From Frankia sp. AgB32 (GTDB lineage: Bacteria; Actinomycetota; Actinomycetes; Frankiales; Frankiaceae), in the NCBI RefSeq assembly GCF_023243045.1, contig NZ_JALKFX010000026.1, forward strand, positions 1-64,000: a stretch of DNA of 64,000 bases, in the 5' to 3' direction. A program made the translations under genes and the position numbers. Below the pieces are notes generated by a model. That model worked only from the letters and a program-made list of their open reading frames with translations, searched no databases and had not been told where the DNA came from. Of this stretch, positions 1-64,000 are shown piece after piece (within the stretch, counting starts at the first letter, position 1; every line of letters starts with the position of its first letter).

Positions 1-1345
1 CCCAAGGAACCCGCCGAAGGGTATTTTCTCCATCAAGCAGCATCAATGAGTCCTCCACCATACCGCTGTAGCCCACCCAGTGCAGTATGAGAAACTGAAG
101 GTAGCTTTCAAGGAGCAACCATGCCTCAGCTACAAGACCCTTTCGCCCGTAAAGCGTATTAGGATCCTTGGGATGCATCAGGCGGTTACGGACAAGCGCG
201 AGTGCCCGTGGCCCATCTTTGGGATCATTTTTATCATCCTTCTGACAACCAATCAAATCCCGCAGGGACGGCAGGCTTACTGGCACGCCACAGGGAATGG
301 ACGCTTCATCTAGAGCCATGCGAATTCTCTTACTTGCATTCAACTTGCGGTCATACATCTTTTCGTCGAACCCATCTTCGACAACATTTCTCTGCCAGCC
401 AAGCTGTTCAAGCGCAGCAAACCCGACGGTTATCCGTTCCTCTACAAATCCACCGTGAGTTGACGCCAAGTACCCCTGAATGATCAACCTGGCTGCCATG
501 CTCCACTCTGGATGCAAGACACGGCGCCCCACTCGGTCAATGATTTCCTCGATCGGTCCGAGATGCCTTCCCCACCACCGAGGCACGCCGTCGAACGCAT
601 CCGCTCGACGTACACCCCATTCCCGCCACACAACCATGCCAGAGGAGTCCGCTCCTGAGGAGAGGCTCGGAGATGCCCACCGGCTGAGCGCAAATGACGC
701 CGCAAGTTGGTATGCAAAGAGAATCGGCTCAACTTGCGCCGAGGTGAAAGGCGTACGATCGCAGCGCCGAAGTCTGGCAAGATGAGTGACCGCATATCCA
801 TAGCTTTCGCGGAGATCCTCAAGAGTCTCTTTAAGGTCGGGCCGGGAATCAACGATCATTTCCCAGCCGTCCAAAATCCACCGCCTACGCCCAGGCCAAC
901 GGTGACCCTCGATGCCATCGGGCGGATCGAGCGGCAATCCATCACCCATATTATGAAGGTTCACCCAACGCAGATTCACATAATTCGCCGCCTGGTCGGG
1001 CTTTCCAGCAACGAGTCCCATTCCTGCTCGACCACCAAGCTTACGGTCGCCACCAGGAAATCCGTTGAGGCCGTCAAGCTGCATGTCGGAATATGCGCCG
1101 TCGGAAGTAAGCGTGAAACCGTACTCGCCATCTCCGAAAATCAAGGTAAATGGTAAATCGGCACCGAACTCAGCCTGCCAGCGGATCAAGCGGCGCGGCG
1201 ACCAGCACGCTTCCACGACCAGCCGGCACTCCAAGCCCGTCTCCTTCTCGATCGCAGTGCCGTCGTAGAGAACCTCATTGGCGCTCATTCGGCTGAGACT
1301 GAAAAGTGCCGGGTCGGGCAGATCGAACTCGTCGAGGTGGCTCAC
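1..1345 (-). CDS. Putative HEPN-domain protein, 3' end outside window
   Basis: The reading frame runs without a stop from a GTG at 1345 to the left edge (448 codons), so the C-terminus is missing by an unknown but probably short distance. An AAGGG sits just before the GTG; an in-frame ATG at 1372 and another at 1288 are alternative starts. I do not recognise the N-terminal 360 residues, which are rich in Trp, Asp and Gly. Near the end residues 386-391 read RNRLMH inside LALVRNRLMHPKD, which is the R-x4-H pattern of HEPN ribonucleases, followed by a hydrophobic helix (LLLESYLQFLILHW). HEPN proteins of this kind often act in abortive defence or toxin systems (for example ApeA), but that role is inference here. 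Base composition is visibly less GC-rich than all other genes in the window, suggesting separate transfer. The neighbour on the right is an IS element. Confidence 0.7.
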   Translation of the reverse strand, partial: MSHLDEFDLPDPALFSLSRMSANEVLYDGTAIEKETGLECRLVVEACWSPRRLIRWQAEFGADLPFTLIFGDGEYGFTLTSDGAYSDMQLDGLNGFPGGDRKLGGRAGMGLVAGKPDQAANYVNLRWVNLHNMGDGLPLDPPDGIEGHRWPGRRRWILDGWEMIVDSRPDLKETLEDLRESYGYAVTHLARLRRCDRTPFTSAQVEPILFAYQLAASFALSRWASPSLSSGADSSGMVVWREWGVRRADAFDGVPRWWGRHLGPIEEIIDRVGRRVLHPEWSMAARLIIQGYLASTHGGFVEERITVGFAALEQLGWQRNVVEDGFDEKMYDRKLNASKRIRMALDEASIPCGVPVSLPSLRDLIGCQKDDKNDPKDGPRALALVRNRLMHPKDPNTLYGRKGLVAEAWLLLESYLQFLILHWVGYSGMVEDSLMLLDGENTLRRVPW

Positions 1346-1559
1346 TGGTCGCCCTTTTACTCTAGAGATCATTCTGATTCTGAAGATTCTACTCTGGAGC
1401 AGTCAGGCTGATACGCCCAGGTGGCCTATCTCCCGCTCCAGCACCCATGAGAACGCCACCCCGCTCTTCGGGCTCCGGTACACGCACGTGGGCTGAGAAC
1501 CGGCGATGAAGTCGAGGACGTTGGCGTGCCGGATACCGCACTCGCCGTAGTTATTCGGG

Positions 1560-1581
1560 CTGGACGCGTTCGCGAGTCCAG
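1560..1581 (-). terminator. Hairpin, possible displaced operon terminator
   Basis: CTGGAC and GTCCAG form a perfect 6-bp stem around a GC-rich 10-nt centre. There is no T-tract. Before the IS inserted, this hairpin would have lain roughly 60 bp after the stop codon of the 559-aa gene at 3012. It is therefore a candidate terminator for that operon, now separated from it by the IS. The assignment is inference. Confidence 0.3.
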
Positions 1582-1628
1582 ATACGGCAGCGCTGACTGC
1601 CGGCTTTGAAGATCGTAATCTGGTCCCG

Positions 1629-1638
1629 GGGTGTACTC
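1629..1638. repeat. Left target-site duplication of the IS
   Basis: GGGTGTACTC lies directly outside the left terminal inverted repeat. It matches GGGTGTGCTC at 3004-3013 outside the right end in 9 of 10 positions. ISAs1-family elements make 8-10 bp duplications, so the length fits. Confidence 0.7.
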
Positions 1639-1660
1639 CAGGGCAGCGGCAAAGTTGCTG
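1639..1660 (+). repeat. IS left terminal inverted repeat
   Basis: These 22 bp match the reverse complement of 2982-3003 apart from two mismatches (an A for T in the CAACTTT part and a T for G in GCTGCC). The outer end CAGGG is usual for this family. Confidence 0.8.
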
Positions 1661-1661
1661 G

Positions 1662-2837
1662 TTAGCAACTCAAGTTCATGATCGTGGTGAGTGGCCGTTC
1701 GGGTCGGCGGGCGTGGTGGCGTAGTGCCTGGGCGATGTTGGTGGCGCCGGACAGACGCAGGATGGCGATCGCGAGGTTGCGGAGGCTGGCCATGACCTGG
1801 GGTGCGTTGCCGGTGCGGGCGCGGTGGTGGTCCTCGTCGTAGGTGACGTCGCGGACCCAGTGCAGTCGGTTCTCGATTGACCAGTGGTCGCGGGCGAGGT
1901 CGGCGAGCAGGGCGGGGCTGGCCTGGTGGGTGGGCAGGCTGGTGATCGCGTGGACGGTCTCGGTCGTGGTGGGTCCGCCGCCCACGGACCGGCGGCGGGT
2001 GATCTGGATGGCCTGGACGGCGTGCGGGAAGTCGATGCCGGCGCGGACCTCGGTGGCTTTCACGGTCCGGGTTTCGAGGCGTCCGTGGCCGCGGTCGCGG
2101 GTGCGGGCCCGGGTGGCGACCTGGCTCCAGGGCAGGGCTGTGATCTGGGCCTACAGCGTCGGCTGGTTCACTTTCGCGATGAGGATGTAGTGGACGCCGC
2201 GCTCGAGGAGCCAGGCGGCGGTGTCGCGCTGGGTGTGCAGCGCGTCCGCGGTCACCACCGCGCCGGCCAGGTCGAGAGCGTCGAGCAGTGCTGTGAGCTC
2301 GGGAATCTCGTTCGTCTTCGCGTCGACGCCACGCTGGGCGAGGACAACGTGGTGCCGCTGGTCGAACGCGGCGAGCAGATGCCGGCCGGGTGTGTCGCCA
2401 TGGCGTGAGCCGCGCAGGGTTTTCCCGTCGACCGCGATCCGCCGCCGCTGTCCCGAGGTCGGCGTGGTCATGGTGGTGGCCCAGGTTCCGAGGGCCGTGT
2501 CCAGCGCGTCGGCGTCGAGGCGGGCGAGGACCCGGCGGAACGTCGAGGCGTCCGGGACCCGCACGATCCCCAACGTGGCCCGCACGGTCTCGCCGGCGTC
2601 CGCGGCCCACTCGGCGATCGCGGTGAACGACCGGGCCCCCGCCAACACCGCGCACGCCGCCAACGTGAGTACGACCGGCAGCCGGTGCCGCGTTCCGCGC
2701 CGTTTCCTCGGGTCGTTGACCTGCGCGAACACCGCCAGCAACCCCGTCGGCGACACCGGGGGCGATGCCGCGCCGGCCACAGCCGACGCCAGCTGATCCA
2801 GAACAGGGGCAGGCGGAGATGATGGTGCGGCGGGCAT
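1662..2837 (-). pseudogene. ISAs1-family transposase with in-frame amber stop
   Basis: A DDE transposase of the ISAs1 family that would cut and join the IS ends. Reading through one TAG at 2151-2153 gives about 391 residues, the normal family length. The N-terminal part has the family's start region (VNDPRKRRGTRHRLPVVL) and the first catalytic Asp in DGKTLRGSR, with the second in TADALH. The C-terminal part holds the catalytic Glu in WSIENRLHWVRDV. The stop falls just after KVNQPTL, where relatives continue uninterrupted, so it separates D-D from E. A second product could restart at ATG 2063 but would lack two catalytic residues. The rest of the frame is intact, so the mutation is likely recent, or the TAG is suppressed. 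Confidence 0.88.
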
Positions 2838-2981
2838 GGCACCTAGGGACGATCAGGATGGCCTAGGAACCTCCATGATCACCCGGGGGTCATGCTCGTC
2901 CCGTTTCCAGGGCGAGAACCCGCCAGGTCCTCACACCCCAGCTCCACCGCAAGCCCGCGACACGCCCCACCGCCAGCTACC

Positions 2982-3003
2982 CAGCAAACTTGCCGCGGCC
3001 CTG
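2982..3003 (-). repeat. IS right terminal inverted repeat
   Basis: This is the partner of the repeat at 1639-1660. It ends eight bases before the stop codon of the 559-aa gene. Confidence 0.8.
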
Positions 3004-3013
3004 GGGTGTGCTC
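3004..3013. repeat. Right target-site duplication of the IS
   Basis: GGGTGTGCTC, 9 of 10 identical to 1629-1638. It overlaps the first two plus-strand bases of the tca (TGA on the minus strand) that ends the neighbouring gene. Confidence 0.7.
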
Positions 3014-4691
3014 AAGGCGTGATGTCCGAGATGTCTCCCGGCGGGGCCAGGGGCCGTGGTGGCAAGGCAGCGCTCGGTAGCTCGGGCGCAGGGTGTAGGC
3101 CAGCTGTCGCGTTGAGGTGTTCGGGGGTGTGGATGGTGGCGAGGGCGGCAAGGGTGATGAGGGTTTCGGTGCCGTCGAGGTCGATCCAGGGGTGGTGGGC
3201 GAGGAGGGTGCGGAGGGCTTCGGGCGTGTGGGTGACGGCGGTGGAGAGGGTGGTGATGTCGACGTGCAGGGTGCCGTGGCGAGGGTCGTCGATGCGCAGG
3301 GTGCCGTCGGCGGTCTCGGTGAGGGTCGGGGTGCGCCCGCCCGGCCTGGCCGTGTCGGCGGAGGTGGGGTTCGTGTCGGGTAGGCCGAGGAGGTCGTGGT
3401 CGGGGCTGGGTGCGTGGCGTTGGACGAGGTAGAGGGCACGGGCGTGGTGGGGGTGGGGGTCGGGGAGGCGCAGGAGGTGGGTGATGGTGGAGGCGCCGTG
3501 GCTGGTGGCGGTCTGGTAGGCGCCAGTGATCAGGCTTTGCTCGACCAGGCCGATGGGTTCGTAGCCGGTGCCGGCGGATGCGGGGCGCAGGAGGGCCTGG
3601 TGGGCGGTGAGGTTGTGCAGGGCGCGGGCGTTGCGGTGGGCGATTTCGGGGAGCAGGAGGGTCGCGGCGCGCATCACGTCGAGGGCGCGCAACAGGTCGC
3701 GGCGGGTGGGGTTGGTGGGGATGCGAGTGCTCGCGGCCAGCAGGCGGCCGGTGGCCTGGACCAGGGCGGGGATGTCGTCGCCGTCGACGCCGCGGGTCGT
3801 GGTCTCGCGGAGGAAGGCACGGACCGTGCGCCACGAGGTGGTGGTGGCGGCGGTCTGGTCGCCGGCGAGGTCGAGGCGGGCGCGGGCGGGGCCTCGGGTG
3901 TGGCTGGCGGTGCGGCGTAGGAGCAGCTGGGTGCGGTCGGTGATGCCAATGGCCAACGTGGCGAAGGCGTGCAGTGCACTGGGGCTGATGAGCGCGTCGG
4001 GTTCGCCGAGGTGATGCAGCCGGTGTCGGACCTGGTGCAGGGCCCGGTCGAGGGGTGGCGCGGTGGGGTCACCGAGGAGTGGGCCGATCGGGTCGAGGGC
4101 CTGGTCGCCGTGGCGGTCGAGGCGTTCGCGGGACATCCGAATGGGTCCTGCGAGAGTGCCGAGCTGGCTCAGGATGCGGATGGCCGGGATGACCGACGGG
4201 TTCGGGTGGAACCGGGCCAGCAGGGGCGGTAGGGCACGGGCGGTGAGGGCGGCGGGGAGGGTGATGTCGGTGAGGCGGGTCATGGCGCCGCGGACGGCGA
4301 GGGGGTCGCCGAGGATGACGGCGTCGAGGCTGTTGTGGTGGCCGGTGCGGTCGACGTGGGACGCGAGCAGGTCGTGGGCGGCGCCGAGGGTGTCGGCGGC
4401 GCGGTGCCAGGGGGTGCGGCCGGGGGTGGGTTGGGCGTAGAGCTGGTCGGCGAGCAGTGTGGTGGTGACGAGGCGGTTCACGAAGGGGGTGGAGCGGCCG
4501 CTGCTGGCGCCGAAGGGGGCGTCGAGGAACTTGGCGTGGCGTCCGGCGGTGGCGAGCAGGCGGCCGATGCCGGCGGCGTGGTCGAGGATTTCTCCGAGGC
4601 GGGCACTGGCCCGGGGTGGGTTTTCGGCGGCTGCGGAGGCGACGCGGGCGGCTTCGTCCGCGAGGCTGCCGTAGGTGAGGGGCTCACGCAT
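3012..4691 (-). CDS. Uncharacterised 559-aa protein, last gene of T4CP operon
   Basis: I do not recognise this family. The protein is Ala/Arg/Leu-rich, mostly predicted helical, with no clear signal peptide or membrane segment. Its C-terminal 110 residues (from DDPRHGTLHV to TLAALATIHTPEHL) align by eye with the C-terminus of the 360-aa protein at 7158-8240 (SDPRFGWLHV to TLAALAALHLPHL), so the two share a module. The ATG at 4691 lies 34 bp after the stop of the tandem-HTH gene, and it is the last gene of the operon that starts at 13963. An IS has landed at its stop codon without changing the product. A role in conjugation or element maintenance is inference from position only. Confidence 0.75.
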   Translation of the reverse strand: MREPLTYGSLADEAARVASAAAENPPRASARLGEILDHAAGIGRLLATAGRHAKFLDAPFGASSGRSTPFVNRLVTTTLLADQLYAQPTPGRTPWHRAADTLGAAHDLLASHVDRTGHHNSLDAVILGDPLAVRGAMTRLTDITLPAALTARALPPLLARFHPNPSVIPAIRILSQLGTLAGPIRMSRERLDRHGDQALDPIGPLLGDPTAPPLDRALHQVRHRLHHLGEPDALISPSALHAFATLAIGITDRTQLLLRRTASHTRGPARARLDLAGDQTAATTTSWRTVRAFLRETTTRGVDGDDIPALVQATGRLLAASTRIPTNPTRRDLLRALDVMRAATLLLPEIAHRNARALHNLTAHQALLRPASAGTGYEPIGLVEQSLITGAYQTATSHGASTITHLLRLPDPHPHHARALYLVQRHAPSPDHDLLGLPDTNPTSADTARPGGRTPTLTETADGTLRIDDPRHGTLHVDITTLSTAVTHTPEALRTLLAHHPWIDLDGTETLITLAALATIHTPEHLNATAGLHPAPELPSAALPPRPLAPPGDISDITP

Positions 4692-4725
4692 CGCTCGCCG
4701 CGAAGGTCCGGTTCACGGTGGCCGC

Positions 4726-5154
4726 TCACGTGTCCGGCTGCTCGGCGCCCAGGCCGAGGGCGTCGAGGAGGTCGACGGTGCGGACGCGGTGGAGGCGGCC
4801 GTAGCGGCGGATGGGGCAGGGGAAGTCGTCGGTTTTGGCGAGGCTGTAGGCGAGGCTGCGGCCGATGGTGAACAGCCCCGCGGCGGTGGGGAGATCGACG
4901 ACGGGTGGGAGGCGGTGGAGGCGGGCGGCCTGCCAGGCGGCCCAGCCGGCCCGGTCGAGGCCGAGGGTGTCCAGGACGTCGGCAGTGCGGACGCGGTAGA
5001 GCCGGCCGTAGCGGCGCACGGGGCACGGGAACTCGTCGGCGCGGGCGAGTTCGTAGGCGAAGGTGCGACCGATCCCGAAGAACGGTGCCGCGGTCGGCAG
5101 GTCGAGGACGAGGGGTAGGCGTCGGAGGCTTTCGGGTGTTACCGGCGGGTACAT
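4726..5154 (-). CDS. Tandem-duplicated AlpA/excisionase-like HTH protein
   Basis: A 142-aa protein made of two copies of one winged-HTH unit. Copy 1 (about residues 10-65) contains LDLPTAAPFFGIGRTFAYEL and the wing RRYGRLYRVRTADVLDTLGL. Copy 2 (about 80-135) contains VDLPTAAGLFTIGRSLAYSL and RRYGRLHRVRTVDLLDALGL. Each copy looks like a MerR/excisionase-type DNA-binding fold. Two copies in one chain suggest binding to a direct or inverted repeat without dimerising. The ATG at 5154 is chosen because both domains follow it at once and a GAGAGAAG lies 5 bases upstream; the frame is open further upstream but that extension is low-complexity Arg/Pro. It sits 79 bp after the 515-aa gene in the same operon. 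It could be a transcription factor or recombination directionality factor. Confidence 0.8.
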   Translation of the reverse strand: MYPPVTPESLRRLPLVLDLPTAAPFFGIGRTFAYELARADEFPCPVRRYGRLYRVRTADVLDTLGLDRAGWAAWQAARLHRLPPVVDLPTAAGLFTIGRSLAYSLAKTDDFPCPIRRYGRLHRVRTVDLLDALGLGAEQPDT

Positions 5155-5233
5155 GGGTGCTTCTCTCGGCGGTCGAGATGCGACGGCGGCGACAGGCGGC
5201 AACGCCGGCCGGGGATCCGGCGCGACGGTGCGG

Positions 5234-6781
5234 TCACATGCCGGGGATGGGAGGTCCAGGCCAGGCGGGTAGATCGGGCAGGGGGATGGACGGTTCCGGC
5301 CGGGGCGGCGCCGGTCCGGCCGGCGTGGGCGGGCGCAGTTCCTGCGGGTCAACGGCGAGCGCGCGCCGCAGGACGCGGTCGGGAAATCGGCCGAGGAACG
5401 CGACCGCACGGGTGGGGTGCGGGGTGATGTGCCAGCCGGCGAAGCGGGCGTGGGCCTCCCTGGAGGCCTCGCCGAGGAGTTGGCGGACCTGGACGGCGTC
5501 CTCCGCGGCCGGGTCCCACCGGTGGGTGCGGGCGTCGAGGTCGGCGTCGGACGGAGCGGCGTGACGCACCGCGTCGGCGAGTGCGGCGCTGTCGCCGTGG
5601 GCGAGCCGGCTGCGGATCTCGCCGGTCATGGTGTCGGGCAGGACGCGTTCGACGAGTTCGCGGTGGTGGCGTTCGTCGGGAGTGCCCAGTAGCCAGCCGT
5701 TGCGGTCGCAGACCGCTTTCAGCGCTGTGTCGGTGAGTTCGACGGGGTGTGCCGGCGGCGGGAACCGGTGGGCGACGGTTTGCAGGTCGGCGAGGCGCAC
5801 CTGTCCCGGCCCGCGCAGGACGAGCTGCGCGGCGAGGGTGGGGTGGGTGGCGTGCAGGACGCCGAGGGCGAGCAGCACCGTGTCCCCGCGGCCGGGCTGG
5901 GCGTGGGCGAGCCAGCGGCGGCCTTCGGCGGCGGTGAGGACCGCGGCGTCCAGCTCGGCGACGGCGTGGGACATGCCGTGCCAGCCGACGAGGTCGGCCC
6001 GCTGCGGGTGGATGGCGGCGTCCGGTCCGTGGACGGCGGCGGGTTCGGTGAGGATCACCTCGGCGGGGATGCCGTGGGTGAGCGCGTTCGCGAGCAGCCA
6101 CAGCCGGGGCAGGTCGGGATCGGCGACCGGAATGCTGTCGCGCAGGTGGGCGCGAGCGAGGTACGTGTCGAGGGCCAGCGGGAGGTTCGCGCCGTGCAAC
6201 GCGTTCAGGCTCGCCCGCCCCTCGGCGCGACCAGGGCGCACAACCCGGCGGCCGGCGGCCGGCGGTGCTGAGGCGCGGGCGATGAGGGTGCCGACGCCGA
6301 ACGCGACGTCGAGGAACATCGCGGATTCGAGGCGATGCGAGACCGCGATGCGACGCACAACCGCGAGCTGGCCGCGGGCCGGCTTCCCGCGGACATGGGT
6401 CGCGGTCTCGTGCAACGCGGGGAGCAGCCGGCCAGGTGCGACAGTCGGCCGGGTGGGGTCCGGGCGGGGGTGGGTGCGCAGGTCGTTGATGATGTCGGCG
6501 GCGCGGCGGCGGATGTCCCGGCCGCGCGCGAGCGCCGGTGGGGTGTGCGCGGGCCACATGGTCGTGGTGCGGGACAGACCGAGAGTTCTGTCGTGGACCG
6601 TGGCCGAGCCGACCCGCCGGGGCCTGGTGCCCGTCCACGGCAAGCGGGCGTGCGCGAGATCCCGTTGCCCGCGCGGACTGCCCTCACGGTCGAAAAATCC
6701 GTGGTCGCGCCGCCCGAGCGCTGCCCGGTTGACGTCAGGCGGGAGGCGCCGGCCGGGCAGGCCGTCGTCGGCCGTGCTCAT
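5234..6781 (-). CDS. Uncharacterised 515-aa protein in T4CP operon
   Basis: No family recognised. The N-terminal 75 residues are Arg-rich and low in complexity. The middle is helical (for example FLDVAFGVGTLIARA), and the C-terminus is a Pro-rich tail ending PAWPGPPIPGM. There is no signal peptide or clear transmembrane helix. The start ATG overlaps the stop of the preceding 127-aa gene by four bases (ATGA, 6778-6781), so the two are translationally coupled. Later in-frame starts such as the Met in RTTTMWPAH cannot be excluded. It probably belongs to the element's transfer or maintenance module, by association with the coupling protein gene. Confidence 0.7.
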   Translation of the reverse strand: MSTADDGLPGRRLPPDVNRAALGRRDHGFFDREGSPRGQRDLAHARLPWTGTRPRRVGSATVHDRTLGLSRTTTMWPAHTPPALARGRDIRRRAADIINDLRTHPRPDPTRPTVAPGRLLPALHETATHVRGKPARGQLAVVRRIAVSHRLESAMFLDVAFGVGTLIARASAPPAAGRRVVRPGRAEGRASLNALHGANLPLALDTYLARAHLRDSIPVADPDLPRLWLLANALTHGIPAEVILTEPAAVHGPDAAIHPQRADLVGWHGMSHAVAELDAAVLTAAEGRRWLAHAQPGRGDTVLLALGVLHATHPTLAAQLVLRGPGQVRLADLQTVAHRFPPPAHPVELTDTALKAVCDRNGWLLGTPDERHHRELVERVLPDTMTGEIRSRLAHGDSAALADAVRHAAPSDADLDARTHRWDPAAEDAVQVRQLLGEASREAHARFAGWHITPHPTRAVAFLGRFPDRVLRRALAVDPQELRPPTPAGPAPPRPEPSIPLPDLPAWPGPPIPGM

Positions 6782-7161
6782 GGCAGGCCGTCGGGTCGAA
6801 TGGCGGGGGCACTCTCGGCGCGTTCACGGGCGAGCCGATGGGCACGGATCCATGCGGCTGCGGCGAGCTCGTTGGGTTCGGGTTCCCCCGAGCTGCGGAC
6901 AAGGCGCCAGCCGTCTCGCTGTTCACGCAGCTCAAAGACGGCGCTCGGCGTTTCCAGTGCCACCACACCGGTATGCGCCAGATAGGAGATGATCTTCGAG
7001 GAGGACGATTCCTCGTAGCGATGTCGCACCGCGACGGCGGCGAGCGCGACGAGTGCGTCCGGATCGTGGCCGAGGTGGTCGGGCACGGTGAGGACTACGG
7101 GCCGGCCGAGGACGCTGACGTCCCACTCGGGCTCGGGCGCAGTGGATTCGGGGCTGGTCAC
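6778..7161 (-). CDS. Uncharacterised 127-aa protein
   Basis: A small acidic protein with no recognised domain. It contains a Pro/Glu-rich start, a hydrophobic stretch (ALVALAAVAVRHRYEE) and a SYLAHTGVV-VFELREQRDGW segment that may form a small alpha/beta fold. The start overlaps the preceding stop by ATGA (7158-7161), and its own stop overlaps the next start in the same way, so it is locked into the operon. Function unknown. Confidence 0.7.
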   Translation of the reverse strand: MTSPESTAPEPEWDVSVLGRPVVLTVPDHLGHDPDALVALAAVAVRHRYEESSSSKIISYLAHTGVVALETPSAVFELREQRDGWRLVRSSGEPEPNELAAAAWIRAHRLARERAESAPAIRPDGLP

Positions 7162-8240
7162 AGTGGTCCATCCAGATCGGGGCCGTCAGGGACTTCGGAC
7201 GGCGGTGCCGTTGACGCCTGTCCGGGTGACGGCGGTGGTGGGTCGGGGGGCGCGGGGTCGGCCGGGCCGGTCGCGGCCGGCGGCTGGTCGGAGGGCGGCG
7301 GCCCGGATGGTGACGCGGTCGGCGTGGCCGGTCCGGGGGGCGGTGCAGCGGCGTGCACGTCGGGGAGGTGGGGCAGGTGCAGGGCGGCGAGGGCCGCGAG
7401 GGTGATCGGGGGCTCGGTGCCGTCGATGCCGCGGACGAGGGGCCGCAGCTGGTCGACGAGATCGTCGGCGCGGAGGGTGAGCGCGGCGGCGAGATCGTCG
7501 GCGGGGACGTGCAGCCAGCCGAAGCGGGGATCGCTGACCGTGGCCATGTCGCCGTGCCAGGTCAGCGATACAGATGCTGGAGGCTGGGCTGGTTCACGCC
7601 AGGCCCGGTCCCGTGGCGGATGGCCGCCTTGGCTGCCCGCCGGGCCCCTGGGCTGCGTAGGGTCGGTCGGATCGCGGGCCAGCACCTGAGCGGTGAGGGC
7701 ATGCTGCGCGGCGGCGTAGGCAGCGGTTACGCCGGGATGCGGGCCGTGCAGGACGAGCGCGCCGCGTTCGACGGCATGGAGGTAGCCCCACCATTCGACG
7801 ACGTTGACCGCCGCCGGTGGCGGCTGCGGGGCACCCGCGTGGGAGGCCGACGATGGGACGTCTGCGAGCTGTGGTCGGGTGACAGCGCGGAATCCGACGA
7901 CGTCGCCGAGGTCGACGAGCTGTGGGAGCTGCACACCGCGTCCGTGCGGCCCGCGTTCCCAGGGGATGTACGCCCATCCGTTGGGAGCGGTCGGCTCGGG
8001 CCAGAAGGTGGCCGCGTGGACCGCGGATCCCGGCGGCGGGGTGAATGGCAGGTCCAGCATCACGCCGCTGGGATGCAGCCGGGCGACTTTGAGCCGCGGA
8101 CCAGCGAGGTCGGACGTGCGCAGCCGGCTCCCGGGGATGTCGGCCCTGTCGAGATCGGGATTCGAGCCGACACCGGCGGGAGCGGAATCGTGGTTGAGCG
8201 GCGGCGGATCCGAACCGGGTTCCGGCGGCGGTGCGGTCAC
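7158..8240 (-). CDS. Uncharacterised 360-aa protein sharing a C-terminal module
   Basis: No known family. The N-terminal half has beta-rich segments (VARLHPSGVMLDLPF, GWAYIPWERGPHGRG). The segment from about residue 230 to 310 (SDPRFGWLHVPADDLAAAL to ITLAALAALHLPHL) resembles the C-terminus of the 559-aa protein at 3012-4691. The last 50 residues are Pro-rich and low-complexity. The start overlaps the stop of the 517-aa gene as ATGA (8237-8240). Probably a component of the same complex as its operon partners; that is inference. Confidence 0.7.
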   Translation of the reverse strand: MTAPPPEPGSDPPPLNHDSAPAGVGSNPDLDRADIPGSRLRTSDLAGPRLKVARLHPSGVMLDLPFTPPPGSAVHAATFWPEPTAPNGWAYIPWERGPHGRGVQLPQLVDLGDVVGFRAVTRPQLADVPSSASHAGAPQPPPAAVNVVEWWGYLHAVERGALVLHGPHPGVTAAYAAAQHALTAQVLARDPTDPTQPRGPAGSQGGHPPRDRAWREPAQPPASVSLTWHGDMATVSDPRFGWLHVPADDLAAALTLRADDLVDQLRPLVRGIDGTEPPITLAALAALHLPHLPDVHAAAPPPGPATPTASPSGPPPSDQPPAATGPADPAPPDPPPPSPGQASTAPPSEVPDGPDLDGPL

Positions 8241-9790
8241 AGGTCGAGGCCCATCGGTCCGAGCCCCGGCGCGTCCGGTGGTTCCGGACTGCGCGGGTAG
8301 GGCAGGCTCGCCGGCCCCGTGGTGCCTGGAGCCGGCGGCAGGCCGAGGAAGTCCTCAGGGCCCGGGCTGGCGGTGAGGTCCTCGGTACCCGGGATGGCTG
8401 GGAGGGCCGGATGGGTGGCCGCGAGCGGGGTGGAGGGATCCAGGATCTGGTCCGGCGAGTGCAGTTCGTGCCGGACGAGGGCGGCCGCGACCGCCGGCCG
8501 GACTTCGGGCATCACGGCGATCTCCCGGACGGCGACGAGGATCTCGCCGCCGATCAGTGGCACCCTGGCCGCCTCGCGGGCCTGCAGCAGCGGATCGATG
8601 GTCGGCCAGGCGGTGCCGGTCAGCGCGATCACGTCGTTGGCGTCGAGCCGATGGCAGGCAGCCGGATCGTCGATCGGCTGGATGTCGTAGGCGAGCCGGC
8701 CGTCGGTGTCGACGGCGCGCAGGACCCGGCCGCGGTCGAAACGGGGATCGTCGACGGTGGCGACCGTGGCCCCGAAGGTGAGGACCACCGGCCCGTCCGG
8801 CCCGTCGATCACGGTGTCCTTCGCCGCCAGCGTGTCCCGAACCCGCGCCGCGTCGGCGTACAGGACGTAGTCGGGGTGGCGGTGGCCGGGATGGCCCGGT
8901 AGATCGGCGACGTCCGGACGCCACAGGTAGCCCACCGTCCGGCCGCCTCGCACGACCGGCCCGCGGACCGTGCCGGTCGCACTCCGCCCGCCCGACATGC
9001 GCACGCCGATCCGGGTGCCCGGCGAATAGGGCGGGGCCAGACCGAGGGACTGCAACGTAAGACGTTCCCGCTGGACGTCCAGGAAGCTCTGCTGGGGGAA
9101 CGACAGCTCGCGACGGTCCCACTCCCGGTGGACGACCCGAGCGATCACCTCGCGGACGGCATCATCCGACCAGGGATCCCACTCGGGCGGGATCATGGCG
9201 TCGTCGCCGGCGAAGACGACGTTCGCGCCCAGGCAGACCCGGTAGGTCAGAGCGAATCCCGCGCCGTCGAGGTCGCCCTCATCGTGGCGGGCGCTGACGA
9301 TGTCGACCCGGAAGGGGTCCTGCTGCCAGGTCCGAAGCGGCGGGTCGGCGTGCAGCAGCCGGCCGTAGGTGGCCGCCCCGCGACCTTCCACGTCGACCTG
9401 GCTGGCCCGCCAGGGGCGTTGATCCTCGTCGAGGCCGACGTCCAGGAGAAGCTGTCCGTGCGCGGCCTGCCAGCCGCCGACCGGCCCCGGCCAGACGAGG
9501 TCATCGCGTGACACAGCTGTGGCGAGCGCCGCGTCGACGGCCACAGGGAGCGGAAAGCCGAGGGTCTGCTCGAGTTCCGGGAGACTGCGGCGGACGACAG
9601 TGGCAGTGACAGTGGTGGAGTCGTTCTCGGCGTGCCAGCGCACCAGCTGCGCGGTGATGGTCGCGGCACCACGGGCGTCCCTGGTGGGCAGGAACCGCCA
9701 CCAGCCGCTGGGCACGCCGATGCGCGCGGGCGCCAGGTCGATGAGGTACGAGTAGGAGCCGACGGGATCCCTGGGAGCAGGAGCGGTCAT
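8237..9790 (-). CDS. Uncharacterised 517-aa protein, paralogue of the 410-aa protein
   Basis: No recognised family. The ATG at 9790 was chosen because it overlaps the upstream stop as ATGA (9787-9790) and starts the conserved-looking MTAPAPRDPVGSYSYLIDL; the frame is open further upstream but overlaps the neighbour. Residues about 165-310 align by eye with residues about 215-350 of the upstream 410-aa protein. Examples are DPFRVDIV with DVFRLDVL, FALTYRVCLGANVVFAGDD with LTYRLSLNDRVLLAGND, and GRSATGTVRGPV with GRLLTGTVTAAI followed by YLWRPD / YQWIPD. The two therefore share a duplicated domain. The C-terminus is a Pro-rich tail. There is no signal peptide or membrane helix. Confidence 0.75.
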   Translation of the reverse strand: MTAPAPRDPVGSYSYLIDLAPARIGVPSGWWRFLPTRDARGAATITAQLVRWHAENDSTTVTATVVRRSLPELEQTLGFPLPVAVDAALATAVSRDDLVWPGPVGGWQAAHGQLLLDVGLDEDQRPWRASQVDVEGRGAATYGRLLHADPPLRTWQQDPFRVDIVSARHDEGDLDGAGFALTYRVCLGANVVFAGDDAMIPPEWDPWSDDAVREVIARVVHREWDRRELSFPQQSFLDVQRERLTLQSLGLAPPYSPGTRIGVRMSGGRSATGTVRGPVVRGGRTVGYLWRPDVADLPGHPGHRHPDYVLYADAARVRDTLAAKDTVIDGPDGPVVLTFGATVATVDDPRFDRGRVLRAVDTDGRLAYDIQPIDDPAACHRLDANDVIALTGTAWPTIDPLLQAREAARVPLIGGEILVAVREIAVMPEVRPAVAAALVRHELHSPDQILDPSTPLAATHPALPAIPGTEDLTASPGPEDFLGLPPAPGTTGPASLPYPRSPEPPDAPGLGPMGLDL

Positions 9791-11019
9791 CCGCCGGCTC
9801 CCCCCAGGCCGGCCGCGATCTGCGGCTGGATCGTCGGCGTCGCCGGCAGCGGGCCCGGCGCGGCCGATCCCCACAGGTCGAGGTTCGCGTCCAGCTCCGC
9901 CGGCTCGGGGAGCTCGGGCGGCTCGGGGAGCAGGCTGGCGCGCACGGCCGACGCGGGGCTGACGATCCCGCCACGCAGCACCCCACCCGGGCCCAGGAGG
10001 CCGCCCGGCAGCGACGACCGGTCGGGGATCCACTGATAGGACCGCGCCGGCTGATCCGCGCCCCGGATCGCCGCAGTAACCGTGCCGGTGAGAAGCCGCC
10101 CGTCGGGTACCCGCACCTCGACCCGCTCATCGGGAGGGAACGGCCCGGGATTCTCCGCGACCAGGCTCAGCAGCTCGTCGCGCCGCGGGAAAAGAACCTG
10201 CTGCCCCGCGGTCGGCGGCGTTTCCAGGTCAGGGCTGGTCAGCATCGCCACCAGGCCACGGATCGTGTCGCTGCTGCGCACCACGATGTCGGCGGGTACC
10301 TCGATGTCGTTCCCGGCCAGCAACACCCGATCATTCAGTGACAGCCGGTAGGTCAGATCCCGGCGGCCATCCTGAATTTCTGAACCGAGCGCAAGGACGT
10401 CCAGTCGAAAAACATCAGACGGATCCTCAAGGCCGGCCTGCTCCCAGCGCAGAAGCACCGACGATCCGGCCAGGGACTGGTGGTATGTAAGCGGCCGCCC
10501 ACCGGGAAGGCGCACCAGATCCGAGCCCCGGGGCATCCGATCCGCGTCCAGGCTCAGCTGATCTGCCCCACGCGCAGCGACCCTGACGCCGTTGACCGTG
10601 CCGTTCAGCGGCACGATCACGATTCCCGTCCGCAGGGCCTGGTGAATCTCGTCGCCGAGCGCCACCCCGATCCGCGCTTCCAGCTCCCAGCTCGACGACG
10701 CGGCCACCGTGTACGCAGGAGCGGTGAACCGCGCCGCCAAGTCCACCGGGGCTGGACAGTGGAGGGCGACACACAGCCGGGATGGCGGGTCGATGCCGAT
10801 CAGCCACTCTCCCGACGGCGTCTCGACCACGGCCACCGGGGGCCTGCCACCACCTGCTGCGACCGTGTGCGATGCCCCGTCGGCAGCGAGCCGCACCCGA
10901 CTGACGGCGGATACTCGCGCCGGGCAGTCAAGATCGGCTCGGTGGACGACCTGAACCCCCTGGCGCGAGCGCGGCCCAGGCCGCAGGGACCCCCGACGCG
11001 GATACTCGACGGCCTTCAC
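9787..11019 (-). CDS. Uncharacterised 410-aa protein after the coupling protein
   Basis: Beta-rich protein of unknown family. It contains the domain shared with the 517-aa protein (see 8237-9790), preceded by a region with PPVAVVETPSGEWLIGIDP. The C-terminal 60 residues are rich in Pro, Glu and Gly. The start at 11019 overlaps the stop of the VirD4-like gene by ATGA, so translation is coupled. Because it is made together with the coupling protein, an accessory role in substrate recruitment is possible but not shown. Confidence 0.75.
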   Translation of the reverse strand: MKAVEYPRRGSLRPGPRSRQGVQVVHRADLDCPARVSAVSRVRLAADGASHTVAAGGGRPPVAVVETPSGEWLIGIDPPSRLCVALHCPAPVDLAARFTAPAYTVAASSSWELEARIGVALGDEIHQALRTGIVIVPLNGTVNGVRVAARGADQLSLDADRMPRGSDLVRLPGGRPLTYHQSLAGSSVLLRWEQAGLEDPSDVFRLDVLALGSEIQDGRRDLTYRLSLNDRVLLAGNDIEVPADIVVRSSDTIRGLVAMLTSPDLETPPTAGQQVLFPRRDELLSLVAENPGPFPPDERVEVRVPDGRLLTGTVTAAIRGADQPARSYQWIPDRSSLPGGLLGPGGVLRGGIVSPASAVRASLLPEPPELPEPAELDANLDLWGSAAPGPLPATPTIQPQIAAGLGGAGG

Positions 11020-13088
11020 GCGCCGACTCCGTGACGGTCACACCACCGGCGCAAGGCATCACGCACCACCCGGAGCAACCAGCCTTCCGCTGTCGGACGC
11101 TGGACCACTACTGGCGGCGCGGGCGGCGTCGTCTCGCCGGCCGCCAGCGCGCGAAGCGCGGGGTCGCGGAACCAGTACCGGCCGTGCAGATGCACCGGCG
11201 GAAGGGTGTTGTGCAGCAGCAGCGCCTGACCTGGCGCCACCTGGCGCAGCAGATGCGCCGGGAGGAGTTCCAGCCTGGTCGGCGCGTCGTTGACGCCCTG
11301 CCGTCCTCCGCCCGGCGCGCTGTCGCTGGACACGCTGCGCGCGGCGACGTGTTCCTGCCCGAGCAGCGAGGCGGCGTAGTCCAGGGTTGATTTGTCTGAC
11401 AGCCCGGAGAAGAAGACCTTCGTGACAGCGTTGGAGACGACGACGTCGGCCTTGTTGCCATAGGCGGCGTCGATTTGTGCCTTGGACTGGTAGACGAGCA
11501 TCAGCTGAATGCCCATGCCCGCACAGGTCGAGATCCGTCCGGGCAGGTTCTTCATCGGCCAGTTCCCGGCCTCGTCGATGACGACGAGCAGCGGCGGGTC
11601 CAACGGCCTGCCCGTCGCCCCGACCCGGGCGTACACCGCGCGGATCAGGTCATCGACCAGGCCTCCGAGTACCGGCGCCAACCGCTCCGCACCATCAAGA
11701 TCCGCGCACAGATAGACCGTGTTCGCGCTTCGCCGCCGCGGCCCGCCATTCACCCCGGCGCCTTCGGAAGAGCTGGGGTCGAGCGATGCGCCCGTCGATG
11801 GCTCGGTTCCGTCCAGGAGGCGATCGAGCTCGTCCTCGAACGGGTCATCGAGGAGGGAGACGAACGCCGGGTCGGGTTCCTCGCCGAGCAGCCAGTCCAG
11901 GTCGATGTCGGAGCCGTCGGCGGAGCGGCGTACCGACGGTTCCTGCCACGGCCGGATCATCTGCCGGGCCACCAGAAACACCGACGAGATCTGCTTCGGA
12001 TCCGTCTTCCACACCGCGGTCAGCCCGGCCAGGACCTGCTCGCCGTCCGCCCGGATCACCGGATCGTCGTGGCGGGCGAACGCCTGCGCGAAGCGCATCA
12101 CGCCGTCCCGATCCATGCTCGTCGTCCACCCAACCACCGAGCCCATGCCCAGCCCCGCGGTGGCCGCGACCCAGAACAGCAGCCCGAGCAGGTCCTCACC
12201 CGCGGCGGTCCAGAAACTCATGTCCGACCCGGCCGAGGTCCAGTCGGTGCTGTTCGCGATCGACCGGGCCGCCTGCCGTGCCCCCGCAAGGTCCACCGAC
12301 TCCGCCAGCGGCGACCAGGTCGCCGACTCCTCGCCGGTGATCGCGGTCGGGTCGAAGACCCGCACCTCCCCCACCGCCCGCCGACGGCGAATCGTCGCGG
12401 CCAGCAGATCGTTCTTCACCGACAGAGCGATCAGCGGTCCGTCCCACTCCAGAATCGCCGGCACCGCCAACGCCGCCGTCTTCCCGCACCGGGACGGGCC
12501 GATGACCAGCACCGCACCGCGATCACCACGGCGCCGCGCGACATAGGGATGCAGCACCGTCGGCACCGTGTCGTCCACGGGCAACGACGCGTCCTCGGTC
12601 GCCACCAACCGGTTGAACACGCCCCGGCGGGCCCGGCCGAGGATCACCCGGCCCCGCACCGGCCCACCCACCCACATCGGCGAGATCTCCCAGGGCCGGG
12701 CGAAACGCGCCTCCGGATCCAGTCCCATCCGCCGCCGGCGAGCCACCCCGACGTCGCCCTGCAACAGCAGGTACAGCAGCGTGCTGAGCAGCAGCGCCAC
12801 GGCGACCGGTAGCGCCGTCCCAATCCAGTACGCCGTCGGCCCCGGCAGCAGGACCGCCTGATCCACAGGCCACGCCCACGCCGGATCACCCGGATGCAGC
12901 GCCAGACGCGGCAACGCCACGATCGTCGAGCCCAGCCCGACCGACATCGGTTCGTGTGCGCCGAACAGCAGCGCTGACACCTGCGCGCCCATCCAGACAC
13001 CGCCCAGCAGCGGCATCATCAGCGCGATCAGGAGCAGCACCTTCGAGTTCGGCATCATCGCCGTGCACGACTCCCCCGGGCCGATCAC
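11016..13088 (-). CDS. VirD4/TraG-type conjugative coupling ATPase
   Basis: A 690-aa type IV coupling protein that would deliver the relaxase-bound DNA strand to the transfer channel at the inner membrane. Two N-terminal membrane segments are visible (LLLIALMMPLLGGVWMGAQV near residue 15 and AVALLLSTLLYLLL near 95). The Walker A is GPSRCGKT near residue 198, close to the usual GPTRSGKT. The Walker B is LLVVIDEAGNWP near 504, followed by the conserved LMLVYQSKAQ and the TraM-recognition-type stretch AVTKVFFSGLSDKSTLDYAA. Length fits the family. A linker of Asp, Ser and Pro around residues 385-445 is extra. The start overlaps the stop of the sigma-like gene (13085-13088). Confidence 0.93.
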   Translation of the reverse strand: MIGPGESCTAMMPNSKVLLLIALMMPLLGGVWMGAQVSALLFGAHEPMSVGLGSTIVALPRLALHPGDPAWAWPVDQAVLLPGPTAYWIGTALPVAVALLLSTLLYLLLQGDVGVARRRRMGLDPEARFARPWEISPMWVGGPVRGRVILGRARRGVFNRLVATEDASLPVDDTVPTVLHPYVARRRGDRGAVLVIGPSRCGKTAALAVPAILEWDGPLIALSVKNDLLAATIRRRRAVGEVRVFDPTAITGEESATWSPLAESVDLAGARQAARSIANSTDWTSAGSDMSFWTAAGEDLLGLLFWVAATAGLGMGSVVGWTTSMDRDGVMRFAQAFARHDDPVIRADGEQVLAGLTAVWKTDPKQISSVFLVARQMIRPWQEPSVRRSADGSDIDLDWLLGEEPDPAFVSLLDDPFEDELDRLLDGTEPSTGASLDPSSSEGAGVNGGPRRRSANTVYLCADLDGAERLAPVLGGLVDDLIRAVYARVGATGRPLDPPLLVVIDEAGNWPMKNLPGRISTCAGMGIQLMLVYQSKAQIDAAYGNKADVVVSNAVTKVFFSGLSDKSTLDYAASLLGQEHVAARSVSSDSAPGGGRQGVNDAPTRLELLPAHLLRQVAPGQALLLHNTLPPVHLHGRYWFRDPALRALAAGETTPPAPPVVVQRPTAEGWLLRVVRDALRRWCDRHGVGA

Positions 13089-13963
13089 GCGGCACCGCCC
13101 GCGATCCGACCCGCAGCCACGGGAGCACGCTCCGCGTGATCACCGTCGGCGGCGGGCAGGATGACTGCCCGCACCGCCCGTACGGCGGCGTCCCGACGCA
13201 GCCGTACGCCGCGATCGGTGATCCCCGCGCTTGCGGCAACCTGCTTCTGGCTGCGCCCGGCCACCGCGAGCTTGGCCAGCAACTGCAGATGCCTGAGCTC
13301 CACCCCGCCCGCGACGCTCTCGGCCAGCACGTCCAGCAACTCGGCGCTGGAGCCGCCGCGGTCCCATCCCGCCACCGGCCGGCCGTCCAGACCTGCCGGC
13401 GCATCCGGGATCAGCTCCAGGTAGACGGTCGCCCGGTCCATCCGCGGGCGGTAGCCGAATACCCGGTACACCGTGTCCAGCACCACGTTCACAGCGATCT
13501 TCCGGGGCCGCCGGTCCAACGGAAACGTACAGATCACCAGCCAGGCCGCCCCGACCAACTCAGCCAGCACCTCGCTGAACCCCGCACCCGTCACGCCCGA
13601 CACACCGGCACCACCGCCTCGGCGGGCCCGCTTCGCGGCCTGCACCGTCAGCGCCGGCATCACCCGCTCCAGCACCACCCGCGCCGCCGCCCGGTCACCG
13701 GCCCGCGCGAACGCGATCAGCGCGGCCAGCCGCCCATCCGCCACCGGAACCGGGACCGCCCGGTCCCGACCGCATGCCGCCAGCAGATCCGTGACCGACC
13801 CGCAGCACCCGGCGAGCGCAGGCTCGCCCGCCCAGCGACGCAGCCCCCGCGTCGCCTCGGCCCCGACCGACCAGCTATCCCAGTCCGCCTGCCACCGGCG
13901 AACCGCCATCGTCCGCGGCTCGAACCGCCGACGCTCGACACCCAGATTCGTGTGATCCGACAT
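13085..13963 (-). CDS. Sigma-70-like DNA-binding protein, first gene of T4CP operon
   Basis: A 292-aa protein with a layout recalling RNA polymerase sigma factors. A region-2-like helix (ARVVLERVMPALTVQAAKRA) lies near residue 100. Near the C-terminus is a region-4-like HTH (ELRHLQLLAKLAVAGRSQKQ, then VAASAGITDRGVRLRRDAAV). It may be a sigma-like regulator or an HTH repressor of the element. The ATG at 13963 faces the primase gene across 330 bp. Its stop overlaps the coupling-protein start, so it is the first gene of the operon and a natural candidate for its regulator. Similar proteins are common beside actinobacterial conjugation genes, but I cannot name the family. Confidence 0.75.
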   Translation of the reverse strand: MSDHTNLGVERRRFEPRTMAVRRWQADWDSWSVGAEATRGLRRWAGEPALAGCCGSVTDLLAACGRDRAVPVPVADGRLAALIAFARAGDRAAARVVLERVMPALTVQAAKRARRGGGAGVSGVTGAGFSEVLAELVGAAWLVICTFPLDRRPRKIAVNVVLDTVYRVFGYRPRMDRATVYLELIPDAPAGLDGRPVAGWDRGGSSAELLDVLAESVAGGVELRHLQLLAKLAVAGRSQKQVAASAGITDRGVRLRRDAAVRAVRAVILPAADGDHAERAPVAAGRIAGGAA

Positions 13964-14295
13964 GACACCAGACGGTCCGAACCAGCACCATCCGCCACGT
14001 CATCGCCGCCGTCTTCGGCCACGTCATCGCAGGCAGCACCCGCATCGGAGACGTCCTCGTGGACGTCACCGCCACGCTGGAAACCAGCGTCGCGTCCGCG
14101 GCGGACGGCAGTCGTGATCGCCCGTTCGATGCGATCATTTAGCTGCAGGGATCACCCGGGCTGGCGGCGGACCGAGCGATCCACCGGGCCGCAGGCAGAC
14201 GACGGCAGGACGTTTCCGGCGGTCGTCGCCTTCCGCATCGACGTCGCCCACTCACACAGCACCATGAGTCCGCGTATTCGGAAGGAGGCGGTCCG
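13964..14295. other. Divergent intergenic region with coding remnant
   Basis: This stretch separates the minus-strand T4CP operon from the plus-strand primase gene and should hold both promoters, though I could not pick a convincing -35/-10 pair. On the plus strand 13966-14142 is open with coding-like composition and ends in TAG, reading around TSTIRHVIAAVFGHVIAGST. It has no start codon and is probably a gene remnant. A GGAGG at 14283-14288 is the binding site for the primase start. Confidence 0.45.
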
Positions 14296-15489
14296 GTGCC
14301 GCCGGTCGACCGGGATGCCGTTCTCGACGCCACCGACCTCCGCGCGCTCGCCACCGAGATCTGCGGCGAGCCGAAAGGGCAAGGTCGGGGCACTCGCTGG
14401 CACTGTCCGAACCCGGCACATCCCGACGAGCATCCCTCCATGGGCATCTACCAGGGCTTTCGCAGCCAGTGGCGGTGGAAATGCCACGCCTGCGGAGAAG
14501 GTGGCACCGCCATCGACCTGCTCGTCATCGGCGCCGGCACAACCGTGCGAGAGGCGCTGCTGGACCTCGCGGACCGAGCCGGCATCGCCCAGCGTCCGGT
14601 GCCACGCCGCCCGCGCGCCCGGGCTGCCAGAGCGCCCGTGCCGGCGGAACCTCCCCCATCAGGAATCCCGGTGGCTCCGGCAATCGGCGAGCTCGTGACC
14701 GCCGCCGCGGACCTACTCTGGCAGCCGGTGGGGGCCGGTGCGCTGCGTTACCTCCACGGCCGTGGCTTCGCCGACGAGCTGCTCCTCGCGAATCGCGTCG
14801 GCTTCGATCCCGGGCCTCGCCAGCTCCCCCGCCCGGACGGACTGCCCCATGCAGGCCCCGGCGTTGTCTTCCCCGTCCTACACCCCGACGACGGCCAGAC
14901 CATCTACTACCAGCTTCGCTACCTCAATCCAAGGCACCGCCGCCGCTACGACCAGCCCGCCCAGGAACTCGCGCCGAATCCCAAAGTCGCCCACCTCGCC
15001 ACCACCCGACCGGCCCAACCCGGAGTCGCCGTCGTCTGCGAGGGATTCCCCGACGCGCTGACCGCCGCCCACACCGGACTCGCAGCCGTCGCCCTCCTCG
15101 GCACCGCCCACGCGAGCGCCACCGGAGCGCCCGCACTCGCCCGCCGCCTCATCGAGGAATGCCCCGGATCCGCGTTCGTCATCTGCTTTGACGACGACAC
15201 CGCCGTCCAGCAGGACAAGCTCCCCGCCGGCCAGAACGCCGCTCTCCGCCTCGCCGACGAACTGGCGCACCGCGGACACCTCGTCCTCAACATCCAAACC
15301 CCGGCGGGGATCAAGGACCTCAACACCTGGTGGCAACAGGACTCCAACCTGGTCAGCGCCACCTTCAGCAGCATTCCCGCCGCCCTGGCCCACCCGGCAG
15401 CTGTCCCACCAGTCGGAGGACCCACCGTTTCACCGATCGAAGCTGTCCCCGACCATCCCGTGCTCGAGCACCACCTGCCGGATGTCTGA
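14296..15489 (+). CDS. DNA primase-like protein, CHC2 zinc finger plus Toprim
   Basis: A 397-aa protein likely to make primers on transferred or replicating element DNA. The N-terminal zinc finger is of the CHC2 type: HCPNPAHPDEHPS near residue 36, then KCHACGEGG near 62. A Toprim region follows with VAVVCEGFPDALTAAH (catalytic Glu) near residue 245, and a DxD-type FDDDTAVQQDKLPAGQNAA near 300. It ends with DLNTWW, common in phage and plasmid primases. It lacks the DnaG helicase-binding domain, so it is a mobile-element type rather than the chromosomal enzyme. The GTG at 14296 has GAAGGAGG 7 bases upstream. It stands alone on the plus strand, divergent from the T4CP operon. Confidence 0.88.
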   Translation: MPPVDRDAVLDATDLRALATEICGEPKGQGRGTRWHCPNPAHPDEHPSMGIYQGFRSQWRWKCHACGEGGTAIDLLVIGAGTTVREALLDLADRAGIAQRPVPRRPRARAARAPVPAEPPPSGIPVAPAIGELVTAAADLLWQPVGAGALRYLHGRGFADELLLANRVGFDPGPRQLPRPDGLPHAGPGVVFPVLHPDDGQTIYYQLRYLNPRHRRRYDQPAQELAPNPKVAHLATTRPAQPGVAVVCEGFPDALTAAHTGLAAVALLGTAHASATGAPALARRLIEECPGSAFVICFDDDTAVQQDKLPAGQNAALRLADELAHRGHLVLNIQTPAGIKDLNTWWQQDSNLVSATFSSIPAALAHPAAVPPVGGPTVSPIEAVPDHPVLEHHLPDV

Positions 15490-15597
15490 GGGACCCTTCG
15501 ACAGATCCGCCGACGGGGCGGGACGTCGCCGGTGGCATGGGTACGGAGAGAATGCTGGTAGTGACGGTGACGGCCGTCTGCGGGAGGTGCGTCGGCA

Positions 15598-16842
15598 GTG
15601 GCGGTGGCGAGGTGGTCGGGTCGGCAGACCCGGGCGCTGCGTGAGGCGCGGCGGATGAGCGTACGTGCCTTCGCCGCGCATCTGGGTGTCGCCGTCGCCT
15701 CGGTGTCGAACTGGGAGCGACGCGGCGCGGATATTCGACTGCGGGACGAGACCGCGGAGATCCTGGACCTGGATCTGCGCATGGCTGACGAGGAGGTCCG
15801 TGCCCGGTTCGACGCGGCGCTCGCCGACCGCCGCCTCGGCGAGGTAACGCCGGGCGATCCGGGGCCGGTGGTGGACGAGAATGTCAGCGAGGTGCTCGAA
15901 CGAATCCATCGCCGCGGTCGCCAGGTCGATCCGGAGATCCTACGCCGGCTAAGCAACGAGGTCCTCGACGTCGTCGCCCGGTACGAGGAGTTGGATCACG
16001 CGGAGTTCGTTCCGGAGCTGCGTCGCCAGCGGGTCCAGGCAGAGTCGCTGATCGACGTCTGCGGGCGGCCTGAGCAGCGTCGGCAACTGTTCGAGGTGGC
16101 GTGTGCGGCGTCCGGCGTTCTCGGGTACGTGGCGGTGGGGCAAGGCCGGTTCCCGCTGGCAGAGGCGTACTGCGCGGAGGCGTTCCAGCTCGGCGAGTGC
16201 GCCGAACGGGCGGAGCTGATGGCGTGGGCTCGGGGGCTGCAGAGTTTCTGCGCCTACTACCTGCAGGATTACACCACGGCGTTGGACCTGGCAGTCGACG
16301 GGCTGCGGCATGCCGGCGCCGGGCCGCAGAGCGTGCGGCTGGCGGTCAACGGGGCGGCCCGGGCGATGGGCAGGCTTGGCGACGCCCAGGGTGTTCATCG
16401 CCTCGTTGGGGAGGCACAAGAGATGCAGTCCCGCCACGACGTGCCGCCGGGAATCGCGTCGAGCATTGGTCTTGGCTGTTACAGCGAGGCGCAGGTGTCG
16501 AGTAACGCGGCCACCGCCTATCTGTCGCTGGGAATGCCGAATCAGGTCCGGCGCCATCTGGACCGGGCGCTGCCTGCCATCGACGCGGCCGGGTCGCCGT
16601 GGGGTCGCGCCCTCGTCAAGATCGATCTGGCGACCGCGGTCACCCAGGACCGACAGGCCGATCTTGAGCAGGCGTGCGGGCTGGTCCTAGCGGCGTTCGA
16701 GGACGCCGGGGACCGGCCGGTCGTCTCGATCCAGCAGCGCGCGGTCGAGTTCACTCGCTACGCGACGCAACGGTGGGGGCAGGTTCGTGACCTCGACCCG
16801 GTCCACGACGCCACGTCCCGCTTCTGGGGTGCGCGTGCCTGA
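15598..16842 (+). CDS. XRE-family regulator with TPR-like C-terminal domain
   Basis: A 414-aa transcription regulator. Residues 8-60 form a Cro/C1-type HTH (LREARRMSVRAFAAHLGVAV, then VSNWERRG). Residues 100-400 are all-helical with repeating Ala/Leu patterns like tetratricopeptide repeats (for example YVAVGQGRFPLAEAYCAEAF). This layout resembles actinobacterial XRE-TPR sensors that may bind peptides or small ligands; ligand unknown. GGGAGG lies about 11 bases before the GTG start. It overlaps the next gene. Being just upstream of the lanthipeptide genes it is a plausible regulator of them, but the sequence shows no direct proof. Confidence 0.87.
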   Translation: MAVARWSGRQTRALREARRMSVRAFAAHLGVAVASVSNWERRGADIRLRDETAEILDLDLRMADEEVRARFDAALADRRLGEVTPGDPGPVVDENVSEVLERIHRRGRQVDPEILRRLSNEVLDVVARYEELDHAEFVPELRRQRVQAESLIDVCGRPEQRRQLFEVACAASGVLGYVAVGQGRFPLAEAYCAEAFQLGECAERAELMAWARGLQSFCAYYLQDYTTALDLAVDGLRHAGAGPQSVRLAVNGAARAMGRLGDAQGVHRLVGEAQEMQSRHDVPPGIASSIGLGCYSEAQVSSNAATAYLSLGMPNQVRRHLDRALPAIDAAGSPWGRALVKIDLATAVTQDRQADLEQACGLVLAAFEDAGDRPVVSIQQRAVEFTRYATQRWGQVRDLDPVHDATSRFWGARA

Positions 16843-17494
16843 CGGCGCCGAGGACCGTGGCGCCCCTGGCGTGGCCGATCAGTTCTGGCAGCTCGACCGA
16901 CTGCACAACCACTGGGGCCGGCCAGGTGAACGCCGCTCCTGGCAGTGGTATCTGACCTTCGAGGACTGCCCGGACCTGCACGCGCTGGTCGCACGTTGCC
17001 AGGCGGCGGTCGCCTTCCCCTTCTACGACCTTGTGCCGGTGGACGGGCTGCACCTCACGCTCGGCCGCATCGCGCGCAGCAGTGAGATCAGCGCCGATCA
17101 GGTGTCGGCGGTCGCGGCCGCCGCCGCCCGGGCCTGCGCCGCCCAAGGCCCATTCGACATCACCGTCGGGGCCCTGGGTGGCACCGGCGGTGCTCTTGGT
17201 TTCGCCGTCGAGCCCACCGAACCGCTGTGCCAACTCCGCGAAACGCTCCGCCTGGCCACCCGCGCGGCCCTCCCGGGCCTGCCTCCGATGACGCGGCACT
17301 TCGAGCCGCATCTATCGCTCGCCTACTGCAACACCGATGACGTTCCCACAGCCCGGGCCCACGCCGCGGTCGAGACGTTGCGGGCGCTCGCGCCTGTCAC
17401 AGCCAGCATCACCGGGGTGGCGCTCGTGCACCTGGAACGACGCGAACGGGCCTACGCCTGGCGGCCGGTCGCCAGGATCTCCCTTCCCGCCTGA
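16787..17494 (+). CDS. 2'-5' RNA ligase-like (2H phosphoesterase) protein
   Basis: A 235-aa member of the 2H phosphoesterase superfamily, which acts on 2'-5' or cyclic phosphodiester bonds in RNA or nucleotides. Both signature motifs are present: LHLTLGRI near residue 86 and PHLSLAYC near 180. The substrate is unknown. The longest frame starts at GTG 16787, overlapping the XRE gene by 56 bp, with a G-rich stretch upstream. GTGs at 16829 and 16835 would reduce the overlap and are equally possible. The overlap suggests cotranscription with the XRE-TPR regulator. In defence and signalling contexts 2H enzymes can degrade cyclic oligonucleotides, but here that is only a possibility. Confidence 0.85.
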   Translation: MTSTRSTTPRPASGVRVPDGAEDRGAPGVADQFWQLDRLHNHWGRPGERRSWQWYLTFEDCPDLHALVARCQAAVAFPFYDLVPVDGLHLTLGRIARSSEISADQVSAVAAAAARACAAQGPFDITVGALGGTGGALGFAVEPTEPLCQLRETLRLATRAALPGLPPMTRHFEPHLSLAYCNTDDVPTARAHAAVETLRALAPVTASITGVALVHLERRERAYAWRPVARISLPA

Positions 17495-17716
17495 ACTTCG
17501 CCGCCATCCCAGGACCGACTCCGCCGAGTCCGCGGCGAGCCCTCTGGACGCTCCCACACGGGTGTCGAAGACCAGGACAAGACCAGTACAGCACCGCCTA
17601 CCTGTCGGATGTCACGCACGGAAAGATATCCCTTACACCCGGCAGGCACTGGAGCGCATCGCGCGAGCGCTATTCGCCGGCGCGTCACGAGCCTGCCCTG
17701 TTCGAAGGGAGTTCTG

Positions 17717-17884
17717 ATGACCATCTCCACCGCGTCGCCGCTATCGGCGGTTACTCCACCTCCGGCGGCCACGATCGATGAGTTCGATCTGGACATACGG
17801 ATCGTCGAGCGCGGCCCGGTCGCGGCCGCGCTGTTGGGTGACACCGACGACGGCTGCGACACCGTCCGCGGCAGCAACTGCTGA
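17717..17884 (+). CDS. FxLD-family lanthipeptide precursor
   Basis: A 55-aa peptide with the FxLD motif of class I lanthipeptide leaders: FDLDIRIVE at residues 23-31. The core end is TDDGCDTVRGSNC, with Thr43, Cys47, Thr49, Ser53 and the C-terminal Cys55. LanB would dehydrate Thr/Ser and LanC add the Cys thiols, allowing at most two thioether rings. The Asp pair before Cys47 is the likely methyltransferase target. The ATG at 17717 has GAAGGGAG 5 bases upstream; an open extension to 17609 lacks leader features. Compared with the usual FxLD core (TDDGC followed by several Thr/Ser/Cys) this one is short and Cys-poor. LanB, LanC and the FxLD methyltransferase follow on the same strand. Confidence 0.88.
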   Translation: MTISTASPLSAVTPPPAATIDEFDLDIRIVERGPVAAALLGDTDDGCDTVRGSNC

Positions 17885-17891
17885 CCGGCAT

Positions 17892-17928
17892 CGCGGCCCG
17901 TCCCGGCATCGCGCTGGGACAGGCCGCG
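17892..17928 (+). terminator. Attenuator-like hairpin between precursor and LanB genes
   Basis: CGCGGCC (17892-17898) pairs with GGCCGCG (17922-17928), and inside it TCCC pairs with GGGA, separated by a 2x2 internal loop; the apical loop is 11 nt. It starts 8 bases after the precursor stop codon and lacks a T-tract. Partial terminators at this position are common in lanthipeptide operons and let the peptide be made in excess over its enzymes; that use here is inference. Confidence 0.5.
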
Positions 17929-17974
17929 GCGTCCTCACTCCTGTCGATTTCGAGGTGAAGGCGGTGACGATCCG

Positions 17975-20900
17975 GTGCGTGGGCACCCCGGCTACCGGCC
18001 GGTCGACGGCGCGCTGCTGCGCGCCAGCGTGGCCGTCGAAACCGGCGCCGTCCCAGGCTGGCCGGACAGCGGGAACGGCGCCGACGCAGATGCGTGGCAG
18101 AGCTGGATCAGCCAGGCCTGGGCGATCGATGAGATTGCCGCCGCGGTGACGGTGGCGAGCCCCGTGCTGGCCGACCGGGCCGCCGCCGCGCGGGCCGGCG
18201 CAGTCCTTGATCCGCAACGGCTACGGCGGATAGCGGTGTCGCTCGCCGGCTACGTCACCCGTCTGTACGGGCGGGCCACGCCTTTCGGCCTGTTCGCTGG
18301 CGTCGCGCCATTGCGGCTCGGCGCGCGCGCCCAGGGCCTGGCCTACGAGTGTGAGGGTGGGCATCGGGCTGTGGTGCGGGCCGACGCGGACTGGCTGGCG
18401 TCCGTGATCGCTCAGCTGGAGTGCAGTCCTGCTCTGCTGGATCGCCTCCCCGTCGTAGCCGACAACCTCGCCGAGGTGCGGGGCAGCCGGCTGGTCATGG
18501 CCCGGTCGGCGTCCGCGGACGAAGGGTCGGGGACAACGGCGAGGGCGACAGCGACAGCGTCGCTTCGGTATACGGCGCCGGTTCGGTTCGCGGTGGACGC
18601 CGCCCGCTCGCCGGTTGCCGTCCATGTGCTGGTCGACAAGCTTGCCGCCGAGTTCCCGCAGGCCGGAGAACCAGCAGCGCGAGAGCTGGTGACGAGCCTG
18701 GTCGCGACAGGAGCGCTGATCACCAGCCTGCGGCCGCCCCTTACCGCGGTCGACGGCCTTGACCATCTGCTCACCGCGCTGGCGGCGGTGAAGGCAGTGG
18801 AGGTGCCCCAGGCCGCGCAGGTCGTCCGCGAGTTGGCGGCAATCCGGGAGTCGATGGCCACCCAGCCTGGGTCGGCAACCGGCGACCCAGCAGCCAGGTT
18901 GGCCGCGCGGATGCGCACGCTGGCGAACTGCGAGGGCCCGTCGCCACTGGCGGTGGACCTGCGGCTTTCGACCGGCGTCTCGCTGCCGGCCGCCGTTGCG
19001 GCGGAGGCAGCATCGGCGGCGAGCGTGCTGGTGCGGCTCAGCGCCCACCCGGAGGGGCCGCCGACGCTGCGGGAGTATCACCAGCGGTTCCTGGCGCGTT
19101 TCGGGCCAGGGGCAGTCGTGCCCGTGGTCCAGCTCGTGTCCAGAACACGCGGTCTGGGGTATCCCCGTGACGATCGCGATCCACGAGGCCGGCAGCGGAT
19201 GCCGGTCGGCCGCCGAGACGAGGTGCTGCTGGCGCTGGCTCAGCAGGCCGCGCTGGACGGCGTCGACGAAGTCCTGCTGGACGAGGACACGATCGGCCGA
19301 CTCACGTCCGCCCCGGCCACCGACCGTGGGGTCGGGCTTCCGCGCAGCGCGCCGCATCTGGACGTGTGTGTCGAGGTCCTCGCGGCCTCGGCGGCAGCGC
19401 TGGACGCCAGGGACTTCCGGCTGTCGGTGACGGGGATCGGCCAGTCGGCGATCGCGACCAGCGGCCGGTTCCTCTCCGTGCTGCCACGCGCCGACCAAGA
19501 ACGGCTCGTCGAGTCGTATGCGGCGCTGCCGGTCGCGGTGGACGGCGCGTTCGCGGCGCAGGTGTCGTTTCCGCCGCGCCGCACGCGGGCGCGCAACGTC
19601 CTCGCCGTCGCGCCGGTACTGCCCGCGGTTATCAGCCTCGGCGAACACCGGACTCCCGGCGCAGGCGACCTCGACCTGCCCGATCTGGCGGTCACCGCGG
19701 ATCTGGACCGGATGTACGTGGTGTCGCTGTCGCGGCGGCGGGTGGTCGAGCCGACGCTGGTGTGCGCCGCCGCGCGGCACGTCGTGCCGCCGATGGCTCG
19801 GCTGCTGGTCGACGTCGCCCGCGCCACCTCGGCGCCGGTGGGGCTGTTCGACTGGGGCGCCGCGGCGGGACTGCCTTCCCAGCCCAGGCTGCGCTATGGC
19901 CGCTCGATCGTCGCGCCGGCGCGCTGGCGCGTTCCGCGCGGCGCGTTTCCCGGCGCGGACGCGCCGCTGTCGACCTGGCTGGCGGCAGTGGGCCGGCTAC
20001 GGGAGCGGCTGCGGCTACCCGAACGGATCGCCGTCGGTGTCGCCGACCGGCAGCTTCGGCTGCGGCTGGACGACCCGATGCACGTCGACCTGCTCCGCGA
20101 CCATCTCCGCCGCTCCGCGCCGAAAGCGCTCCTGGCGGAGTCGATGGTGACGCTGACCGAGGCGCCGTCCGAGGATGACCTCGGCTGGTGCGCGGGCCGC
20201 GCTAATGAGGTCCTGATCCCGGTAGCAAGCACCGCGACACCTGCACCCGCTCCCCCAGTCCTGGCCTGGCCCGGGACACTGCCGCTGCTTGACCCGGGCG
20301 ACGACGTCCTGCCCGGCGCGGGAACGCTGTACGCGAAGGTGTACGGCGACCCGGACGGATTCACCAGCATCCTGATCGACCACCTCCCGGCGCTGCTGGC
20401 GGACTGGGACACCGCGCCCTGCTGGTGGTTCGTCCGCTACCGCGACCCGGTACCGCACCTGCGCATGAGGCTGCGCGCCGCCGACTATGGACGCGCCGCC
20501 GCCCACGCCGGCGCGTGGGTCACCGGACTGCGCCGCGACGGCCTCGCCGACACCCTCACCCTGGACACCTACCGGCCGGAGCCGGCGCGCTACGGCCGGG
20601 GAGCTGCCCTGGCCGCCGCCGAGGAGCTCTTCGCCACCGACTCGGCCGCCGCACTCGCCGAGCTGACCGCCGTCGCCACAGTGAAAGGCATTGATCAGCA
20701 GGCGCTGACCGCGGCAAGCCTGGTCGACCTCACCATCACCGTCCTGGGCAGCCGGGCCGCCGGACTGGCCTGGCTGGTCGAACACCGCGGCGACACCGGG
20801 GCCGTCCCGGTGGACCGCGAGAGCCGGCTTCAGGCACTCCGCCTCGCAGCCACCTATGCGGAGATCAAGCCCCCCGCTGACTCCATGCCGCTCGCGGCCG

Positions 20901-21127
20901 CGTCCACAGCGGTCGCGTCGGCCTGGCGCGCGCGCCGCGACGCGGCCGGCGCCTATGCCCGGCTTCTCCGTGACGGGCAGGCCGGCCCGACTCCGGACGC
21001 AGTGCTGGGATCGCTTCTCCACCTGCACCACAACCGGGTTCACGGTCCCGGCCCAGCGGAAGAGGACCGCACACATCGCCTCGCCCGCGCGATCGCCCTC
21101 GCCCACGCCGCCGGAGCACAGCGATGA
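17975..21127 (+). CDS. Class I lanthipeptide dehydratase LanB
   Basis: A 1050-aa full-length LanB. By family knowledge it glutamylates Ser/Thr of the precursor using Glu-tRNA and eliminates glutamate to give Dha/Dhb. The N-terminal glutamylation domain includes YVTRLYGRATPFGLFAGVAP (the conserved R-x-TPFGLF motif near residue 100) and a later YGRSIVAPARWRV. The C-terminal elimination domain (SpaB_C) begins near residue 785 with TLYAKVYGDP and contains WWFVRYRDPVPHLRMRLRA. The GTG at 17975 is the only in-frame start upstream of YRPVDGALLRASV; its binding site is weak (GAGGTGAAGG, 13 bases away). The stop overlaps the LanC start by ATGA. Confidence 0.94.
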   Translation: MRGHPGYRPVDGALLRASVAVETGAVPGWPDSGNGADADAWQSWISQAWAIDEIAAAVTVASPVLADRAAAARAGAVLDPQRLRRIAVSLAGYVTRLYGRATPFGLFAGVAPLRLGARAQGLAYECEGGHRAVVRADADWLASVIAQLECSPALLDRLPVVADNLAEVRGSRLVMARSASADEGSGTTARATATASLRYTAPVRFAVDAARSPVAVHVLVDKLAAEFPQAGEPAARELVTSLVATGALITSLRPPLTAVDGLDHLLTALAAVKAVEVPQAAQVVRELAAIRESMATQPGSATGDPAARLAARMRTLANCEGPSPLAVDLRLSTGVSLPAAVAAEAASAASVLVRLSAHPEGPPTLREYHQRFLARFGPGAVVPVVQLVSRTRGLGYPRDDRDPRGRQRMPVGRRDEVLLALAQQAALDGVDEVLLDEDTIGRLTSAPATDRGVGLPRSAPHLDVCVEVLAASAAALDARDFRLSVTGIGQSAIATSGRFLSVLPRADQERLVESYAALPVAVDGAFAAQVSFPPRRTRARNVLAVAPVLPAVISLGEHRTPGAGDLDLPDLAVTADLDRMYVVSLSRRRVVEPTLVCAAARHVVPPMARLLVDVARATSAPVGLFDWGAAAGLPSQPRLRYGRSIVAPARWRVPRGAFPGADAPLSTWLAAVGRLRERLRLPERIAVGVADRQLRLRLDDPMHVDLLRDHLRRSAPKALLAESMVTLTEAPSEDDLGWCAGRANEVLIPVASTATPAPAPPVLAWPGTLPLLDPGDDVLPGAGTLYAKVYGDPDGFTSILIDHLPALLADWDTAPCWWFVRYRDPVPHLRMRLRAADYGRAAAHAGAWVTGLRRDGLADTLTLDTYRPEPARYGRGAALAAAEELFATDSAAALAELTAVATVKGIDQQALTAASLVDLTITVLGSRAAGLAWLVEHRGDTGAVPVDRESRLQALRLAATYAEIKPPADSMPLAAASTAVASAWRARRDAAGAYARLLRDGQAGPTPDAVLGSLLHLHHNRVHGPGPAEEDRTHRLARAIALAHAAGAQR

Positions 21128-22422
21128 CGCTGCCAACCACCGCCCACAGCGGGCCGTGCCTCGGCGTCGGCGACGTTGACCGCGCGCGTGCGCTCGCCGC
21201 CAGCATCGCCGTCGACCTCGCCGACCCGCCGCCCTCTGCCACCGACGAGGACTGCGCCCCGGCAAGTGCCCGGTGGCACCACCAGTCCCTGTCGAAGGGT
21301 GCGCCCGGCATCGCGCTTCTCCACGCGCTGCGCCCGTCCACCGCCCGGCGCGAGGAGTCCGTCCACCGGTGGCTGCGCCACGCGACCGCTGGCGGCCTCA
21401 GCATCGGCCACGGCGCCGGGCTGTGGTTCGGCGCTCCGGCCATCGCCTTCGCCGTCACCATCGCTTCGCCGCAGCGATACCCGGATGCGCGCGCAACGCT
21501 GGATCGAACCGTCGCCGCTCTCACCCGGGCACGCCTGGACGCCGCCTGGGCACGCATGCTCGCGGCTGCGCGGCCTCCGCTCAGCGAGTTCGACGTTGTC
21601 CGCGGCCTGACCGGACTCGGCGCTTACCTGCTGCGCGCTGCCCCGGACAGGCCGCTGCTCCGCGACGTCCTGCGTTACCTGGTCGCGCTCACCCGGCCAC
21701 TGCCCGCGCACGACGCCGCCAGCCCCGACGCCCCCGGCTGGTGGGCCGCCGATCCGCCTCCCGGCAACCCGGCCGATCTCGGCGGCCACGCGAATCTCGG
21801 GATGGCCCACGGCATCGCCGGCCCGCTCGCGCTCCTCGCGCTCGCGCTGCGCGCCGGTATCGACGTTCCCGGGCAGGTCGACGCGATCGACCGGATCAGC
21901 GACTGGCTCGACACCTGGCGCCAGCCCGCGCCCGCCGGGCCGTGGTGGCCCGAGCGCATCACCGTCGCGGACCTACGGTCCGGCCAACCTACCCAGCCCG
22001 GACCGGCCAGACCCTCTTGGTGCTACGGCACCCCCGGACTTGCCCGCGCCCAGCAACTCGCGGCGATCGTCCGCGGCGACCGCAATTGGCAGGCCGCCGC
22101 GGAACACGCCCTCACCGCCTGCCTCACCGACCCGCACCAACTCACTCGGCTCACCGACCTGAGCGTCTGCCATGGCTGGGCGGGCGTGGCCCTCACCGCC
22201 TGGTTCGTCGCCGCTGATGCCACCACGTCCGGCCCCGCTGCGACGCTGCCTGGCCTCACCCGCGCGTTTCTCGACCACGCGGTCAACCCCGACCCGCCGT
22301 CCGGACGGCCGGCACGGGGACTCATCAACGGCCTGGCCGGAGCCGCCCTCGTCGCCGAACTCCTCGCCGCGCCGACCACGACCGGACCCCCGCCCTGGCC
22401 CTCCTGCCTGCTCCTCAACTGA
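21124..22422 (+). CDS. Lanthipeptide cyclase LanC
   Basis: A 432-aa zinc enzyme that adds Cys thiols to dehydrated residues to form (methyl)lanthionine rings. Zinc ligands are visible: Cys300 in WCYGTPG, and Cys349-His350 in SVCHGWAG. A further conserved His is in GMAHGIAGP near residue 235. Length is normal. The start overlaps the LanB stop by four bases (21124-21127), so both enzymes are translated together. The C-terminus ends in a short Pro-rich tail. Confidence 0.93.
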   Translation: MTLPTTAHSGPCLGVGDVDRARALAASIAVDLADPPPSATDEDCAPASARWHHQSLSKGAPGIALLHALRPSTARREESVHRWLRHATAGGLSIGHGAGLWFGAPAIAFAVTIASPQRYPDARATLDRTVAALTRARLDAAWARMLAAARPPLSEFDVVRGLTGLGAYLLRAAPDRPLLRDVLRYLVALTRPLPAHDAASPDAPGWWAADPPPGNPADLGGHANLGMAHGIAGPLALLALALRAGIDVPGQVDAIDRISDWLDTWRQPAPAGPWWPERITVADLRSGQPTQPGPARPSWCYGTPGLARAQQLAAIVRGDRNWQAAAEHALTACLTDPHQLTRLTDLSVCHGWAGVALTAWFVAADATTSGPAATLPGLTRAFLDHAVNPDPPSGRPARGLINGLAGAALVAELLAAPTTTGPPPWPSCLLLN

Positions 22423-22447
22423 CCCAACCGACGACAGGACACCCGAC

Positions 22448-24523
22448 ATGACCATGTCCCTGGCCAGCGAAGGCTGGTGCCAGCTCAACCTCGCATGCGC
22501 CGACTGGCGCGCAGCCGAACGGATGGCCACGGCGCATCTGCGCCCGCTGCTCGTCGACGCCGGCCACGCCGGCGCCGTCGAGGCCTGGTGGTTCGTCCGC
22601 AAGGGTGACACCTGGCGGGTACGGATTCGACCCGCCCACGAGCAGGTGATCGACCAGATGGCCAGCACCCTCCTGCGTGAGGAGGCGATCGGCTCGTGGA
22701 CGCAGGTCCGCTACGAGCCGGAGACCCAGGCCTTCGGCGGCCCAGCCGGCATGGAGATCGCCCACGAGCTGTTCAGCGTCGACAGCCGACGCCTGCTCGA
22801 ACACCTTGCCCAGGCCGGCCCGCACCTGCGCCGCGAACTGCCCGTCGTGCTTGCCGCCCGATTCCTGCGCGCTGCCGGCCTCGACACCTACGAGCAGGGC
22901 GACTGCTGGCACCAGCTCGCCACCCACCGCACGCCGGTGACGCCGCCGGCGGCACCGGAACCACGAGCCCTCCTCGCCGTCCACACATTGATCACCGCCA
23001 GCGCCGACGCCCCGCAGAGTCCCCTGCACGCGGACCCGGCCTGGGTCGACGCCTTCGAACACGCCGGCCGAAACCTGGCCGCGCTCGCCGCGGCCGGAAC
23101 CCTGACCCGCGGCCTGCGCGGCGTCCTCGTCCATCACCTGCTGTTCCTGTTCAACCGGCATGGCGTCGGCGCCACCGACCTGTACGCACTCGCCACCGCC
23201 GCCAGCACGGCCATCTTCGGGTTGCCGGACACCAGCCCCACTACAGGGACCCCCGTCAGCAAGCCCACGTCCCAGGCCAACAACTCAGCCTCGAATGACC
23301 ACCACGACCCGGACGACGCCGCCGCCGACCGGGAGCAGCGGGCCGCGCAGCTGCGTGACGCCCTCACCGACTACATCGCCGGCTGGGGAACGTTCCGCAC
23401 ACCTCAGATCGAAGCCGCCTTCCGCACGGTGCCGCGCCACCGGTTCCTCCCCGGCATCGACCTCGACACCGCCTACGGCCGCAACCCGATCGTGACCCGA
23501 CGCGCCGCCGACGGCACCTCCCTGTCGTCCGCGTCCAGTCCGACGCTCGTCGCCACGATGCTCGAACAACTCGCCCCGCAGCCCGGCCACGCCGTGCTGG
23601 AGATCGGCACCGCGACCGGCATCAACGCCGCGCTCCTCGCCGAACTCGTCGGCCAGGCCGGCGACGTCGTCAGCATCGAACTCGACGACGACCTCGCCGC
23701 CAGCGCAGCCGACCACCTGCGGGATACCGGCTACCGAGTACACGTCGTCTGTGGCGACGGCGCCCTCGGACACGCGCAGTGCGCCCCCTACGACCGGCTG
23801 ATCGTCACCGCCGAGGCCACCGACCTGGCCCCTGCCTGGTGGGACCAACTGCGCGTCGGCGGCCGAGCCGTCGTCCCCCTGCGCCTGCACGGCAGCGGCC
23901 TCACCCGCGCCCTCGCATTCGACCACGACGCGCCCGGCCGGATGACCAGCACCTCAGCGGTCGTCTGCGGCTTCGTCCCGATGCGCGGCAGTGCTGAGAG
24001 CACCGCCGGGCACGTCCGCCTCGCCGACGACGTCATCCTTAAGATCGACATAGCCGAGTCGTCCGACCACGCCGCGCTCGCGGCAGCGCTGCATCACCCC
24101 TCGCAGCCACGGTGGACCGGGATCCGCGTCCGCCACGACGAACCCGCCGAGCACCTCGACCTGTGGCTCGCCACGACCACCGACCGCCAGTTCGGCCGTC
24201 TGTCCGTCAGCACCGCCGCCCGCACCAGCGGCATCGCCGACCCCGCGCTGCGTTGGGGCGGCGCCGCACTCCACGACGAGGCCGCCCTCGTCTACCTCAC
24301 CGCCCGCGAACCCACCGACGACGCCCTGGAACTCGGCATCACCGCCCACGGACCGGACAGCGACAAGCTCGCCGCCCACCTCGCCGATCTCCTCGACACC
24401 TGGGCCCAGCACCGCCCCGCCCAGCCCACGATCACCGCGCACCACGCTGCCGACCCGGCACCGGTCACCAGCAGCGGCACACACCTCCGGCGCCCCCACA
24501 CACTGTTCACGATCAACTGGTGA
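22448..24523 (+). CDS. FxLD-system methyltransferase fused to SpaB_C-like domain
   Basis: A 691-aa two-part protein. Residues 1 to about 265 resemble the thiopeptide-type SpaB_C domain (WCQLNLACADWRAAERMATA, AWWFVRKGDTWRVRIR). After a polar linker, residues about 310-690 form a protein-isoaspartyl-O-methyltransferase-like enzyme. Its SAM motif is VLEIGTATGINAALLAEL near 385, preceded by the PCMT signature VPRHRFLPGIDL, with a long C-terminal extension typical of FxLD methyltransferases. Related LanS enzymes methylate a core Asp, leading to isoaspartate or succinimide. The ATG at 22448 has an AGGA about 9 bases upstream; the open frame continues upstream only through LanC in another frame. The 3' end overlaps the next gene by GTGA. 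Confidence 0.92.
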   Translation: MTMSLASEGWCQLNLACADWRAAERMATAHLRPLLVDAGHAGAVEAWWFVRKGDTWRVRIRPAHEQVIDQMASTLLREEAIGSWTQVRYEPETQAFGGPAGMEIAHELFSVDSRRLLEHLAQAGPHLRRELPVVLAARFLRAAGLDTYEQGDCWHQLATHRTPVTPPAAPEPRALLAVHTLITASADAPQSPLHADPAWVDAFEHAGRNLAALAAAGTLTRGLRGVLVHHLLFLFNRHGVGATDLYALATAASTAIFGLPDTSPTTGTPVSKPTSQANNSASNDHHDPDDAAADREQRAAQLRDALTDYIAGWGTFRTPQIEAAFRTVPRHRFLPGIDLDTAYGRNPIVTRRAADGTSLSSASSPTLVATMLEQLAPQPGHAVLEIGTATGINAALLAELVGQAGDVVSIELDDDLAASAADHLRDTGYRVHVVCGDGALGHAQCAPYDRLIVTAEATDLAPAWWDQLRVGGRAVVPLRLHGSGLTRALAFDHDAPGRMTSTSAVVCGFVPMRGSAESTAGHVRLADDVILKIDIAESSDHAALAAALHHPSQPRWTGIRVRHDEPAEHLDLWLATTTDRQFGRLSVSTAARTSGIADPALRWGGAALHDEAALVYLTAREPTDDALELGITAHGPDSDKLAAHLADLLDTWAQHRPAQPTITAHHAADPAPVTSSGTHLRRPHTLFTINW

Positions 24524-25746
24524 GCGCCGTGACCACCACCTGGCCCACTACCAGAACCGGCAGCACCGGCGGATCTTCCCGCCCCCAGGCCCGGCTCCGC
24601 GAACACGGCCCCACTCGCCTGATGAACGGCGGCGACCGAGATGCCATCCTCCGGACCCTCCCGCAGCGGTTTCCGCTACTGCCCAGACCGAAGCCAACCT
24701 GCGGCAGCCTCGCCGACCGCCTCGACCGGCTGCGCCACAAAGCGACTCTCGCACGCGAACACGACGACGCCGCGCTCCTTCACGCGGCCGAGGCCCTCAA
24801 CCTCGCCGCTCTCATCGCGAGTGACTGCGACATGCCCCGCCTCGCCCGTGATCTCTGCTGGCGCCAGATCTACCAGTTCGCCACCGGACCCGGCCCCTAC
24901 GACCACCGCACCGCGAAACTCGCCCTCCAGCCCCTGATCAACCTCGCCCGCCTCCACGCCCGCGACAGCGACGGCACCACCGCCTACCGCCTCCACGAAG
25001 AGATTCTCCACGCGGCCCGCGAACGTGGCGACCTCCTCATCGACGGTCACACCGTCCGGTTCGACACCCTCATCGCCGACGGCGAGGAGCAGACCTCCAT
25101 CGTGCAGTGGCTGTGGACCGTCCTGCTCTCCAGCGGCCTGCGCGCGCTCTGCCAGACCGGTCGCTGGGCCGACGCCCACCACCACGCCCAACGCCACCAC
25201 GGCATCGGCCAGCGTCTCCTCGACGGCCGCCAGATCGCCATCCTCGATCACGCCACTGCCGGCCGATCAGCGGAAGCGGCCGGGATGCTCGACGAGAGCG
25301 ACACCCCCACCGACTGGGAACGTGCCGTCGCCGCATACCTACGAGTCGTCACCCGCACCCTGGCCGGCGACGCCAACAACGACGACATCGCCGCCATGAC
25401 CAACAGCGTGATCGCCCTCAACCCCGACCCCGGCCGCGCAACCTTCCACCTCCGCCTGGTCGCAGCAGCCGCCGGCATCGCCCGCGACAGCCACCAGACC
25501 GCGTGCGTAACCAGCTTCGCCAAGGAGCACCTCCTCGGGCAGGCCAGCCACGATGCCTACCTCGCCCGGGAGCTCCTCACCGCCCTGCCCTGCCCAGCCC
25601 TCAGCGACGCCTACCGGTCCCAGATGCACAACATCGTCCGCCAGGCCGGCCTCGGAACACCCCTGGCCACCGACGACCTGGACACGCTGATGAAAGCAGC
25701 ACGCCGAAGCGAAACCGCCCTCGCCACCCAGCTACGACGCCCCTGA
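24520..25746 (+). CDS. Helical TPR-like protein of the lanthipeptide operon
   Basis: A 408-aa protein of unknown function. After an N-terminal polar stretch it is all-helical, with repeating Ala/Leu/Arg patterns that resemble tetratricopeptide repeats (for example LHAAEALNLAALIA and LRALCQTGRWADAHHHAQRH). No DNA-binding motif is visible. The GTG at 24520 overlaps the methyltransferase stop (GTGA), which fixes the start; ATG 24622 is an alternative. It is translationally coupled to the lanthipeptide genes and may help bind or escort the precursor, but this is inference. No ABC transporter or protease gene follows. Confidence 0.8.
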   Translation: MSAVTTTWPTTRTGSTGGSSRPQARLREHGPTRLMNGGDRDAILRTLPQRFPLLPRPKPTCGSLADRLDRLRHKATLAREHDDAALLHAAEALNLAALIASDCDMPRLARDLCWRQIYQFATGPGPYDHRTAKLALQPLINLARLHARDSDGTTAYRLHEEILHAARERGDLLIDGHTVRFDTLIADGEEQTSIVQWLWTVLLSSGLRALCQTGRWADAHHHAQRHHGIGQRLLDGRQIAILDHATAGRSAEAAGMLDESDTPTDWERAVAAYLRVVTRTLAGDANNDDIAAMTNSVIALNPDPGRATFHLRLVAAAAGIARDSHQTACVTSFAKEHLLGQASHDAYLARELLTALPCPALSDAYRSQMHNIVRQAGLGTPLATDDLDTLMKAARRSETALATQLRRP

Positions 25747-25899
25747 TGATCGCCTCACGATGGGTCCGCGGAACCATCTGGCGACGGCCGACTCCGGACC
25801 AGCGCCGGCGTGAGAGTCCGGCGCCGGCGAGGCGGAGTCCCAGTTGGCGTCGGGAGCCTGCTCGGGGCCGGGGTCGGGGTCGGCCGGGGCATTGGACAC
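25732..25899 (-). CDS. Possible small protein, 55 aa, end of T4SS/Tad operon
   Basis: A GTG at 25899 is preceded by GGGAGG with 6-base spacing, one of the best ribosome binding sites in the region. The frame then runs 55 codons to TAG at 25732-25734. The product is Asp/Pro-rich (SNAPADPDPGPEQAPDANWD) and ends with RWFRGPIVRRSS. It lies 160 bp after the VirB4-like gene and overlaps the 3' end of the convergent 408-aa gene by 15 bp. No family is recognised. The binding site is the main support; coding cannot be proved here. Confidence 0.4.
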   Translation of the reverse strand: MSNAPADPDPGPEQAPDANWDSASPAPDSHAGAGPESAVARWFRGPIVRRSSGAS

Positions 25900-26059
25900 G
25901 ATGATCCTCCCTGTGGCACCGCCGGTAATGATCCCACTGCACCCGGTTCACCGGGCGACAGCGGGTAAAGCGAGAACGCCACCCCCAACGCCACCCCGGG
26001 CGACGCATCGGCCGGTCCAGCCCGGGAAGGCGTATCGACCAATGACGCCAGCCGGTCCC

Positions 26060-27454
26060 CTACGAACCGTCCGGCTCGCTCGGACGGCTCCGGCGGGTAC
26101 CTGCGCGCATGGCGGTGTCGGTGTCGGCGAGGGTCCAGTCGTCGTCGGTGATGAGGTGGTCGACGAGGGCGGGGTGAGGACCGACGTGCCACAGGGCGGT
26201 GAAGGGTGGGAGGTCGCCGAGGATGGCGGCTTCGGTGGCGGTGAGGCCCAGGTCGGTGAGGAGGTGGCCGACCTGTTCGGGGTTCTGGTGGAGGAAGACC
26301 CGGACGGAGGTGGTGTTGAGCAGGCCTTCGGCGATGTGGGCGGTGGCGCTGCCGGTGTCCGTCTGGGATCGCAGGTCGGCGACGGCGTGGGTGATGAGGA
26401 TGTTCGCGGCGCCCCACTGGCGGCCGAGTCTCCACTGGTCCTGGAGGAATCGGACGATGGCGAGGTCGTCGAGGGCGATCCAGGCCTCGTCGAGAATCAT
26501 GATCGTGTGCTGGTTGTTCTGCCCGTACATGACGGCTTGCAGCCAGCTGGCGGTGGCGGTGAGGACCAGGCGCAGCGCACGGCGGTGGGTCAGCAGCGCG
26601 GACAGGTCGAGGATGAGGCCGGGGGCGTGATCCCACAGGCCGGGGGTGGTCGGGCCGTCGCAGATGCCGCGCAGGTCCTGCTCGAGCAGGGTCGCGCAGG
26701 CGTCGAGCAGCGGGCGGCGCCGGTCGAGGAGCTCGGCGTGGGTGGTGTCGAGGTCGGCGGCGAGGTCCTGGCTGGGCGCGGCGAGCAGGCGCCGAACGTC
26801 GACGAGGGTGGGAGCCGGCCCCTGTGCGGTGGAGAGGTGACAGGCGACGGCCGACAGCAGCCGTCGCTCGCTGATCGGCAGGCTGGCCTGGTCGAGGGCG
26901 ATGGCGATCAGCGCCGTGAGCACCGCGGCGCGACGGGCAGCCACGTCATCGAGGCCAGTCCGTGCTGAGGTGTGCGGGATACCCGGTCCGGTGTCGAGCG
27001 GGTTCACGCGCAGGCCCCCACCGGGGCGTAGGCGCAGGGTGGCGAAGCCGAGCCGTTCGCCGAGCAGGGTCCATTCGCCCTTGGGGTCGATGACAGCGGT
27101 GAAACGGCGCCGCCCGGTCAGCGCGGCGTGTGCGGCGGCGCGGTGGACGTAGGACTTGACGATCGCGGACTTGCCGTAGGCACCGGCACCGGAGACGACC
27201 ATGTTCGGGCCCTGGATGAGGCCGGCCTCGTAGGCGTCGACGAGGTCGAAGGTGAAGGGGCCGCCCGCGAGCCGGTTGGCGCCCAGCAGAACGCCGTGCT
27301 CGCCGAGGCCGGCTTCGATCGACCAGGGGTTCACGACGCCCAGGTGCGCGGTCGTGGCCGTGTTCCATGGCAGCGCCAGCCGCGCGCCAGACCGTCCTCT
27401 CCGTTCATGGCGTCGGCGGCGGCCTGGGTCGCGGCCGGCCGTCTGGTCTGGCAT
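26060..27454 (-). CDS. VirB4-like conjugation ATPase
   Basis: A 464-aa ATPase that would power assembly of, or transport through, the mating channel. The Walker A is SGAGAYGKSA near residue 90, with the Gly-Lys-Ser core, followed by FTAVIDPKGEW. The Walker B is IMILDEAWIAL near 321, then RLGRQWGAANILITHAVADL, as in VirB4/TraC ATPases. It is shorter than a full VirB4 (about 800 aa) because the N-terminal half seems to be supplied by the preceding SCO6880-type protein. The ATG at 27454 shares one base with the upstream stop (TGATG). An open extension to 27514 overlaps the neighbour and looks like low-complexity read-in. Confidence 0.88.
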   Translation of the reverse strand: MPDQTAGRDPGRRRRHERRGRSGARLALPWNTATTAHLGVVNPWSIEAGLGEHGVLLGANRLAGGPFTFDLVDAYEAGLIQGPNMVVSGAGAYGKSAIVKSYVHRAAAHAALTGRRRFTAVIDPKGEWTLLGERLGFATLRLRPGGGLRVNPLDTGPGIPHTSARTGLDDVAARRAAVLTALIAIALDQASLPISERRLLSAVACHLSTAQGPAPTLVDVRRLLAAPSQDLAADLDTTHAELLDRRRPLLDACATLLEQDLRGICDGPTTPGLWDHAPGLILDLSALLTHRRALRLVLTATASWLQAVMYGQNNQHTIMILDEAWIALDDLAIVRFLQDQWRLGRQWGAANILITHAVADLRSQTDTGSATAHIAEGLLNTTSVRVFLHQNPEQVGHLLTDLGLTATEAAILGDLPPFTALWHVGPHPALVDHLITDDDWTLADTDTAMRAGTRRSRPSEPDGS

Positions 27455-29001
27455 CAGGGTGCCCCCATCACGGACTGCCGGGGCACCAGCCCGAAGGGCA
27501 GGGTCGCCGGCCATGCCTGGTGGTGTCGGCCGTGCAGCGGGCGGACGTCGACGATGCCGCAGCGGGCGGCCAGGTCAACGATCGCGGCGCAGGCGCCGTC
27601 GAGTTCGCCACGGCCGGGCGCGGCGATGTCGAGGAGTCCGAGGTAGGCGTACTCCGGATAGCCGGCGGTGAGCTCGGCGTCCCGGCGGTCCACGTCGTCG
27701 TGCGCCTGGTGCAGGCCGACGGGGACGCGGAAGGCGTGCCGGTCCCGCAGGTGCACGGCGGTGTCGATGGACACGCTGTCGGAGTTGATGCGCCGGCGCG
27801 ACGCCCGCCACGGCACCGGGCGCATCGCAACAGCGAGGGTGCGCACGCACGGCACCTCGTGCAGCAGCGGATCGAGCCAGCCGGGACGCAACCCGCCGCT
27901 CGGCCAGCCAGCGACCCAGAAGACCCGGTGCCAGGTCGCGCCGATCCGCATCGCGTCCCAGGAGGTGTGGACGTCGAGCCCGTCCGCCGGCACCCGACGC
28001 GGGCGCCGCGCGGCGTCTGTGTCGGGCAGGTGGGCGCGGGCCACCAGCCCCGGATACGAGGAGAGATCAGCCGCAGCCGGGCCAAGGCCTGTGTGCCCCA
28101 GCGGATCGGCGTGGTCGAGCACGGTGTCGGTGAGCTCCTCGGCGGTCAGGACGGCAGCGACGTGCAGGCCCGCCGCGGTGCACCGCTCGGCCAGCATCTC
28201 CAGAGCGGCCAGCGCGGTGTGCCGGGCATCGGCCTGGCGACTCGCGCGGGTCGGGCGGACGGTCAGCCACAGCCGCAGTTCGTGGCAGGTCAGGAGCGGC
28301 CGGGCCTCGGCGAGCACGTTCTGATACGCCAACACCTCCGCCGCCGCCGAAGCCGGTCGGGACGTGGGCTCGGCCGGAGGGTCCAGCGAGGCTCCGAGAC
28401 CAGAGCGGACGGTCCATCCCAGCTGGGCGACTGGGGCCTCCCGGGCGAACTGGCTGAGCACCCGGGACCATTCCACGACCCTCCGGTCCCGTCCGGCGCC
28501 GTCGAGCAGGCCGAACGGCCCGCCCCGCACGTCGAGGACAGCGGTGATCGTCCTACCGGATCCATCCCAGACGAGACCCGCTGGCTCCCCGCTTCTGGTC
28601 GGGACACGGCATGCCGCCGGCGACGCGAGCAACTCCACCGACCGAGAAAGGCCAGGCACCTCCACCCGGCCCGCCGCCCGACTCGTGCACCGATCTTCCC
28701 CCGCCCCATCGCTGGATTGCGGACGTCGTCGCACTCGGTCGACGCGTGCGCGAAACAGGTAGCCGATCACCGCTGGCAGCGCATGCACCAGCGGAGCGCC
28801 ACCGGCTCTGGTGAACGCCAGCAGGAGACAGCCGACGAGAATCCCGACGCCGAGGATCACGCCCATGCTGCCGCCGAGCAGCGTCGGCAGCATCGCGAGC
28901 CCGCCGGCCCCGATGGCGACGAGAACGACCTGCGGGACGCTCGCGCCGAACAGCGCCGTCCCGGCCCGCCGCGGCACCAGATAGTAGTTCGGTTCGCTCA
29001 T
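27454..29001 (-). CDS. SCO6880-type conjugation protein (PrgI/VirB4 N-terminal-like)
   Basis: A 515-aa membrane-anchored protein of the type annotated as SCO6880 family in actinobacteria. Residues 1-85 hold two hydrophobic segments (VVLVAIGAGGLAMLPTLLGG and GVILGVGILVGCLLLAF) like PrgI/VirB3, followed by a basic RARVDRVRRRP. The rest lacks a Walker motif and resembles the N-terminal half of VirB4 proteins. With the ATPase that follows, it may form a split PrgI-VirB4. The start overlaps the stop of the VirB6-like gene by ATGA (28998-29001). The family link is by pattern memory; the split-VirB4 reading is inference. Confidence 0.82.
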   Translation of the reverse strand: MSEPNYYLVPRRAGTALFGASVPQVVLVAIGAGGLAMLPTLLGGSMGVILGVGILVGCLLLAFTRAGGAPLVHALPAVIGYLFRARVDRVRRRPQSSDGAGEDRCTSRAAGRVEVPGLSRSVELLASPAACRVPTRSGEPAGLVWDGSGRTITAVLDVRGGPFGLLDGAGRDRRVVEWSRVLSQFAREAPVAQLGWTVRSGLGASLDPPAEPTSRPASAAAEVLAYQNVLAEARPLLTCHELRLWLTVRPTRASRQADARHTALAALEMLAERCTAAGLHVAAVLTAEELTDTVLDHADPLGHTGLGPAAADLSSYPGLVARAHLPDTDAARRPRRVPADGLDVHTSWDAMRIGATWHRVFWVAGWPSGGLRPGWLDPLLHEVPCVRTLAVAMRPVPWRASRRRINSDSVSIDTAVHLRDRHAFRVPVGLHQAHDDVDRRDAELTAGYPEYAYLGLLDIAAPGRGELDGACAAIVDLAARCGIVDVRPLHGRHHQAWPATLPFGLVPRQSVMGAP

Positions 29002-30656
29002 GGTCCACTCCGATCATCACGTGGCGTCCCGACGCCGCCTGGCCTGGGCGGACGGGCAGCCGGCCGCCGCCGCCAACCTGGCGGCGCCCCAGGCACGCCG
29101 CGTCGCGACGCGCCGTCCTCGCTGCCCAAGGAAACGGGCTGCGAAGCGGCTGGTTTCCCACTGGTTGGCGGCACCGCGGGCGCCGTCGCCTCCCTTGAAC
29201 GCGACGAACCCGGCGGCCGAGAGGCGCCCTGCGACCCCGGCTGTGCCGGCGGCCTGGCCGATCCCGGCGCACCAGGTGAACCGGGCGGATCCGACGATCT
29301 CGGCGGGCCGGGCGGGCTCGACGCACCGGGCAAACCCGATGACCCGCGTGGTCCTGGCGGTCCCTGCGGTCCGGCCGGGCCGGTGCCCGCTGACCGGTGG
29401 CCGCTGGTAGCGCCGTCGTCCGGTGGAGTCCGCCGCGAACCGGACCGCCCAGCCATACCGCCGCCGGCCGTTCCGCCCCCGCCATCGATCGGCCCCCGAC
29501 GCGCGGGAGCTGCCCCGCCGGGTCCCTGATCGCCGTTGTCGCCGGGACCACCACCCGCGGGTCCCTGGCCCGGACGCTGTGGACCGCCACGCGGTGGGCG
29601 CCCTCCCCGTCCGGGATCAGGCAGGCTCCGCGGTGGGCCCTGTCTGCCCGACCCCCGCGGGCCGGAGTCACCGGGCCCATCTCCAGACGGACCGCTGCCT
29701 CCGGGCCCGCTGCCCGGGTCTCTACCGAGCCGGCCACCTCGCCCTGCGCTGAGTCCTCCCCGACCGGCGAATGCCTGAGCCCAGTACGCGGTCTGCGCCA
29801 CCTGCATCGCCGCCCGGAACGGTGCGCGCGACACCCCCTGCGCCGCCAGATATGCCTCGGTCACCGGGATCAGCCGCCACACCACGAAGGGCATGAACAC
29901 GGCCACCCCGAGCACGGCCAGGCCGGTCAAATACCGGCCCCATCCACCAGGCGTAGATCGATCGCCATCGGCGGCGATAAGGTCCGCGCCGACCCGCAGC
30001 GCAACGAAGATGGCGGGCTTGGCGAACGCGATCGCCACCGTCATCTTCACCATCTGCCCTGCGGCCTGGCGCGCCGGGGGCATCGTCATCCCGGCGAACG
30101 ACAATGGCGCCAACGCGGTCACGATCAACGTGAGCACGTTACGCACAACCAGCTCAAGGAAGATTATTACTACCGCCAGAAACACCATCACGTTCACCAG
30201 AAGGCCGGTTATATCCGATGCCGGCGACGGGGAGATGATCGCCAGTATCTTGTCCCCGCCGTCGCTCGGGAGTATGGCTTCAGCGATGACATCCGTCAGG
30301 GAGAGCAGTCGATCAACAGACCACGGAAAGACGAGGATCGCGAGCACAGCCAGGGGGAGGTCTCGTACCAGTCGCGCGAGCGCCCTGCCCGGCTCTCCCG
30401 AGAGCATCGCCGCCGCCACTCCGATGGCGGTCGCTCCAGCCAGCAGCAGGCAGGACAGCGAGGCCACCGTCTGGTAGGCGCCCCCTTTTCCGATGAAGAA
30501 TGTCGCGCTCACCTCCGGCCGGGTCGTCGTCGAGCCGAAGTCCCCCGCCAGCGCCTTCGTCTGATCTCCCAGCGAGTCGACAAACCAGCCGATCACCAGC
30601 TTGATGGCACCGTTGGCGACCGCCGACGGGGCCTGGCGCAGATAGTTCAGGATCAT
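28998..30656 (-). CDS. VirB6/TrbL-like membrane protein with Gly/Pro-rich tail
   Basis: A 552-aa protein. Residues 1-300 contain at least five hydrophobic helices (for example VASLSCLLLAGATAIGVAAA, LPLAVLAILVFPWSVDRLL, GLAVLGVAVFMPFVVWRLIP) and the segment LAPLSFAGMTMPPARQAAGQ that resembles the VirB6/TrbL channel core. Residues about 300-552 are disordered, dominated by Gly, Pro, Arg and Ser. They include collagen-like Gly-X-Y runs such as GPAGPQGPPGPRGSSGLPG. The tail may face outside or interact with the pilus; that is inference. The gene is 70 bp after the VirB2-like gene and overlaps the next by ATGA. Confidence 0.83.
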   Translation of the reverse strand: MILNYLRQAPSAVANGAIKLVIGWFVDSLGDQTKALAGDFGSTTTRPEVSATFFIGKGGAYQTVASLSCLLLAGATAIGVAAAMLSGEPGRALARLVRDLPLAVLAILVFPWSVDRLLSLTDVIAEAILPSDGGDKILAIISPSPASDITGLLVNVMVFLAVVIIFLELVVRNVLTLIVTALAPLSFAGMTMPPARQAAGQMVKMTVAIAFAKPAIFVALRVGADLIAADGDRSTPGGWGRYLTGLAVLGVAVFMPFVVWRLIPVTEAYLAAQGVSRAPFRAAMQVAQTAYWAQAFAGRGGLSAGRGGRLGRDPGSGPGGSGPSGDGPGDSGPRGSGRQGPPRSLPDPGRGGRPPRGGPQRPGQGPAGGGPGDNGDQGPGGAAPARRGPIDGGGGTAGGGMAGRSGSRRTPPDDGATSGHRSAGTGPAGPQGPPGPRGSSGLPGASSPPGPPRSSDPPGSPGAPGSARPPAQPGSQGASRPPGSSRSREATAPAVPPTSGKPAASQPVSLGSEDGASRRGVPGAPPGWRRRPAARPPRPGGVGTPRDDRSGP

Positions 30657-30726
30657 TGTGTGGACGTCCCATATCGCACTCAGGAGCCGAAGATCGCACG
30701 GTCGACCGCAGAGCGATAATCAATGA

Positions 30727-31212
30727 CTATTTGGCCAGCCAGGCAATAAGATCCGGGGCATACACGATGACGATGGCGCCAGCGCCGCCACCCAGCAGCA
30801 TCCCCATTCCGCGATTAGCCTGCGGAGCCGACCCTGACACGCGGCCGACACCGAGGGCTGCGCCCCCGATGATGGCGACCGCGACGCAGCATACTTCAGC
30901 GATCCGCGACAACGTGTCGAGCAGATCCATAATGCGGTCTTTCGCCGGCATGTCGTGCCAGTCTGGCGTCACGTCAATCGGCTGCGGGGGCGCCGGAGAG
31001 TCCGCAAGCACCAACGCCGGCTGCTTCGCGGCGAGCAGCAGTCCGACCGGTCGAGCGGGCTCCACCGCCGCGAACGCCGGTCCGCCGACGCCGATGAACG
31101 CCCCGGTCACCAGGACGAGAATGGCCACGCCGCACCGCCACCGCCGGCGTGCGGGCCCTTCGCCGCGGCACGCACGCGCACGAAGCCCGGACCGGCCAGA
31201 GCCTTTGATCAT
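30727..31212 (-). CDS. VirB2/TrbC-like pilin-like small membrane protein
   Basis: A 161-aa protein with an Arg-rich N-terminus, a first hydrophobic segment with signal-peptide features (CGVAILVLVTGAFIGVGGPAFA, likely cleavage after AFA), a Pro-rich linker, and two C-terminal hydrophobic segments (VCCVAVAIIGGAALGVG and GAGAIVIVYAPDLIAWL). The pattern of signal peptide plus two membrane helices fits VirB2/TrbC pilins, though it is longer than usual. The ATG at 31212 is chosen because GGAGG lies 5 bases upstream; a GTG at 31218 falls inside that site. It comes 130 bp after the LysM-BTAD gene and before the VirB6-like gene. Confidence 0.75.
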   Translation of the reverse strand: MIKGSGRSGLRARACRGEGPARRRWRCGVAILVLVTGAFIGVGGPAFAAVEPARPVGLLLAAKQPALVLADSPAPPQPIDVTPDWHDMPAKDRIMDLLDTLSRIAEVCCVAVAIIGGAALGVGRVSGSAPQANRGMGMLLGGGAGAIVIVYAPDLIAWLAK

Positions 31213-31342
31213 GGACACCTCCGGGAGTACGGGATTCTTCGCACTCCGGATGTGTGAACTGGCTCCCCCGAATCGGAAGCCGCCGAGAGGGGGAAAACAG
31301 GTCGCCGCTGCACGCCGAACTGTTCCGGCGGCAGCTCCGGCG

Positions 31343-34300
31343 TTAGTGCGCCTCCTGCCCGGGCCAGGCCCCGGTGCCGCTCGGAGTGGGAGGCAGCGGC
31401 TGCCTCAGCAGAGAGTGGTGCAGCTCTTCGAGATCGCGATCGGTCTCGCCATCCCACAGAGGATCGGCTCGCTCGGCGCGTAGGTAGGCGTGGTACTCGG
31501 CGCGGATCGCGCTGCGGTCGCCGGCCTGTGCGTAGGCGCGCATCCGGCGGGCGAACAGGCCGGGATGTGCGGGGAGGACCCCGAGGCCACGACGGGTGGC
31601 GTCAAGGACCGCGCCGGTGTCGCCGCGGCCGAGTTGGTGATCGGCGAGCAGCAGCGCGGCGCGGATGACGGTGGTGGTGAGCTGGGAGCCGAGTTCAGCG
31701 TCGAGCCAGGGCTGGCGGGCGGGAGTACCCCGGACGAGGTCGAGTCCGGCGGTGAGCGCGGCGATGGCTACCGCGGGGTGATTCCGCTGGGCTTCCGCGT
31801 GCGCGATGAGGGCGTGGAGCAGGTCGAGGTCGGTCACGACGGCGGTATGAAGGGTGATGGTGGTGCGGCGGGTGGGGAGCCACTGTCGGGCCTGTTCGCC
31901 GGCGAGGGAGGCGAGGATCCCGCGCGCGCGGCCGAGCTGGTTGTTGATCGAGCGGGCCTGCGCGCCGGTGGGCCAGATCGCGGCCTCCAGGTCGGTGCGG
32001 GTCCGGCCGCGGTGTGTGGCGAGCCAGGCCAGCACCTCGAAGGTGCGTTCGCGGGCGAGCTCGGCGGGTGGACGGCGGCCGTCGCGGCCGACGACCGTGA
32101 GGGGGCCCAGCAGGCCGATCATCACCTGCCAGTCGGGGCCGGTGTAGGGCTCGGGCTCGGAGGCGGCGGGCGGTGGCGGCACGGCGTCCGGCGCCTGGTC
32201 CGCGTCGTCGAGGAGGAGACCGAGGTCGCGGAGTTCGTCGGCTGCCAGCTGGAGTGGGCGGATGTGCAGGCCCAGCGGGTCGAGGCGCCACATCGGCTCG
32301 GCTTCGGGTCCCGAGGTCCCCTCGAAGACAAGCCGCCAGGTGGCCTGCGCCCCGGTCGCCGGGCCACCTGCTACCGCGGTGACGACGGCGAGTCCCTGGC
32401 CTCCGCCGCTGACGAGGTTGGCGAGCCCGGCTCGGGCCTCGACGTCCTCGGGTATCGGGCGACGCGGCACTACCAGGGCCGCTGTGGGCTCCCAGTTCTC
32501 GGCGGGAACCGTGGCCCGTGCGGCGAACGTGGACGGTTGGCCTGTCATGGCGAGGGCTTCACGCAGAACGCGCAGGCCGGGAGTGATCCGGTCGAGGAGG
32601 TCGGGGAGGTCGTCGGCGATGTCGACCCGGTTCTCGTCGAGGAGTCCGAAGGGATCGAAACCAACCGCCTCGACGCGCGGTCGCGCGGCGAGCGGGGACA
32701 GGGCGAGGGTGGCGAGCAACGCTCGCGCGAGCGCGCGTAGCCCGTCCCCACCGGTGTTCCCGGGGTCGAGGGTCAGGCTTCCCAGGGCTTCGAGGTCGGC
32801 GTAGAGCTCGGCGCCGTCGGGTTCGGTGCCCAGCTGGACGAGCAGCGGGCAGGGAGGCGGCAGTGTGGGAAGCGGTGGCAGCGAAGCCGTGGCGGGCAGA
32901 ACCCAGATGCGGCCACCGACGAAGGCCAGCCACGGCGCGGGGGCAGCGGGTTGTGGATCGCGCAGGTAGACGTCGATGGTGTCGTCCGGGCGGACGAGAA
33001 CAACCATCGGCTCGGGACCGTCGGCCAGGCCGGGCGGCCTCGTGCCCGGCGCGGTCGTGATCCATTGGGCGGCGAGCGTGCGCAGCGCGGCGTCGAGGCG
33101 GGATAGGCCGGTGGGGTCAACCGTGGCGAGCACCGCGGTGTGCAGCGCGGCGGCGCGGGGGTCGGGTCTCGGTGGCGCGCTGTTCCGGTCGACCGTCTGG
33201 TCGCGCCGTCGCCGGCGCGCGGCGATCGTCGCCGCGACCGCGGCGGTCAGCAGGCCGGCGGCGCCTACCCAGACCGGCGTGGTTATCGGCGAGGCGCGGT
33301 GATCGGCAGGGCGGGTGCCGATCGGGCGCGGATAGGCGCGGGCGACTCCGGTTGGCGATGGCCGCGGATGTGAGGAGGGTGCCGCTGGGCGCGAGCTGCC
33401 GGGGCCGGGGGACGGTCTCACGCTGCTGGGCGTGGGAGCTGCCTTGCTGGGAGGCGGCCCGCCTGGCCCGGACATCAGCATGGTCGGTAGCACGACGGCC
33501 GGTGGTTGGTCCGTTCGCGGCGCCGACGGCGGGGTCGGGTGCGCCGTGCCGGGAGGCACGAAGGGCGCGGCTGGTCCGGTCTGCGTGGCCGTGGGGCTGG
33601 CCGGCAGGCGAAGCAACAGTCCGGGGTTGACGACGTTCGGATCATGGAAGTGTCGGCCGGCAGGATCCGTCACGCCCACGTTGGCGCGGAACACCTGCTC
33701 GACCAGGCCGGGAATATCGCCGGGTCGGGCCTGCGGATAGGCGCCGCGGGTGATACTCCAGAGCGTTTCGTGCGGGAGGACCAGGTGCGTGGCCGAGGCC
33801 GGCGCGGCGCCCGCCGCTGTCGAGGGCCGGTCGGCTGGCCTGGCCGGCGCGGCGAGCGCGGCGCGGGCGGAGAGCAGGCTGACGGCAACGGAGGCGAGCG
33901 CCACCCAGCGCGCCGCGCCGCGCCGCAGCGCGCCCGGCGCGGGTGGGCGCCATCCGGCTGCCGGTGCGCCGGCCAGGCGCGAGGCACGCGCCTGGGCGGC
34001 CACGACGTGACGTCCACGGCGCCGCTGGGCCACGGCCTCCGCGAGGATGCAGAGGGTCAGGTAGGCCCAGATCAGCCAGGCCGCCACGGCGATGGCGTCC
34101 GGGAGAACGTCGGGGTTGAGGTAGCCGCGGCTGGCGAGCGTGGCCCAACGGGTCGGCTCCCAGGTGGTGGGCAGCGGGTAGCCGCGCCAGGTCGCCAGGA
34201 AGGCGGGAACCATGATGAGGAAAGCCAGCAGTCCGATCAGTGCGCCGAGGCCGCGCAGGGCCTCGGCGCCGGACCGGTGGGTTACCTCTGTGGCGTGTGC

Positions 34301-34396
34301 CCGATGCCGGCGAGGCGGCGGTGGGCCACCGGGTCGCGATCCGGACGGAGATGGGGACCGCCGCGAGAGCCGGCGGTCTGAGGTGAGCTGGGGCAT
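31343..34396 (-). CDS. LysM and SARP/BTAD-type regulator, membrane-anchored
   Basis: A 1017-aa multidomain protein. An Arg/Pro-rich start is followed by membrane helices (LGALIGLLAFLIMVPAFLA near residue 50, AWLIWAYLTLCILAEAV near 110, another near 170). A LysM-like segment lies near 205-265 (LVLPHETLWSITRGAYPQ), then a Pro/Ser linker and a further helix near 365. The C-terminal third holds an OmpR-type winged HTH (IGLLGPLTVVGRDGRR, then ERTFEVLAWLATHRG) near 765-840 and a BTAD helical domain to the end. LysM domains bind peptidoglycan and BTAD proteins activate transcription, so the protein may sense the wall or pilus and regulate. Such proteins accompany Tad loci in actinobacteria. It is 18 bp after the TadG-like gene. 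Confidence 0.87.
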   Translation of the reverse strand: MPQLTSDRRLSRRSPSPSGSRPGGPPPPRRHRAHATEVTHRSGAEALRGLGALIGLLAFLIMVPAFLATWRGYPLPTTWEPTRWATLASRGYLNPDVLPDAIAVAAWLIWAYLTLCILAEAVAQRRRGRHVVAAQARASRLAGAPAAGWRPPAPGALRRGAARWVALASVAVSLLSARAALAAPARPADRPSTAAGAAPASATHLVLPHETLWSITRGAYPQARPGDIPGLVEQVFRANVGVTDPAGRHFHDPNVVNPGLLLRLPASPTATQTGPAAPFVPPGTAHPTPPSAPRTDQPPAVVLPTMLMSGPGGPPPSKAAPTPSSVRPSPGPGSSRPAAPSSHPRPSPTGVARAYPRPIGTRPADHRASPITTPVWVGAAGLLTAAVAATIAARRRRRDQTVDRNSAPPRPDPRAAALHTAVLATVDPTGLSRLDAALRTLAAQWITTAPGTRPPGLADGPEPMVVLVRPDDTIDVYLRDPQPAAPAPWLAFVGGRIWVLPATASLPPLPTLPPPCPLLVQLGTEPDGAELYADLEALGSLTLDPGNTGGDGLRALARALLATLALSPLAARPRVEAVGFDPFGLLDENRVDIADDLPDLLDRITPGLRVLREALAMTGQPSTFAARATVPAENWEPTAALVVPRRPIPEDVEARAGLANLVSGGGQGLAVVTAVAGGPATGAQATWRLVFEGTSGPEAEPMWRLDPLGLHIRPLQLAADELRDLGLLLDDADQAPDAVPPPPAASEPEPYTGPDWQVMIGLLGPLTVVGRDGRRPPAELARERTFEVLAWLATHRGRTRTDLEAAIWPTGAQARSINNQLGRARGILASLAGEQARQWLPTRRTTITLHTAVVTDLDLLHALIAHAEAQRNHPAVAIAALTAGLDLVRGTPARQPWLDAELGSQLTTTVIRAALLLADHQLGRGDTGAVLDATRRGLGVLPAHPGLFARRMRAYAQAGDRSAIRAEYHAYLRAERADPLWDGETDRDLEELHHSLLRQPLPPTPSGTGAWPGQEAH

Positions 34397-34414
34397 GGCT
34401 GGTACTCCGCTGGC

Positions 34415-34828
34415 TTACGGGCCGCGCAGCGCGATGGCGGACCGGGTCTGGACGACCGTCGCGCCGGTGCGTCCCGACGCGGCGAGCAGGACATAGGAGA
34501 CGCGGGTCCGCACGGTGACGGTCACGATGTCTCCCGTGACGGTCACCGTGCCGCTGACACGGTGGTGGTCGAGGTAGGCCGAAGCCGCCGACGCGGCGGC
34601 CTCCGGGTCGAGCATCGGTTCGCCGGCCCGCAGCGCGGACGGCTCGATCTGTTGTGCACCGACCCTCGCTGCCTTCCCGGCGAGATCGGAGGCGTCCGCG
34701 TTCGCGTACAGGACCCGGCCGGCGTCGGTAAGCAGGCCCGCGAGCAGGACCGCGCCGGCGAACAGCGCGGTGAGCAGCAGGCTCACCGAGCCCTGGTCGC
34801 GGCGCGACGTGGATCGGTGGAGGTTCAT
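34415..34828 (-). CDS. TadG/RsgX-like pilus-associated protein
   Basis: A 137-aa protein with one N-terminal hydrophobic helix after DQGSVSLLLTALFAGAVLLA, then a segment (GRVLYANADASDLAGKAARV) typical of TadG/TadE minor pilins, and a beta-rich C-terminus (VTVTGDIVTVTVRTRV). The ATG at 34828 overlaps the previous stop as ATGA (34825-34828) and places the helix 20 residues in. The Glu at position +5 after the Gly, needed for classic prepilin cleavage, is absent. It probably anchors or caps the Tad pilus. Confidence 0.78.
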   Translation of the reverse strand: MNLHRSTSRRDQGSVSLLLTALFAGAVLLAGLLTDAGRVLYANADASDLAGKAARVGAQQIEPSALRAGEPMLDPEAAASAASAYLDHHRVSGTVTVTGDIVTVTVRTRVSYVLLAASGRTGATVVQTRSAIALRGP

Positions 34829-35277
34829 GGTGCCCGCAGCCCGCCGCGGTACCGGTCGATGATCTCGTCGCTGCTCGCGGTGACGACGCGAGTCGGGCCG
34901 AGGACGGGATGGAGGCGGCATCGCACGGTGACGGTGATGATCCCGCCCGGGGCGAAGCGGCCGACGTCGGTAGTGATGGTCTCGCTGCCCGCCGCGCAGG
35001 ATGCGCCCGCCAGCTCCCGGTGTCCGACCGCGTCCGCCTGCAGGTCGGCATCGGCGGGCGTCGCGGCGAGCGACGCGGCTCGTGCCGCTTCGCGCGCGGC
35101 GCTGCGGACGCCGGCCCGGCCCTGCTGGGTCTGGAAGGCCACCGCGATGATCGCCACCGCGGCCAGGAAGATCGCCCAGCCGGCCGCGAACTCGACGGAA
35201 TGCGCCCCTTCGTCCCGTCTCGAGAGGACAGCGCCACGCGGTGCCATCGGTTCCAGGCCTCGCCACGAGGCACTCAC
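34825..35277 (-). CDS. TadE-like minor pilin
   Basis: A 150-aa protein with the TadE signature near residue 23: DEGAHSVEFAAGWAIFLAAV, a Gly followed four residues later by Glu-type prepilin context and a hydrophobic helix. A region with three Cys (GASCAAGSE and VRCRLHP) and a beta-rich end follow. The GTG at 35277 overlaps the upstream stop by four bases (GTGA). Ahead of it the frame is open, but the translation is the antisense-type Arg/Gly shadow of the neighbour. Confidence 0.8.
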   Translation of the reverse strand: MSASWRGLEPMAPRGAVLSRRDEGAHSVEFAAGWAIFLAAVAIIAVAFQTQQGRAGVRSAAREAARAASLAATPADADLQADAVGHRELAGASCAAGSETITTDVGRFAPGGIITVTVRCRLHPVLGPTRVVTASSDEIIDRYRGGLRAP

Positions 35278-35726
35278 GATGGCCCCGTCATGCCTGCTGC
35301 GATCACATCGTCTGGTAACGCGACCGCCGGTTGGGGGACGAAGCGCAGTCGCGGGCCGCTGGCGGCGCGGGTGACGGTCACGCCGAGGACGGAGGTGACG
35401 GTCACAGTCACCGTCACCATCCGCGTCCCCACCTGTGCGCGTGTCCGCACCTGCGTGACCGCGCGGCTGGAGCGGGCGAGCTGGTCCGCGACCGCCGCGG
35501 CGTCCTCGGCGGTTCCGTCCGGGCTCTGCATGATCTCGAGAGCACGTTGCGCGGAAGCCTCCGCCGCCTGGACGGCGAGCCATCGCATCCCCAGTCCGAG
35601 CGTGATCACGAGGAGGGTGATGACGCCGCCCAGCACAAGGGCGAGTTCCACCGGGCTGCTACCGGCGTCGGCCGTGGGCCGCCGACGTGTGGCGCCGACG
35701 CCGGTCTCGGCGGGAACCATGGCCAT
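35274..35726 (-). CDS. TadE-like minor pilin
   Basis: A 150-aa protein whose start region DAGSSPVELALVLGGVITLL matches the TadE prepilin pattern (Gly, then Glu at +5, then a hydrophobic helix). The middle is helical and Ala-rich (AEDAAAVADQLARSS), and the C-terminus is beta-rich (VTVTVTVTSVLGVTV). The ATG at 35726 shares a base with the preceding stop (TGATG). It belongs to the Tad pilus set together with the two following genes. Confidence 0.8.
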   Translation of the reverse strand: MAMVPAETGVGATRRRPTADAGSSPVELALVLGGVITLLVITLGLGMRWLAVQAAEASAQRALEIMQSPDGTAEDAAAVADQLARSSRAVTQVRTRAQVGTRMVTVTVTVTSVLGVTVTRAASGPRLRFVPQPAVALPDDVIAAGMTGPS

Positions 35727-35950
35727 CACCGGCAGGTCGTGGGATCGGCGCTGGTGCACACCTCGTTCGCGACCTCGGTCGCCTTCGCTCGGATAATCAT
35801 GATGACTATGCCGGCGACCAGGACGAGGCCGACCGCGATGACCGCGGTCGACAGCGCATCGCCCCGGTCATCGCCTCGCTCCGCACCTCGCTGTAGACGA
35901 TCTGTCCACCACAGGTGTGCCAGGGTCAGCAGGACACCAAGTCGGCGCAT
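35726..35950 (-). CDS. Small Flp-pilin-like membrane protein
   Basis: A 74-aa protein with a single C-terminal hydrophobic helix (ALSTAVIAVGLVLVAGIVIM) after RGDD, then IRAKATEVANEV and two Cys near the end. Size, position between TadC and the TadE genes, and the helix fit a Flp-type pilin or a companion of it, but the processing motif lacks the usual Glu. AGGGAG lies about 9 bases before the ATG at 35950. A longer frame to 36007 has no binding site. Confidence 0.65.
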   Translation of the reverse strand: MRRLGVLLTLAHLWWTDRLQRGAERGDDRGDALSTAVIAVGLVLVAGIVIMIIRAKATEVANEVCTSADPTTCR

Positions 35951-36014
35951 CGTCGTCACTCCCTTCGCTGTCGTCTCGTCGGCACCCGGGACGCGGGGCC
36001 GATGCACCTGTCCG

Positions 36015-36887
36015 TCATGGGGTGGCGTCGATCCCGGTCAGGATGACCAGGAGAGGGATGGTGAGGAACGCGACGAACGCCAGGGCGACCACGACGGCTG
36101 GGAGCTCCATGGCCGCGTCCGCGGTCGAGGCCGTCAGGCGTGCGTGCGCCGCTTCCGCGGCCCGCAGGTGGGCGCTCTTGCTGCGCAGCGCGCCGACCGG
36201 GGACGCACCGCGCAGCGCGGTGCTGATCGTCAGCCGCAGCTCGGCGAACTCCGCCACGGGCACCTGCCGCGCGAGGCGATCCAGGCCGGCATCGGGTGGG
36301 AGCTGACGGGCCCAGGCCCACCGCAGAGCCAGGCGCAGCTGGGTGAAGGCCCACCCCCGGCCGGTGTCCGCGGCCGTCTGCAGCGCGGTGTGCAGGGGCA
36401 GCCCTCCGATCAGCAGAATCCGCACCAGATCGAGGTAGGCCGCAACCGCCAGCCGAACCTCCTGACGGCGCGCTCCGGCCCGACGGCGCAGCGGCCGGTC
36501 CGCCCATCCGAGTCCGGCCGGCAGCGCACCGACGCAGCCGAGCAGCAGGGCCGACGTCGGCAGTGGATGTCCGCTCGCCGCTGTCAGCACGGCCATCGTC
36601 GCCACGACGCCCAGCGCGGCCGAAATGCGGATCATCCTGGCGACTGTGTGATGGGCCAGGTCGACACCGAGAACCGCGAGATCCTCCGCAAGCAGTAGCC
36701 GTCGGGCCTTCGTGGGACCGACGACACGGGTCAGCCAGCGCGCCACCGCCGCAGCGATGCCGCTATCGCCACGCGGCTCAGCACCCCCGCTGCCGGTGCG
36801 CAGGCTCCGGCCGAGTAGCCACAGGCCACCACCGGCGGTCGCGCCACACAGCGCGGGCGCCGCCGCAGCGGTGAGCGGGCCGATCAT
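36015..36887 (-). CDS. tadC: TadC-like pilus assembly membrane protein
   Basis: A 290-aa type II/IV pilus platform protein (T2SSF domain) that works beside TadB under the TadA ATPase. It has membrane helices near residues 10, 95, 125 and at the C-terminus (VVVALAFVAFLTIPLLVILT). A cytoplasmic T2SSF domain holds LDLVRILLIGGLPLHTALQ, RLALRWAWARQLPPDAGLDR and FAELRLTISTALRGASPVG. The ATG at 36887 overlaps the TadB stop by ATGA, and the upstream open frame lies inside tadB. Confidence 0.88.
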   Translation of the reverse strand: MIGPLTAAAAPALCGATAGGGLWLLGRSLRTGSGGAEPRGDSGIAAAVARWLTRVVGPTKARRLLLAEDLAVLGVDLAHHTVARMIRISAALGVVATMAVLTAASGHPLPTSALLLGCVGALPAGLGWADRPLRRRAGARRQEVRLAVAAYLDLVRILLIGGLPLHTALQTAADTGRGWAFTQLRLALRWAWARQLPPDAGLDRLARQVPVAEFAELRLTISTALRGASPVGALRSKSAHLRAAEAAHARLTASTADAAMELPAVVVALAFVAFLTIPLLVILTGIDATP

Positions 36888-37801
36888 GCTGCGTCGCTGT
36901 CGCTGAAGAGGTCGGGTACCGCCCCCGGCCGGGACATCCGGATCAGGGACCGCACCGCCAGCGCCACAGCCCCCGTGATCAGAACCACGGCGGTTTCCCC
37001 CCAAGCCGTGCGGTAGGGCGCCGCCATCGCCGGCCACAGCATCAACACGCCGACCACGGACACGGCGAACAGGCCGAGCAACAGGCTCATCGACCGGCGG
37101 TAGCGGGCCCGGGCGGCGTGCAGGTCCCGCAGGACAGCGACACGGTGACGGGTCACCTCCACGTGCTCGGCCATCAGCCTGGACAGATCACCGGCCCCGC
37201 GCCGGTAGGTCAGGGACAACACGGCGACGGTCGTGGCGACCAGCGGATGCGGCACCTCGGTACGCAGGCCGGCCAGAGCGACGGGCAGCGACTGCCGCTC
37301 CAGACGGCCGCGGAGCCGGGCCATCGGCGCGGCGAGCGCGGGTGGCGGCAGCTGGCAGGAGGCCAGTACCGCAGCCCGCAGCGGCTGGCCCGCGTCCAGT
37401 TCCTGGCGCACCGTCTCGCACCAGGTCGCGGCCGCCTCACCCAACTCGGTCAGCTCGTCCGCCCCCGGCTGCCGGCGGACGCCGCCCACCAGCCACCCGC
37501 CAGCGATCCCCGCCGTCGTAAGGGCAGGCACCCCGACGGCAATGCCAAGAACGAGGCCGCCGACCGCGCCGCCGGCCACCGTCCGCCAGGCGACGTCCCC
37601 GATGCGCCCGCGCCATCCCGACGCGGTGTCTCGACGCTCCCAGCGGACACCCGGTGGCGCGTCCGCACCCGCTCCTCCGCGACTCCGGCCGACGGCGAGG
37701 TTCCCTCGTCGCAGCGCGGTAGTGACGAGTAACCAGCAGCCCAGCCCGACCAGCGCCCCGGACATCGCCCCGGCGAGAAGCCGCGCTCCCCCGCCCATCA
37801 C
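36884..37801 (-). CDS. tadB: TadB-like pilus assembly membrane protein
   Basis: A 305-aa partner of TadC with the same T2SSF fold. N-terminal helices (LVGLGCWLLVTTAL; GGAVGGLVLGIAVGVPALTT) are followed by the cytoplasmic domain (WCETVRQELDAGQPLRAAVL; LTYRRGAGDLSRLMAEHVEV) and two C-terminal helices (SLLLGLFAVSVVGVLMLW; VVLITGAVALAVRSLI). The start is GTG 37801, overlapping the TadA stop; ATG 37798 directly after it is equally possible. Confidence 0.9.
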   Translation of the reverse strand: MMGGGARLLAGAMSGALVGLGCWLLVTTALRRGNLAVGRSRGGAGADAPPGVRWERRDTASGWRGRIGDVAWRTVAGGAVGGLVLGIAVGVPALTTAGIAGGWLVGGVRRQPGADELTELGEAAATWCETVRQELDAGQPLRAAVLASCQLPPPALAAPMARLRGRLERQSLPVALAGLRTEVPHPLVATTVAVLSLTYRRGAGDLSRLMAEHVEVTRHRVAVLRDLHAARARYRRSMSLLLGLFAVSVVGVLMLWPAMAAPYRTAWGETAVVLITGAVALAVRSLIRMSRPGAVPDLFSDSDAA

Positions 37802-39147
37802 GTCGCCCTGGTTCTGCGGCGGGCCGCGAGCGCCGAGGCGCCGACTCCGGCGGCACGCAGCTTGCCAGCCAGCTGGTCAGAGAACTCCAGGTCGGTACGC
37901 ACCGCGCGACGGGACCGCGGGTCCCAACGCCACAGCTCCGACGACGTCACCCGCCCGTCGCGGTACTCGGCCACCTCACGCAGGGCGGTGACCACCCGCC
38001 GGCCCGCCACGGCCGCGACGTGCACGATCAGGTCGACCGTCGCGGCGATGGTCTCCAACGCCGCCGCCTCCGGCACCGGATGCGCCTCGAACGCGGCGTA
38101 GGTGCGCAGCCGCGCGACGACATCAGCGGCGCTGGGTGCGTGGATGGTCGCGGCCACCCCCTGCGCGATGCCCTGCCCGACGGCGAGCAGCAGCGGCAGG
38201 ACACCGCCGTCCGGGCGAAGCTCGCCGAGGAGCACCCGGTACGGGGTCTGCCGGCGCAGGTTCTCGGCGAGGTAGCGGGCCATCGAGTACTCGCCGCGGC
38301 CGTCGACGTTGCGTTCCCGGGCTTCGAACTCGACCAGGTTGCGAAACCGGTTGTGGTCCAGGAACAGCTCCTGCTCGTCCTCGACCGTCACGACACGATC
38401 AAGGATCTGCTCCTGCGGGGTCGCGTTGATCCACGCTCGCAGCAGCGTCGTCTTCCCGGCGCCCGTCCCACCCGAAATGATCAGGCCGAAGGGCTGCCGC
38501 ATCGCCGCCGTCCCGGCAAGCAGGTCGGCGACGTCCGGGGTGAACATGCCCGCGTCGGCCAGACCGTCCAGCGTGTCCAGGCCGGGCGCGAACAGGCGGC
38601 AGTCGATGTGGGTCAGCTGGGTGACCCGCGACACCGCGTGCACCCGTACCCCGGTCGGTAGCCGGAAGCGGACCGAGGGATTGGCCTCATCGAATCGGCG
38701 GCCGGCCAGGGCCGCGTGCTCAGCGACCCACTCGAACGCCTGGGCGTCACTGCCGAACGGCGAGCGGCCCTCGATCCGATCGCCGCTGCCCCGCTCGGTC
38801 AGTACCAGGTTGACCGCGCCGTTGACCTCGACGTCGGAGAACCTGTCCGCGAGCAGGAACGGACCGAGTGGGCCCAGCGGCGACTGGGCCTGCCGGACGA
38901 GCAGCCGCACCTCGTTCTCCGCCGCGGCATCAAGCTGCGGCAGGTCGGCGGTGCCGTACCGAACGTCGGCCAGTTGTCGGGCCAGCAACTCTTCGGCGAG
39001 CGCGGCGCGTTCCGTGGCGCTGAATCGGCGGCCGGCGCGGCGTGCCGCCACGACCTGGCGCTGGACCGCGGTGTTGATCGTCGTTGCGAGCTCCTCGACG
39101 ACCTGCGTGTCGCCCCTGGACCCGGTAGCGACCGGTGGCGATATCAC
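37798..39147 (-). CDS. tadA: TadA/CpaF-type pilus ATPase
   Basis: A 449-aa secretion ATPase that powers Tad pilus extension and perhaps retraction. The Walker A ISGGTGAGKTTLLRAW is near residue 227. The Asp box and Walker B region follow (RVVTVEDEQELFLDHNRFRN; YRVLLGELRPDGGVLPLLLA), with the His box in GVAATIHAPSAADVVARL. Conserved N-terminal FADRFSDVEVNG-type sequence (LADRFSDVEVNGAVNL) marks the CpaF subfamily. The GTG at 39147 overlaps the CpaB-like stop. Length is normal. Confidence 0.95.
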   Translation of the reverse strand: MISPPVATGSRGDTQVVEELATTINTAVQRQVVAARRAGRRFSATERAALAEELLARQLADVRYGTADLPQLDAAAENEVRLLVRQAQSPLGPLGPFLLADRFSDVEVNGAVNLVLTERGSGDRIEGRSPFGSDAQAFEWVAEHAALAGRRFDEANPSVRFRLPTGVRVHAVSRVTQLTHIDCRLFAPGLDTLDGLADAGMFTPDVADLLAGTAAMRQPFGLIISGGTGAGKTTLLRAWINATPQEQILDRVVTVEDEQELFLDHNRFRNLVEFEARERNVDGRGEYSMARYLAENLRRQTPYRVLLGELRPDGGVLPLLLAVGQGIAQGVAATIHAPSAADVVARLRTYAAFEAHPVPEAAALETIAATVDLIVHVAAVAGRRVVTALREVAEYRDGRVTSSELWRWDPRSRRAVRTDLEFSDQLAGKLRAAGVGASALAARRRTRAT

Positions 39148-39932
39148 CCGGCACCCCCTTCGCCAGCGGAGCCCTGCCCGCTACCACCGAGGTCGTCGCC
39201 CTGGTCAGCGCGCGTGGCGCCGGTTCGGCTCCCGCTGACGTCGCCCCCGGCGTGCTGTGTGGAAGCCTGCGATCCGGTACCGACGCCGAGCAGGCGAACG
39301 CCGTGCTCGGACATCGCAGCCGTTTCCACCGCCTCCGCGCTCTGCTCCGGCAGGGTGAGGAAGACGACGGTGTCGCCGGGACGGCCCGACGTTGCCTGTG
39401 GGCCGACGCCGGCGACCTGAACCTGGCGAGTGAGGATCACAGCCCGGCTCGTCGACGGGTCCAGCCCGACGACGCTGACGAGGTCGCCGGGCCGGATCGA
39501 AGGTGACGGCAGACCGTCCGGGCTGACCGTCACCCCGATCGAGACAGCCCCGGCGGGTGTGGCCACCGAGCCGACCATGTCCGGGCTCACCAGCGTGCCC
39601 GCCGGCAGATCCAGCAGCACCGGACGCCCGACGAGCGTGCGGCGCCCCGTCGCCGGGGAGACGAGCCGAACCGGGCCGCCCTGCGCGTCCACCCCGACGA
39701 CGGCGAGGTCCGCCGGCTCCACGACCGTGCCGCGCGCCAGGGGGCGGGCGAGCGCCACGACGTTGACGCGCCGCGCGCCGTCCGATGACAGCCACAACGC
39801 GCCCGCCGCGCCTATGGCCATGAGCAGCAGCGCGAGCGCCGCGCCGGCCCAACGGCGCGGCGGCGCTGCCCGGCGCGCGTCCGGTTCGTCGGCCATCCAG
39901 TCGTCATCCGCCGGTTGCTCGGGGCTGGTCAT
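39144..39932 (-). CDS. CpaB/RcpC-like SAF-domain pilus assembly protein
   Basis: A 262-aa protein with one N-terminal membrane helix (ALALLLMAIGAAGALWLSS near residue 30) and a SAF domain (VVALARPLARGTVVEPADLA, then LVGRPVLLDLPAGTLVSPDM). A RcpC-type region follows (IRPGDLVSVVGLDPST, TVVFLTLPEQSAEAV). CpaB/RcpC proteins link the Tad pilus to the periplasm or wall. The ATG at 39932 overlaps the preceding stop (ATGA); the longer frame to 40445 lies antiparallel to nothing useful and overlaps the neighbour. The C-terminus is a Gly/Ser-rich tail. Confidence 0.85.
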   Translation of the reverse strand: MTSPEQPADDDWMADEPDARRAAPPRRWAGAALALLLMAIGAAGALWLSSDGARRVNVVALARPLARGTVVEPADLAVVGVDAQGGPVRLVSPATGRRTLVGRPVLLDLPAGTLVSPDMVGSVATPAGAVSIGVTVSPDGLPSPSIRPGDLVSVVGLDPSTSRAVILTRQVQVAGVGPQATSGRPGDTVVFLTLPEQSAEAVETAAMSEHGVRLLGVGTGSQASTQHAGGDVSGSRTGATRADQGDDLGGSGQGSAGEGGAG

Positions 39933-40816
39933 CGGCTCGCCCTTTCCACCGCTTCGATCTCCTGCACGGAGACGGGAATCGTCATCCGTGTTGTCACCCC
40001 GGGGAGCAGGTCGTGTTCGCCGTCGCTCGCGGCCCAGGTCACGGCCCAGTCGATGGCCAGGGTCGCGGGCCAGGCGCGGCCGTCGGGGGCGATGGTCGAG
40101 GCGTTCCGATAGGTGTAGGAGCAGGCCGGCGGCGTGGCCGGCGCCGGCATGCCGGCGGCGAACACCGGCCCTGGTCCCGCGCAGGACACGGCCGGCGCGC
40201 CGTCGCCCGGGTCGAACCGCAGCACGGTGGGGGTCGCGGTCACCGTCACCGACGCGGCCGGGATCCGCGCCGACGCCACCACCGGCGCCCACTGCCCCGG
40301 CACGGCGAACCACACGGGCACTCCGACCACCACCGCCGCCGCGGCGGGAGAGAAGCTGCCGTGCGGAGTCGGCAGGCGGCGACGTACCTCGTCGACGGCT
40401 GTCAGAACCGCGTCGGTGACCACCGAGACCCGCAGCCACTGCCACCTGACGACCTGACCGGCACAGACCCGTGCGTAGAGTCGAGACCTGCTCCCGTCCG
40501 GTTCGATCCGATCCACGTCGATCAGGCCCACGGACTCCGGTCGAAGTGCGGGCAGCCGACTGGCCGCCGCCACGCCGACCTCCCAGCTACACACCACCGG
40601 ATCCGCGACGGACCCCGACAGCACCGCGTTATGAGCCTTCGCGGACTCGACCGAGCTGACCAGGGCGCCTGCGCCCTGGTCGACACTGGCGGCACCGTCA
40701 GCGACGCCGCTGCCCGCCACCGCCCAGCCCATCGTCGCCGCGTTGGCCGCATCGGTGCACAGGACCAACGTGCATAGGGCGGCGCCGGCTATCAGGAGTG
40801 CTCTGACGGCGGGCAT
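39929..40816 (-). CDS. Secreted protein of the Tad operon
   Basis: A 295-aa protein with a clear signal peptide (VRALLIAGAALCTLVLCTDA, likely cut after ANA). The mature part is beta-rich with four Cys (VVCSWEVG, RVCAGQ, VSCAGPG, PACSYTY) and no known domain. The ATG at 40816 has AAAGGACG about 7 bases upstream. It overlaps the lipoprotein gene by 25 bp and the CpaB-like gene by 4 bp. Its place at the head of a Tad operon suggests an extracytoplasmic pilus-associated role. Confidence 0.78.
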   Translation of the reverse strand: MPAVRALLIAGAALCTLVLCTDAANAATMGWAVAGSGVADGAASVDQGAGALVSSVESAKAHNAVLSGSVADPVVCSWEVGVAAASRLPALRPESVGLIDVDRIEPDGSRSRLYARVCAGQVVRWQWLRVSVVTDAVLTAVDEVRRRLPTPHGSFSPAAAAVVVGVPVWFAVPGQWAPVVASARIPAASVTVTATPTVLRFDPGDGAPAVSCAGPGPVFAAGMPAPATPPACSYTYRNASTIAPDGRAWPATLAIDWAVTWAASDGEHDLLPGVTTRMTIPVSVQEIEAVERASR

Positions 40817-41460
40817 CCGTCTCGTCCTTTCCACGTGTTCACGACGGTGGCCGCGTCGATCTGCCACACCGTCCCCTTCACCCAGGTGAACAGAGTCCTG
40901 TCGCTGCGGGGGACGTCATCAACAACGATCTCCGACCCGTCGGGCGCCCGGTTACGGGCATCGAAGACGACACCGTCGTCATAACCGCAGACCGTCGCGA
41001 CCACGGTCTCCCGCTCACCAGCGACGGCCACGTCGATCTTCTCGATGACGTAACGGTTCCCAGCACCCGCCCGGCCGGCATAGCCGCGTTGAGCGAGCAG
41101 CCCCAACCATTCCCGGGTAGAGCGGGCCGGCGCGCCGGTAGCCGTGTAGCTGGCCAGCAGCCCGTCGACTCTCCGCTCATCACCTGGATCTGCCACCGCA
41201 ACGAGGAATGCCTGGTAGTACCTTTCCTGGGCCGCGTGGATTTCCCTGTCAACCACGTCGACAGACTCCCCGGAGGTGGCCGCGGACGGAGCGGGTCGCG
41301 ACGGGACGGACCCCGGCGAACGCGCTGACTCTGTCGCCTCCACACGCGGGTCACCGTCCACACCACCGCGCGCATGCCCACAGGCCGCGCCGAGGACAGC
41401 AACCAGGAGGACAAGGACTGGAAAGGGATGGGCGAGACGGGGACAGGGACTCGCGGACAT
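40792..41460 (-). CDS. Lipoprotein, first gene of the Tad/T4SS operon
   Basis: A 222-aa protein with a lipoprotein signal: a hydrophobic segment (FPVLVLLVAVLGAACG) ending in the lipobox LGAAC with the lipidated Cys near residue 27. The mature domain after a Ser/Pro linker has a SnoaL/Mce-associated look (REIHAAQERYYQAFLVAVAD, then VVATVCGYDDGVVFDARN). The ATG at 41460 has GGAGG 5 bases upstream. An open extension to 41631 has no binding site. It starts the long minus-strand operon. Confidence 0.82.
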   Translation of the reverse strand: MSASPCPRLAHPFPVLVLLVAVLGAACGHARGGVDGDPRVEATESARSPGSVPSRPAPSAATSGESVDVVDREIHAAQERYYQAFLVAVADPGDERRVDGLLASYTATGAPARSTREWLGLLAQRGYAGRAGAGNRYVIEKIDVAVAGERETVVATVCGYDDGVVFDARNRAPDGSEIVVDDVPRSDRTLFTWVKGTVWQIDAATVVNTWKGRDGCPPSEHS

Positions 41461-41465
41461 CGCAA

Positions 41466-41486
41466 CCTCCGGAAGAATAATTCCGG
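41466..41486 (-). promoter_or_regulatory. Hairpin overlapping the Shine-Dalgarno of the first Tad operon gene
   Basis: On the minus strand CCGGAA, loop TTATTC and TTCCGG form a perfect 6-bp stem. The second arm overlaps the first two bases of the GGAGG that precedes the ATG at 41460. Folding would hide part of the ribosome binding site, so translation of the operon's first gene could be controlled by structure. Only the sequence symmetry is seen; function is inference. Confidence 0.35.
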
Positions 41487-41911
41487 TCACGGAAAAACGG
41501 ATCCCGCCGCCACGGCAGCGGAAGCAAACGCAGCAGCCACCGCCGCTGCGGATCCCCCCGAAAGACCCACTCATACACACAGGCGCGGCGACCACCAAGC
41601 CGCCACAGAGCCTCGCCGACCGCAGGGGCACACCTTTCCTGCGATGATCAGCGCGGCGTGGAACTCCTATGTCCTGTACTGCTCATACACGTTGGTACCA
41701 CACGCGCTGGAATTTGAAAAATCCACCTACAACCATAACCACGAGAAACATAAAACAAGGCGGTCGCGGGCCGTACAGTGCAGTCGCATCGGCTCCCGCC
41801 GGCACCGGGTGCGTCGACCGTCGCGACGCGTGCGAGCCGACTTATGGATAGCGGGCATCGGAGCCGACGCCGCCGAGCCCGCTCCCGACCGCCCGACCCG
41901 AGGGAGCCACT
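41487..41911. other. Divergent intergenic region with AT-rich block
   Basis: This stretch lies between the Tad operon (minus) and the 230-aa gene (plus). It contains the most AT-rich block of the neighbourhood at about 41705-41760, including TTGAAA at 41714-41719 followed by ACCATAACC, which may belong to a plus-strand promoter. No credible gene is seen. A GAGGGAGC before 41912 is the binding site for the next gene. Confidence 0.4.
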
Positions 41912-42604
41912 ATGACCCGAAACTTCGAGCCGTACCTCGCCCTTGGTGACGACGGCACCAGCCTCACCGTGCATCAGCAGGTAGACGGCCCCCAGAGCGA
42001 GCCGCTCATGCTGCTGCGCGTCACCTCCCCGCGGACCGGCCTCGCCACCGCCCACCTCACCACGGCCAGCGTCCGACTCCTCCTCGACGCTCTCCGCTCC
42101 CACCTCGCAACAACAGACCCAGACAGTGACCCTCGTCATATCGCCGTGGACGCGCCGACGGCGGCCGATCCCGACCCGGACGACTTCGACCCCTGGGCCC
42201 TCCCACCCGCCCCAGGGATCGCCACCGATCCCGGCACCTTCGAACTCCACCGAGCCCAGACGTCGTTCACCGACGCGAGCCGCGAACGCGACCGCGCCGC
42301 CGCCTGGCTCGCCCGCGCCCACCTCCAGCACGCCGCTTACGCGACCGCGCTCACCTACCCCGAGGCAACCTGGATCACCGTCGAACTCTCCACCACCGAC
42401 ACCGGCGCCATCCGCCCCAGCCTCCTCGCGGTCCTCACCCCGACCGGCGACACCGTGATGGACAGCGACGGCGACCACCCGGCCTTCCACCAGCTCGCGC
42501 TCCAGGTAGAACACGCCATCCTGACCGCGCTGACGATCGCCCCCGGCCACCTCACCTGGACCGGCCGCCGCACGCTTCACCTCAGCCACTACGCCACCTG
42601 GTAG
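41912..42604 (+). CDS. Uncharacterised 230-aa protein
   Basis: No family recognised. The protein starts with a beta-rich segment (FEPYLALGDDGTSLTVHQQV), has an acidic Asp/Pro-rich middle, and ends with an alpha/beta part (ATWITVELSTTDTGAIRPSL, then HLTWTGRRTLHLSHYATW). A GGGAG is placed about 7 bases before the ATG. It is 6 bp upstream of the DUF2637 gene and probably cotranscribed with it. Codon use is typical of the window. Confidence 0.72.
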   Translation: MTRNFEPYLALGDDGTSLTVHQQVDGPQSEPLMLLRVTSPRTGLATAHLTTASVRLLLDALRSHLATTDPDSDPRHIAVDAPTAADPDPDDFDPWALPPAPGIATDPGTFELHRAQTSFTDASRERDRAAAWLARAHLQHAAYATALTYPEATWITVELSTTDTGAIRPSLLAVLTPTGDTVMDSDGDHPAFHQLALQVEHAILTALTIAPGHLTWTGRRTLHLSHYATW

Positions 42605-42610
42605 ACCGAC

Positions 42611-43612
42611 ATGCCCCTGACCATCGGCACCCTCACACCCCCACCAACCCAGACGACCGCGACAACGACACCGGCGCCGAGACCCTCACAGCCAGAACCA
42701 GCCGGACCACCGCCCACGAATGCGGCCCGCAGACAGTCCGCGAGCCCGACAGAAGCCGCCGGCGCCGCCTCAACCACCCCGGAACCCGCGACCACAGCCG
42801 CGGGCACGCCCACCGCACCGCAGTCCCACCCGCCGGCGGCGTCGCGGACTGCCCCGCCCCGGCGCCGATGGCGAACCGGGGACCTCTGGATCCATCTCGC
42901 CACGGTCGTCGCCGTCCTCGGCGTCGCTGCCATCGCCGCCGTCGTCAGCTACCGCCACATGCGCGCCGTCGCGCTGCTCCACGGCGAGGACCCCACCAAC
43001 GCCGCGATCATCCCGCTGTCCGTCGACGGCCTCATCATCGCCGCGTCCATGACCATGCTCGCCGACAGCCGCGCCCACCGACAGCGCTCCTGGCTCGCCT
43101 ACACGCTGCTCACCCTCGCCTCCGCCGCCAGCCTCGCCGCCAACGTCATGCACGCCGAACCCGACCTCGCCGCCCGCGTCATCGCCGCCTGGCCCAGCGC
43201 CGCTCTCATCGGCGCCTACGAACTCCTCACCGCCCAGATCCGCGCCGCCGTCACCACCGCAACCGAGCATCCGAGCGTTCCGGCCGCGCCACGCGCCGAG
43301 CCGACCACCTCCACGCCCACCGCCACAGCGGCCGCGATATCCACCCCAGGCACTGCAGCCAATGAGGGCGGCGACGGCTCCGGCACCTCACCAGCTCGGA
43401 AGCCGGCCAGATCCGGGACAAAAAAGGAGAGGCTCCAGGAACTTCTCGCAGCCCTGCCACCAGACGACCCCAGATCCGACTACGCCCTCGCCAAATACCT
43501 CGCCCCCCTCGTCGGCCTCCACGAGGGCACCGCCCGCCGTTACATCCCCGACCTGCGGCTCTCGACGAGCCGCGCTGGACCGGACCGCGTCCACCATCGC
43601 TCGAAGTACTGA
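42611..43612 (+). CDS. DUF2637-type membrane protein (mobile-element associated)
   Basis: A 333-aa protein. After a Pro/Thr-rich N-terminus, residues about 95-215 hold four hydrophobic helices with the DUF2637 pattern: HLATVVAVLGVAAIAAVVSY, then HMRAVALLHGE, IIPLSVDGLIIAASMTMLA and AYTLLTLASAASLAANVMHA. The C-terminus has a possible HTH (ERLQELLAALPPDD, YALAKYLAPLVGLHEGTARR). Such proteins are frequent on actinobacterial plasmids and ICEs, where some (SpdB-like) affect spread of transferred DNA; the exact role is not known. Confidence 0.83.
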   Translation: MPLTIGTLTPPPTQTTATTTPAPRPSQPEPAGPPPTNAARRQSASPTEAAGAASTTPEPATTAAGTPTAPQSHPPAASRTAPPRRRWRTGDLWIHLATVVAVLGVAAIAAVVSYRHMRAVALLHGEDPTNAAIIPLSVDGLIIAASMTMLADSRAHRQRSWLAYTLLTLASAASLAANVMHAEPDLAARVIAAWPSAALIGAYELLTAQIRAAVTTATEHPSVPAAPRAEPTTSTPTATAAAISTPGTAANEGGDGSGTSPARKPARSGTKKERLQELLAALPPDDPRSDYALAKYLAPLVGLHEGTARRYIPDLRLSTSRAGPDRVHHRSKY

Positions 43613-43632
43613 GCCGCCACTACGCCCGCGCC

Positions 43633-43660
43633 GCGCCGGGGCCGTCGACAACCCCGGCGC
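43633..43660 (+). terminator. GC-rich hairpin after the DUF2637 gene
   Basis: GCGCCGGGG (43633-43641) and CCCCGGCGC (43652-43660) form a perfect 9-bp stem with a 10-nt loop, 21 bp after the stop codon. There is no T-run, as is common in actinobacteria. Confidence 0.6.
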
Positions 43661-43852
43661 CCGCCCTGGCCCTGCTGGTCTGCGGGAGCTGCGGCGGTAG
43701 TGTCCGACCGCCGGACCGGTCCGCTCGGAAGGCGACCGGGCCGTGGCCGCCGCTACTCGGATCCAGCGCGGTCATCCCAGCCGCCCCACCGCCTGCACGC
43801 CAGGGAGCCCCACCCGGACGGTACGATCTCTCCTTCGCTACCGGGGGGACAT

Positions 43853-44248
43853 ATGCGACGGGTGTTAGTCATGTTCATCGCGGCTACTCTGTGCGGCTGC
43901 ACGGGCACGTCCAGTGGCAGCTCGGGATCGTCGAGCAGCTCGGGAAGGTCAGCGGGCGACCCGCCCGCAGCGGTGAAACTCGCCAACCTCGACGGGATCG
44001 CCGACCCGTCCTCGGCGCAGGTCGCCGAGTACCAGCAGGCGCTCACCACGCTGGACAGCGGGTGCGGTGGGACCGATGACGCAAACGCGGCGTTGGTGCA
44101 TGCCACCAGGGACCTGGATGCGAAGGACGGCGTCCACGACTCCGAGTTGACGATCGCGCAGGCGGTCGCTCAGACCGCTGCCATGGGTGCGGTGAAGGAC
44201 TGCAAGGAATTGTTCGCCGCGTGGGCGACGCTGCGCGACCCGGGCTGA
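43853..44248 (+). CDS. Small lipoprotein
   Basis: A 131-aa protein with a lipoprotein signal (MRRVLVMFIAATLCGCTG; lipid-modified Cys at position 14 or 16). A Ser/Gly-rich spacer and a small helical domain with two Cys (TLDSGCGGTDD, AVKDCKELF) follow. GGGGGGAC lies 3-8 bases before the ATG at 43853; the frame is open to 43700 but that part has no signal features. Possibly a surface or entry-exclusion-type protein given its place in the element, which is a guess. Confidence 0.75.
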   Translation: MRRVLVMFIAATLCGCTGTSSGSSGSSSSSGRSAGDPPAAVKLANLDGIADPSSAQVAEYQQALTTLDSGCGGTDDANAALVHATRDLDAKDGVHDSELTIAQAVAQTAAMGAVKDCKELFAAWATLRDPG

Positions 44249-44278
44249 TCCGGTAGCGGCCCGCGACCGGGAATCAGC
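44244..44278 (+). terminator. Hairpin at the 3' end of the lipoprotein gene
   Basis: GCTGATCCGGT pairs with ACCGG and ATCAGC, interrupted by a two-base bulge, with an 11-nt loop. The left arm contains the lipoprotein stop codon. The convergent relaxase gene ends 200 bp further right, so it may serve both directions. Confidence 0.5.
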
Positions 44279-44471
44279 GACGGTCCCAGGCTGGATGGGC
44301 TGGCTGATAGCTCCGAGACACCGAGGCTATGACCGCGATGACTCGTTGTGTAGCGGCGAGCAACAACACGCTATCGCAGGCGGACTGGTGCACTGCGTTC
44401 GCCACCGGCTGTGCTCACCAGATGGTCAGGCCACAGGTTGCGCTCGTCCCGCGGAGCGGGGTCGCGCCTGC

Positions 44472-47400
44472 CTACAGGTCGAGAGCGGGTGTGCGCGCAG
44501 GGCCCAACATGAGGACCCGGCTGTAAGCGGTCGCGGTGCTCGGGTCGGTGGGCGGCTCGCCGATGGCTTGACGCCGCGGGTTGGTGTCGTCGTCACTGGT
44601 CGCCGAGATGCCATAGGGCAGGCCGAGGTGGCGATGGCGGAACTGTTCGACGGTCTCGGCCCGGCTGTCCCATGCGGCGGCGTCCGGTTCGTTGCTGGGC
44701 CGGGTGCCGAGGAGTCCGGTCAGGTAGTCGGCGGGATCGGTGCCGGCCCGGAAGACGGCGTGAGCGATCTGTTGGTCCAGGGCCGCTTCGATCAGCTGGA
44801 GTTCGTCCCGGCCGTCCGTACGGATGCCGACGGCGGGCTCCGGAATCTCATCGCTGTCCGGCCCCTGCCGGCCAAGGGTTGCTGTCTGGGTTGGCAGAAG
44901 ACGGCGGCGTTCGGCGGCGAGGTGGGCGGTTGGTCTGCGGGCCTGGTGGTGGATCTCGCAGGTGTTGAGCAGGCCGACGAGTTCGGTCCAGTCCTCGCGC
45001 GCCGGCCGTGGCCGCGGGAGCAGGTAGTCGGTGGGTATGAGTCCCTGTTGCTTGCACAGTGTGGCGACTCGATGATCGAGGACGGCGGCACCGGTGCGCG
45101 CCGTGGACTGTTCGTGGCTGGTGAGGGCGGCGAGGAGATCGTCGGGTGGGTGGCCGTGGTCGAGCAGGGCGTGCAGGCCGGCGATGGCTCGCGTCCGGGG
45201 TACGTGTTCGGCCTGGCTGTGAAAGCGGGCGCGGGTCCGGTTGGGTAGTCCGTCGGCCCAGGAACGGGCCAGGTCTACAGCCTGGTCGTGGTGGAGTATC
45301 CATCGGGTTCGTAGGGTTCCGGCGGGTTCCTCCGGTGGGGGTGGTGGTCCTGGTTCCTGGGGTGGGACGGGTGGCTGGTGGCGGGCGTGGTGGATGGCGA
45401 GCGCGCCGACGGTCCGGTCCCACCGGGCGCGGTCTGTCCCGGTTGCGGGGCGCGGACCGATGCGAGCGACGAGGCCGGCGGGCGGGTTGGCGACGGCGTT
45501 GGCGGCCAGGGCCGCTTCGGCGGCGAGTTCGGCGCGGCGGTGCACGGCCGGCGCCACATCCACCGAGGTGGGCGTGCCCAGGTCCGCGTCGCCGGCCGTG
45601 GCGCCGGGGGTGGCGCCCGCGGGCAGGCGGGCGAGGTCGGACAGGGTGTGGGTGCGGCGCAGCCGGTGCGCTGCGTGGGCGAGATGGTCGTGGTCGCTGG
45701 CGAGGCGTTCGGTGCGGGACTGGGCGAGGTGCTCGGTGATGCGCTGCAGCGGTCCGGTCGGGTCGCGCAGGACGGGTAGCCAGTCTTCTTCGTCGAGGTC
45801 GGCTTCCAGATCCGCGCGGCGGATGATGTAGGCGGCGAGGTCGGTGCGGGCGCGGGAGAGCATGACGTAGAGGCCGGCGCGGCTGGTGTCGTCGGGCGCG
45901 ACGGCGCGGGCGGTCGGCATCGAGGAGCCTTCGGCTTTCGCCGCGGTGATCGCGTAGCCGTGGCCGAGACCGCCGTCGCGGCCGTCGGAGAACCGGTGGG
46001 TGAGGTAGTCCCACGGCACCCGCACTGTGCCTTTGCCGGCGAAGCGGACGGTCACAGCCTGCCGATCGGGATGGTCGTGGTCAAGGTGGACATCCACGAT
46101 CCGGCCGAACGTGCCTGTGCGGATGTAGGCGGAGGCGGGTTTGCCGTCGGGGACCAGGGTGTGGCCGGCCTGGGTCAGGGTGATGACCTCGTCGCCGACC
46201 TGGAAGTCCCGGCCCGCCACGGTCAGGACCGGGCCGGTGAGGGTGCCGTCGGCGACCAGGCGCTCGCGGGCGGCGCAGGCGAGGAGATCGACGTCGCGGG
46301 TCGTCCGTTCGGCCATCATGCGCGATGCCGCGCCCAGTGGCGTCCTGGCCGCGCCGGCGGTCGCGCGGTGCGCGGCGCGTTCGGCGTACCAGTCGTCGAC
46401 GACCTGGGCGAGAAGCGCCTCCCGGGAGTCGAACAGGCGGATCCGGCCGTCCGCGGCCAGCAGGTCGAGGGCCCGGCGCGCCGACGCGCCGGTGTCGGCG
46501 CGCAGCGCGCCGAGGGCGGCGCGGACCGGCGCGAGCGCCGCGCCGGCCTGCCGGTGCAGTGCGCCGAGTCCGGGCACGTCGGGGGCGGCGGCGACGAGAT
46601 GGGCGTACCAGCCGCCGGCGCCGACCGCGCCGAGCTGCGCCGGGTCACCGAGGAGGATCAGCACGGTGCCGGTGCGCGCGGCGTAGCGCAGCAACCGGGC
46701 GGCGTCGCGGGTGGCGACCTGGGTTGCCTCGTCGAGGATGAGCACGCTGCCGGCCGGCCAGACCCGGCTCAGATCGTCGGTGTGGTCCAGCAGAGTCAGC
46801 CAACCGGACACCACCCGGCCAGGAACGGCGATCCGCTCGACGAGTTCCTCGGTCTGCCGGCCGCCGTGGGCGGTAGCGAACACCTGGCCGCCTGCGGCGC
46901 GGACGATCCGGGTGAACAGCCGCATTGCCTCGGTCTTGCCCGACCCGGCCGGGCCGATCACCGGCCGCACCAGATCACCAGAGATGAGGAGCCGGCTAAC
47001 CAGGTTGATCTGCTCCGCCGTCAACACCACCGGATCGGCGGCCTCACCGCCCCGCTGGCCGGGTCCGCCACCCGCGGTCGCTGGCGCCGTGCCGTCAGGC
47101 TGGGGTGGTCGTGCGGCGCCGAGGTGGGCCTCGAGGACGGCGGAGTCGACGAGGAGGCGTGGCGGAGCCCCAGCGTCGACCCGGCCCTGCCGGCAAAGGG
47201 CAAGCAGAGTGTCCTCGACTTCGAGGAGTTCCTGCGTCGTATAGACCGGCTCGGGGTCGCGCCGTGCACGAGGCGTAGCGCGGCCGAGCAGGACGATCCG
47301 CTGATCGGCCAGCACCCGGTCGGTGAGCCGGTCGATCTCGCTCCCCGGCAGGCGGTCCTGCGACCAGGCCGCGACTTGGCGGACCACGGCCTGGCGGTCA

Positions 47401-48809
47401 AACGTCGGGGTCTGCTCGGTCAGCCCAGTCGGTCCGGTAAGACGAAGGCACAACTCGGCCAGTTCGTCCCCGTCGATTGCCGCACCGCGGACCGGCGCCC
47501 CGCTGCGTGTGTCCGTCGCGGCGAGGCGTCGGACCTGGTCTGGTGTCCACCCGGCGGCGGCCAGCTTCTCGTGCTGGATGCGGCGGACCTGCGCATCTGC
47601 GAGGACCTTCTTCGCTGCCCGTGAGCCGCGTTGCGCGGCGGTGGCTGTCACCCCGCCCGGGGTCAGCCCGTCGGCGACGAGCTGGGCGTACTCGGCCTGG
47701 ACCTCACCGTGCCGGGTCGAGAACGCCCCCAGCAGCTCCGGCGGGAATCCGGCGAGTTCGGCGACCCCGTTGCGTACCGGCCCCCACCGCACCCCGCGCC
47801 GCCGCGTCAACTCGTGGCGTAGTGCCGCCGCGCCAACGTAGCCGGCGGTCTTCACCTGGGCGAGAAACACCTCACCGTCCAACGCCCGCCAGTCCACCCG
47901 CGGGCGTCCTCGCTCGTCCATGACCGGCCGGCCCTGCTCGTCGGTCTCGGCGACCGCGGTCGCGTTGACCACGATGGAATGGACGTGCAGATGCGCCTCA
48001 TCGCTGCGCGACACCTCATGCAGATACGACGCCGCCGCCAAGCCAAGACCCGGACGGTTGTGGCCGCCCACGGTGCCGACCACCCCGTGCCGTTCCAGGT
48101 AGGCGAGGACCGCGTCGACACCGACATTCATCGCCGCTGCGACATCCCGACGGATCTCCTCATCGCCGAACGCCCAGAGCAACGACACCGACTTCGGCGC
48201 CGAACACGTCACGTCGAAACCAAGGACCACCGCAGGCGGCAACCGGTCAGCACAGAACCGATCGACCTCCGCCACGCTCACCAACCACCGGCCAGTAGCC
48301 TCCTCCCGCGTCGCCGCCAAACGGGGACCCTGGGCAGATGATGCGGCGGCAGCCCCGGTCGTGTCCGCCGGCTTCGCCCCCGCCGCCGCTTCGGTCCGAG
48401 CCGCCAACTCGCGCAGGTAAGAAGCGCTCACGCCGGCACGCCGCGCCGCTTCCTCCAACGTCAGCATCCCGTCGCCCGCGCCACCCGCAGGCCTCCGCTG
48501 CCCCGCAGACGCCGCCCGGCCTGCCGAACCGGACCCTGACAACAGCGGCCGACCCGTGACAGCATGATCACCAGACAGCAGCCGCTCCAGAGCCACCTCA
48601 GACACCGGGCGGTCAGCCGCCAGCCCCACCAGGTAGGCCGCCGAACCGCGCGCCCGGCCAGGCGCCAGACCCTCGCCGTAATACCGACGCAGCGGCGCCA
48701 TCGATGTCGGCTGCCCACCTTCCACATACGCCACCACCGCCCGCGCGGCCCGGGCCACCGCCGCCGCATCGCGCGCCCGCAGCGTCAACACCTTGACCGT
48801 CGTGATCAC
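44472..48809 (-). CDS. MobF/TrwC-type relaxase-helicase with inserted HTH
   Basis: A 1445-aa conjugative relaxase that would nick the origin of transfer, stay bound to the 5' end and unwind the strand. Tyr residues of motif I are in LRRYYGEGL near residue 45. The metal-binding three-His motif is HLHVHS near 270, after the conserved CSAPKSVSLLWAF. The helicase part has Walker A GPAGSGKTEAM near 620, Walker B VLILDEATQVATRDA near 690, and a UvrD-like end region (GYAITAAKAEGSS). An HTH-like segment (LTLEEAARRAGVSASYLREL) is inserted near residue 115 inside the relaxase domain. The GTG at 48809 begins VITTVKVLTLRARD; the frame is open to 49103 without a better start. Confidence 0.92.
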   Translation of the reverse strand: MITTVKVLTLRARDAAAVARAARAVVAYVEGGQPTSMAPLRRYYGEGLAPGRARGSAAYLVGLAADRPVSEVALERLLSGDHAVTGRPLLSGSGSAGRAASAGQRRPAGGAGDGMLTLEEAARRAGVSASYLRELAARTEAAAGAKPADTTGAAAASSAQGPRLAATREEATGRWLVSVAEVDRFCADRLPPAVVLGFDVTCSAPKSVSLLWAFGDEEIRRDVAAAMNVGVDAVLAYLERHGVVGTVGGHNRPGLGLAAASYLHEVSRSDEAHLHVHSIVVNATAVAETDEQGRPVMDERGRPRVDWRALDGEVFLAQVKTAGYVGAAALRHELTRRRGVRWGPVRNGVAELAGFPPELLGAFSTRHGEVQAEYAQLVADGLTPGGVTATAAQRGSRAAKKVLADAQVRRIQHEKLAAAGWTPDQVRRLAATDTRSGAPVRGAAIDGDELAELCLRLTGPTGLTEQTPTFDRQAVVRQVAAWSQDRLPGSEIDRLTDRVLADQRIVLLGRATPRARRDPEPVYTTQELLEVEDTLLALCRQGRVDAGAPPRLLVDSAVLEAHLGAARPPQPDGTAPATAGGGPGQRGGEAADPVVLTAEQINLVSRLLISGDLVRPVIGPAGSGKTEAMRLFTRIVRAAGGQVFATAHGGRQTEELVERIAVPGRVVSGWLTLLDHTDDLSRVWPAGSVLILDEATQVATRDAARLLRYAARTGTVLILLGDPAQLGAVGAGGWYAHLVAAAPDVPGLGALHRQAGAALAPVRAALGALRADTGASARRALDLLAADGRIRLFDSREALLAQVVDDWYAERAAHRATAGAARTPLGAASRMMAERTTRDVDLLACAARERLVADGTLTGPVLTVAGRDFQVGDEVITLTQAGHTLVPDGKPASAYIRTGTFGRIVDVHLDHDHPDRQAVTVRFAGKGTVRVPWDYLTHRFSDGRDGGLGHGYAITAAKAEGSSMPTARAVAPDDTSRAGLYVMLSRARTDLAAYIIRRADLEADLDEEDWLPVLRDPTGPLQRITEHLAQSRTERLASDHDHLAHAAHRLRRTHTLSDLARLPAGATPGATAGDADLGTPTSVDVAPAVHRRAELAAEAALAANAVANPPAGLVARIGPRPATGTDRARWDRTVGALAIHHARHQPPVPPQEPGPPPPPEEPAGTLRTRWILHHDQAVDLARSWADGLPNRTRARFHSQAEHVPRTRAIAGLHALLDHGHPPDDLLAALTSHEQSTARTGAAVLDHRVATLCKQQGLIPTDYLLPRPRPAREDWTELVGLLNTCEIHHQARRPTAHLAAERRRLLPTQTATLGRQGPDSDEIPEPAVGIRTDGRDELQLIEAALDQQIAHAVFRAGTDPADYLTGLLGTRPSNEPDAAAWDSRAETVEQFRHRHLGLPYGISATSDDDTNPRRQAIGEPPTDPSTATAYSRVLMLGPARTPALDL

Positions 48810-49428
48810 AGAGCGCGCCCCCGAAGTCGCCGGCCGTTCCGCCCGGGTGCCGTGCCAGCAGACGGCCGGACCGGCGCGGACAAGAATCACCCAGAAGATC
48901 ATCCTCGTTGGGGACGGCATCGCCGGTGACCTCGCCAGGTACCTCCCCGGGGTCATCTCCACCGCACCAGCCAGCCGGGGGCCACCGCGGGCGCCGTCCA
49001 TCCCATCCCCCGGGCGCGGAAACCATTCGTCAACGATCCCGAGATGCCGCCAGCCGGGACCGGCCACCGCGACGCGGCTCGCATCGCCATCGCGCCGGCC
49101 CACAGCCCGCTATCAGACCGATCTTGGTACGAAGGGCGGATCGGCATGGCGTCGCTGCGCGACACCCAGGATCACACCGCCCCGCCCACGACCGACTCCA
49201 GCACGACGCACATCGAGGTCCAACCAAAGCCAGGAGAAGGAGAATTACCGCAGGCGCCTTCTAAAGCTATCCGACCAATCAACAAAAGGAGCCACCCCGA
49301 AACGGCGACAGAAAAGCCGAGGAAATCCGGAAGAAAAACTCGCACTCCACGGTCAACCGGCGCGTCTATTTTGTAGAATTGTAGTGTGGCCGGGGAAACG
49401 GAATTCCAACATCGGACAGGGGCGGGTC
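48810..49428. other. Intergenic region, likely place of oriT; weak small ORF
   Basis: Over 600 bp between the divergent relaxase and DUF2786 genes. MobF origins of transfer usually lie beside the relaxase gene, so this is the best place to look. One inverted repeat is seen, CCGATC (49118-49123) and GATCGG (49139-49144) around a 15-nt spacer. A possible 76-codon frame starts at ATG 49146 after GAAGGGCGG and ends TAG at 49374; its product is polar and Lys/Thr/Pro-rich with odd codon use, so coding is doubtful. The right part is AT-rich, with TAGAAT at 49375-49380 as a possible -10 box for the DUF2786 gene. Confidence 0.4.
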
Positions 49429-50169
49429 ATGCAACCAGATGACGCACTCGACAAGGTTCGCAAGCTTCTGGCCACAGCCGAATCCGACGGCCTCACCGAC
49501 GAGGCGCGTGAAAGCTACAACCTCAAAGCCGCCGAACTCATCGCCCGTTACGGCATCGACCGCGCCCGCCTCGAGGCCCGCCAGGAACAACCAGCCACGG
49601 CCAGCGACATACGGATCACCGTTGACGCACCCTACGCATTGGACAAGCTCGACCTGCTCTGCTCCATCGCCCGTCCCCTCGGCTGCCGGATCGTGTCCAG
49701 CAAGAGCACCAAGCCTGGACGCCCGGGTCAGGAGGCCCACCTGTTCGGGATGGCCGCCGATCTCGACCGCACCCAGGTCCTGTTCACCTCACTGCTCGTC
49801 CAGGCCACCTTCGGCCTCGCCGCCGCCCGCGTCCCCACCTACGAAGACCCACGCGCGTTCCGCCGCTCCTGGCTCCTCGGCTTCTCCGCCGCCGTCCACA
49901 AACGACTGACCGCAACCGAGGCTGCCGCCAGAGCACGCGCGGCCGACGAGGACGCCACCCACACCGGCCTGTCCACCGCACTCGTCCTCGCCGACCGCGC
50001 CACCCTCGTACAACGCCACCTCACCACCACCTACCCCCACCTGCGCAAGGGCCGATCCCGCCAGCTCACCGGCTCCGGCGGCCGAGACGGCTACCGCGCC
50101 GGCGAACGCGCCGACCTCGGCGGCACCCGCCTCACCCCAAACCAACGCCGAGCCGCCCTCAGCAGCTAA
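49429..50169 (+). CDS. DUF2786-domain protein
   Basis: A 246-aa protein with the DUF2786 motif at the start: DKVRKLLATAESDGLTDEAR followed by YNLKAAELIARYGID. A second conserved-looking region follows (LFGMAADLDRTQVLFTSLLV and the FRRSWLLGFSAAV segment) as in DUF2786 proteins of actinobacteria and phages. The function is unknown; they are frequent on mobile elements. A G-rich AGGGGCGGG precedes the ATG at 49429. The frame is open far upstream but that part is antisense to the relaxase. Confidence 0.88.
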   Translation: MQPDDALDKVRKLLATAESDGLTDEARESYNLKAAELIARYGIDRARLEARQEQPATASDIRITVDAPYALDKLDLLCSIARPLGCRIVSSKSTKPGRPGQEAHLFGMAADLDRTQVLFTSLLVQATFGLAAARVPTYEDPRAFRRSWLLGFSAAVHKRLTATEAAARARAADEDATHTGLSTALVLADRATLVQRHLTTTYPHLRKGRSRQLTGSGGRDGYRAGERADLGGTRLTPNQRRAALSS

Positions 50170-50185
50170 CCTCCTCAGCCCCAAC

Positions 50186-50217
50186 GGCCGGCGCTGCCCA
50201 CCCACGCAGCGCCGGCC
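50186..50217 (+). terminator. Strong hairpin terminator after the DUF2786 gene
   Basis: GGCCGGCGCTGC (50186-50197) and GCAGCGCCGGCC (50206-50217) form a perfect 12-bp GC-rich stem with an 8-nt loop, 16 bp after the stop codon. It is followed by ATT only. Confidence 0.75.
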
Positions 50218-50359
50218 ATTCCGCATGCCCGAACTCACCCAAACAAGCAGCGCTACCTCACACGCGCACGCCGGCCAGGAGACCACCCCCGCGTTCCCAG
50301 CGGAATCCTGGAGCCGAACGGAACGGCAGCCCGCATCACCAAACTCCGACGGCACATAT

Positions 50360-50384
50360 GGAGCTTGCGCTACGCGCAAGCTCC
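50360..50384. terminator. Perfect inverted repeat between convergent genes
   Basis: GGAGCTTGCGC (50360-50370), a TAC loop and GCGCAAGCTCC (50374-50384) form an 11-bp stem without mismatch. It lies 105 bp past the 3' end of the minus-strand 86-aa gene, which it may terminate. The tight 3-nt loop also fits a protein-binding or recombination site. Confidence 0.5.
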
Positions 50385-50488
50385 CAGGATCCTCAATCGA
50401 CCCGTGCGATACGCAAACACGCCGCGGCGACGCGCCCGAAAAGGCGCTCGGGCTGACCGACCGCGCGGCCAGCCCGAGCATCAGACGA

Positions 50489-50749
50489 TCAACGGGCGGC
50501 CGGAAGTCGCCGGCCTCCTCTAGGCGGCTCCCGGAAGACCAGAGTCACCTCGACATCGCCGAAGTGCTCGGCGAAGAAGGCGTCCGCCGGCAGCGTCGCC
50601 AGCGCCGCCGACACCTGCCCCACCGTCGCGTGTGGATCAACCGTCAGCCCATGATCCACGACGGGCGCGTGGGCGATCGTCGCCACGTGAACGGACTGGG
50701 ACGAGAGAGACGGACCACCGATCGGATCAGGGATCGGAGCATGATTCAT
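50489..50749 (-). CDS. Uncharacterised 86-aa protein
   Basis: A small protein of unknown family with a His/Val-rich first half (SVHVATIAHAPVVDHGLTVD) and an alpha/beta second half (AALATLPADAFFAEHFGDVE then VTLVFREPP). AGGAGG lies 9 bases before the ATG at 50749, which strongly supports translation. It is divergent from the AlpA-like gene with the palindromes between them, so it is probably controlled by the same regulator. Confidence 0.65.
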   Translation of the reverse strand: MNHAPIPDPIGGPSLSSQSVHVATIAHAPVVDHGLTVDPHATVGQVSAALATLPADAFFAEHFGDVEVTLVFREPPRGGRRLPAAR

Positions 50750-50832
50750 GATCTACGGCCTCCTGGTAGCCAGAGTCCGCCGCCGACCGCCGCGGCCGGC
50801 GGGACCATCAGCGACGCACGCCACCTCGACGT

Positions 50833-50850
50833 GGTCGTCAATTGACAACC
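50833..50850. promoter_or_regulatory. Operator-like palindrome, copy 1
   Basis: GGTCGTCAATTGACAACC is an 18-bp palindrome with one mismatch pair (C against A). It shares the core GTCAATTGAC with copy 2; the two centres are 35 bp apart, close to whole helical turns, as expected for cooperative binding of a dimeric regulator. Confidence 0.6.
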
Positions 50851-50868
50851 ATCCCCCTTCACTCGAAG

Positions 50869-50884
50869 GTTGTCAATTGACAAC
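50869..50884. promoter_or_regulatory. Operator-like palindrome, copy 2
   Basis: GTTGTCAATTGACAAC is a perfect 16-bp palindrome. It ends 4 bp before the TATGAT box of the AlpA-like gene, so a bound protein would cover the promoter. The regulator is not identified; the AlpA-like protein itself is one candidate. Confidence 0.65.
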
Positions 50885-50888
50885 TCCC

Positions 50889-50900
50889 TATGATCGCCTT
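50889..50900 (+). promoter_or_regulatory. -10 box for a probable leaderless transcript
   Basis: TATGAT at 50889-50894 lies 6 bases before the GTG at 50901. This spacing is typical of actinobacterial leaderless mRNAs that start at the initiation codon. No ribosome binding site precedes that GTG, in agreement. A good -35 at normal spacing is not seen. Confidence 0.5.
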
Positions 50901-51095
50901 GTGGCACCGCCGGTGATGGGAACCCGCGAGGTCGCCGACCGCCTCGGCGTTTCCCGCCAGTACGTCCTCCGGCTGCTCCGCGACGACCCCACGTTCCCCC
51001 GCCCGATCGCCGAACTGTCCGCCGGCCTGATCTGGAACACCGACGACATCGAGTCCTACGCCAACCGACGCGAGCGGCGACGCCCAGACACCTGA
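50901..51095 (+). CDS. AlpA/excisionase-like HTH protein
   Basis: A 64-aa DNA-binding protein with a winged HTH of the AlpA/Xis type: MGTREVADRLGVSRQYVLRL followed by FPRPIAELSAGLIWNTDDIE. Such proteins help excision of integrated elements or activate their genes. GTG 50901 fits a leaderless transcript; ATG 50916 is the alternative. It lies at the boundary between the conjugation genes and the methyltransferase/helicase operon, but no integrase gene is seen beside it. Confidence 0.82.
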   Translation: MAPPVMGTREVADRLGVSRQYVLRLLRDDPTFPRPIAELSAGLIWNTDDIESYANRRERRRPDT

Positions 51096-51292
51096 CCATC
51101 GCTCGACTCATTGCGGGCAATGGTCACGGCATCCACCTCACGATGGTCAGCACGCAAGAGGGTCAGGCCACCGGATCAAGGAATGGATCGGCGAAGCCGA
51201 CCGAAACGGAGCCAATCAGCGCCCTACGACGCGGTCGGCTCAGCCTGACCGATGCGCGGTGTGGGTGACGGGGCGCAGATGGGTGACCAGTG

Positions 51293-53590
51293 TCACTGGT
51301 GCCGTTCCGCGTTTCCGTCGGTCGGGATCAGCGGACTGCGGGGGCCGTTCCAGCTGAGGGCGAGGGTATCGCGAGCCCGGGTGGCGGCAACGAAAAGCAG
51401 CGCCTGCGCCTTGCGGAGCTCCTGGGCGTAACGCACTGGGTCCCCGGCGGCGAAACGGTGGATGGCGGTGCGGGGGATGACGCCGTCGGTGACGGCGACG
51501 ATAGCCAGGTTCTGGTATTCGAGGCCTTTGAACCGGTGCATGGTGCCGACGTGGATCTGGCCGTCGCCCCGCGGGCCGTCCTTGGTGAGTTCGACGCAGG
51601 TGAGGCCTTCAGCGGTCAGGTGGTCGATGGTGCGGCCGACGAGATTGCGGTCGGCGACGCAGACGGCGATCCGTCCGGCCGGGTCCACCGCTGCCTGGCC
51701 CTTGGCGGTGGACAGTTGAGTGCGCCAGTCGATCAGGGTCTTGGCCAGCTCCTCGAGTTCCTTGTCCCAGGTCGGGTACCCGTCGACGGTGGGTCGACGA
51801 CCGTGCAGGACGGAGCGGTAGCCGGCGAGGGTGTCGGTGCCGTCGTCGAGATCGTCGTAGGCGCCGCGGCCGGTCGCCACGATGCGCAGCGCCCAGGCGA
51901 GGATCTCCCGGGTGGTGCGGTAGCTGAGGGTCAGCCGGCTGGAACGGCCGCGGATGTTGATGCCGAGCGGTCCGAGGGTCACGTGGTGGTCGTAGATGCG
52001 CTGGTGGGTGTCGCCCGCGATGAACAGATCGTTCGGGCCAGGGGGGACCATCGCGCGCAGCATCTTCCAGTGGGCGGCGCGGAGATCCTGGGCTTCGTCG
52101 ACGATGACGTGCCGGTAGCGGTAGGTGCGGTTGCCGCGGCCGGAGCTGTCGTCCGCCACGCGTTCCTGGATGCGGCGGGCGCGGTCGTTCTCGTAGCGGG
52201 CGGCGCGTTCGGCGGCCTGCCCCCAGGTTTCGATCCCGAGCTTGTCGAGCCGGGCGGTGAGCTGTTCGACGAGTTTCCAGATCCGGTTGCGGTCGAGCCG
52301 GGTGAGGGCTCGGCCGCGGCCGGCCCGGCGGACCTGGAAGTACTCGGCGCGCGTGGTAACGGCCTGGCCCAGGATGACCTGTTCCCATTCGTCGAACAGG
52401 AAGTCGGCGTCCCAGGCGGTTTCGCCAAGTTCAGCGAGGAGCTGGCGGAGTTCAGTGAGTGCCGCCTGGTCGCTGACGCGCCGCTTGCGATGGTGGGCTG
52501 AGGTGTTCTCACCAAGAACACGGGCGGCGAGCTGGTCGATGTGGGTGACGTCGACGCACGCCAGATCGGCCGGGTCGTTCAGCAGGGAGGCGAGCCTCAT
52601 CCGCAGGTCGCTGGCCAGGTTCGCCGTGTAGGTGGTGAGCAGGATCGATTTCCCTGCGCCGGGTGGGAGCTGACCGATGAGGTGCTTGACCCGGTGCAGG
52701 GCGACGATCGTCTTGCCGGTACCGGGGCCGCCGGAGACCCGGGCGGGGCCGCGGTAGTTCGCGTGGGCGACACGGGCCTGGGCGGGGTGGAGGAACACCT
52801 TCCAGGCCCGGAAGTCGCCTTCTTCGATGGCGGAGCGGACCTCGTCGTCGACGGTGGTGACCTGGGTACGGTTGAGGGCGGCGGCCATGTCGTCGAGGTC
52901 GGGCCGTACCTCGAGGCGGACGTGCGCGGTGATCTCGGCACGGACCTCATCGGGAGTCATGCCCGCTGCCAGGGCGTAGAGGACGTCCTTGGACAGCGCA
53001 GGGGCGCTGTCCAGAAGGATGTCGAGCTCGGTGTCTGTGGTGACGGCGAGGGCAAGCGGAATGAGCGGCTCGGCGACCCCGAGGTCAAGCAGCTGGTCAG
53101 GGACGTATCCGGCGAGCAGCGCTGGGGCGGGTTCTGGTTCGACCGGAAGCGCCGGCTGGTCCGGCTCTGGCACGCCACCAGGGCTGGGGGCGGGTTCCGG
53201 CTCCCGGACTGGCGTGAGGGTGATGCCCGCGCGGCGCAGGGCGCTGTCACCGACGACGGACAGGTCGACGAACTCGATTTCGCCGGTAATGCGGTTGATC
53301 GCGACCTGGAGCTGTTCGTAAACGTGCTTGCGGTCACGGATGGCGATCAGAAGCCAGCTCTGGGTGCCGTCGGGGTCCACGCCGGCCGGGGTGAGCAGCG
53401 CGCGGAAGTCGCCAGTGACCTTGGCCCGGTAGATCCGACCGTCGCCCTTGAGCGGCCTGAGGTCGAGGCCGGGCTGGTCGGGGTTGTTCCGGAAGGTATG
53501 GCAGAAGTCGTAGAACCGGGCCTTGATCCGGCCATCGAGCCGATAGACCTCCTCTTCGGCTTTGCGATAGAGGCTGATCCGGGCCTTCAT
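51293..53590 (-). CDS. UvrD-like helicase with N-terminal ParE/RelE-like domain
   Basis: A 765-aa protein. Residues 1-95 resemble a ParE/RelE toxin fold: RIKARFYDFCHTFRNNPDQP, then LRPLKGDGRIYRAKVTGDFR and IAIRDRKHVYEQL. Residues about 245-760 are a superfamily 1 helicase with Walker A SGGPGTGKTIVALHR near 287, Walker B HVIVDEAQDLRAAHWKML near 497, LTLSYRTTREILAWALRI, motif V GTMHRFKGLEYQNLAIV near 683 and motif VI VAATRARDTLAL near 737. It would unwind DNA or RNA-DNA. The start overlaps the stop of the large helicase by ATGA (53587-53590). It is the last gene of the defence-like operon, convergent with the AlpA-like gene. Confidence 0.9.
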   Translation of the reverse strand: MKARISLYRKAEEEVYRLDGRIKARFYDFCHTFRNNPDQPGLDLRPLKGDGRIYRAKVTGDFRALLTPAGVDPDGTQSWLLIAIRDRKHVYEQLQVAINRITGEIEFVDLSVVGDSALRRAGITLTPVREPEPAPSPGGVPEPDQPALPVEPEPAPALLAGYVPDQLLDLGVAEPLIPLALAVTTDTELDILLDSAPALSKDVLYALAAGMTPDEVRAEITAHVRLEVRPDLDDMAAALNRTQVTTVDDEVRSAIEEGDFRAWKVFLHPAQARVAHANYRGPARVSGGPGTGKTIVALHRVKHLIGQLPPGAGKSILLTTYTANLASDLRMRLASLLNDPADLACVDVTHIDQLAARVLGENTSAHHRKRRVSDQAALTELRQLLAELGETAWDADFLFDEWEQVILGQAVTTRAEYFQVRRAGRGRALTRLDRNRIWKLVEQLTARLDKLGIETWGQAAERAARYENDRARRIQERVADDSSGRGNRTYRYRHVIVDEAQDLRAAHWKMLRAMVPPGPNDLFIAGDTHQRIYDHHVTLGPLGINIRGRSSRLTLSYRTTREILAWALRIVATGRGAYDDLDDGTDTLAGYRSVLHGRRPTVDGYPTWDKELEELAKTLIDWRTQLSTAKGQAAVDPAGRIAVCVADRNLVGRTIDHLTAEGLTCVELTKDGPRGDGQIHVGTMHRFKGLEYQNLAIVAVTDGVIPRTAIHRFAAGDPVRYAQELRKAQALLFVAATRARDTLALSWNGPRSPLIPTDGNAERHQ

Positions 53591-56500
53591 CGAGTGGCGC
53601 CTTCCTGCCGGGGGCCTTCCTGGCCGGGGCCGAGAAGCGTGCGCAGCTCGGTGAGGTGTTCCAGCCAGCCGGCGGCGGTACGGATGGTCCAGCCTGCGGC
53701 GGCATAGGCGGCGTCGCGCCGCTCCCCTTCGTCGTCCCCGTCGCGGTGAGCGGGAACCACTGCGACCCGGTGGCCTTCCCAGCCGAGGTCGGCCTGCCAG
53801 CGGCTGGCCCCCAGTTCGTAGCCGGGAACCGGGACAGGCACGCCCCCGCGGGCCAGGATCTCGGTGAGTTGGCGCAGTTCGGGGACGTCGTCCTCCTGAA
53901 GCTCCCTGATTTCTTCCCAGGCCGCGTCGAGCGGCCCCTCGCTGGTCGCCGCATCGGCGGCCCGACTCGTCTGGATCATCGGCGCGGACGGCGGCGCGAT
54001 CGTGGGCGCCGCCTCGACTGCCAAGGCGGCCGGCGGCGTGCGGTCGAGCGAGTCGAGCTCACCGGCGCCACCGCACACGGCGAGTACCTCGACGGGGAAG
54101 TCGGCGGCAGTGCTGGTGGCGAGCTGCACACCGTCGCCGCCATTGGCGGTGAGGAACTGGGTGAGGTTGGTCCAGTACAGCCAGGCCCGCCACCGCTGGC
54201 GGTGACCGTTCTCGTCCAGGGCCACCGAGCTGTCGTCGAGGACGGCGACGGCGGACCAGCGCGGCGTGGCCGGCTCGGCGGCGTCGAGCGTGACGAGGAT
54301 CAGCAGGCCGTTGCCGTCGCGGCTCCGGAAGAGGAACCAGTCCCCGGCCGGCCCAGGCCGGCCGGGCGCGGCCGGGCGCGGCGTAGCACCGCCCAGCTCA
54401 CGCAGCTCACGGCGCAGCGCAGCGGCGAGCGAGTCGGGCTGGGCCGCGCTGACGAGCTGCTCGGTCCCGGGCGTGGGAAGAAGGCCGGCGACCAGCGCGC
54501 CTGCCAGCCGCGACCACCTGACCCGGTCCGGTTCCCGCAGATAGGCGATCAGACTGCTGATCGGGTTGGTGAACACGTGCGGCGCGAGCTGAGCGCGCTG
54601 GCCGCCGAACTGCTCGTAGGACTCCCGGGCGATCTGCTGGGCTCGCCCGTCGTAGGGCGGCCAGACCGGAACGCCGGGACGCTGCTCGAACAGGTCGACG
54701 TCGTCCCAGGTGATCTGGAAGACGGCCGCGCCGTCCGCGCGCAACCGGGTCCGGGCGGCGGCGTCGGGGGCGATGCGGTTGTGGTCGGCGGTGGCGTGGA
54801 AGCGGAAGCCTTCCAGGTAGACGTGGACCTTCTGGCTGGGCCCGTCGACCCGGGTGAAGGTGAAGTCGGCGCGGGTGCCGGCCAGCTGGTTCTGGGCGGT
54901 CAGCCGCCAGTGGACGAGGTCCTGGCCGGTGGTGAAACGCAGGTGGCCGCTGGCGTGGCCGTCCTCGTCCAGCGCGACGCCGTCGGAGATCCGCGCCCAG
55001 GTCCGTAGCGTGGCGAGGAAGCGGGCTTCCAGATCCGACTCGACCTGGCCGTCCAGGCCGACGTCGCCGGTGTTCGCGACGGCCGCGACCGTCCAGCCGT
55101 CCTCGCCGTCCTCGTCGAACAGCAGCGTTTCCAGCATGGCCTGCGCGGTCTGGCGGGAGACGACGTCCTGCTGGCGTTCGGGGGTGTAGCGGTGCAGGCA
55201 GCGGTGGCAGGCCCGGCGCTGCTCCTCGGCGCACGGGCAGGCCCCCAGCGCCTCGTAGGCGGCGCGCAGGGTGTCGCGCATCGCCTCCGGCGTGACGAGC
55301 CGGTCGAGGTAGCCGGTGCCGCCGGGCAGGGAGTCGAACAGCACCAGATACCAGCGCCGCTCCCCTGTGCCCGGGTCCGGCATCGAGGCCAGGGTCGTGT
55401 CCAGGTGCTGCGGATCACCGCCGAAGTGCAGGTCGACACCCATCCGCAGGGCGGCGCGGAATGACCACACCCGGGTGTCGACGTCGGCGGTGGCGGCCGG
55501 CAGCAGGATCCGCAGCGCTTCGGTGCGCAGCCGGTGGGCCAGCAGCACCGGCTCCTGGGTGACGCCGCTGTCGCGTTTCCCGCGGCGCAGGGGGCACCAG
55601 GGGCGATGGTGCTTCAGCGCCGGGTGGCGCGCCGCCGAGGAGCTGAGCGCGTCCGGGTCGTGGTCGAACACCGGCCGGCCGTCGGCGGTCGCCGCCCCGC
55701 AGCCGGTACACACATGGAAGGGAGCGATCCGGACCCGGTGGCCGGCGAAGTGGTCGTGGGACCGGGCATCGAACCGCAGGGGGCCGACGTTGATGCGTCC
55801 GATCATCGCGGTGCGGCAGTGGTCAAGGCCGAAGGCGGCGCGGGTGTGGCGCCAGGAGCCGGGCTCGAGCGCGTCGAGGGGGAAGTCGACGGCGTCGATC
55901 TCGGTGTAGAAGCGCTGGTCACGTTCGTCGCGGTCGTCGCTGATCCGGGCGTCCTCCTGCTTGTCGCGGGAGGTGACGGTGACCGGCTCGATCACCTGGA
56001 ACAGGCAGGACCCGTCGTCGGCGATGTGATCGGTGTGGCAGCGGGGGCAGGGCGAGCGGTCGGCGGCGGCGTTCTCGGTCCGCACATAGCCGCAGCCGGG
56101 GCAGAACCGCCAGGTCTGCCAGTCCCGCCGACCGTCAGTGGTGATCTCCAGGCCGGTGATCTCGTGGCGGTAGCCGTTCACGTAGAAGCTGTTGCCCGGG
56201 GCCAGCTCGGACAGCGCAAGCCGGCGCGGCCGCTCGTAGGACACTGTCTTCGAGCTGTACCGGGGCCGGCCGGTCGCCGGGTCGACGCCGTCCTGGCCGT
56301 ACAGAGTGGCCGACAGGGTGGTGGTCGTGTCGATCAGCGCGTAGTTCGGCAGCAGGCCCAGGTCGCACAGCGCGCTCTGTGCCGGCGTGTCCCCGACCTC
56401 GAGCAGCCGTCGGCTCACCCCGCGACGCTCGGCGTCCAGTTCTGCCCTCTGTTCGGCCTGCTCCGGGTTGGAGTCGTGCAGTTCGCCGGATGCGTCGTCG

Positions 56501-59500
56501 ATCGCCCGCAGCCGGGCTCGCAGCCCGTCCTCGGTCCTACGCCACTGTCGTTCGGCCTGTTCGACTGCGCTGCGCAGGCCGCCGGTGGCGTAGGCCCGCA
56601 GTTCCGTCTGGGCCTGGTCGCTGACGCCGGTCGGGAACAGGGCGAGGAACCCTCCGACCAGCTCCTCGCCGGAGGCGAGCGCGGACGCAACGAGGTCGAC
56701 CAGATAACCCGACGGGCCGAACAACGTCGGCGCGCGGCGGGGCAGGGCGCGCAGCACCACCCCGTCGGGCCGGGTCAGCCGGCCGGCGGCGGCCAGGTCC
56801 AGCAGGTGCGCCAGGTACTGGCGCCGAAGGATCTCCACCGCGGACAGGTAGCAGCCCGGCGGCACGATCTGCCCCGAGATCATGTCCTTGGGCCGGTCGA
56901 GGAAATACAGGTCGCGGCGTCGCCGGTCCAGGACGGTCAGCAGGAAGGCGTTGCCGGTGCGCCGCCCGGCCCGGCCGACCTGTTGGGCGTAGTTCGCCGG
57001 CCGGCGGGGCAGCGCGCCGAGCACCACCGTGGAGAGATCCCCGACGTCGATGCCGAGCTCCAGCGTCGGCGTGCACGACAGCACGTTCGGGTCCTTGAAC
57101 CCGGTGCCGTCGCGGAACGCCTTCTCGACCAGCTCCCGCTGGCGCCGGGTCAGCATCCCGGTGTGCTCGGCGGTAATCACCTGGTAGGGGCCGGCGGTCC
57201 GGTAGAGGCGGCGGTAGTAGTCCTGCGTGAAGTCGCGGTCGCGGTGGTGGCGGCCAAGTCGCTCGGGCTGGTCGCCGGCGGCCAGCTGCCGGTTGCGGCA
57301 CCGGTAGGACGGGCACGGCGCGTCACGCCACTCCTCCAGCAGCGACGGGTGCACCGTCTGCTCCCAGAAGCAGACCGGGCAGCGGACGAACGCGGCCCTC
57401 ACCTCCTCGTCGGTCAGCAGCTCCGCCTCGATGATCCCCGGTGACAGCCCGTAGAGCCGGGCGGTGGTGTCCCGCGGGGTGTGCGATGCCAGCAGGCCGG
57501 CGCCGACCAACGCGGGCAGCAGCGTCGCCCAGAACTCCGGGGCCAGCTCGCGCGGCAGTTCCAGGCAGCGGCCCGCCCACCGCTCGTACCAGGACAGCCG
57601 GCCGGCGGCGACGTCGAACTCGCTGCCCGGCTTCGGCTGGGCCAGCAGGAACAGCGGCGCGGCGATCCCGCCCGGGAACGCCCGCATGCCCAGTGGACGG
57701 CCGCCCCACACCCGGTACCGGTTCGTCCCCGCCTCGTCGAGATAGCCGGCCAGCCACTGGTGGGCGACCGCCCCCCGGGTCCGCAGCCGTTCCAGCGCGA
57801 CCCGCAGCAGCGCGAGATACCGCGCATCGTCCTGTTCGACGATCGGTAGCGTCGGCCGACCCAGGTCCTCGTGGGCCTTCCGGACCAACGCGGCCGCGCC
57901 GGCCGGATCGCTGACCCGGACGTGCGCCGCCGCCGTCCGGGTCAGCTCCAGGGTCCGGCCGTTACGGGAGCGGAACCCGAACTCCATCAGGGTGTCGAAC
58001 GCCAGCCGCTGCCCGATCAGCTCCCAGGTGGCCCGGTCACCGCCCCGGCCCGACAGCAGCTTCTCCACACCCCGCAGGCCGTGCAGGTCCGGCGGCACCA
58101 CCGCCGCCAGCGTCCGGCGCTCGGCGGGCGCCTCGACAACGGCGGTGATGACGTCGGCGATCAGGTCGTTGAGCGGGGTCGGCCGGTCCTCGCGGAGCTG
58201 GTCGGCCAGCAGCGCGCGCAGCGAGAACGTGAACGAACGGTTCGCGACGAACCCGGCCCGATGCGCGGCGTCCTGGACCGAGTCGTTGAACATCAGCGTC
58301 TTGTCCTCGCCCAGCTCCCGCTCCAGCTCGCCGGAGGTGAACAGCTGGGTGATCGCGGCGGCGGCGATTGCCGCCGGGCCCGTCCCGAGGAACCGGATCG
58401 CGTTGCGCTCGCCGCACGCCGGGCACCAGTCCTCCCGGGCCGCCGTGTTCGCGGTCGGGCCCACCTGGGCCAGGACGAACGCCGCGTCTCGCGCGGTCAG
58501 CCGGGGCTGGCCGGTCGCCGGGTCGTAGTCGTCGCGCAGGATCGGCGCCCGCAGCCGGTTACGCGCCGGGTCCAGCACCAGCAGCGCGCCGCCCACACCC
58601 GGCCCGGAGGGCGCTCCACGCCGGGCGCCGGGACGATTCGTCCCCACCCACTCCAGGGCCTCCTGGTCGGTGGCCGCGATCAGGTTACGGACCCGGATCT
58701 TGTCCGCCCCCGCCGCCGCCCGACGGATCTTGAAACCATCGAACTCGACGGCCTCGTCGTCGCTCTCCGGGGAGAACGCCGCCCAGCCCGACCGGCCGCA
58801 GGCCCGGCAGTACACCGCCGGCAGGAACAGGTTCGCCGCCGGCCCGCCGGTCGTGGTCGCCGCCGGCAGCATCCGGCCGCCGTCCGGCGCCGCTGTGTCC
58901 GCCGCGCCGGCGACAGCCCAGCGGAACTCCGCCCGCGGCCACGGCAGCACCCCCCGCAGCACCCGGCTCACCGACCGGGCCCACTGGTGCACCTCGACGT
59001 GGACGAACGGCCGCGGGGTCCGCTCCCCCCGCGACGTCGGGTCGTGGGCATAGGACAGCAACGCGACGAACCGCGCCAGCGCCTCGGCAGCCTTCTCCGG
59101 TCGCCGCGTGATGGCCTCCGACCAGCCTGACGCCCCGGCCCGCCACATCATGTCCAGGATCTCCGGGCCGGTCTTCACCTCCCCGTCGAGCGCGATCATG
59201 ACCGCCCGGGTAAACAGGTGAACCCGCAGCCGCTCGCCGAGCCGGAACCGGTCGGGGTCCCGCGCACCGGTGACCGCCTCGATCAGCTCCAGCGGCGGCT
59301 CCGGGTCGCCCGCCGGGTCGGGCAGCGCGAGCAGCTCGTCCGGCGTCGGGAGCGGCAGCTGCTTCAGGTTCCCCATCGGGACGAACGCGTCGACCGACAG
59401 CAGCCGCTCGCCGATGACCGCGTCCGCGGTGAACTCGGTGCCGAACACCTGCCCGGCCACGTCCAGCAGGTCACGCCGGCCTGCCTGCCCGGCCGACGAC

Positions 59501-60315
59501 AGCGTCGCCGACGTCGCCACCGGGCAGATGTCGCCCAGCGGCCGGCCCGGCCTGGAGGCGCCGACCGCCGACGCGAGCCGGCGCAGCAGCATCGCGGCGT
59601 CGGTGCCCTGTGCCCCGTCGTAGGTGTGGAACTCGTCCACCACCACATAGCGCACGTCGGCGTCCGCCCACAGCCGCACGTCGTCCGACCGCTGCAACAA
59701 CAGGTCCAACATCTTGTAGTTCGTGATCAGGATGTCCGGCGGGGACAGCTGCATGTCCGACCGTCGGGTCAGCACCCGGGCGTAGGTCACCGCGGCCCGG
59801 TCCCCGATGTACAGGCCGGCCCGGACCTGGCCCAGTTCCGCCTCGTTCGCGACCAGCAACTCGTTGAGCCGGTTCGCCTGGTCCGTCGCCAGCGCGTTCA
59901 TCGGGTAAAGCAGGACCGCCTTCACCCCGGCCTGGCCGGCGGCCCGCATCCGGCGACAGTGGTCCAACACCGGATACAGGAACGACTCCGTCTTCCCCGA
60001 CCCGGTGCCCGTCGTCACCAACGTCGGCTGCGGGACATGGCCATGCGCCGACGACAGCCGGGCGAACGCCGCCGCCTGATGGGCATACGGCGTGAAGCCG
60101 GACCGGTGCCACTCCAGGTGCCGCTCCCAGCCCGGATCGGCCATCAGGAACGGCGTCCGCACCCGCAGGAACGGGCCGCGGAACATGCCCGACGTCTCAT
60201 CGCCCAGGAACCGGTGCAGCGCCTCCCGCGCGCCCTCGTCCGCCAACGCGTAGGTGGTCGACAGGTACTGCAGCAGGCTTTCCCTCAGCCCGCGCGCCTC
60301 GAGCGTCGGCCTCAT
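53587..60315 (-). CDS. Giant DEAD/DEAH helicase with DUF1998 and nuclease-like domains
   Basis: A 2242-aa protein. Superfamily 2 helicase motifs: Walker A TTGTGSGKTESF near residue 105, ILITNYKMLDLLLQR near 200, Walker B VVVDEFHTYDG near 227, and motif VI QQVGRAGRRTGNAF near 1113 after TPTLELGIDVGDL. A DUF1998/zinc-binding region follows (LFDSLPGGTGYLDRLV, then ACPCAEEQRRACHRCLHRY near 1705). Near 1812-1835 GTRADFTFTR and VHVYLEGFRFHA resemble a Vsr/PD-(D/E)XK nuclease core, and a similar pattern recurs near 2172 (WQADLGWEGHRVAVV). The ATG at 60315 overlaps the methyltransferase stop (ATGA) and has GGAGGT 9 bases upstream. Closest known types are DruE of Druantia and DrmA plus DrmB of DISARM; no full match is claimed. 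Confidence 0.92.
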   Translation of the reverse strand: MRPTLEARGLRESLLQYLSTTYALADEGAREALHRFLGDETSGMFRGPFLRVRTPFLMADPGWERHLEWHRSGFTPYAHQAAAFARLSSAHGHVPQPTLVTTGTGSGKTESFLYPVLDHCRRMRAAGQAGVKAVLLYPMNALATDQANRLNELLVANEAELGQVRAGLYIGDRAAVTYARVLTRRSDMQLSPPDILITNYKMLDLLLQRSDDVRLWADADVRYVVVDEFHTYDGAQGTDAAMLLRRLASAVGASRPGRPLGDICPVATSATLSSAGQAGRRDLLDVAGQVFGTEFTADAVIGERLLSVDAFVPMGNLKQLPLPTPDELLALPDPAGDPEPPLELIEAVTGARDPDRFRLGERLRVHLFTRAVMIALDGEVKTGPEILDMMWRAGASGWSEAITRRPEKAAEALARFVALLSYAHDPTSRGERTPRPFVHVEVHQWARSVSRVLRGVLPWPRAEFRWAVAGAADTAAPDGGRMLPAATTTGGPAANLFLPAVYCRACGRSGWAAFSPESDDEAVEFDGFKIRRAAAGADKIRVRNLIAATDQEALEWVGTNRPGARRGAPSGPGVGGALLVLDPARNRLRAPILRDDYDPATGQPRLTARDAAFVLAQVGPTANTAAREDWCPACGERNAIRFLGTGPAAIAAAAITQLFTSGELERELGEDKTLMFNDSVQDAAHRAGFVANRSFTFSLRALLADQLREDRPTPLNDLIADVITAVVEAPAERRTLAAVVPPDLHGLRGVEKLLSGRGGDRATWELIGQRLAFDTLMEFGFRSRNGRTLELTRTAAAHVRVSDPAGAAALVRKAHEDLGRPTLPIVEQDDARYLALLRVALERLRTRGAVAHQWLAGYLDEAGTNRYRVWGGRPLGMRAFPGGIAAPLFLLAQPKPGSEFDVAAGRLSWYERWAGRCLELPRELAPEFWATLLPALVGAGLLASHTPRDTTARLYGLSPGIIEAELLTDEEVRAAFVRCPVCFWEQTVHPSLLEEWRDAPCPSYRCRNRQLAAGDQPERLGRHHRDRDFTQDYYRRLYRTAGPYQVITAEHTGMLTRRQRELVEKAFRDGTGFKDPNVLSCTPTLELGIDVGDLSTVVLGALPRRPANYAQQVGRAGRRTGNAFLLTVLDRRRRDLYFLDRPKDMISGQIVPPGCYLSAVEILRRQYLAHLLDLAAAGRLTRPDGVVLRALPRRAPTLFGPSGYLVDLVASALASGEELVGGFLALFPTGVSDQAQTELRAYATGGLRSAVEQAERQWRRTEDGLRARLRAIDDASGELHDSNPEQAEQRAELDAERRGVSRRLLEVGDTPAQSALCDLGLLPNYALIDTTTTLSATLYGQDGVDPATGRPRYSSKTVSYERPRRLALSELAPGNSFYVNGYRHEITGLEITTDGRRDWQTWRFCPGCGYVRTENAAADRSPCPRCHTDHIADDGSCLFQVIEPVTVTSRDKQEDARISDDRDERDQRFYTEIDAVDFPLDALEPGSWRHTRAAFGLDHCRTAMIGRINVGPLRFDARSHDHFAGHRVRIAPFHVCTGCGAATADGRPVFDHDPDALSSSAARHPALKHHRPWCPLRRGKRDSGVTQEPVLLAHRLRTEALRILLPAATADVDTRVWSFRAALRMGVDLHFGGDPQHLDTTLASMPDPGTGERRWYLVLFDSLPGGTGYLDRLVTPEAMRDTLRAAYEALGACPCAEEQRRACHRCLHRYTPERQQDVVSRQTAQAMLETLLFDEDGEDGWTVAAVANTGDVGLDGQVESDLEARFLATLRTWARISDGVALDEDGHASGHLRFTTGQDLVHWRLTAQNQLAGTRADFTFTRVDGPSQKVHVYLEGFRFHATADHNRIAPDAAARTRLRADGAAVFQITWDDVDLFEQRPGVPVWPPYDGRAQQIARESYEQFGGQRAQLAPHVFTNPISSLIAYLREPDRVRWSRLAGALVAGLLPTPGTEQLVSAAQPDSLAAALRRELRELGGATPRPAAPGRPGPAGDWFLFRSRDGNGLLILVTLDAAEPATPRWSAVAVLDDSSVALDENGHRQRWRAWLYWTNLTQFLTANGGDGVQLATSTAADFPVEVLAVCGGAGELDSLDRTPPAALAVEAAPTIAPPSAPMIQTSRAADAATSEGPLDAAWEEIRELQEDDVPELRQLTEILARGGVPVPVPGYELGASRWQADLGWEGHRVAVVPAHRDGDDEGERRDAAYAAAGWTIRTAAGWLEHLTELRTLLGPGQEGPRQEGATR

Positions 60316-63300
60316 CGCGACGGCACCTCCCGCCGCCGCGGGTCCCACTTGCCTTGGGCCACCGCGTCGTCCAGCCTGCGCTGGAACACGGCATGTGCCT
60401 CCCGCATCTCCTTCTCCCGGTCGGCCTTGTGGAACGGCGCTGTGAAGCCCTCCGGCGCGTCGGTGGGAGCCTCGGTCGCGCGGTACTTCTCGAACTGCGC
60501 CCAGCTCTCCTTCTGCTGCCGCTGACCGAACGTCCGCGCCTCTTTCGCGATCTTCCATCCGTCCGCGTCGAACCACGTCACGGCCTCGTACTTCTGCAGC
60601 ACCGGGAACCGGCCCCGGTAGGCCGCGATCAACGCGTCCGCGCTCATCCCCAGCCACACCGCCACCAGCGCATCGATCTCCACCAACGCCGACCGGCGCG
60701 CCCGCTCCGTCCGCAGCGGCGTCTCCCGCCGCCAGTCCGGCGCCACCTCGCCGAGGTCAGGCAGGCCCGGCCAGTCCCGCGCCCACCCCTCCCCCTGCGG
60801 CCAGCTCGGGTCATACACCTCGGTCCACAGGTCGGCGTAGGCGCTGGTCAGGCAGTTGAGCCGGAGCGTCCGCAACAGCAACGCCGATGCCAACGGATGC
60901 TCACGATCAGGTGCCGGCGTGGCCTTCGCACCCGCAACTTGTAGATCACTTCGGCCGGTCGCGCGGAGGAAGTAGTCGACCGGGAGAGAAGCCCAGAAGC
61001 CCGCGACCAGCACCGTCTGCCGCACCTCGGGCATGGCAAGGCTGTGTACCCCGTGGACGTGCGTGGGACCTGGCGGTATGAGCGCGCCGTACAGCGCCCG
61101 CTCTGTGTTGGGAGCCACCTGCCGACGCCAGGCCAGGCGATAGAAGTGGGTGTACGGCCGGCGGGCCAGCATTCTCAGCTGGGTCTCGACGAGCTGATCA
61201 ACTTCCCGTTCCGTGAGGTCGCGGGACAACGCTACGGAATCGCGCATGCGTGCGACCCGTTCGGCGTCGGCCCGTAGTCGGGCCAACTCGGCATGATCCA
61301 CCCAACGCTCCCGGTCGCGGGCCGCCTCGAACGCGGCTCGGTTCGATTCCACCGCGACGTAGGGCGTGTCGGGCACGAAGTCGGCCTCCAACGAGACCAG
61401 ATCCCTGCCGTGGGGATCGTTGCTGTTGGCGTCGTACCGTTTGAAGACCGCATTGGCCGCGCCGAACTGCACTCCCTTGAAGACGACACCGTCCCAGGTG
61501 GATGGCTGGACGCGCGCACGGTTGTGATCGATCAGGGAGGCTTCCTTCGCTCCTGTCTCGTTGAAACCGCTGGAAATCTGCGGCGCGAAAGCATCAAGCC
61601 GGAGCGGATAGCGGGAAAGTGCCGCGATAGCGTCCGCCTCGTTTGTGCTGACCGGGAACAGCAGGCGCGCCCGTGCGGCCGGCGCCGAAGCCCCGTCCAG
61701 CAGACGCCGCCAGACCTTCAGCATGTCCGGCGTCACATGGACCACACGCGCGCGGTGCGGACGTTCATCGAACTCGGCGTTGCGGTAGCGGATCCCGGGA
61801 ACGTCGCCGGAGCCGTCGTGGTTCTGGGAATGGCGCAACGCGTCGGCCGAGACCAGCCAGGACAGGTGGTCGAAGCCGATCTCCCCGGGCGGCCCGTAGA
61901 TGTGGACGCCGAAGTGAGTGGTGTGGCCGACGGGCTCCGGGAAGAATCGTTGCCCCGCGTTCACGAAGTCGCCGTGCACACGCAGCCGCCGGTACGCGGC
62001 CTCGCGCAGCGCCCCCTCATTGTCCCCGACGAAGTGGGTGTCCGTGTGGAGCATGCCGACGGTGCCGGCGGGCGTGGCATGTGCCCATGTCTGGGACATG
62101 AACGCCCGGTAGAGGTCAGGCTGGGTTCCCGCCAGCAGGGGGTAGATTTGCGGCGAGCTGAGGTAGGTGACCTGGGCACTAACCTTCGTGATCTCGTCGA
62201 GGAAGTACCGCTGCACGTCCGCTGCGGCGAGGAGGTCCTGGCGGCGTCGCGACCGCGTGGCCTCGGACGGCTTTTCCTCCAGCTCGAACCATGGCTCAAA
62301 CTCGGCCAGTACAGCGTTCTCGTCCCAGCTGGGCCGATACCAGGGGGGGTTGCCGACCTGGAGGTCGAACCCGCCCCGGTGAGCGAACACGTGGGCGAAC
62401 TCGAGCTCCCAGTGCAGGAATCCCTCCCGGGTGGCGATGTCCTGGACGACATGCAGCCAGGGGAAGCGCTCCTGCGGGTCACCCTGGTCCATGCCCATAT
62501 AGCTGGGCAGGGAGGCTTCGTAGGACTTCAGCTCGTCCAACGTCTGGATGGAGCTGACCAGCGTGCCATCGGGAATGTCGGTACTGCCCAGCATGCCCTC
62601 CAGGAAGTCCAGCCAGTCGTCGAGTTCCCGCAGAGGCACGACCCGCCGACGCGGTCGACGCTTGGACTTGGGGGTACTGGATTTCGTGCCCGCGGCCGCA
62701 GCTTCAACGACCTCCTTGAGGATCGCGGGGCTGCCCGCAGCCACAGATGTGGCAGCGTCGCGCACCTGCCCCGGAGTGGCTTTGGTCGTCGAAGAAGCGT
62801 TGCCGGCGCCCGCTTCACCAGTGCCCGCCGCACCGTCGGTCTCGTCAGCTTCCCCGAAGGCAAACGTGACCAGCGTGTGCGCGGGCCCGGCGGATTTCCC
62901 GGGCACCGGCACGGTGAGCAGCCGGACCAGGCTCTCGGCGGTCACCTCCTCCCGCTGATACACCGATGCCTCACCCGAGAGCAGGTCGACCTGGTCGAGG
63001 GGCCAGAACCAGAGGGCGCACCAGGCGTCCATCACCTGCTTCAGCCGCCAGTAGGGCGTGCCGGCGGCGTGGAAGAGATCCTCGAGGACCTGCTCCTTCG
63101 GCACGGCCTGTTCGGGACGGCGCAGCTGGTCGGGTGCGGCGCCCCAGACGTCGATGCGGCGCGAGATGTCCCGTTCGGAGATCTCCATCCGTCTGATGGC
63201 CACGGACCAGAGGAACTCGACTCGGCGGGCGGCGTCACGCAGCCGGGTGAACTGCGACACCGTCTCTGTCCTGGGCTCACCCTTCTTTGTGCGCTTCGGC

Positions 63301-64000
63301 GAGCCGTCCTTGTTCAGATGGCTGGTATTGCGCTTGGGGCGCCGCAGGACCTGCCTCTTCCAGGCGCCCAGGCCGGCGACCCGCTGCTCCGCCAGGGGTT
63401 TGGCCTCATGGGCCTCCTTCCCGCTGGCGATGGCGGCCCAGCCGGGGCTGGGCAGCAGAAACTGGTGGATGGCGTCGGCTGGGAACGGCTGTGGGTTGGC
63501 GCTGGGCTGGAACGGCAGCGATGTCGGGGCGAGGCCGCCTTTGGCCTTCAGCCAGGCCTTCGCCGGGGACGTGACGTCCTCGGCGGAGTAGATGGCACGG
63601 CGGGCGCCGATGAGGGAGTTGCCGCGGCGCAGGTGCAGGCCGAACCAGGGCGCCCGCATGCCGGGGTGCATCGTGTTCAGCCACAGTGACACCTCGGCCA
63701 GTTCGATGCCGGCGGGGTTCAGGTCGACGCCGTAGGCGTTGTGCAGCGCGATGTAGGCCTTGACCCGTTGCTTCTCGGCGAGCAGTTCCGACGTCGGGAT
63801 CGTCTGGCCGCGCTCCTCCTGAACGCGGCGGAGGTACTCCTCCGCGACCTGGTTGATCGCCTCGTTGAGGAACGCGCCCGACCCCAGCGCGGGCTCGCAG
63901 ATCGTGAACGTCAGCAGGTCGATGGCGCGGGTGTCCCGGTCGATCCGGTGCTTCAGCGCCAGCTCGACGGTGACCTTCGTCAGTGACTCGGGCGTGTAGT
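60312..64000 (-). CDS. Large N6-adenine DNA methyltransferase, 5' end outside window
   Basis: At least 1228 residues, with the reading frame open to the right edge. Motif I is CEPALGSGAFL at about 63870-63900, preceded by YTPESLTKVTVELAL. It is followed by NAYGVDLNPAGIELAEVSLW and by motif IV GNPPWYRPSWDENAV near 62345. These mark an Eco57I/PglX-like gamma-class N6-adenine methyltransferase with a long target-recognition region. A GTG at 63692 is not the true start because motif I lies upstream of it. No nuclease motif is seen in the visible part. It is followed without a gap (ATGA) by the giant helicase. In BREX and DISARM such enzymes mark host DNA; here that is inference. Confidence 0.93.
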   Translation of the reverse strand, partial: YTPESLTKVTVELALKHRIDRDTRAIDLLTFTICEPALGSGAFLNEAINQVAEEYLRRVQEERGQTIPTSELLAEKQRVKAYIALHNAYGVDLNPAGIELAEVSLWLNTMHPGMRAPWFGLHLRRGNSLIGARRAIYSAEDVTSPAKAWLKAKGGLAPTSLPFQPSANPQPFPADAIHQFLLPSPGWAAIASGKEAHEAKPLAEQRVAGLGAWKRQVLRRPKRNTSHLNKDGSPKRTKKGEPRTETVSQFTRLRDAARRVEFLWSVAIRRMEISERDISRRIDVWGAAPDQLRRPEQAVPKEQVLEDLFHAAGTPYWRLKQVMDAWCALWFWPLDQVDLLSGEASVYQREEVTAESLVRLLTVPVPGKSAGPAHTLVTFAFGEADETDGAAGTGEAGAGNASSTTKATPGQVRDAATSVAAGSPAILKEVVEAAAAGTKSSTPKSKRRPRRRVVPLRELDDWLDFLEGMLGSTDIPDGTLVSSIQTLDELKSYEASLPSYMGMDQGDPQERFPWLHVVQDIATREGFLHWELEFAHVFAHRGGFDLQVGNPPWYRPSWDENAVLAEFEPWFELEEKPSEATRSRRRQDLLAAADVQRYFLDEITKVSAQVTYLSSPQIYPLLAGTQPDLYRAFMSQTWAHATPAGTVGMLHTDTHFVGDNEGALREAAYRRLRVHGDFVNAGQRFFPEPVGHTTHFGVHIYGPPGEIGFDHLSWLVSADALRHSQNHDGSGDVPGIRYRNAEFDERPHRARVVHVTPDMLKVWRRLLDGASAPAARARLLFPVSTNEADAIAALSRYPLRLDAFAPQISSGFNETGAKEASLIDHNRARVQPSTWDGVVFKGVQFGAANAVFKRYDANSNDPHGRDLVSLEADFVPDTPYVAVESNRAAFEAARDRERWVDHAELARLRADAERVARMRDSVALSRDLTEREVDQLVETQLRMLARRPYTHFYRLAWRRQVAPNTERALYGALIPPGPTHVHGVHSLAMPEVRQTVLVAGFWASLPVDYFLRATGRSDLQVAGAKATPAPDREHPLASALLLRTLRLNCLTSAYADLWTEVYDPSWPQGEGWARDWPGLPDLGEVAPDWRRETPLRTERARRSALVEIDALVAVWLGMSADALIAAYRGRFPVLQKYEAVTWFDADGWKIAKEARTFGQRQQKESWAQFEKYRATEAPTDAPEGFTAPFHKADREKEMREAHAVFQRRLDDAVAQGKWDPRRREVPSR

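Follow-up and report, generated by a model that had tools for sequence, protein, structure and literature searches.

The window analysed here, a 64,000-nucleotide stretch (positions 1 to 64,000) of a Frankia sp. AgB32 contig that is 77,007 bases long, breaks off within a minus-strand gene cluster which the initial annotation regarded as a candidate undescribed defence operon, raising the question of what system these genes encode. Both components of the proposed layout, the three open reading frames and the ATGA overlaps that link them (53587-53590 and 60312-60315 on the coding strand), were confirmed, and the operon continues upstream, as predicted, with the rest of ArmB and two further genes, for ArmA and a Ser/Thr kinase, located beyond the window (as far as contig position 70217). 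The five genes follow the order kinase, ArmA, ArmB, ArmC and ArmD (Table 1), and a third ATGA overlap, at contig positions 65825-65828, completes the chain joining ArmA, ArmB, ArmC and ArmD into one operon. The start of ArmC was placed at the ATG at 60315, the longest frame beginning with a GTG at 60657. Two open reading frames upstream of the kinase gene, P0008 and P0009, were regarded as spurious because they have no relatives at E 1e-3 among 80 related loci.

Table 1. Features of the kinase-bearing operon and of its presumed carrying element (window coordinates unless marked as contig coordinates)
Feature	Length (aa)	Position	Strand	Basis
Ser/Thr kinase, probable first operon gene	397	contig 69024-70217	-	profiles, alignment, position
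ArmA, BrxHII/DrmD/RapA-like SNF2 helicase	1048	contig 65825-68971	-	profiles, conserved residues
ArmB, PglX/DrmMI-like DNA methyltransferase	1838	60312-64000 in window, runs to contig 65828	-	profiles, SAM and NPPW motifs
ArmC, YprA-family helicase (DEAD, Helicase_C, MrfA Zn-binding, DUF1998-type)	2242	53587-60315	-	Pfam, alignment
Putative PD-(D/E)xK (Vsr-type) nuclease domain near the ArmC C terminus, residues 1759-1870		54706-55041	-	conserved residues, structure matches
ArmD, RelE-UvrD helicase	765	51293-53590	-	ORF and profile matches, Walker residues, RelE fold of N terminus
RelE-like domain of ArmD, residues 1-98		53297-53590	-	AlphaFold2 model and Foldseek
Excisionase-like (AlpA/MerR-type helix-turn-helix) protein	115	50748-51095	+	read by eye
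TrwC/TraI relaxase-helicase, presumed carrying element		44472-49103	-	Pfam TrwC, 184 bits
TraG/TrwB-type coupling protein, presumed carrying element		11016-13088	-	Pfam T4SS-DNA_transf and TraG-D_C

Judged by gene set, order and domains, the last four genes are those of ARMADA type II, a system named in a September 2025 preprint by Bell et al. (PMC12458937). The system combines three DNA motors with a DNA methylase, and the main text of the preprint defines the type by a BrxHII-like helicase, a PglX-like methylase, a YprA helicase and a RelE-UvrD helicase, in that order, the RelE-UvrD gene being the mark of the type and Actinomycetota one of its two main phyla. According to the same text, ArmABCD of Escherichia coli blocks the growth of phages by direct action and does not kill the host cell; defence requires all four genes and depends on their helicase and methylase motifs, being lost fully or in part in mutants of ArmA (K136, D236), ArmB (N971, G605), ArmC (K110, D234) and ArmD (K266, D454). 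Pfam and PADLOC profiles recover the four-gene order in Frankia, and each of these eight E. coli residues has an identical counterpart in the aligned Frankia proteins, namely, ArmA K178 and D277, ArmB G649 (SAM motif, matching G605) and N1160 (NPPW motif, matching N971), ArmC K108 and D227, and the ArmD Walker residues K293 and D498. In the E. coli relative used for comparison, strain SC516 (L149), the same eight residues sit at the published positions, and ArmA-D directly follow DruH and DruE, as in the islands described in PMC12458937. Since order and domains match and the eight residues are kept, the operon is, on this sequence comparison, not undescribed, nor is it DISARM, Druantia or BREX. 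The view that no named system has this set was thus mistaken, ARMADA II comprising the same genes plus the BrxHII/RapA-like helicase encoded just past the window, whereas the identities assigned to the parts (a DrmMI/PglX-like methylase, a YprA/DruE-like helicase probably ending in a nuclease, and a RelE/ParE-UvrD protein) were correctly recognized. E. coli ARMADA II (NCTC 12900/ATCC 8739) shares the ArmA-B-C-D order, the domains and the RelE-UvrD fusion; the Arm proteins are 29-33% identical between the two operons, those of Frankia being longer in the case of ArmA and ArmB, and the first gene of the Frankia operon, the Ser/Thr kinase, has no counterpart in that of E. coli. By its gene content, then, the operon is a kinase-bearing variant of ARMADA II, with the kinase as the new part.

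Among the features listed for ARMADA II in PMC12458937 are a RelE-like N terminus of ArmD and, in ArmC, a C-terminal Vsr-type PD-(D/E)xK nuclease, a BrxA-like insert, zinc-binding modules and a coiled-coil finger. The AlphaFold2 model of the Frankia ArmD N terminus (mean pLDDT of 86 to 95 in ten-residue blocks over residues 1-90) is RelE-like, as in the definition of the type: the best Foldseek match is Thermus thermophilus RelE (2khe; E 8.4e-6, probability 1.00), and the 20 best matches are all toxins of the RelE/YoeB/ParE/YafQ superfamily. In 23 sequences, R63 is invariant and Y91 is at least 90% conserved. For the putative nuclease region of ArmC, a pattern of E, E, D, [D/E]-G, H, N and D (model positions 42, 46, 100, 118-119, 123, 129 and 134) is unbroken in all 21 aligned sequences, D1817 and E1835 being among the acidic residues of Frankia ArmC in this alignment, and the top three structural matches are, or resemble, PD-(D/E)xK nucleases, with Z scores (6.8, 6.5 and 6.0) below the firm level and no Foldseek match at E ≤ 0.001. 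The structure-region alignments drew on subsets of the candidate relatives, 20 of 38 and 22 of 36. The structure search yielded neither a solved ArmB structure nor a full-length structural match to ArmC, the nearest solved chain, 9tu7_Y, matching ArmC best in the helicase core. Among 50,697 phage records, there was no full ArmB and two weak partial matches.

The main text of PMC12458937 does not mention a kinase (its supplement may list one), and our literature search returned no report of an ARMADA-linked kinase among the matches listed. We collected the best 80 relatives of the operon through ArmB; 76 of these include ArmA and 75 also the side upstream of ArmA, and in all 75 the kinase gene lies directly upstream of ArmA, with gaps of -49 to 283 bp when the start codon nearest the expected start is taken. 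The kinase is common to the closest actinobacterial relatives of the operon, one five-gene locus (L035) being on a plasmid of Streptomyces jietaisiensis. The five loci not counted are three cut by a contig end (L075, L090 and L132) and two, L068 and L127, in which neither ArmA nor the kinase was found within 10 kb upstream of ArmB, maybe owing to loss or rearrangement. Outside the kinase-bearing clade, the kinase is lacking in the 11 ARMADA loci examined. The compact ARMADA II operons of Actinomycetota (a Tsukamurella plasmid, L038, and L187-L190) have the same ArmA-B-C-D order as the Frankia operon but no upstream kinase match, and Tsukamurella, the only one of these five included, is the nearest outgroup in the ArmA tree. 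The Tsukamurella ArmC frame is split in two.

In 76 aligned kinases, the ATP-binding lysine, the presumed alpha-C Glu, the HRD Asp, the catalytic Asn and the DFG Asp and Gly are invariant; the exceptions at neighbouring positions are a Thr in place of the HRDLK lysine in L072 and a Leu for the DFG Phe in three kinases. (This count supersedes a three-motif pattern, passed by 68 of 75.) Against 16 paralogues from their own genomes, 26 ARMADA kinases form one clade with support of 100/100. Furthermore, kinase distances track ArmA distances (Mantel r 0.82, 0 of 2000 permutations); for the tree and the Mantel test, 25 of the 75 kinases were hand-chosen for diversity, the latter omitting Frankia's own pair. 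By these phylogenetic results, the kinase was inherited together with ArmA, apparently from a single origin.

The kinases share a conserved C-terminal tail motif, present in 74 of 75 (the exception being L086) versus 142 of 15000 shuffled tails, or in 73 of 75 with a stricter pattern that allows one residue fewer. None of the 16 paralogues carries it (14 are complete at the C terminus and two are cut by the end of the sequence used), and the next match to the tail elsewhere in the Frankia sp. AgB32 genome has an E value of 0.17. Across 35 genomes of the family, searched with at most 150 candidates scored per genome, nine of the ten tail matches at E ≤ 0.01 are located directly upstream of ArmA, the tenth (E 0.0074) being a 74-aa frame; seven ArmA places in these genomes are without a tail match (G001, G019, G021, G027, G030, G031 and G034).

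In the reading that we consider probable, the operon encodes an ARMADA II anti-phage system whose lineage gained a kinase, the latter being predicted to act as a switch through tail docking and phosphorylation. ArmA and ArmC would be DNA motors, ArmB would read or mark a DNA motif such that unmarked phage DNA is attacked, the putative nuclease at the C terminus of ArmC might cut this DNA, and ArmD would add another motor along with its RelE-like domain. The kinase, most likely the switch of the system, would dock by its tail on one of the ARMADA proteins, whose phosphorylation as a group would determine when the complex is active. Given that E. coli ARMADA II is active without a kinase, the kinase is dispensable for the basic mechanism. 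Its strict retention argues for a joint function without proving one; much of the linkage is accounted for by a single origin and by common descent. Pfam recognized no phosphopeptide-binding domain in ArmA-D. When kinase-specific segments were sought in these proteins by comparing 15 kinase-bearing loci and the Frankia proteins with 11 kinase-less loci (sequences with stops or below 60% of the length were dropped), only ArmB 457-472 and 1020-1067 stood out; neither is rich in Ser/Thr and we claim nothing from them.

Somewhat unlikely, in our opinion, is that the kinase is a separate effector which, once ARMADA senses a phage, would phosphorylate proteins of the host or the phage and arrest growth as an abortive back-up. 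Its catalytic set is complete and its hydropathy shows no membrane helix, and a back-up role has been proposed for the PglW kinase in a BREX survey (PMC12839542). The best PADLOC matches of the Frankia kinase are the defence kinases PD-T4-6 and MADS mad6, but these rest on the kinase domain, common to any Hanks-type kinase, whereas the conserved tail looks like a site for docking to a constant partner, and the kinase has evolved in step with ArmA. We are considerably more doubtful that the kinase has an ordinary signalling role and merely tunes expression, or that it is a passenger which descent has fixed in one lineage. The Frankia genome contains 49 matches to the kinase, itself included, and other ARMADA II lineages have other first genes, as in three of three alphaproteobacterial plasmids, where WYL-domain proteins are encoded upstream of ArmA. 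However, the kinase is kept in all 75 loci even with ArmA down to about 50% identity to its nearest query; moreover, the ARMADA kinases form a single clade whose tail is not seen in the paralogues, and the 35 family genomes hold no free-standing tail match of weight.

Fixed to ARMADA II once and retained together with its tail, the kinase poses a testable question, namely, what phosphorylation adds to a helicase-methylase defence, and a comparison of kinase-bearing with kinase-less ARMADA in one host could show how large DNA-attacking complexes are restrained. The answer may also bear on a parallel solution, as BREX type 2/Pgl of Streptomyces likewise combines a kinase (PglW), a PglX methylase and a helicase in one system (PMC12839542). 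PglW, with 1400-1600 residues, comprises nuclease, pseudokinase and DNA-binding parts, unlike the short-tailed 397-residue Frankia kinase, and BREX was rejected for the Frankia locus, since none of the five operon genes encodes PglZ or BrxC and neither profile is matched in the 10 further contig ORFs searched. BREX-2/Pgl is a parallel in logic, not a relative.

That the operon is a variant of Druantia III or DISARM rather than ARMADA is very improbable, despite the labels returned by PADLOC-DB 2.0.0. This library predates ARMADA and misfiles the operon, its best labels being DruE3 for ArmC (280 bits), type IIG for ArmB, with DrmMI among its other matches, and DrmD for ArmA (245 bits). The same library labels E. 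coli ArmC DruE3 too (348 bits, versus 2180 for true DruE) and readily recognizes true DruH and DruE. Frankia ArmC is collinear with E. coli ArmC (625 bits) and far nearer to it than to DruE; we rejected it as a full-length DruE, its similarity to the E. coli DruE III protein consisting of scattered pieces, the top one (108 bits) in the helicase core. In a tree that set nine ArmC proteins against DruE III and a DruE III fragment from a plasmid, ArmC sequences grouped together (SH-aLRT 100, on long branches), which, the set being without ARMADA I, BRIGADE and TALON proteins, separates ARMADA II from DruE only. Druantia III consists of just DruH and DruE; DruE, like ArmC, is a YprA-family helicase with a C-terminal nuclease region, but its nuclease is PLD-type and the system lacks a methylase, an SNF2 helicase and RelE-UvrD, the mark of ARMADA II. 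All Frankia operon genes belong to families other than DruH by Pfam and PADLOC. Class 1 DISARM has the SNF2 helicase (DrmD), the methylase (DrmMI) and the YprA helicase (DrmA) in common with the operon, but its DUF1998 part is a separate protein, DrmB, accompanied by the PLD nuclease DrmC; in Frankia, the MrfA Zn-binding domain is united with the helicase inside ArmC, and Pfam detected no PLD family in the five genes. The statement that no BREX, DISARM or Druantia partner genes are visible thus extends to the complete operon. The 2023 profile set splits it into 'DruE', 'type IIG' and 'DrmD', and its proper filing is ARMADA II plus kinase. Equally hard to sustain is the idea that ArmB is a type IIG restriction-modification gene which merely adjoins unrelated helicase genes: it matches the PADLOC 'type IIG' profile at 827 bits, but the gene order around it recurs in tens of loci, the Frankia genes are joined by ATGA overlaps, and the published defence needs all four Arm genes (PMC12458937).

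The gene linkage seen in Frankia is present elsewhere: in 60 of the 80 loci, an ArmC start lies downstream of ArmB on the same strand, within 100 bp in 34 of them, and in the other 20 it was not seen in the stretch examined. This linkage is far above chance. Sister loci carry other defence modules between ArmB and ArmC, for instance, NsnABC/Menshen-like, HEC-01-like and caspase-helicase modules; for each kind, PADLOC or Pfam named one representative, and a tblastn comparison with it gave the other loci. Tentatively, and with less confidence than for the switch itself, we suggest a phospho-switched branch of ARMADA in which a tail-docked kinase might control the complex, and in a sister branch of which the operon could serve as a chassis for whole other defence systems.

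The operon was also expected to be defence cargo next to mobile-element genes, as proved to be the case. The adjacent excisionase-like protein has no Pfam family at 0.001 and a weak PADLOC match (30 bits) to a candidate system. No second end of the element was found on the contig. Contig C84, in which a search showed no tRNA, carries 22 bases identical to the 3′ end of the tmRNA, a candidate only. The carrier of the operon is probably an integrative conjugative element, and, unlike E. coli ARMADA II, the Frankia operon shares its contig with TraG- and TrwC-type conjugation genes.

By the features tested, the operon is a member of ARMADA type II, in a kinase-bearing variant. The three genes reported in the initial annotation are present in the window, and both ATGA overlaps that it claimed were verified in the sequence. 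The extension beyond position 64,000 that it called for, along the source contig (C122; 77,007 bases, of which the window covers bases 1-64,000, in a genome of 6.68 Mb), yielded the rest of the methyltransferase ArmB (1838 aa at full length) and two more operon genes, the helicase ArmA, joined to ArmB by a third ATGA overlap, and a Ser/Thr kinase. The whole gene order is kinase, ArmA, ArmB, ArmC and ArmD, compact and with no insert between ArmB and ArmC; no believable gene was found on the same strand in the 1.4 kb between the kinase and the divergent integrase.

Operon genes found upstream of ArmB and genes of the carrier element (window positions unless marked as contig)
Feature	Position	Remark
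TraG/TrwB coupling protein	11016-13088	
Secretion-type ATPase	37798-39147	
TrwC relaxase	44472-49103	
ArmA, SNF2/RapA-type helicase	contig 65825-68971	1048 aa
Ser/Thr kinase	contig 69024-70217	397 aa; 52 bp before ArmA
Tyrosine integrase	contig 71625-73325	end overlaps tmRNA 3' end
tmRNA gene	contig 73218-73581	

The set, order and domains of these genes agree with the definition of ARMADA type II in the main text of the 2025 preprint that describes it (PMC12458937), so that the operon, taken at first as undescribed, has a known four-gene core. In the proteins of E. coli SC516, where ArmABCD come after DruH and DruE, the residues mutated in the preprint align at exactly the published numbers, and all eight are kept in the present Arm proteins. 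ArmC aligns with E. coli ArmC across nearly its entire length (625 bits), whereas its similarity to DruE is piecemeal (best piece, 108 bits); a small tree agrees with ArmC being closer to E. coli ArmC than to DruE. The N-terminus of ArmD has a fold like that of RelE toxins, as judged by predicted structure and structure search. The residue pattern of the putative C-terminal nuclease of ArmC is unbroken in 21 of 21 sequences, and its structural matches are weak, led by BsoBI and NGO0050. ArmC is present in 518 of 5426 complete E. coli genomes.

What is added here to the known four-gene core is a kinase with a tail of its own, apparently acquired once. Using an alignment of ArmB to scan a collection of 84,980 species, we took as loci the best 80 of at least 545 confirmed relatives, all 80 being Actinomycetota by title. 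ArmA was found in 76 of them, and in each of the 75 loci in which its upstream side is also covered, it is immediately preceded on its own strand by a kinase of this family, at a gap of -49 to 283 bp. The same arrangement recurs in seven loci drawn from genomes of the host's taxonomic family and one Streptomyces plasmid (L035, L041, L044, L046, L048, L050 and L052), two of which, L041 and L052, come from the same genomes as L087 and L126 and hence are not independent of the 80. Across 76 aligned kinases, the ATP-lysine, the presumed alpha-C glutamate, the HRD aspartate, the catalytic asparagine and the DFG aspartate and glycine are invariant; the exceptions elsewhere are Thr for the HRDLK lysine in one locus and Leu for the DFG Phe in three. 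By a hydropathy scan, the region that follows the kinase domain lacks a membrane helix (top value, 1.31), in contrast to values of at least 1.95 in 14 of 16 paralogues. In a tree with the 16 nearest paralogues from the source genome, 26 ARMADA kinases group as a single clade (support 100/100), and kinase and ArmA distances are correlated across 25 chosen loci (Mantel r 0.82, with 0 of 2000 permutations as high).

Behind the kinase domain, a variable linker of about 61-182 residues leads to a short conserved C-terminal segment with the approximate pattern A-x-x-L-R-x-x-Y-A, followed in 60 of 74 cases by five residues to the end. This tail is carried by 74 of 75 kinases; the control rates were 142 among 15,000 shuffled tails and one among 75 linkers. 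It was found in 0 of 16 paralogues, two of which are truncated by the edge of the sequence covered. In 35 family genomes, the tail profile gave ten matches at E 0.01, nine of them immediately before ArmA and one, weak, within a 74-aa frame. Following a loose linker, the tail looks like a putative docking site.

Among 396 evenly drawn Actinomycetota genomes, seven besides the source genome have ArmA at E 1e-100; the kinase is present in three and absent from four, which are of a compact, Tsukamurella-like type. Outside the clade, none of 11 loci (these four, Tsukamurella, E. coli, three alphaproteobacterial and two cyanobacterial), each covered for about 2 kb or more upstream of ArmA, gave a kinase match. 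In the ArmA tree, which includes long branches, 26 kinase-bearing rows are separated from 7 without the kinase (SH-aLRT 100), and in the family genomes a tail match is absent at 7 of 16 ArmA places. A single acquisition of the kinase by the ancestor of the clade would explain this pattern of presence and absence. Neither 'kinase' nor 'Streptomyces' occurs in the main text of the preprint (PMC12458937), and among the papers listed in our literature searches there was no apparent report of an ARMADA-linked kinase.

Several relatives differ in their surroundings. In one family genome (G031:C1, about 1.36-1.40 Mb; L039/L040/L141), ArmC and ArmD are full-length and 70-75% identical, ArmB is shortened, and ArmA and the kinase were not found in the upstream stretches read; this copy is apparently decayed or rearranged. 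On three alphaproteobacterial plasmids, a WYL-domain protein lies directly upstream of ArmA, at the position of the actinobacterial kinase (L143:3886-4746, L145:983-1870 and L147:4751-5611), and different ARMADA lineages may have gained different controllers. The Tsukamurella tyrosinosolvens plasmid (L038:1-23890) carries UvrD-type, helicase-related and DUF1998 genes before ARMADA II and a second UvrD gene after it, and its ArmC frame is split in two. Upstream of ARMADA II on E. coli plasmid pYUYZMPE6-2, there is only the C-terminal part of DruE III (L037:2093-5575; 1160 aa, profile positions 906-2051), apparently a remnant of a Druantia III partner.

The related helicase DruE is described as loading onto 3' single-stranded DNA and as forming higher-order assemblies in which long DNA is cut (PMC13192584); ArmC may therefore act likewise, loading on and cutting DNA with a different nuclease. 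In the main text of the preprint, E. coli ARMADA II protection is direct and non-abortive, requires all four genes and is lost upon ArmB deletion (PMC12458937). This loss argues that ArmB is more than a protective methylase. The same holds for PglX in BREX. The present ArmABCD would protect directly, without abortive death, as in the E. coli work, and the kinase, we propose, would dock through its tail and gate the complex, whether activating or inhibiting it. The main rival to such a gating role is that the kinase acts as a separate effector.

The ArmC start is seen in 60 loci, with an ArmB-ArmC gap of at most 100 bp in 34 and of 1.1-9.7 kb in 26, the latter departing by their inserts from the strict order of ARMADA II in the preprint's main text (PMC12458937), where 'Menshen' and 'caspase' are absent. 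As named by PADLOC and Pfam matches of representatives, NsnA, NsnB and NsnC occur together downstream of ArmB in 13 of the 80 loci (ArmC is seen behind them in 10 of the 13), HEC-01A-like proteins (HEC-01-like ATPases) in 14 (upstream of ArmB in one, L127) and a caspase-helicase protein, mostly of 1300-1450 aa, in nine. NsnABC is presumably the Menshen system. The inserted modules often adjoin a reverse-strand HTH/DUF5753 regulator and, where the ArmC start is not covered, are placed downstream of ArmB. Judging from these loci, the ARMADA operon apparently serves as a slot into which other defence systems are placed. Example Streptomyces insert loci are L124:15723-20813, L136:15426-24574 and L121:15333-17245.

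The conjugation genes and the integrase/tmRNA overlap are consistent with an integrative conjugative element that has the tmRNA gene (ssrA) as its insertion site. tRNA and tmRNA genes are usual sites of islands carrying such systems, according to the main text of the preprint (PMC12458937). The integrase and tmRNA region (contig 71625-73581) corresponds to L004:11626-13582, and a 22-base identical tmRNA-end piece on another contig (C84:1498-1519), on which a tRNA was not found, is a candidate second attachment site. The contig with the conjugation genes and ARMADA also carries a lanthipeptide-type cluster (window 17975-24523, plus strand), which encodes a full-length dehydratase and a second protein combining a dehydratase C-domain with a PCMT methyltransferase domain.
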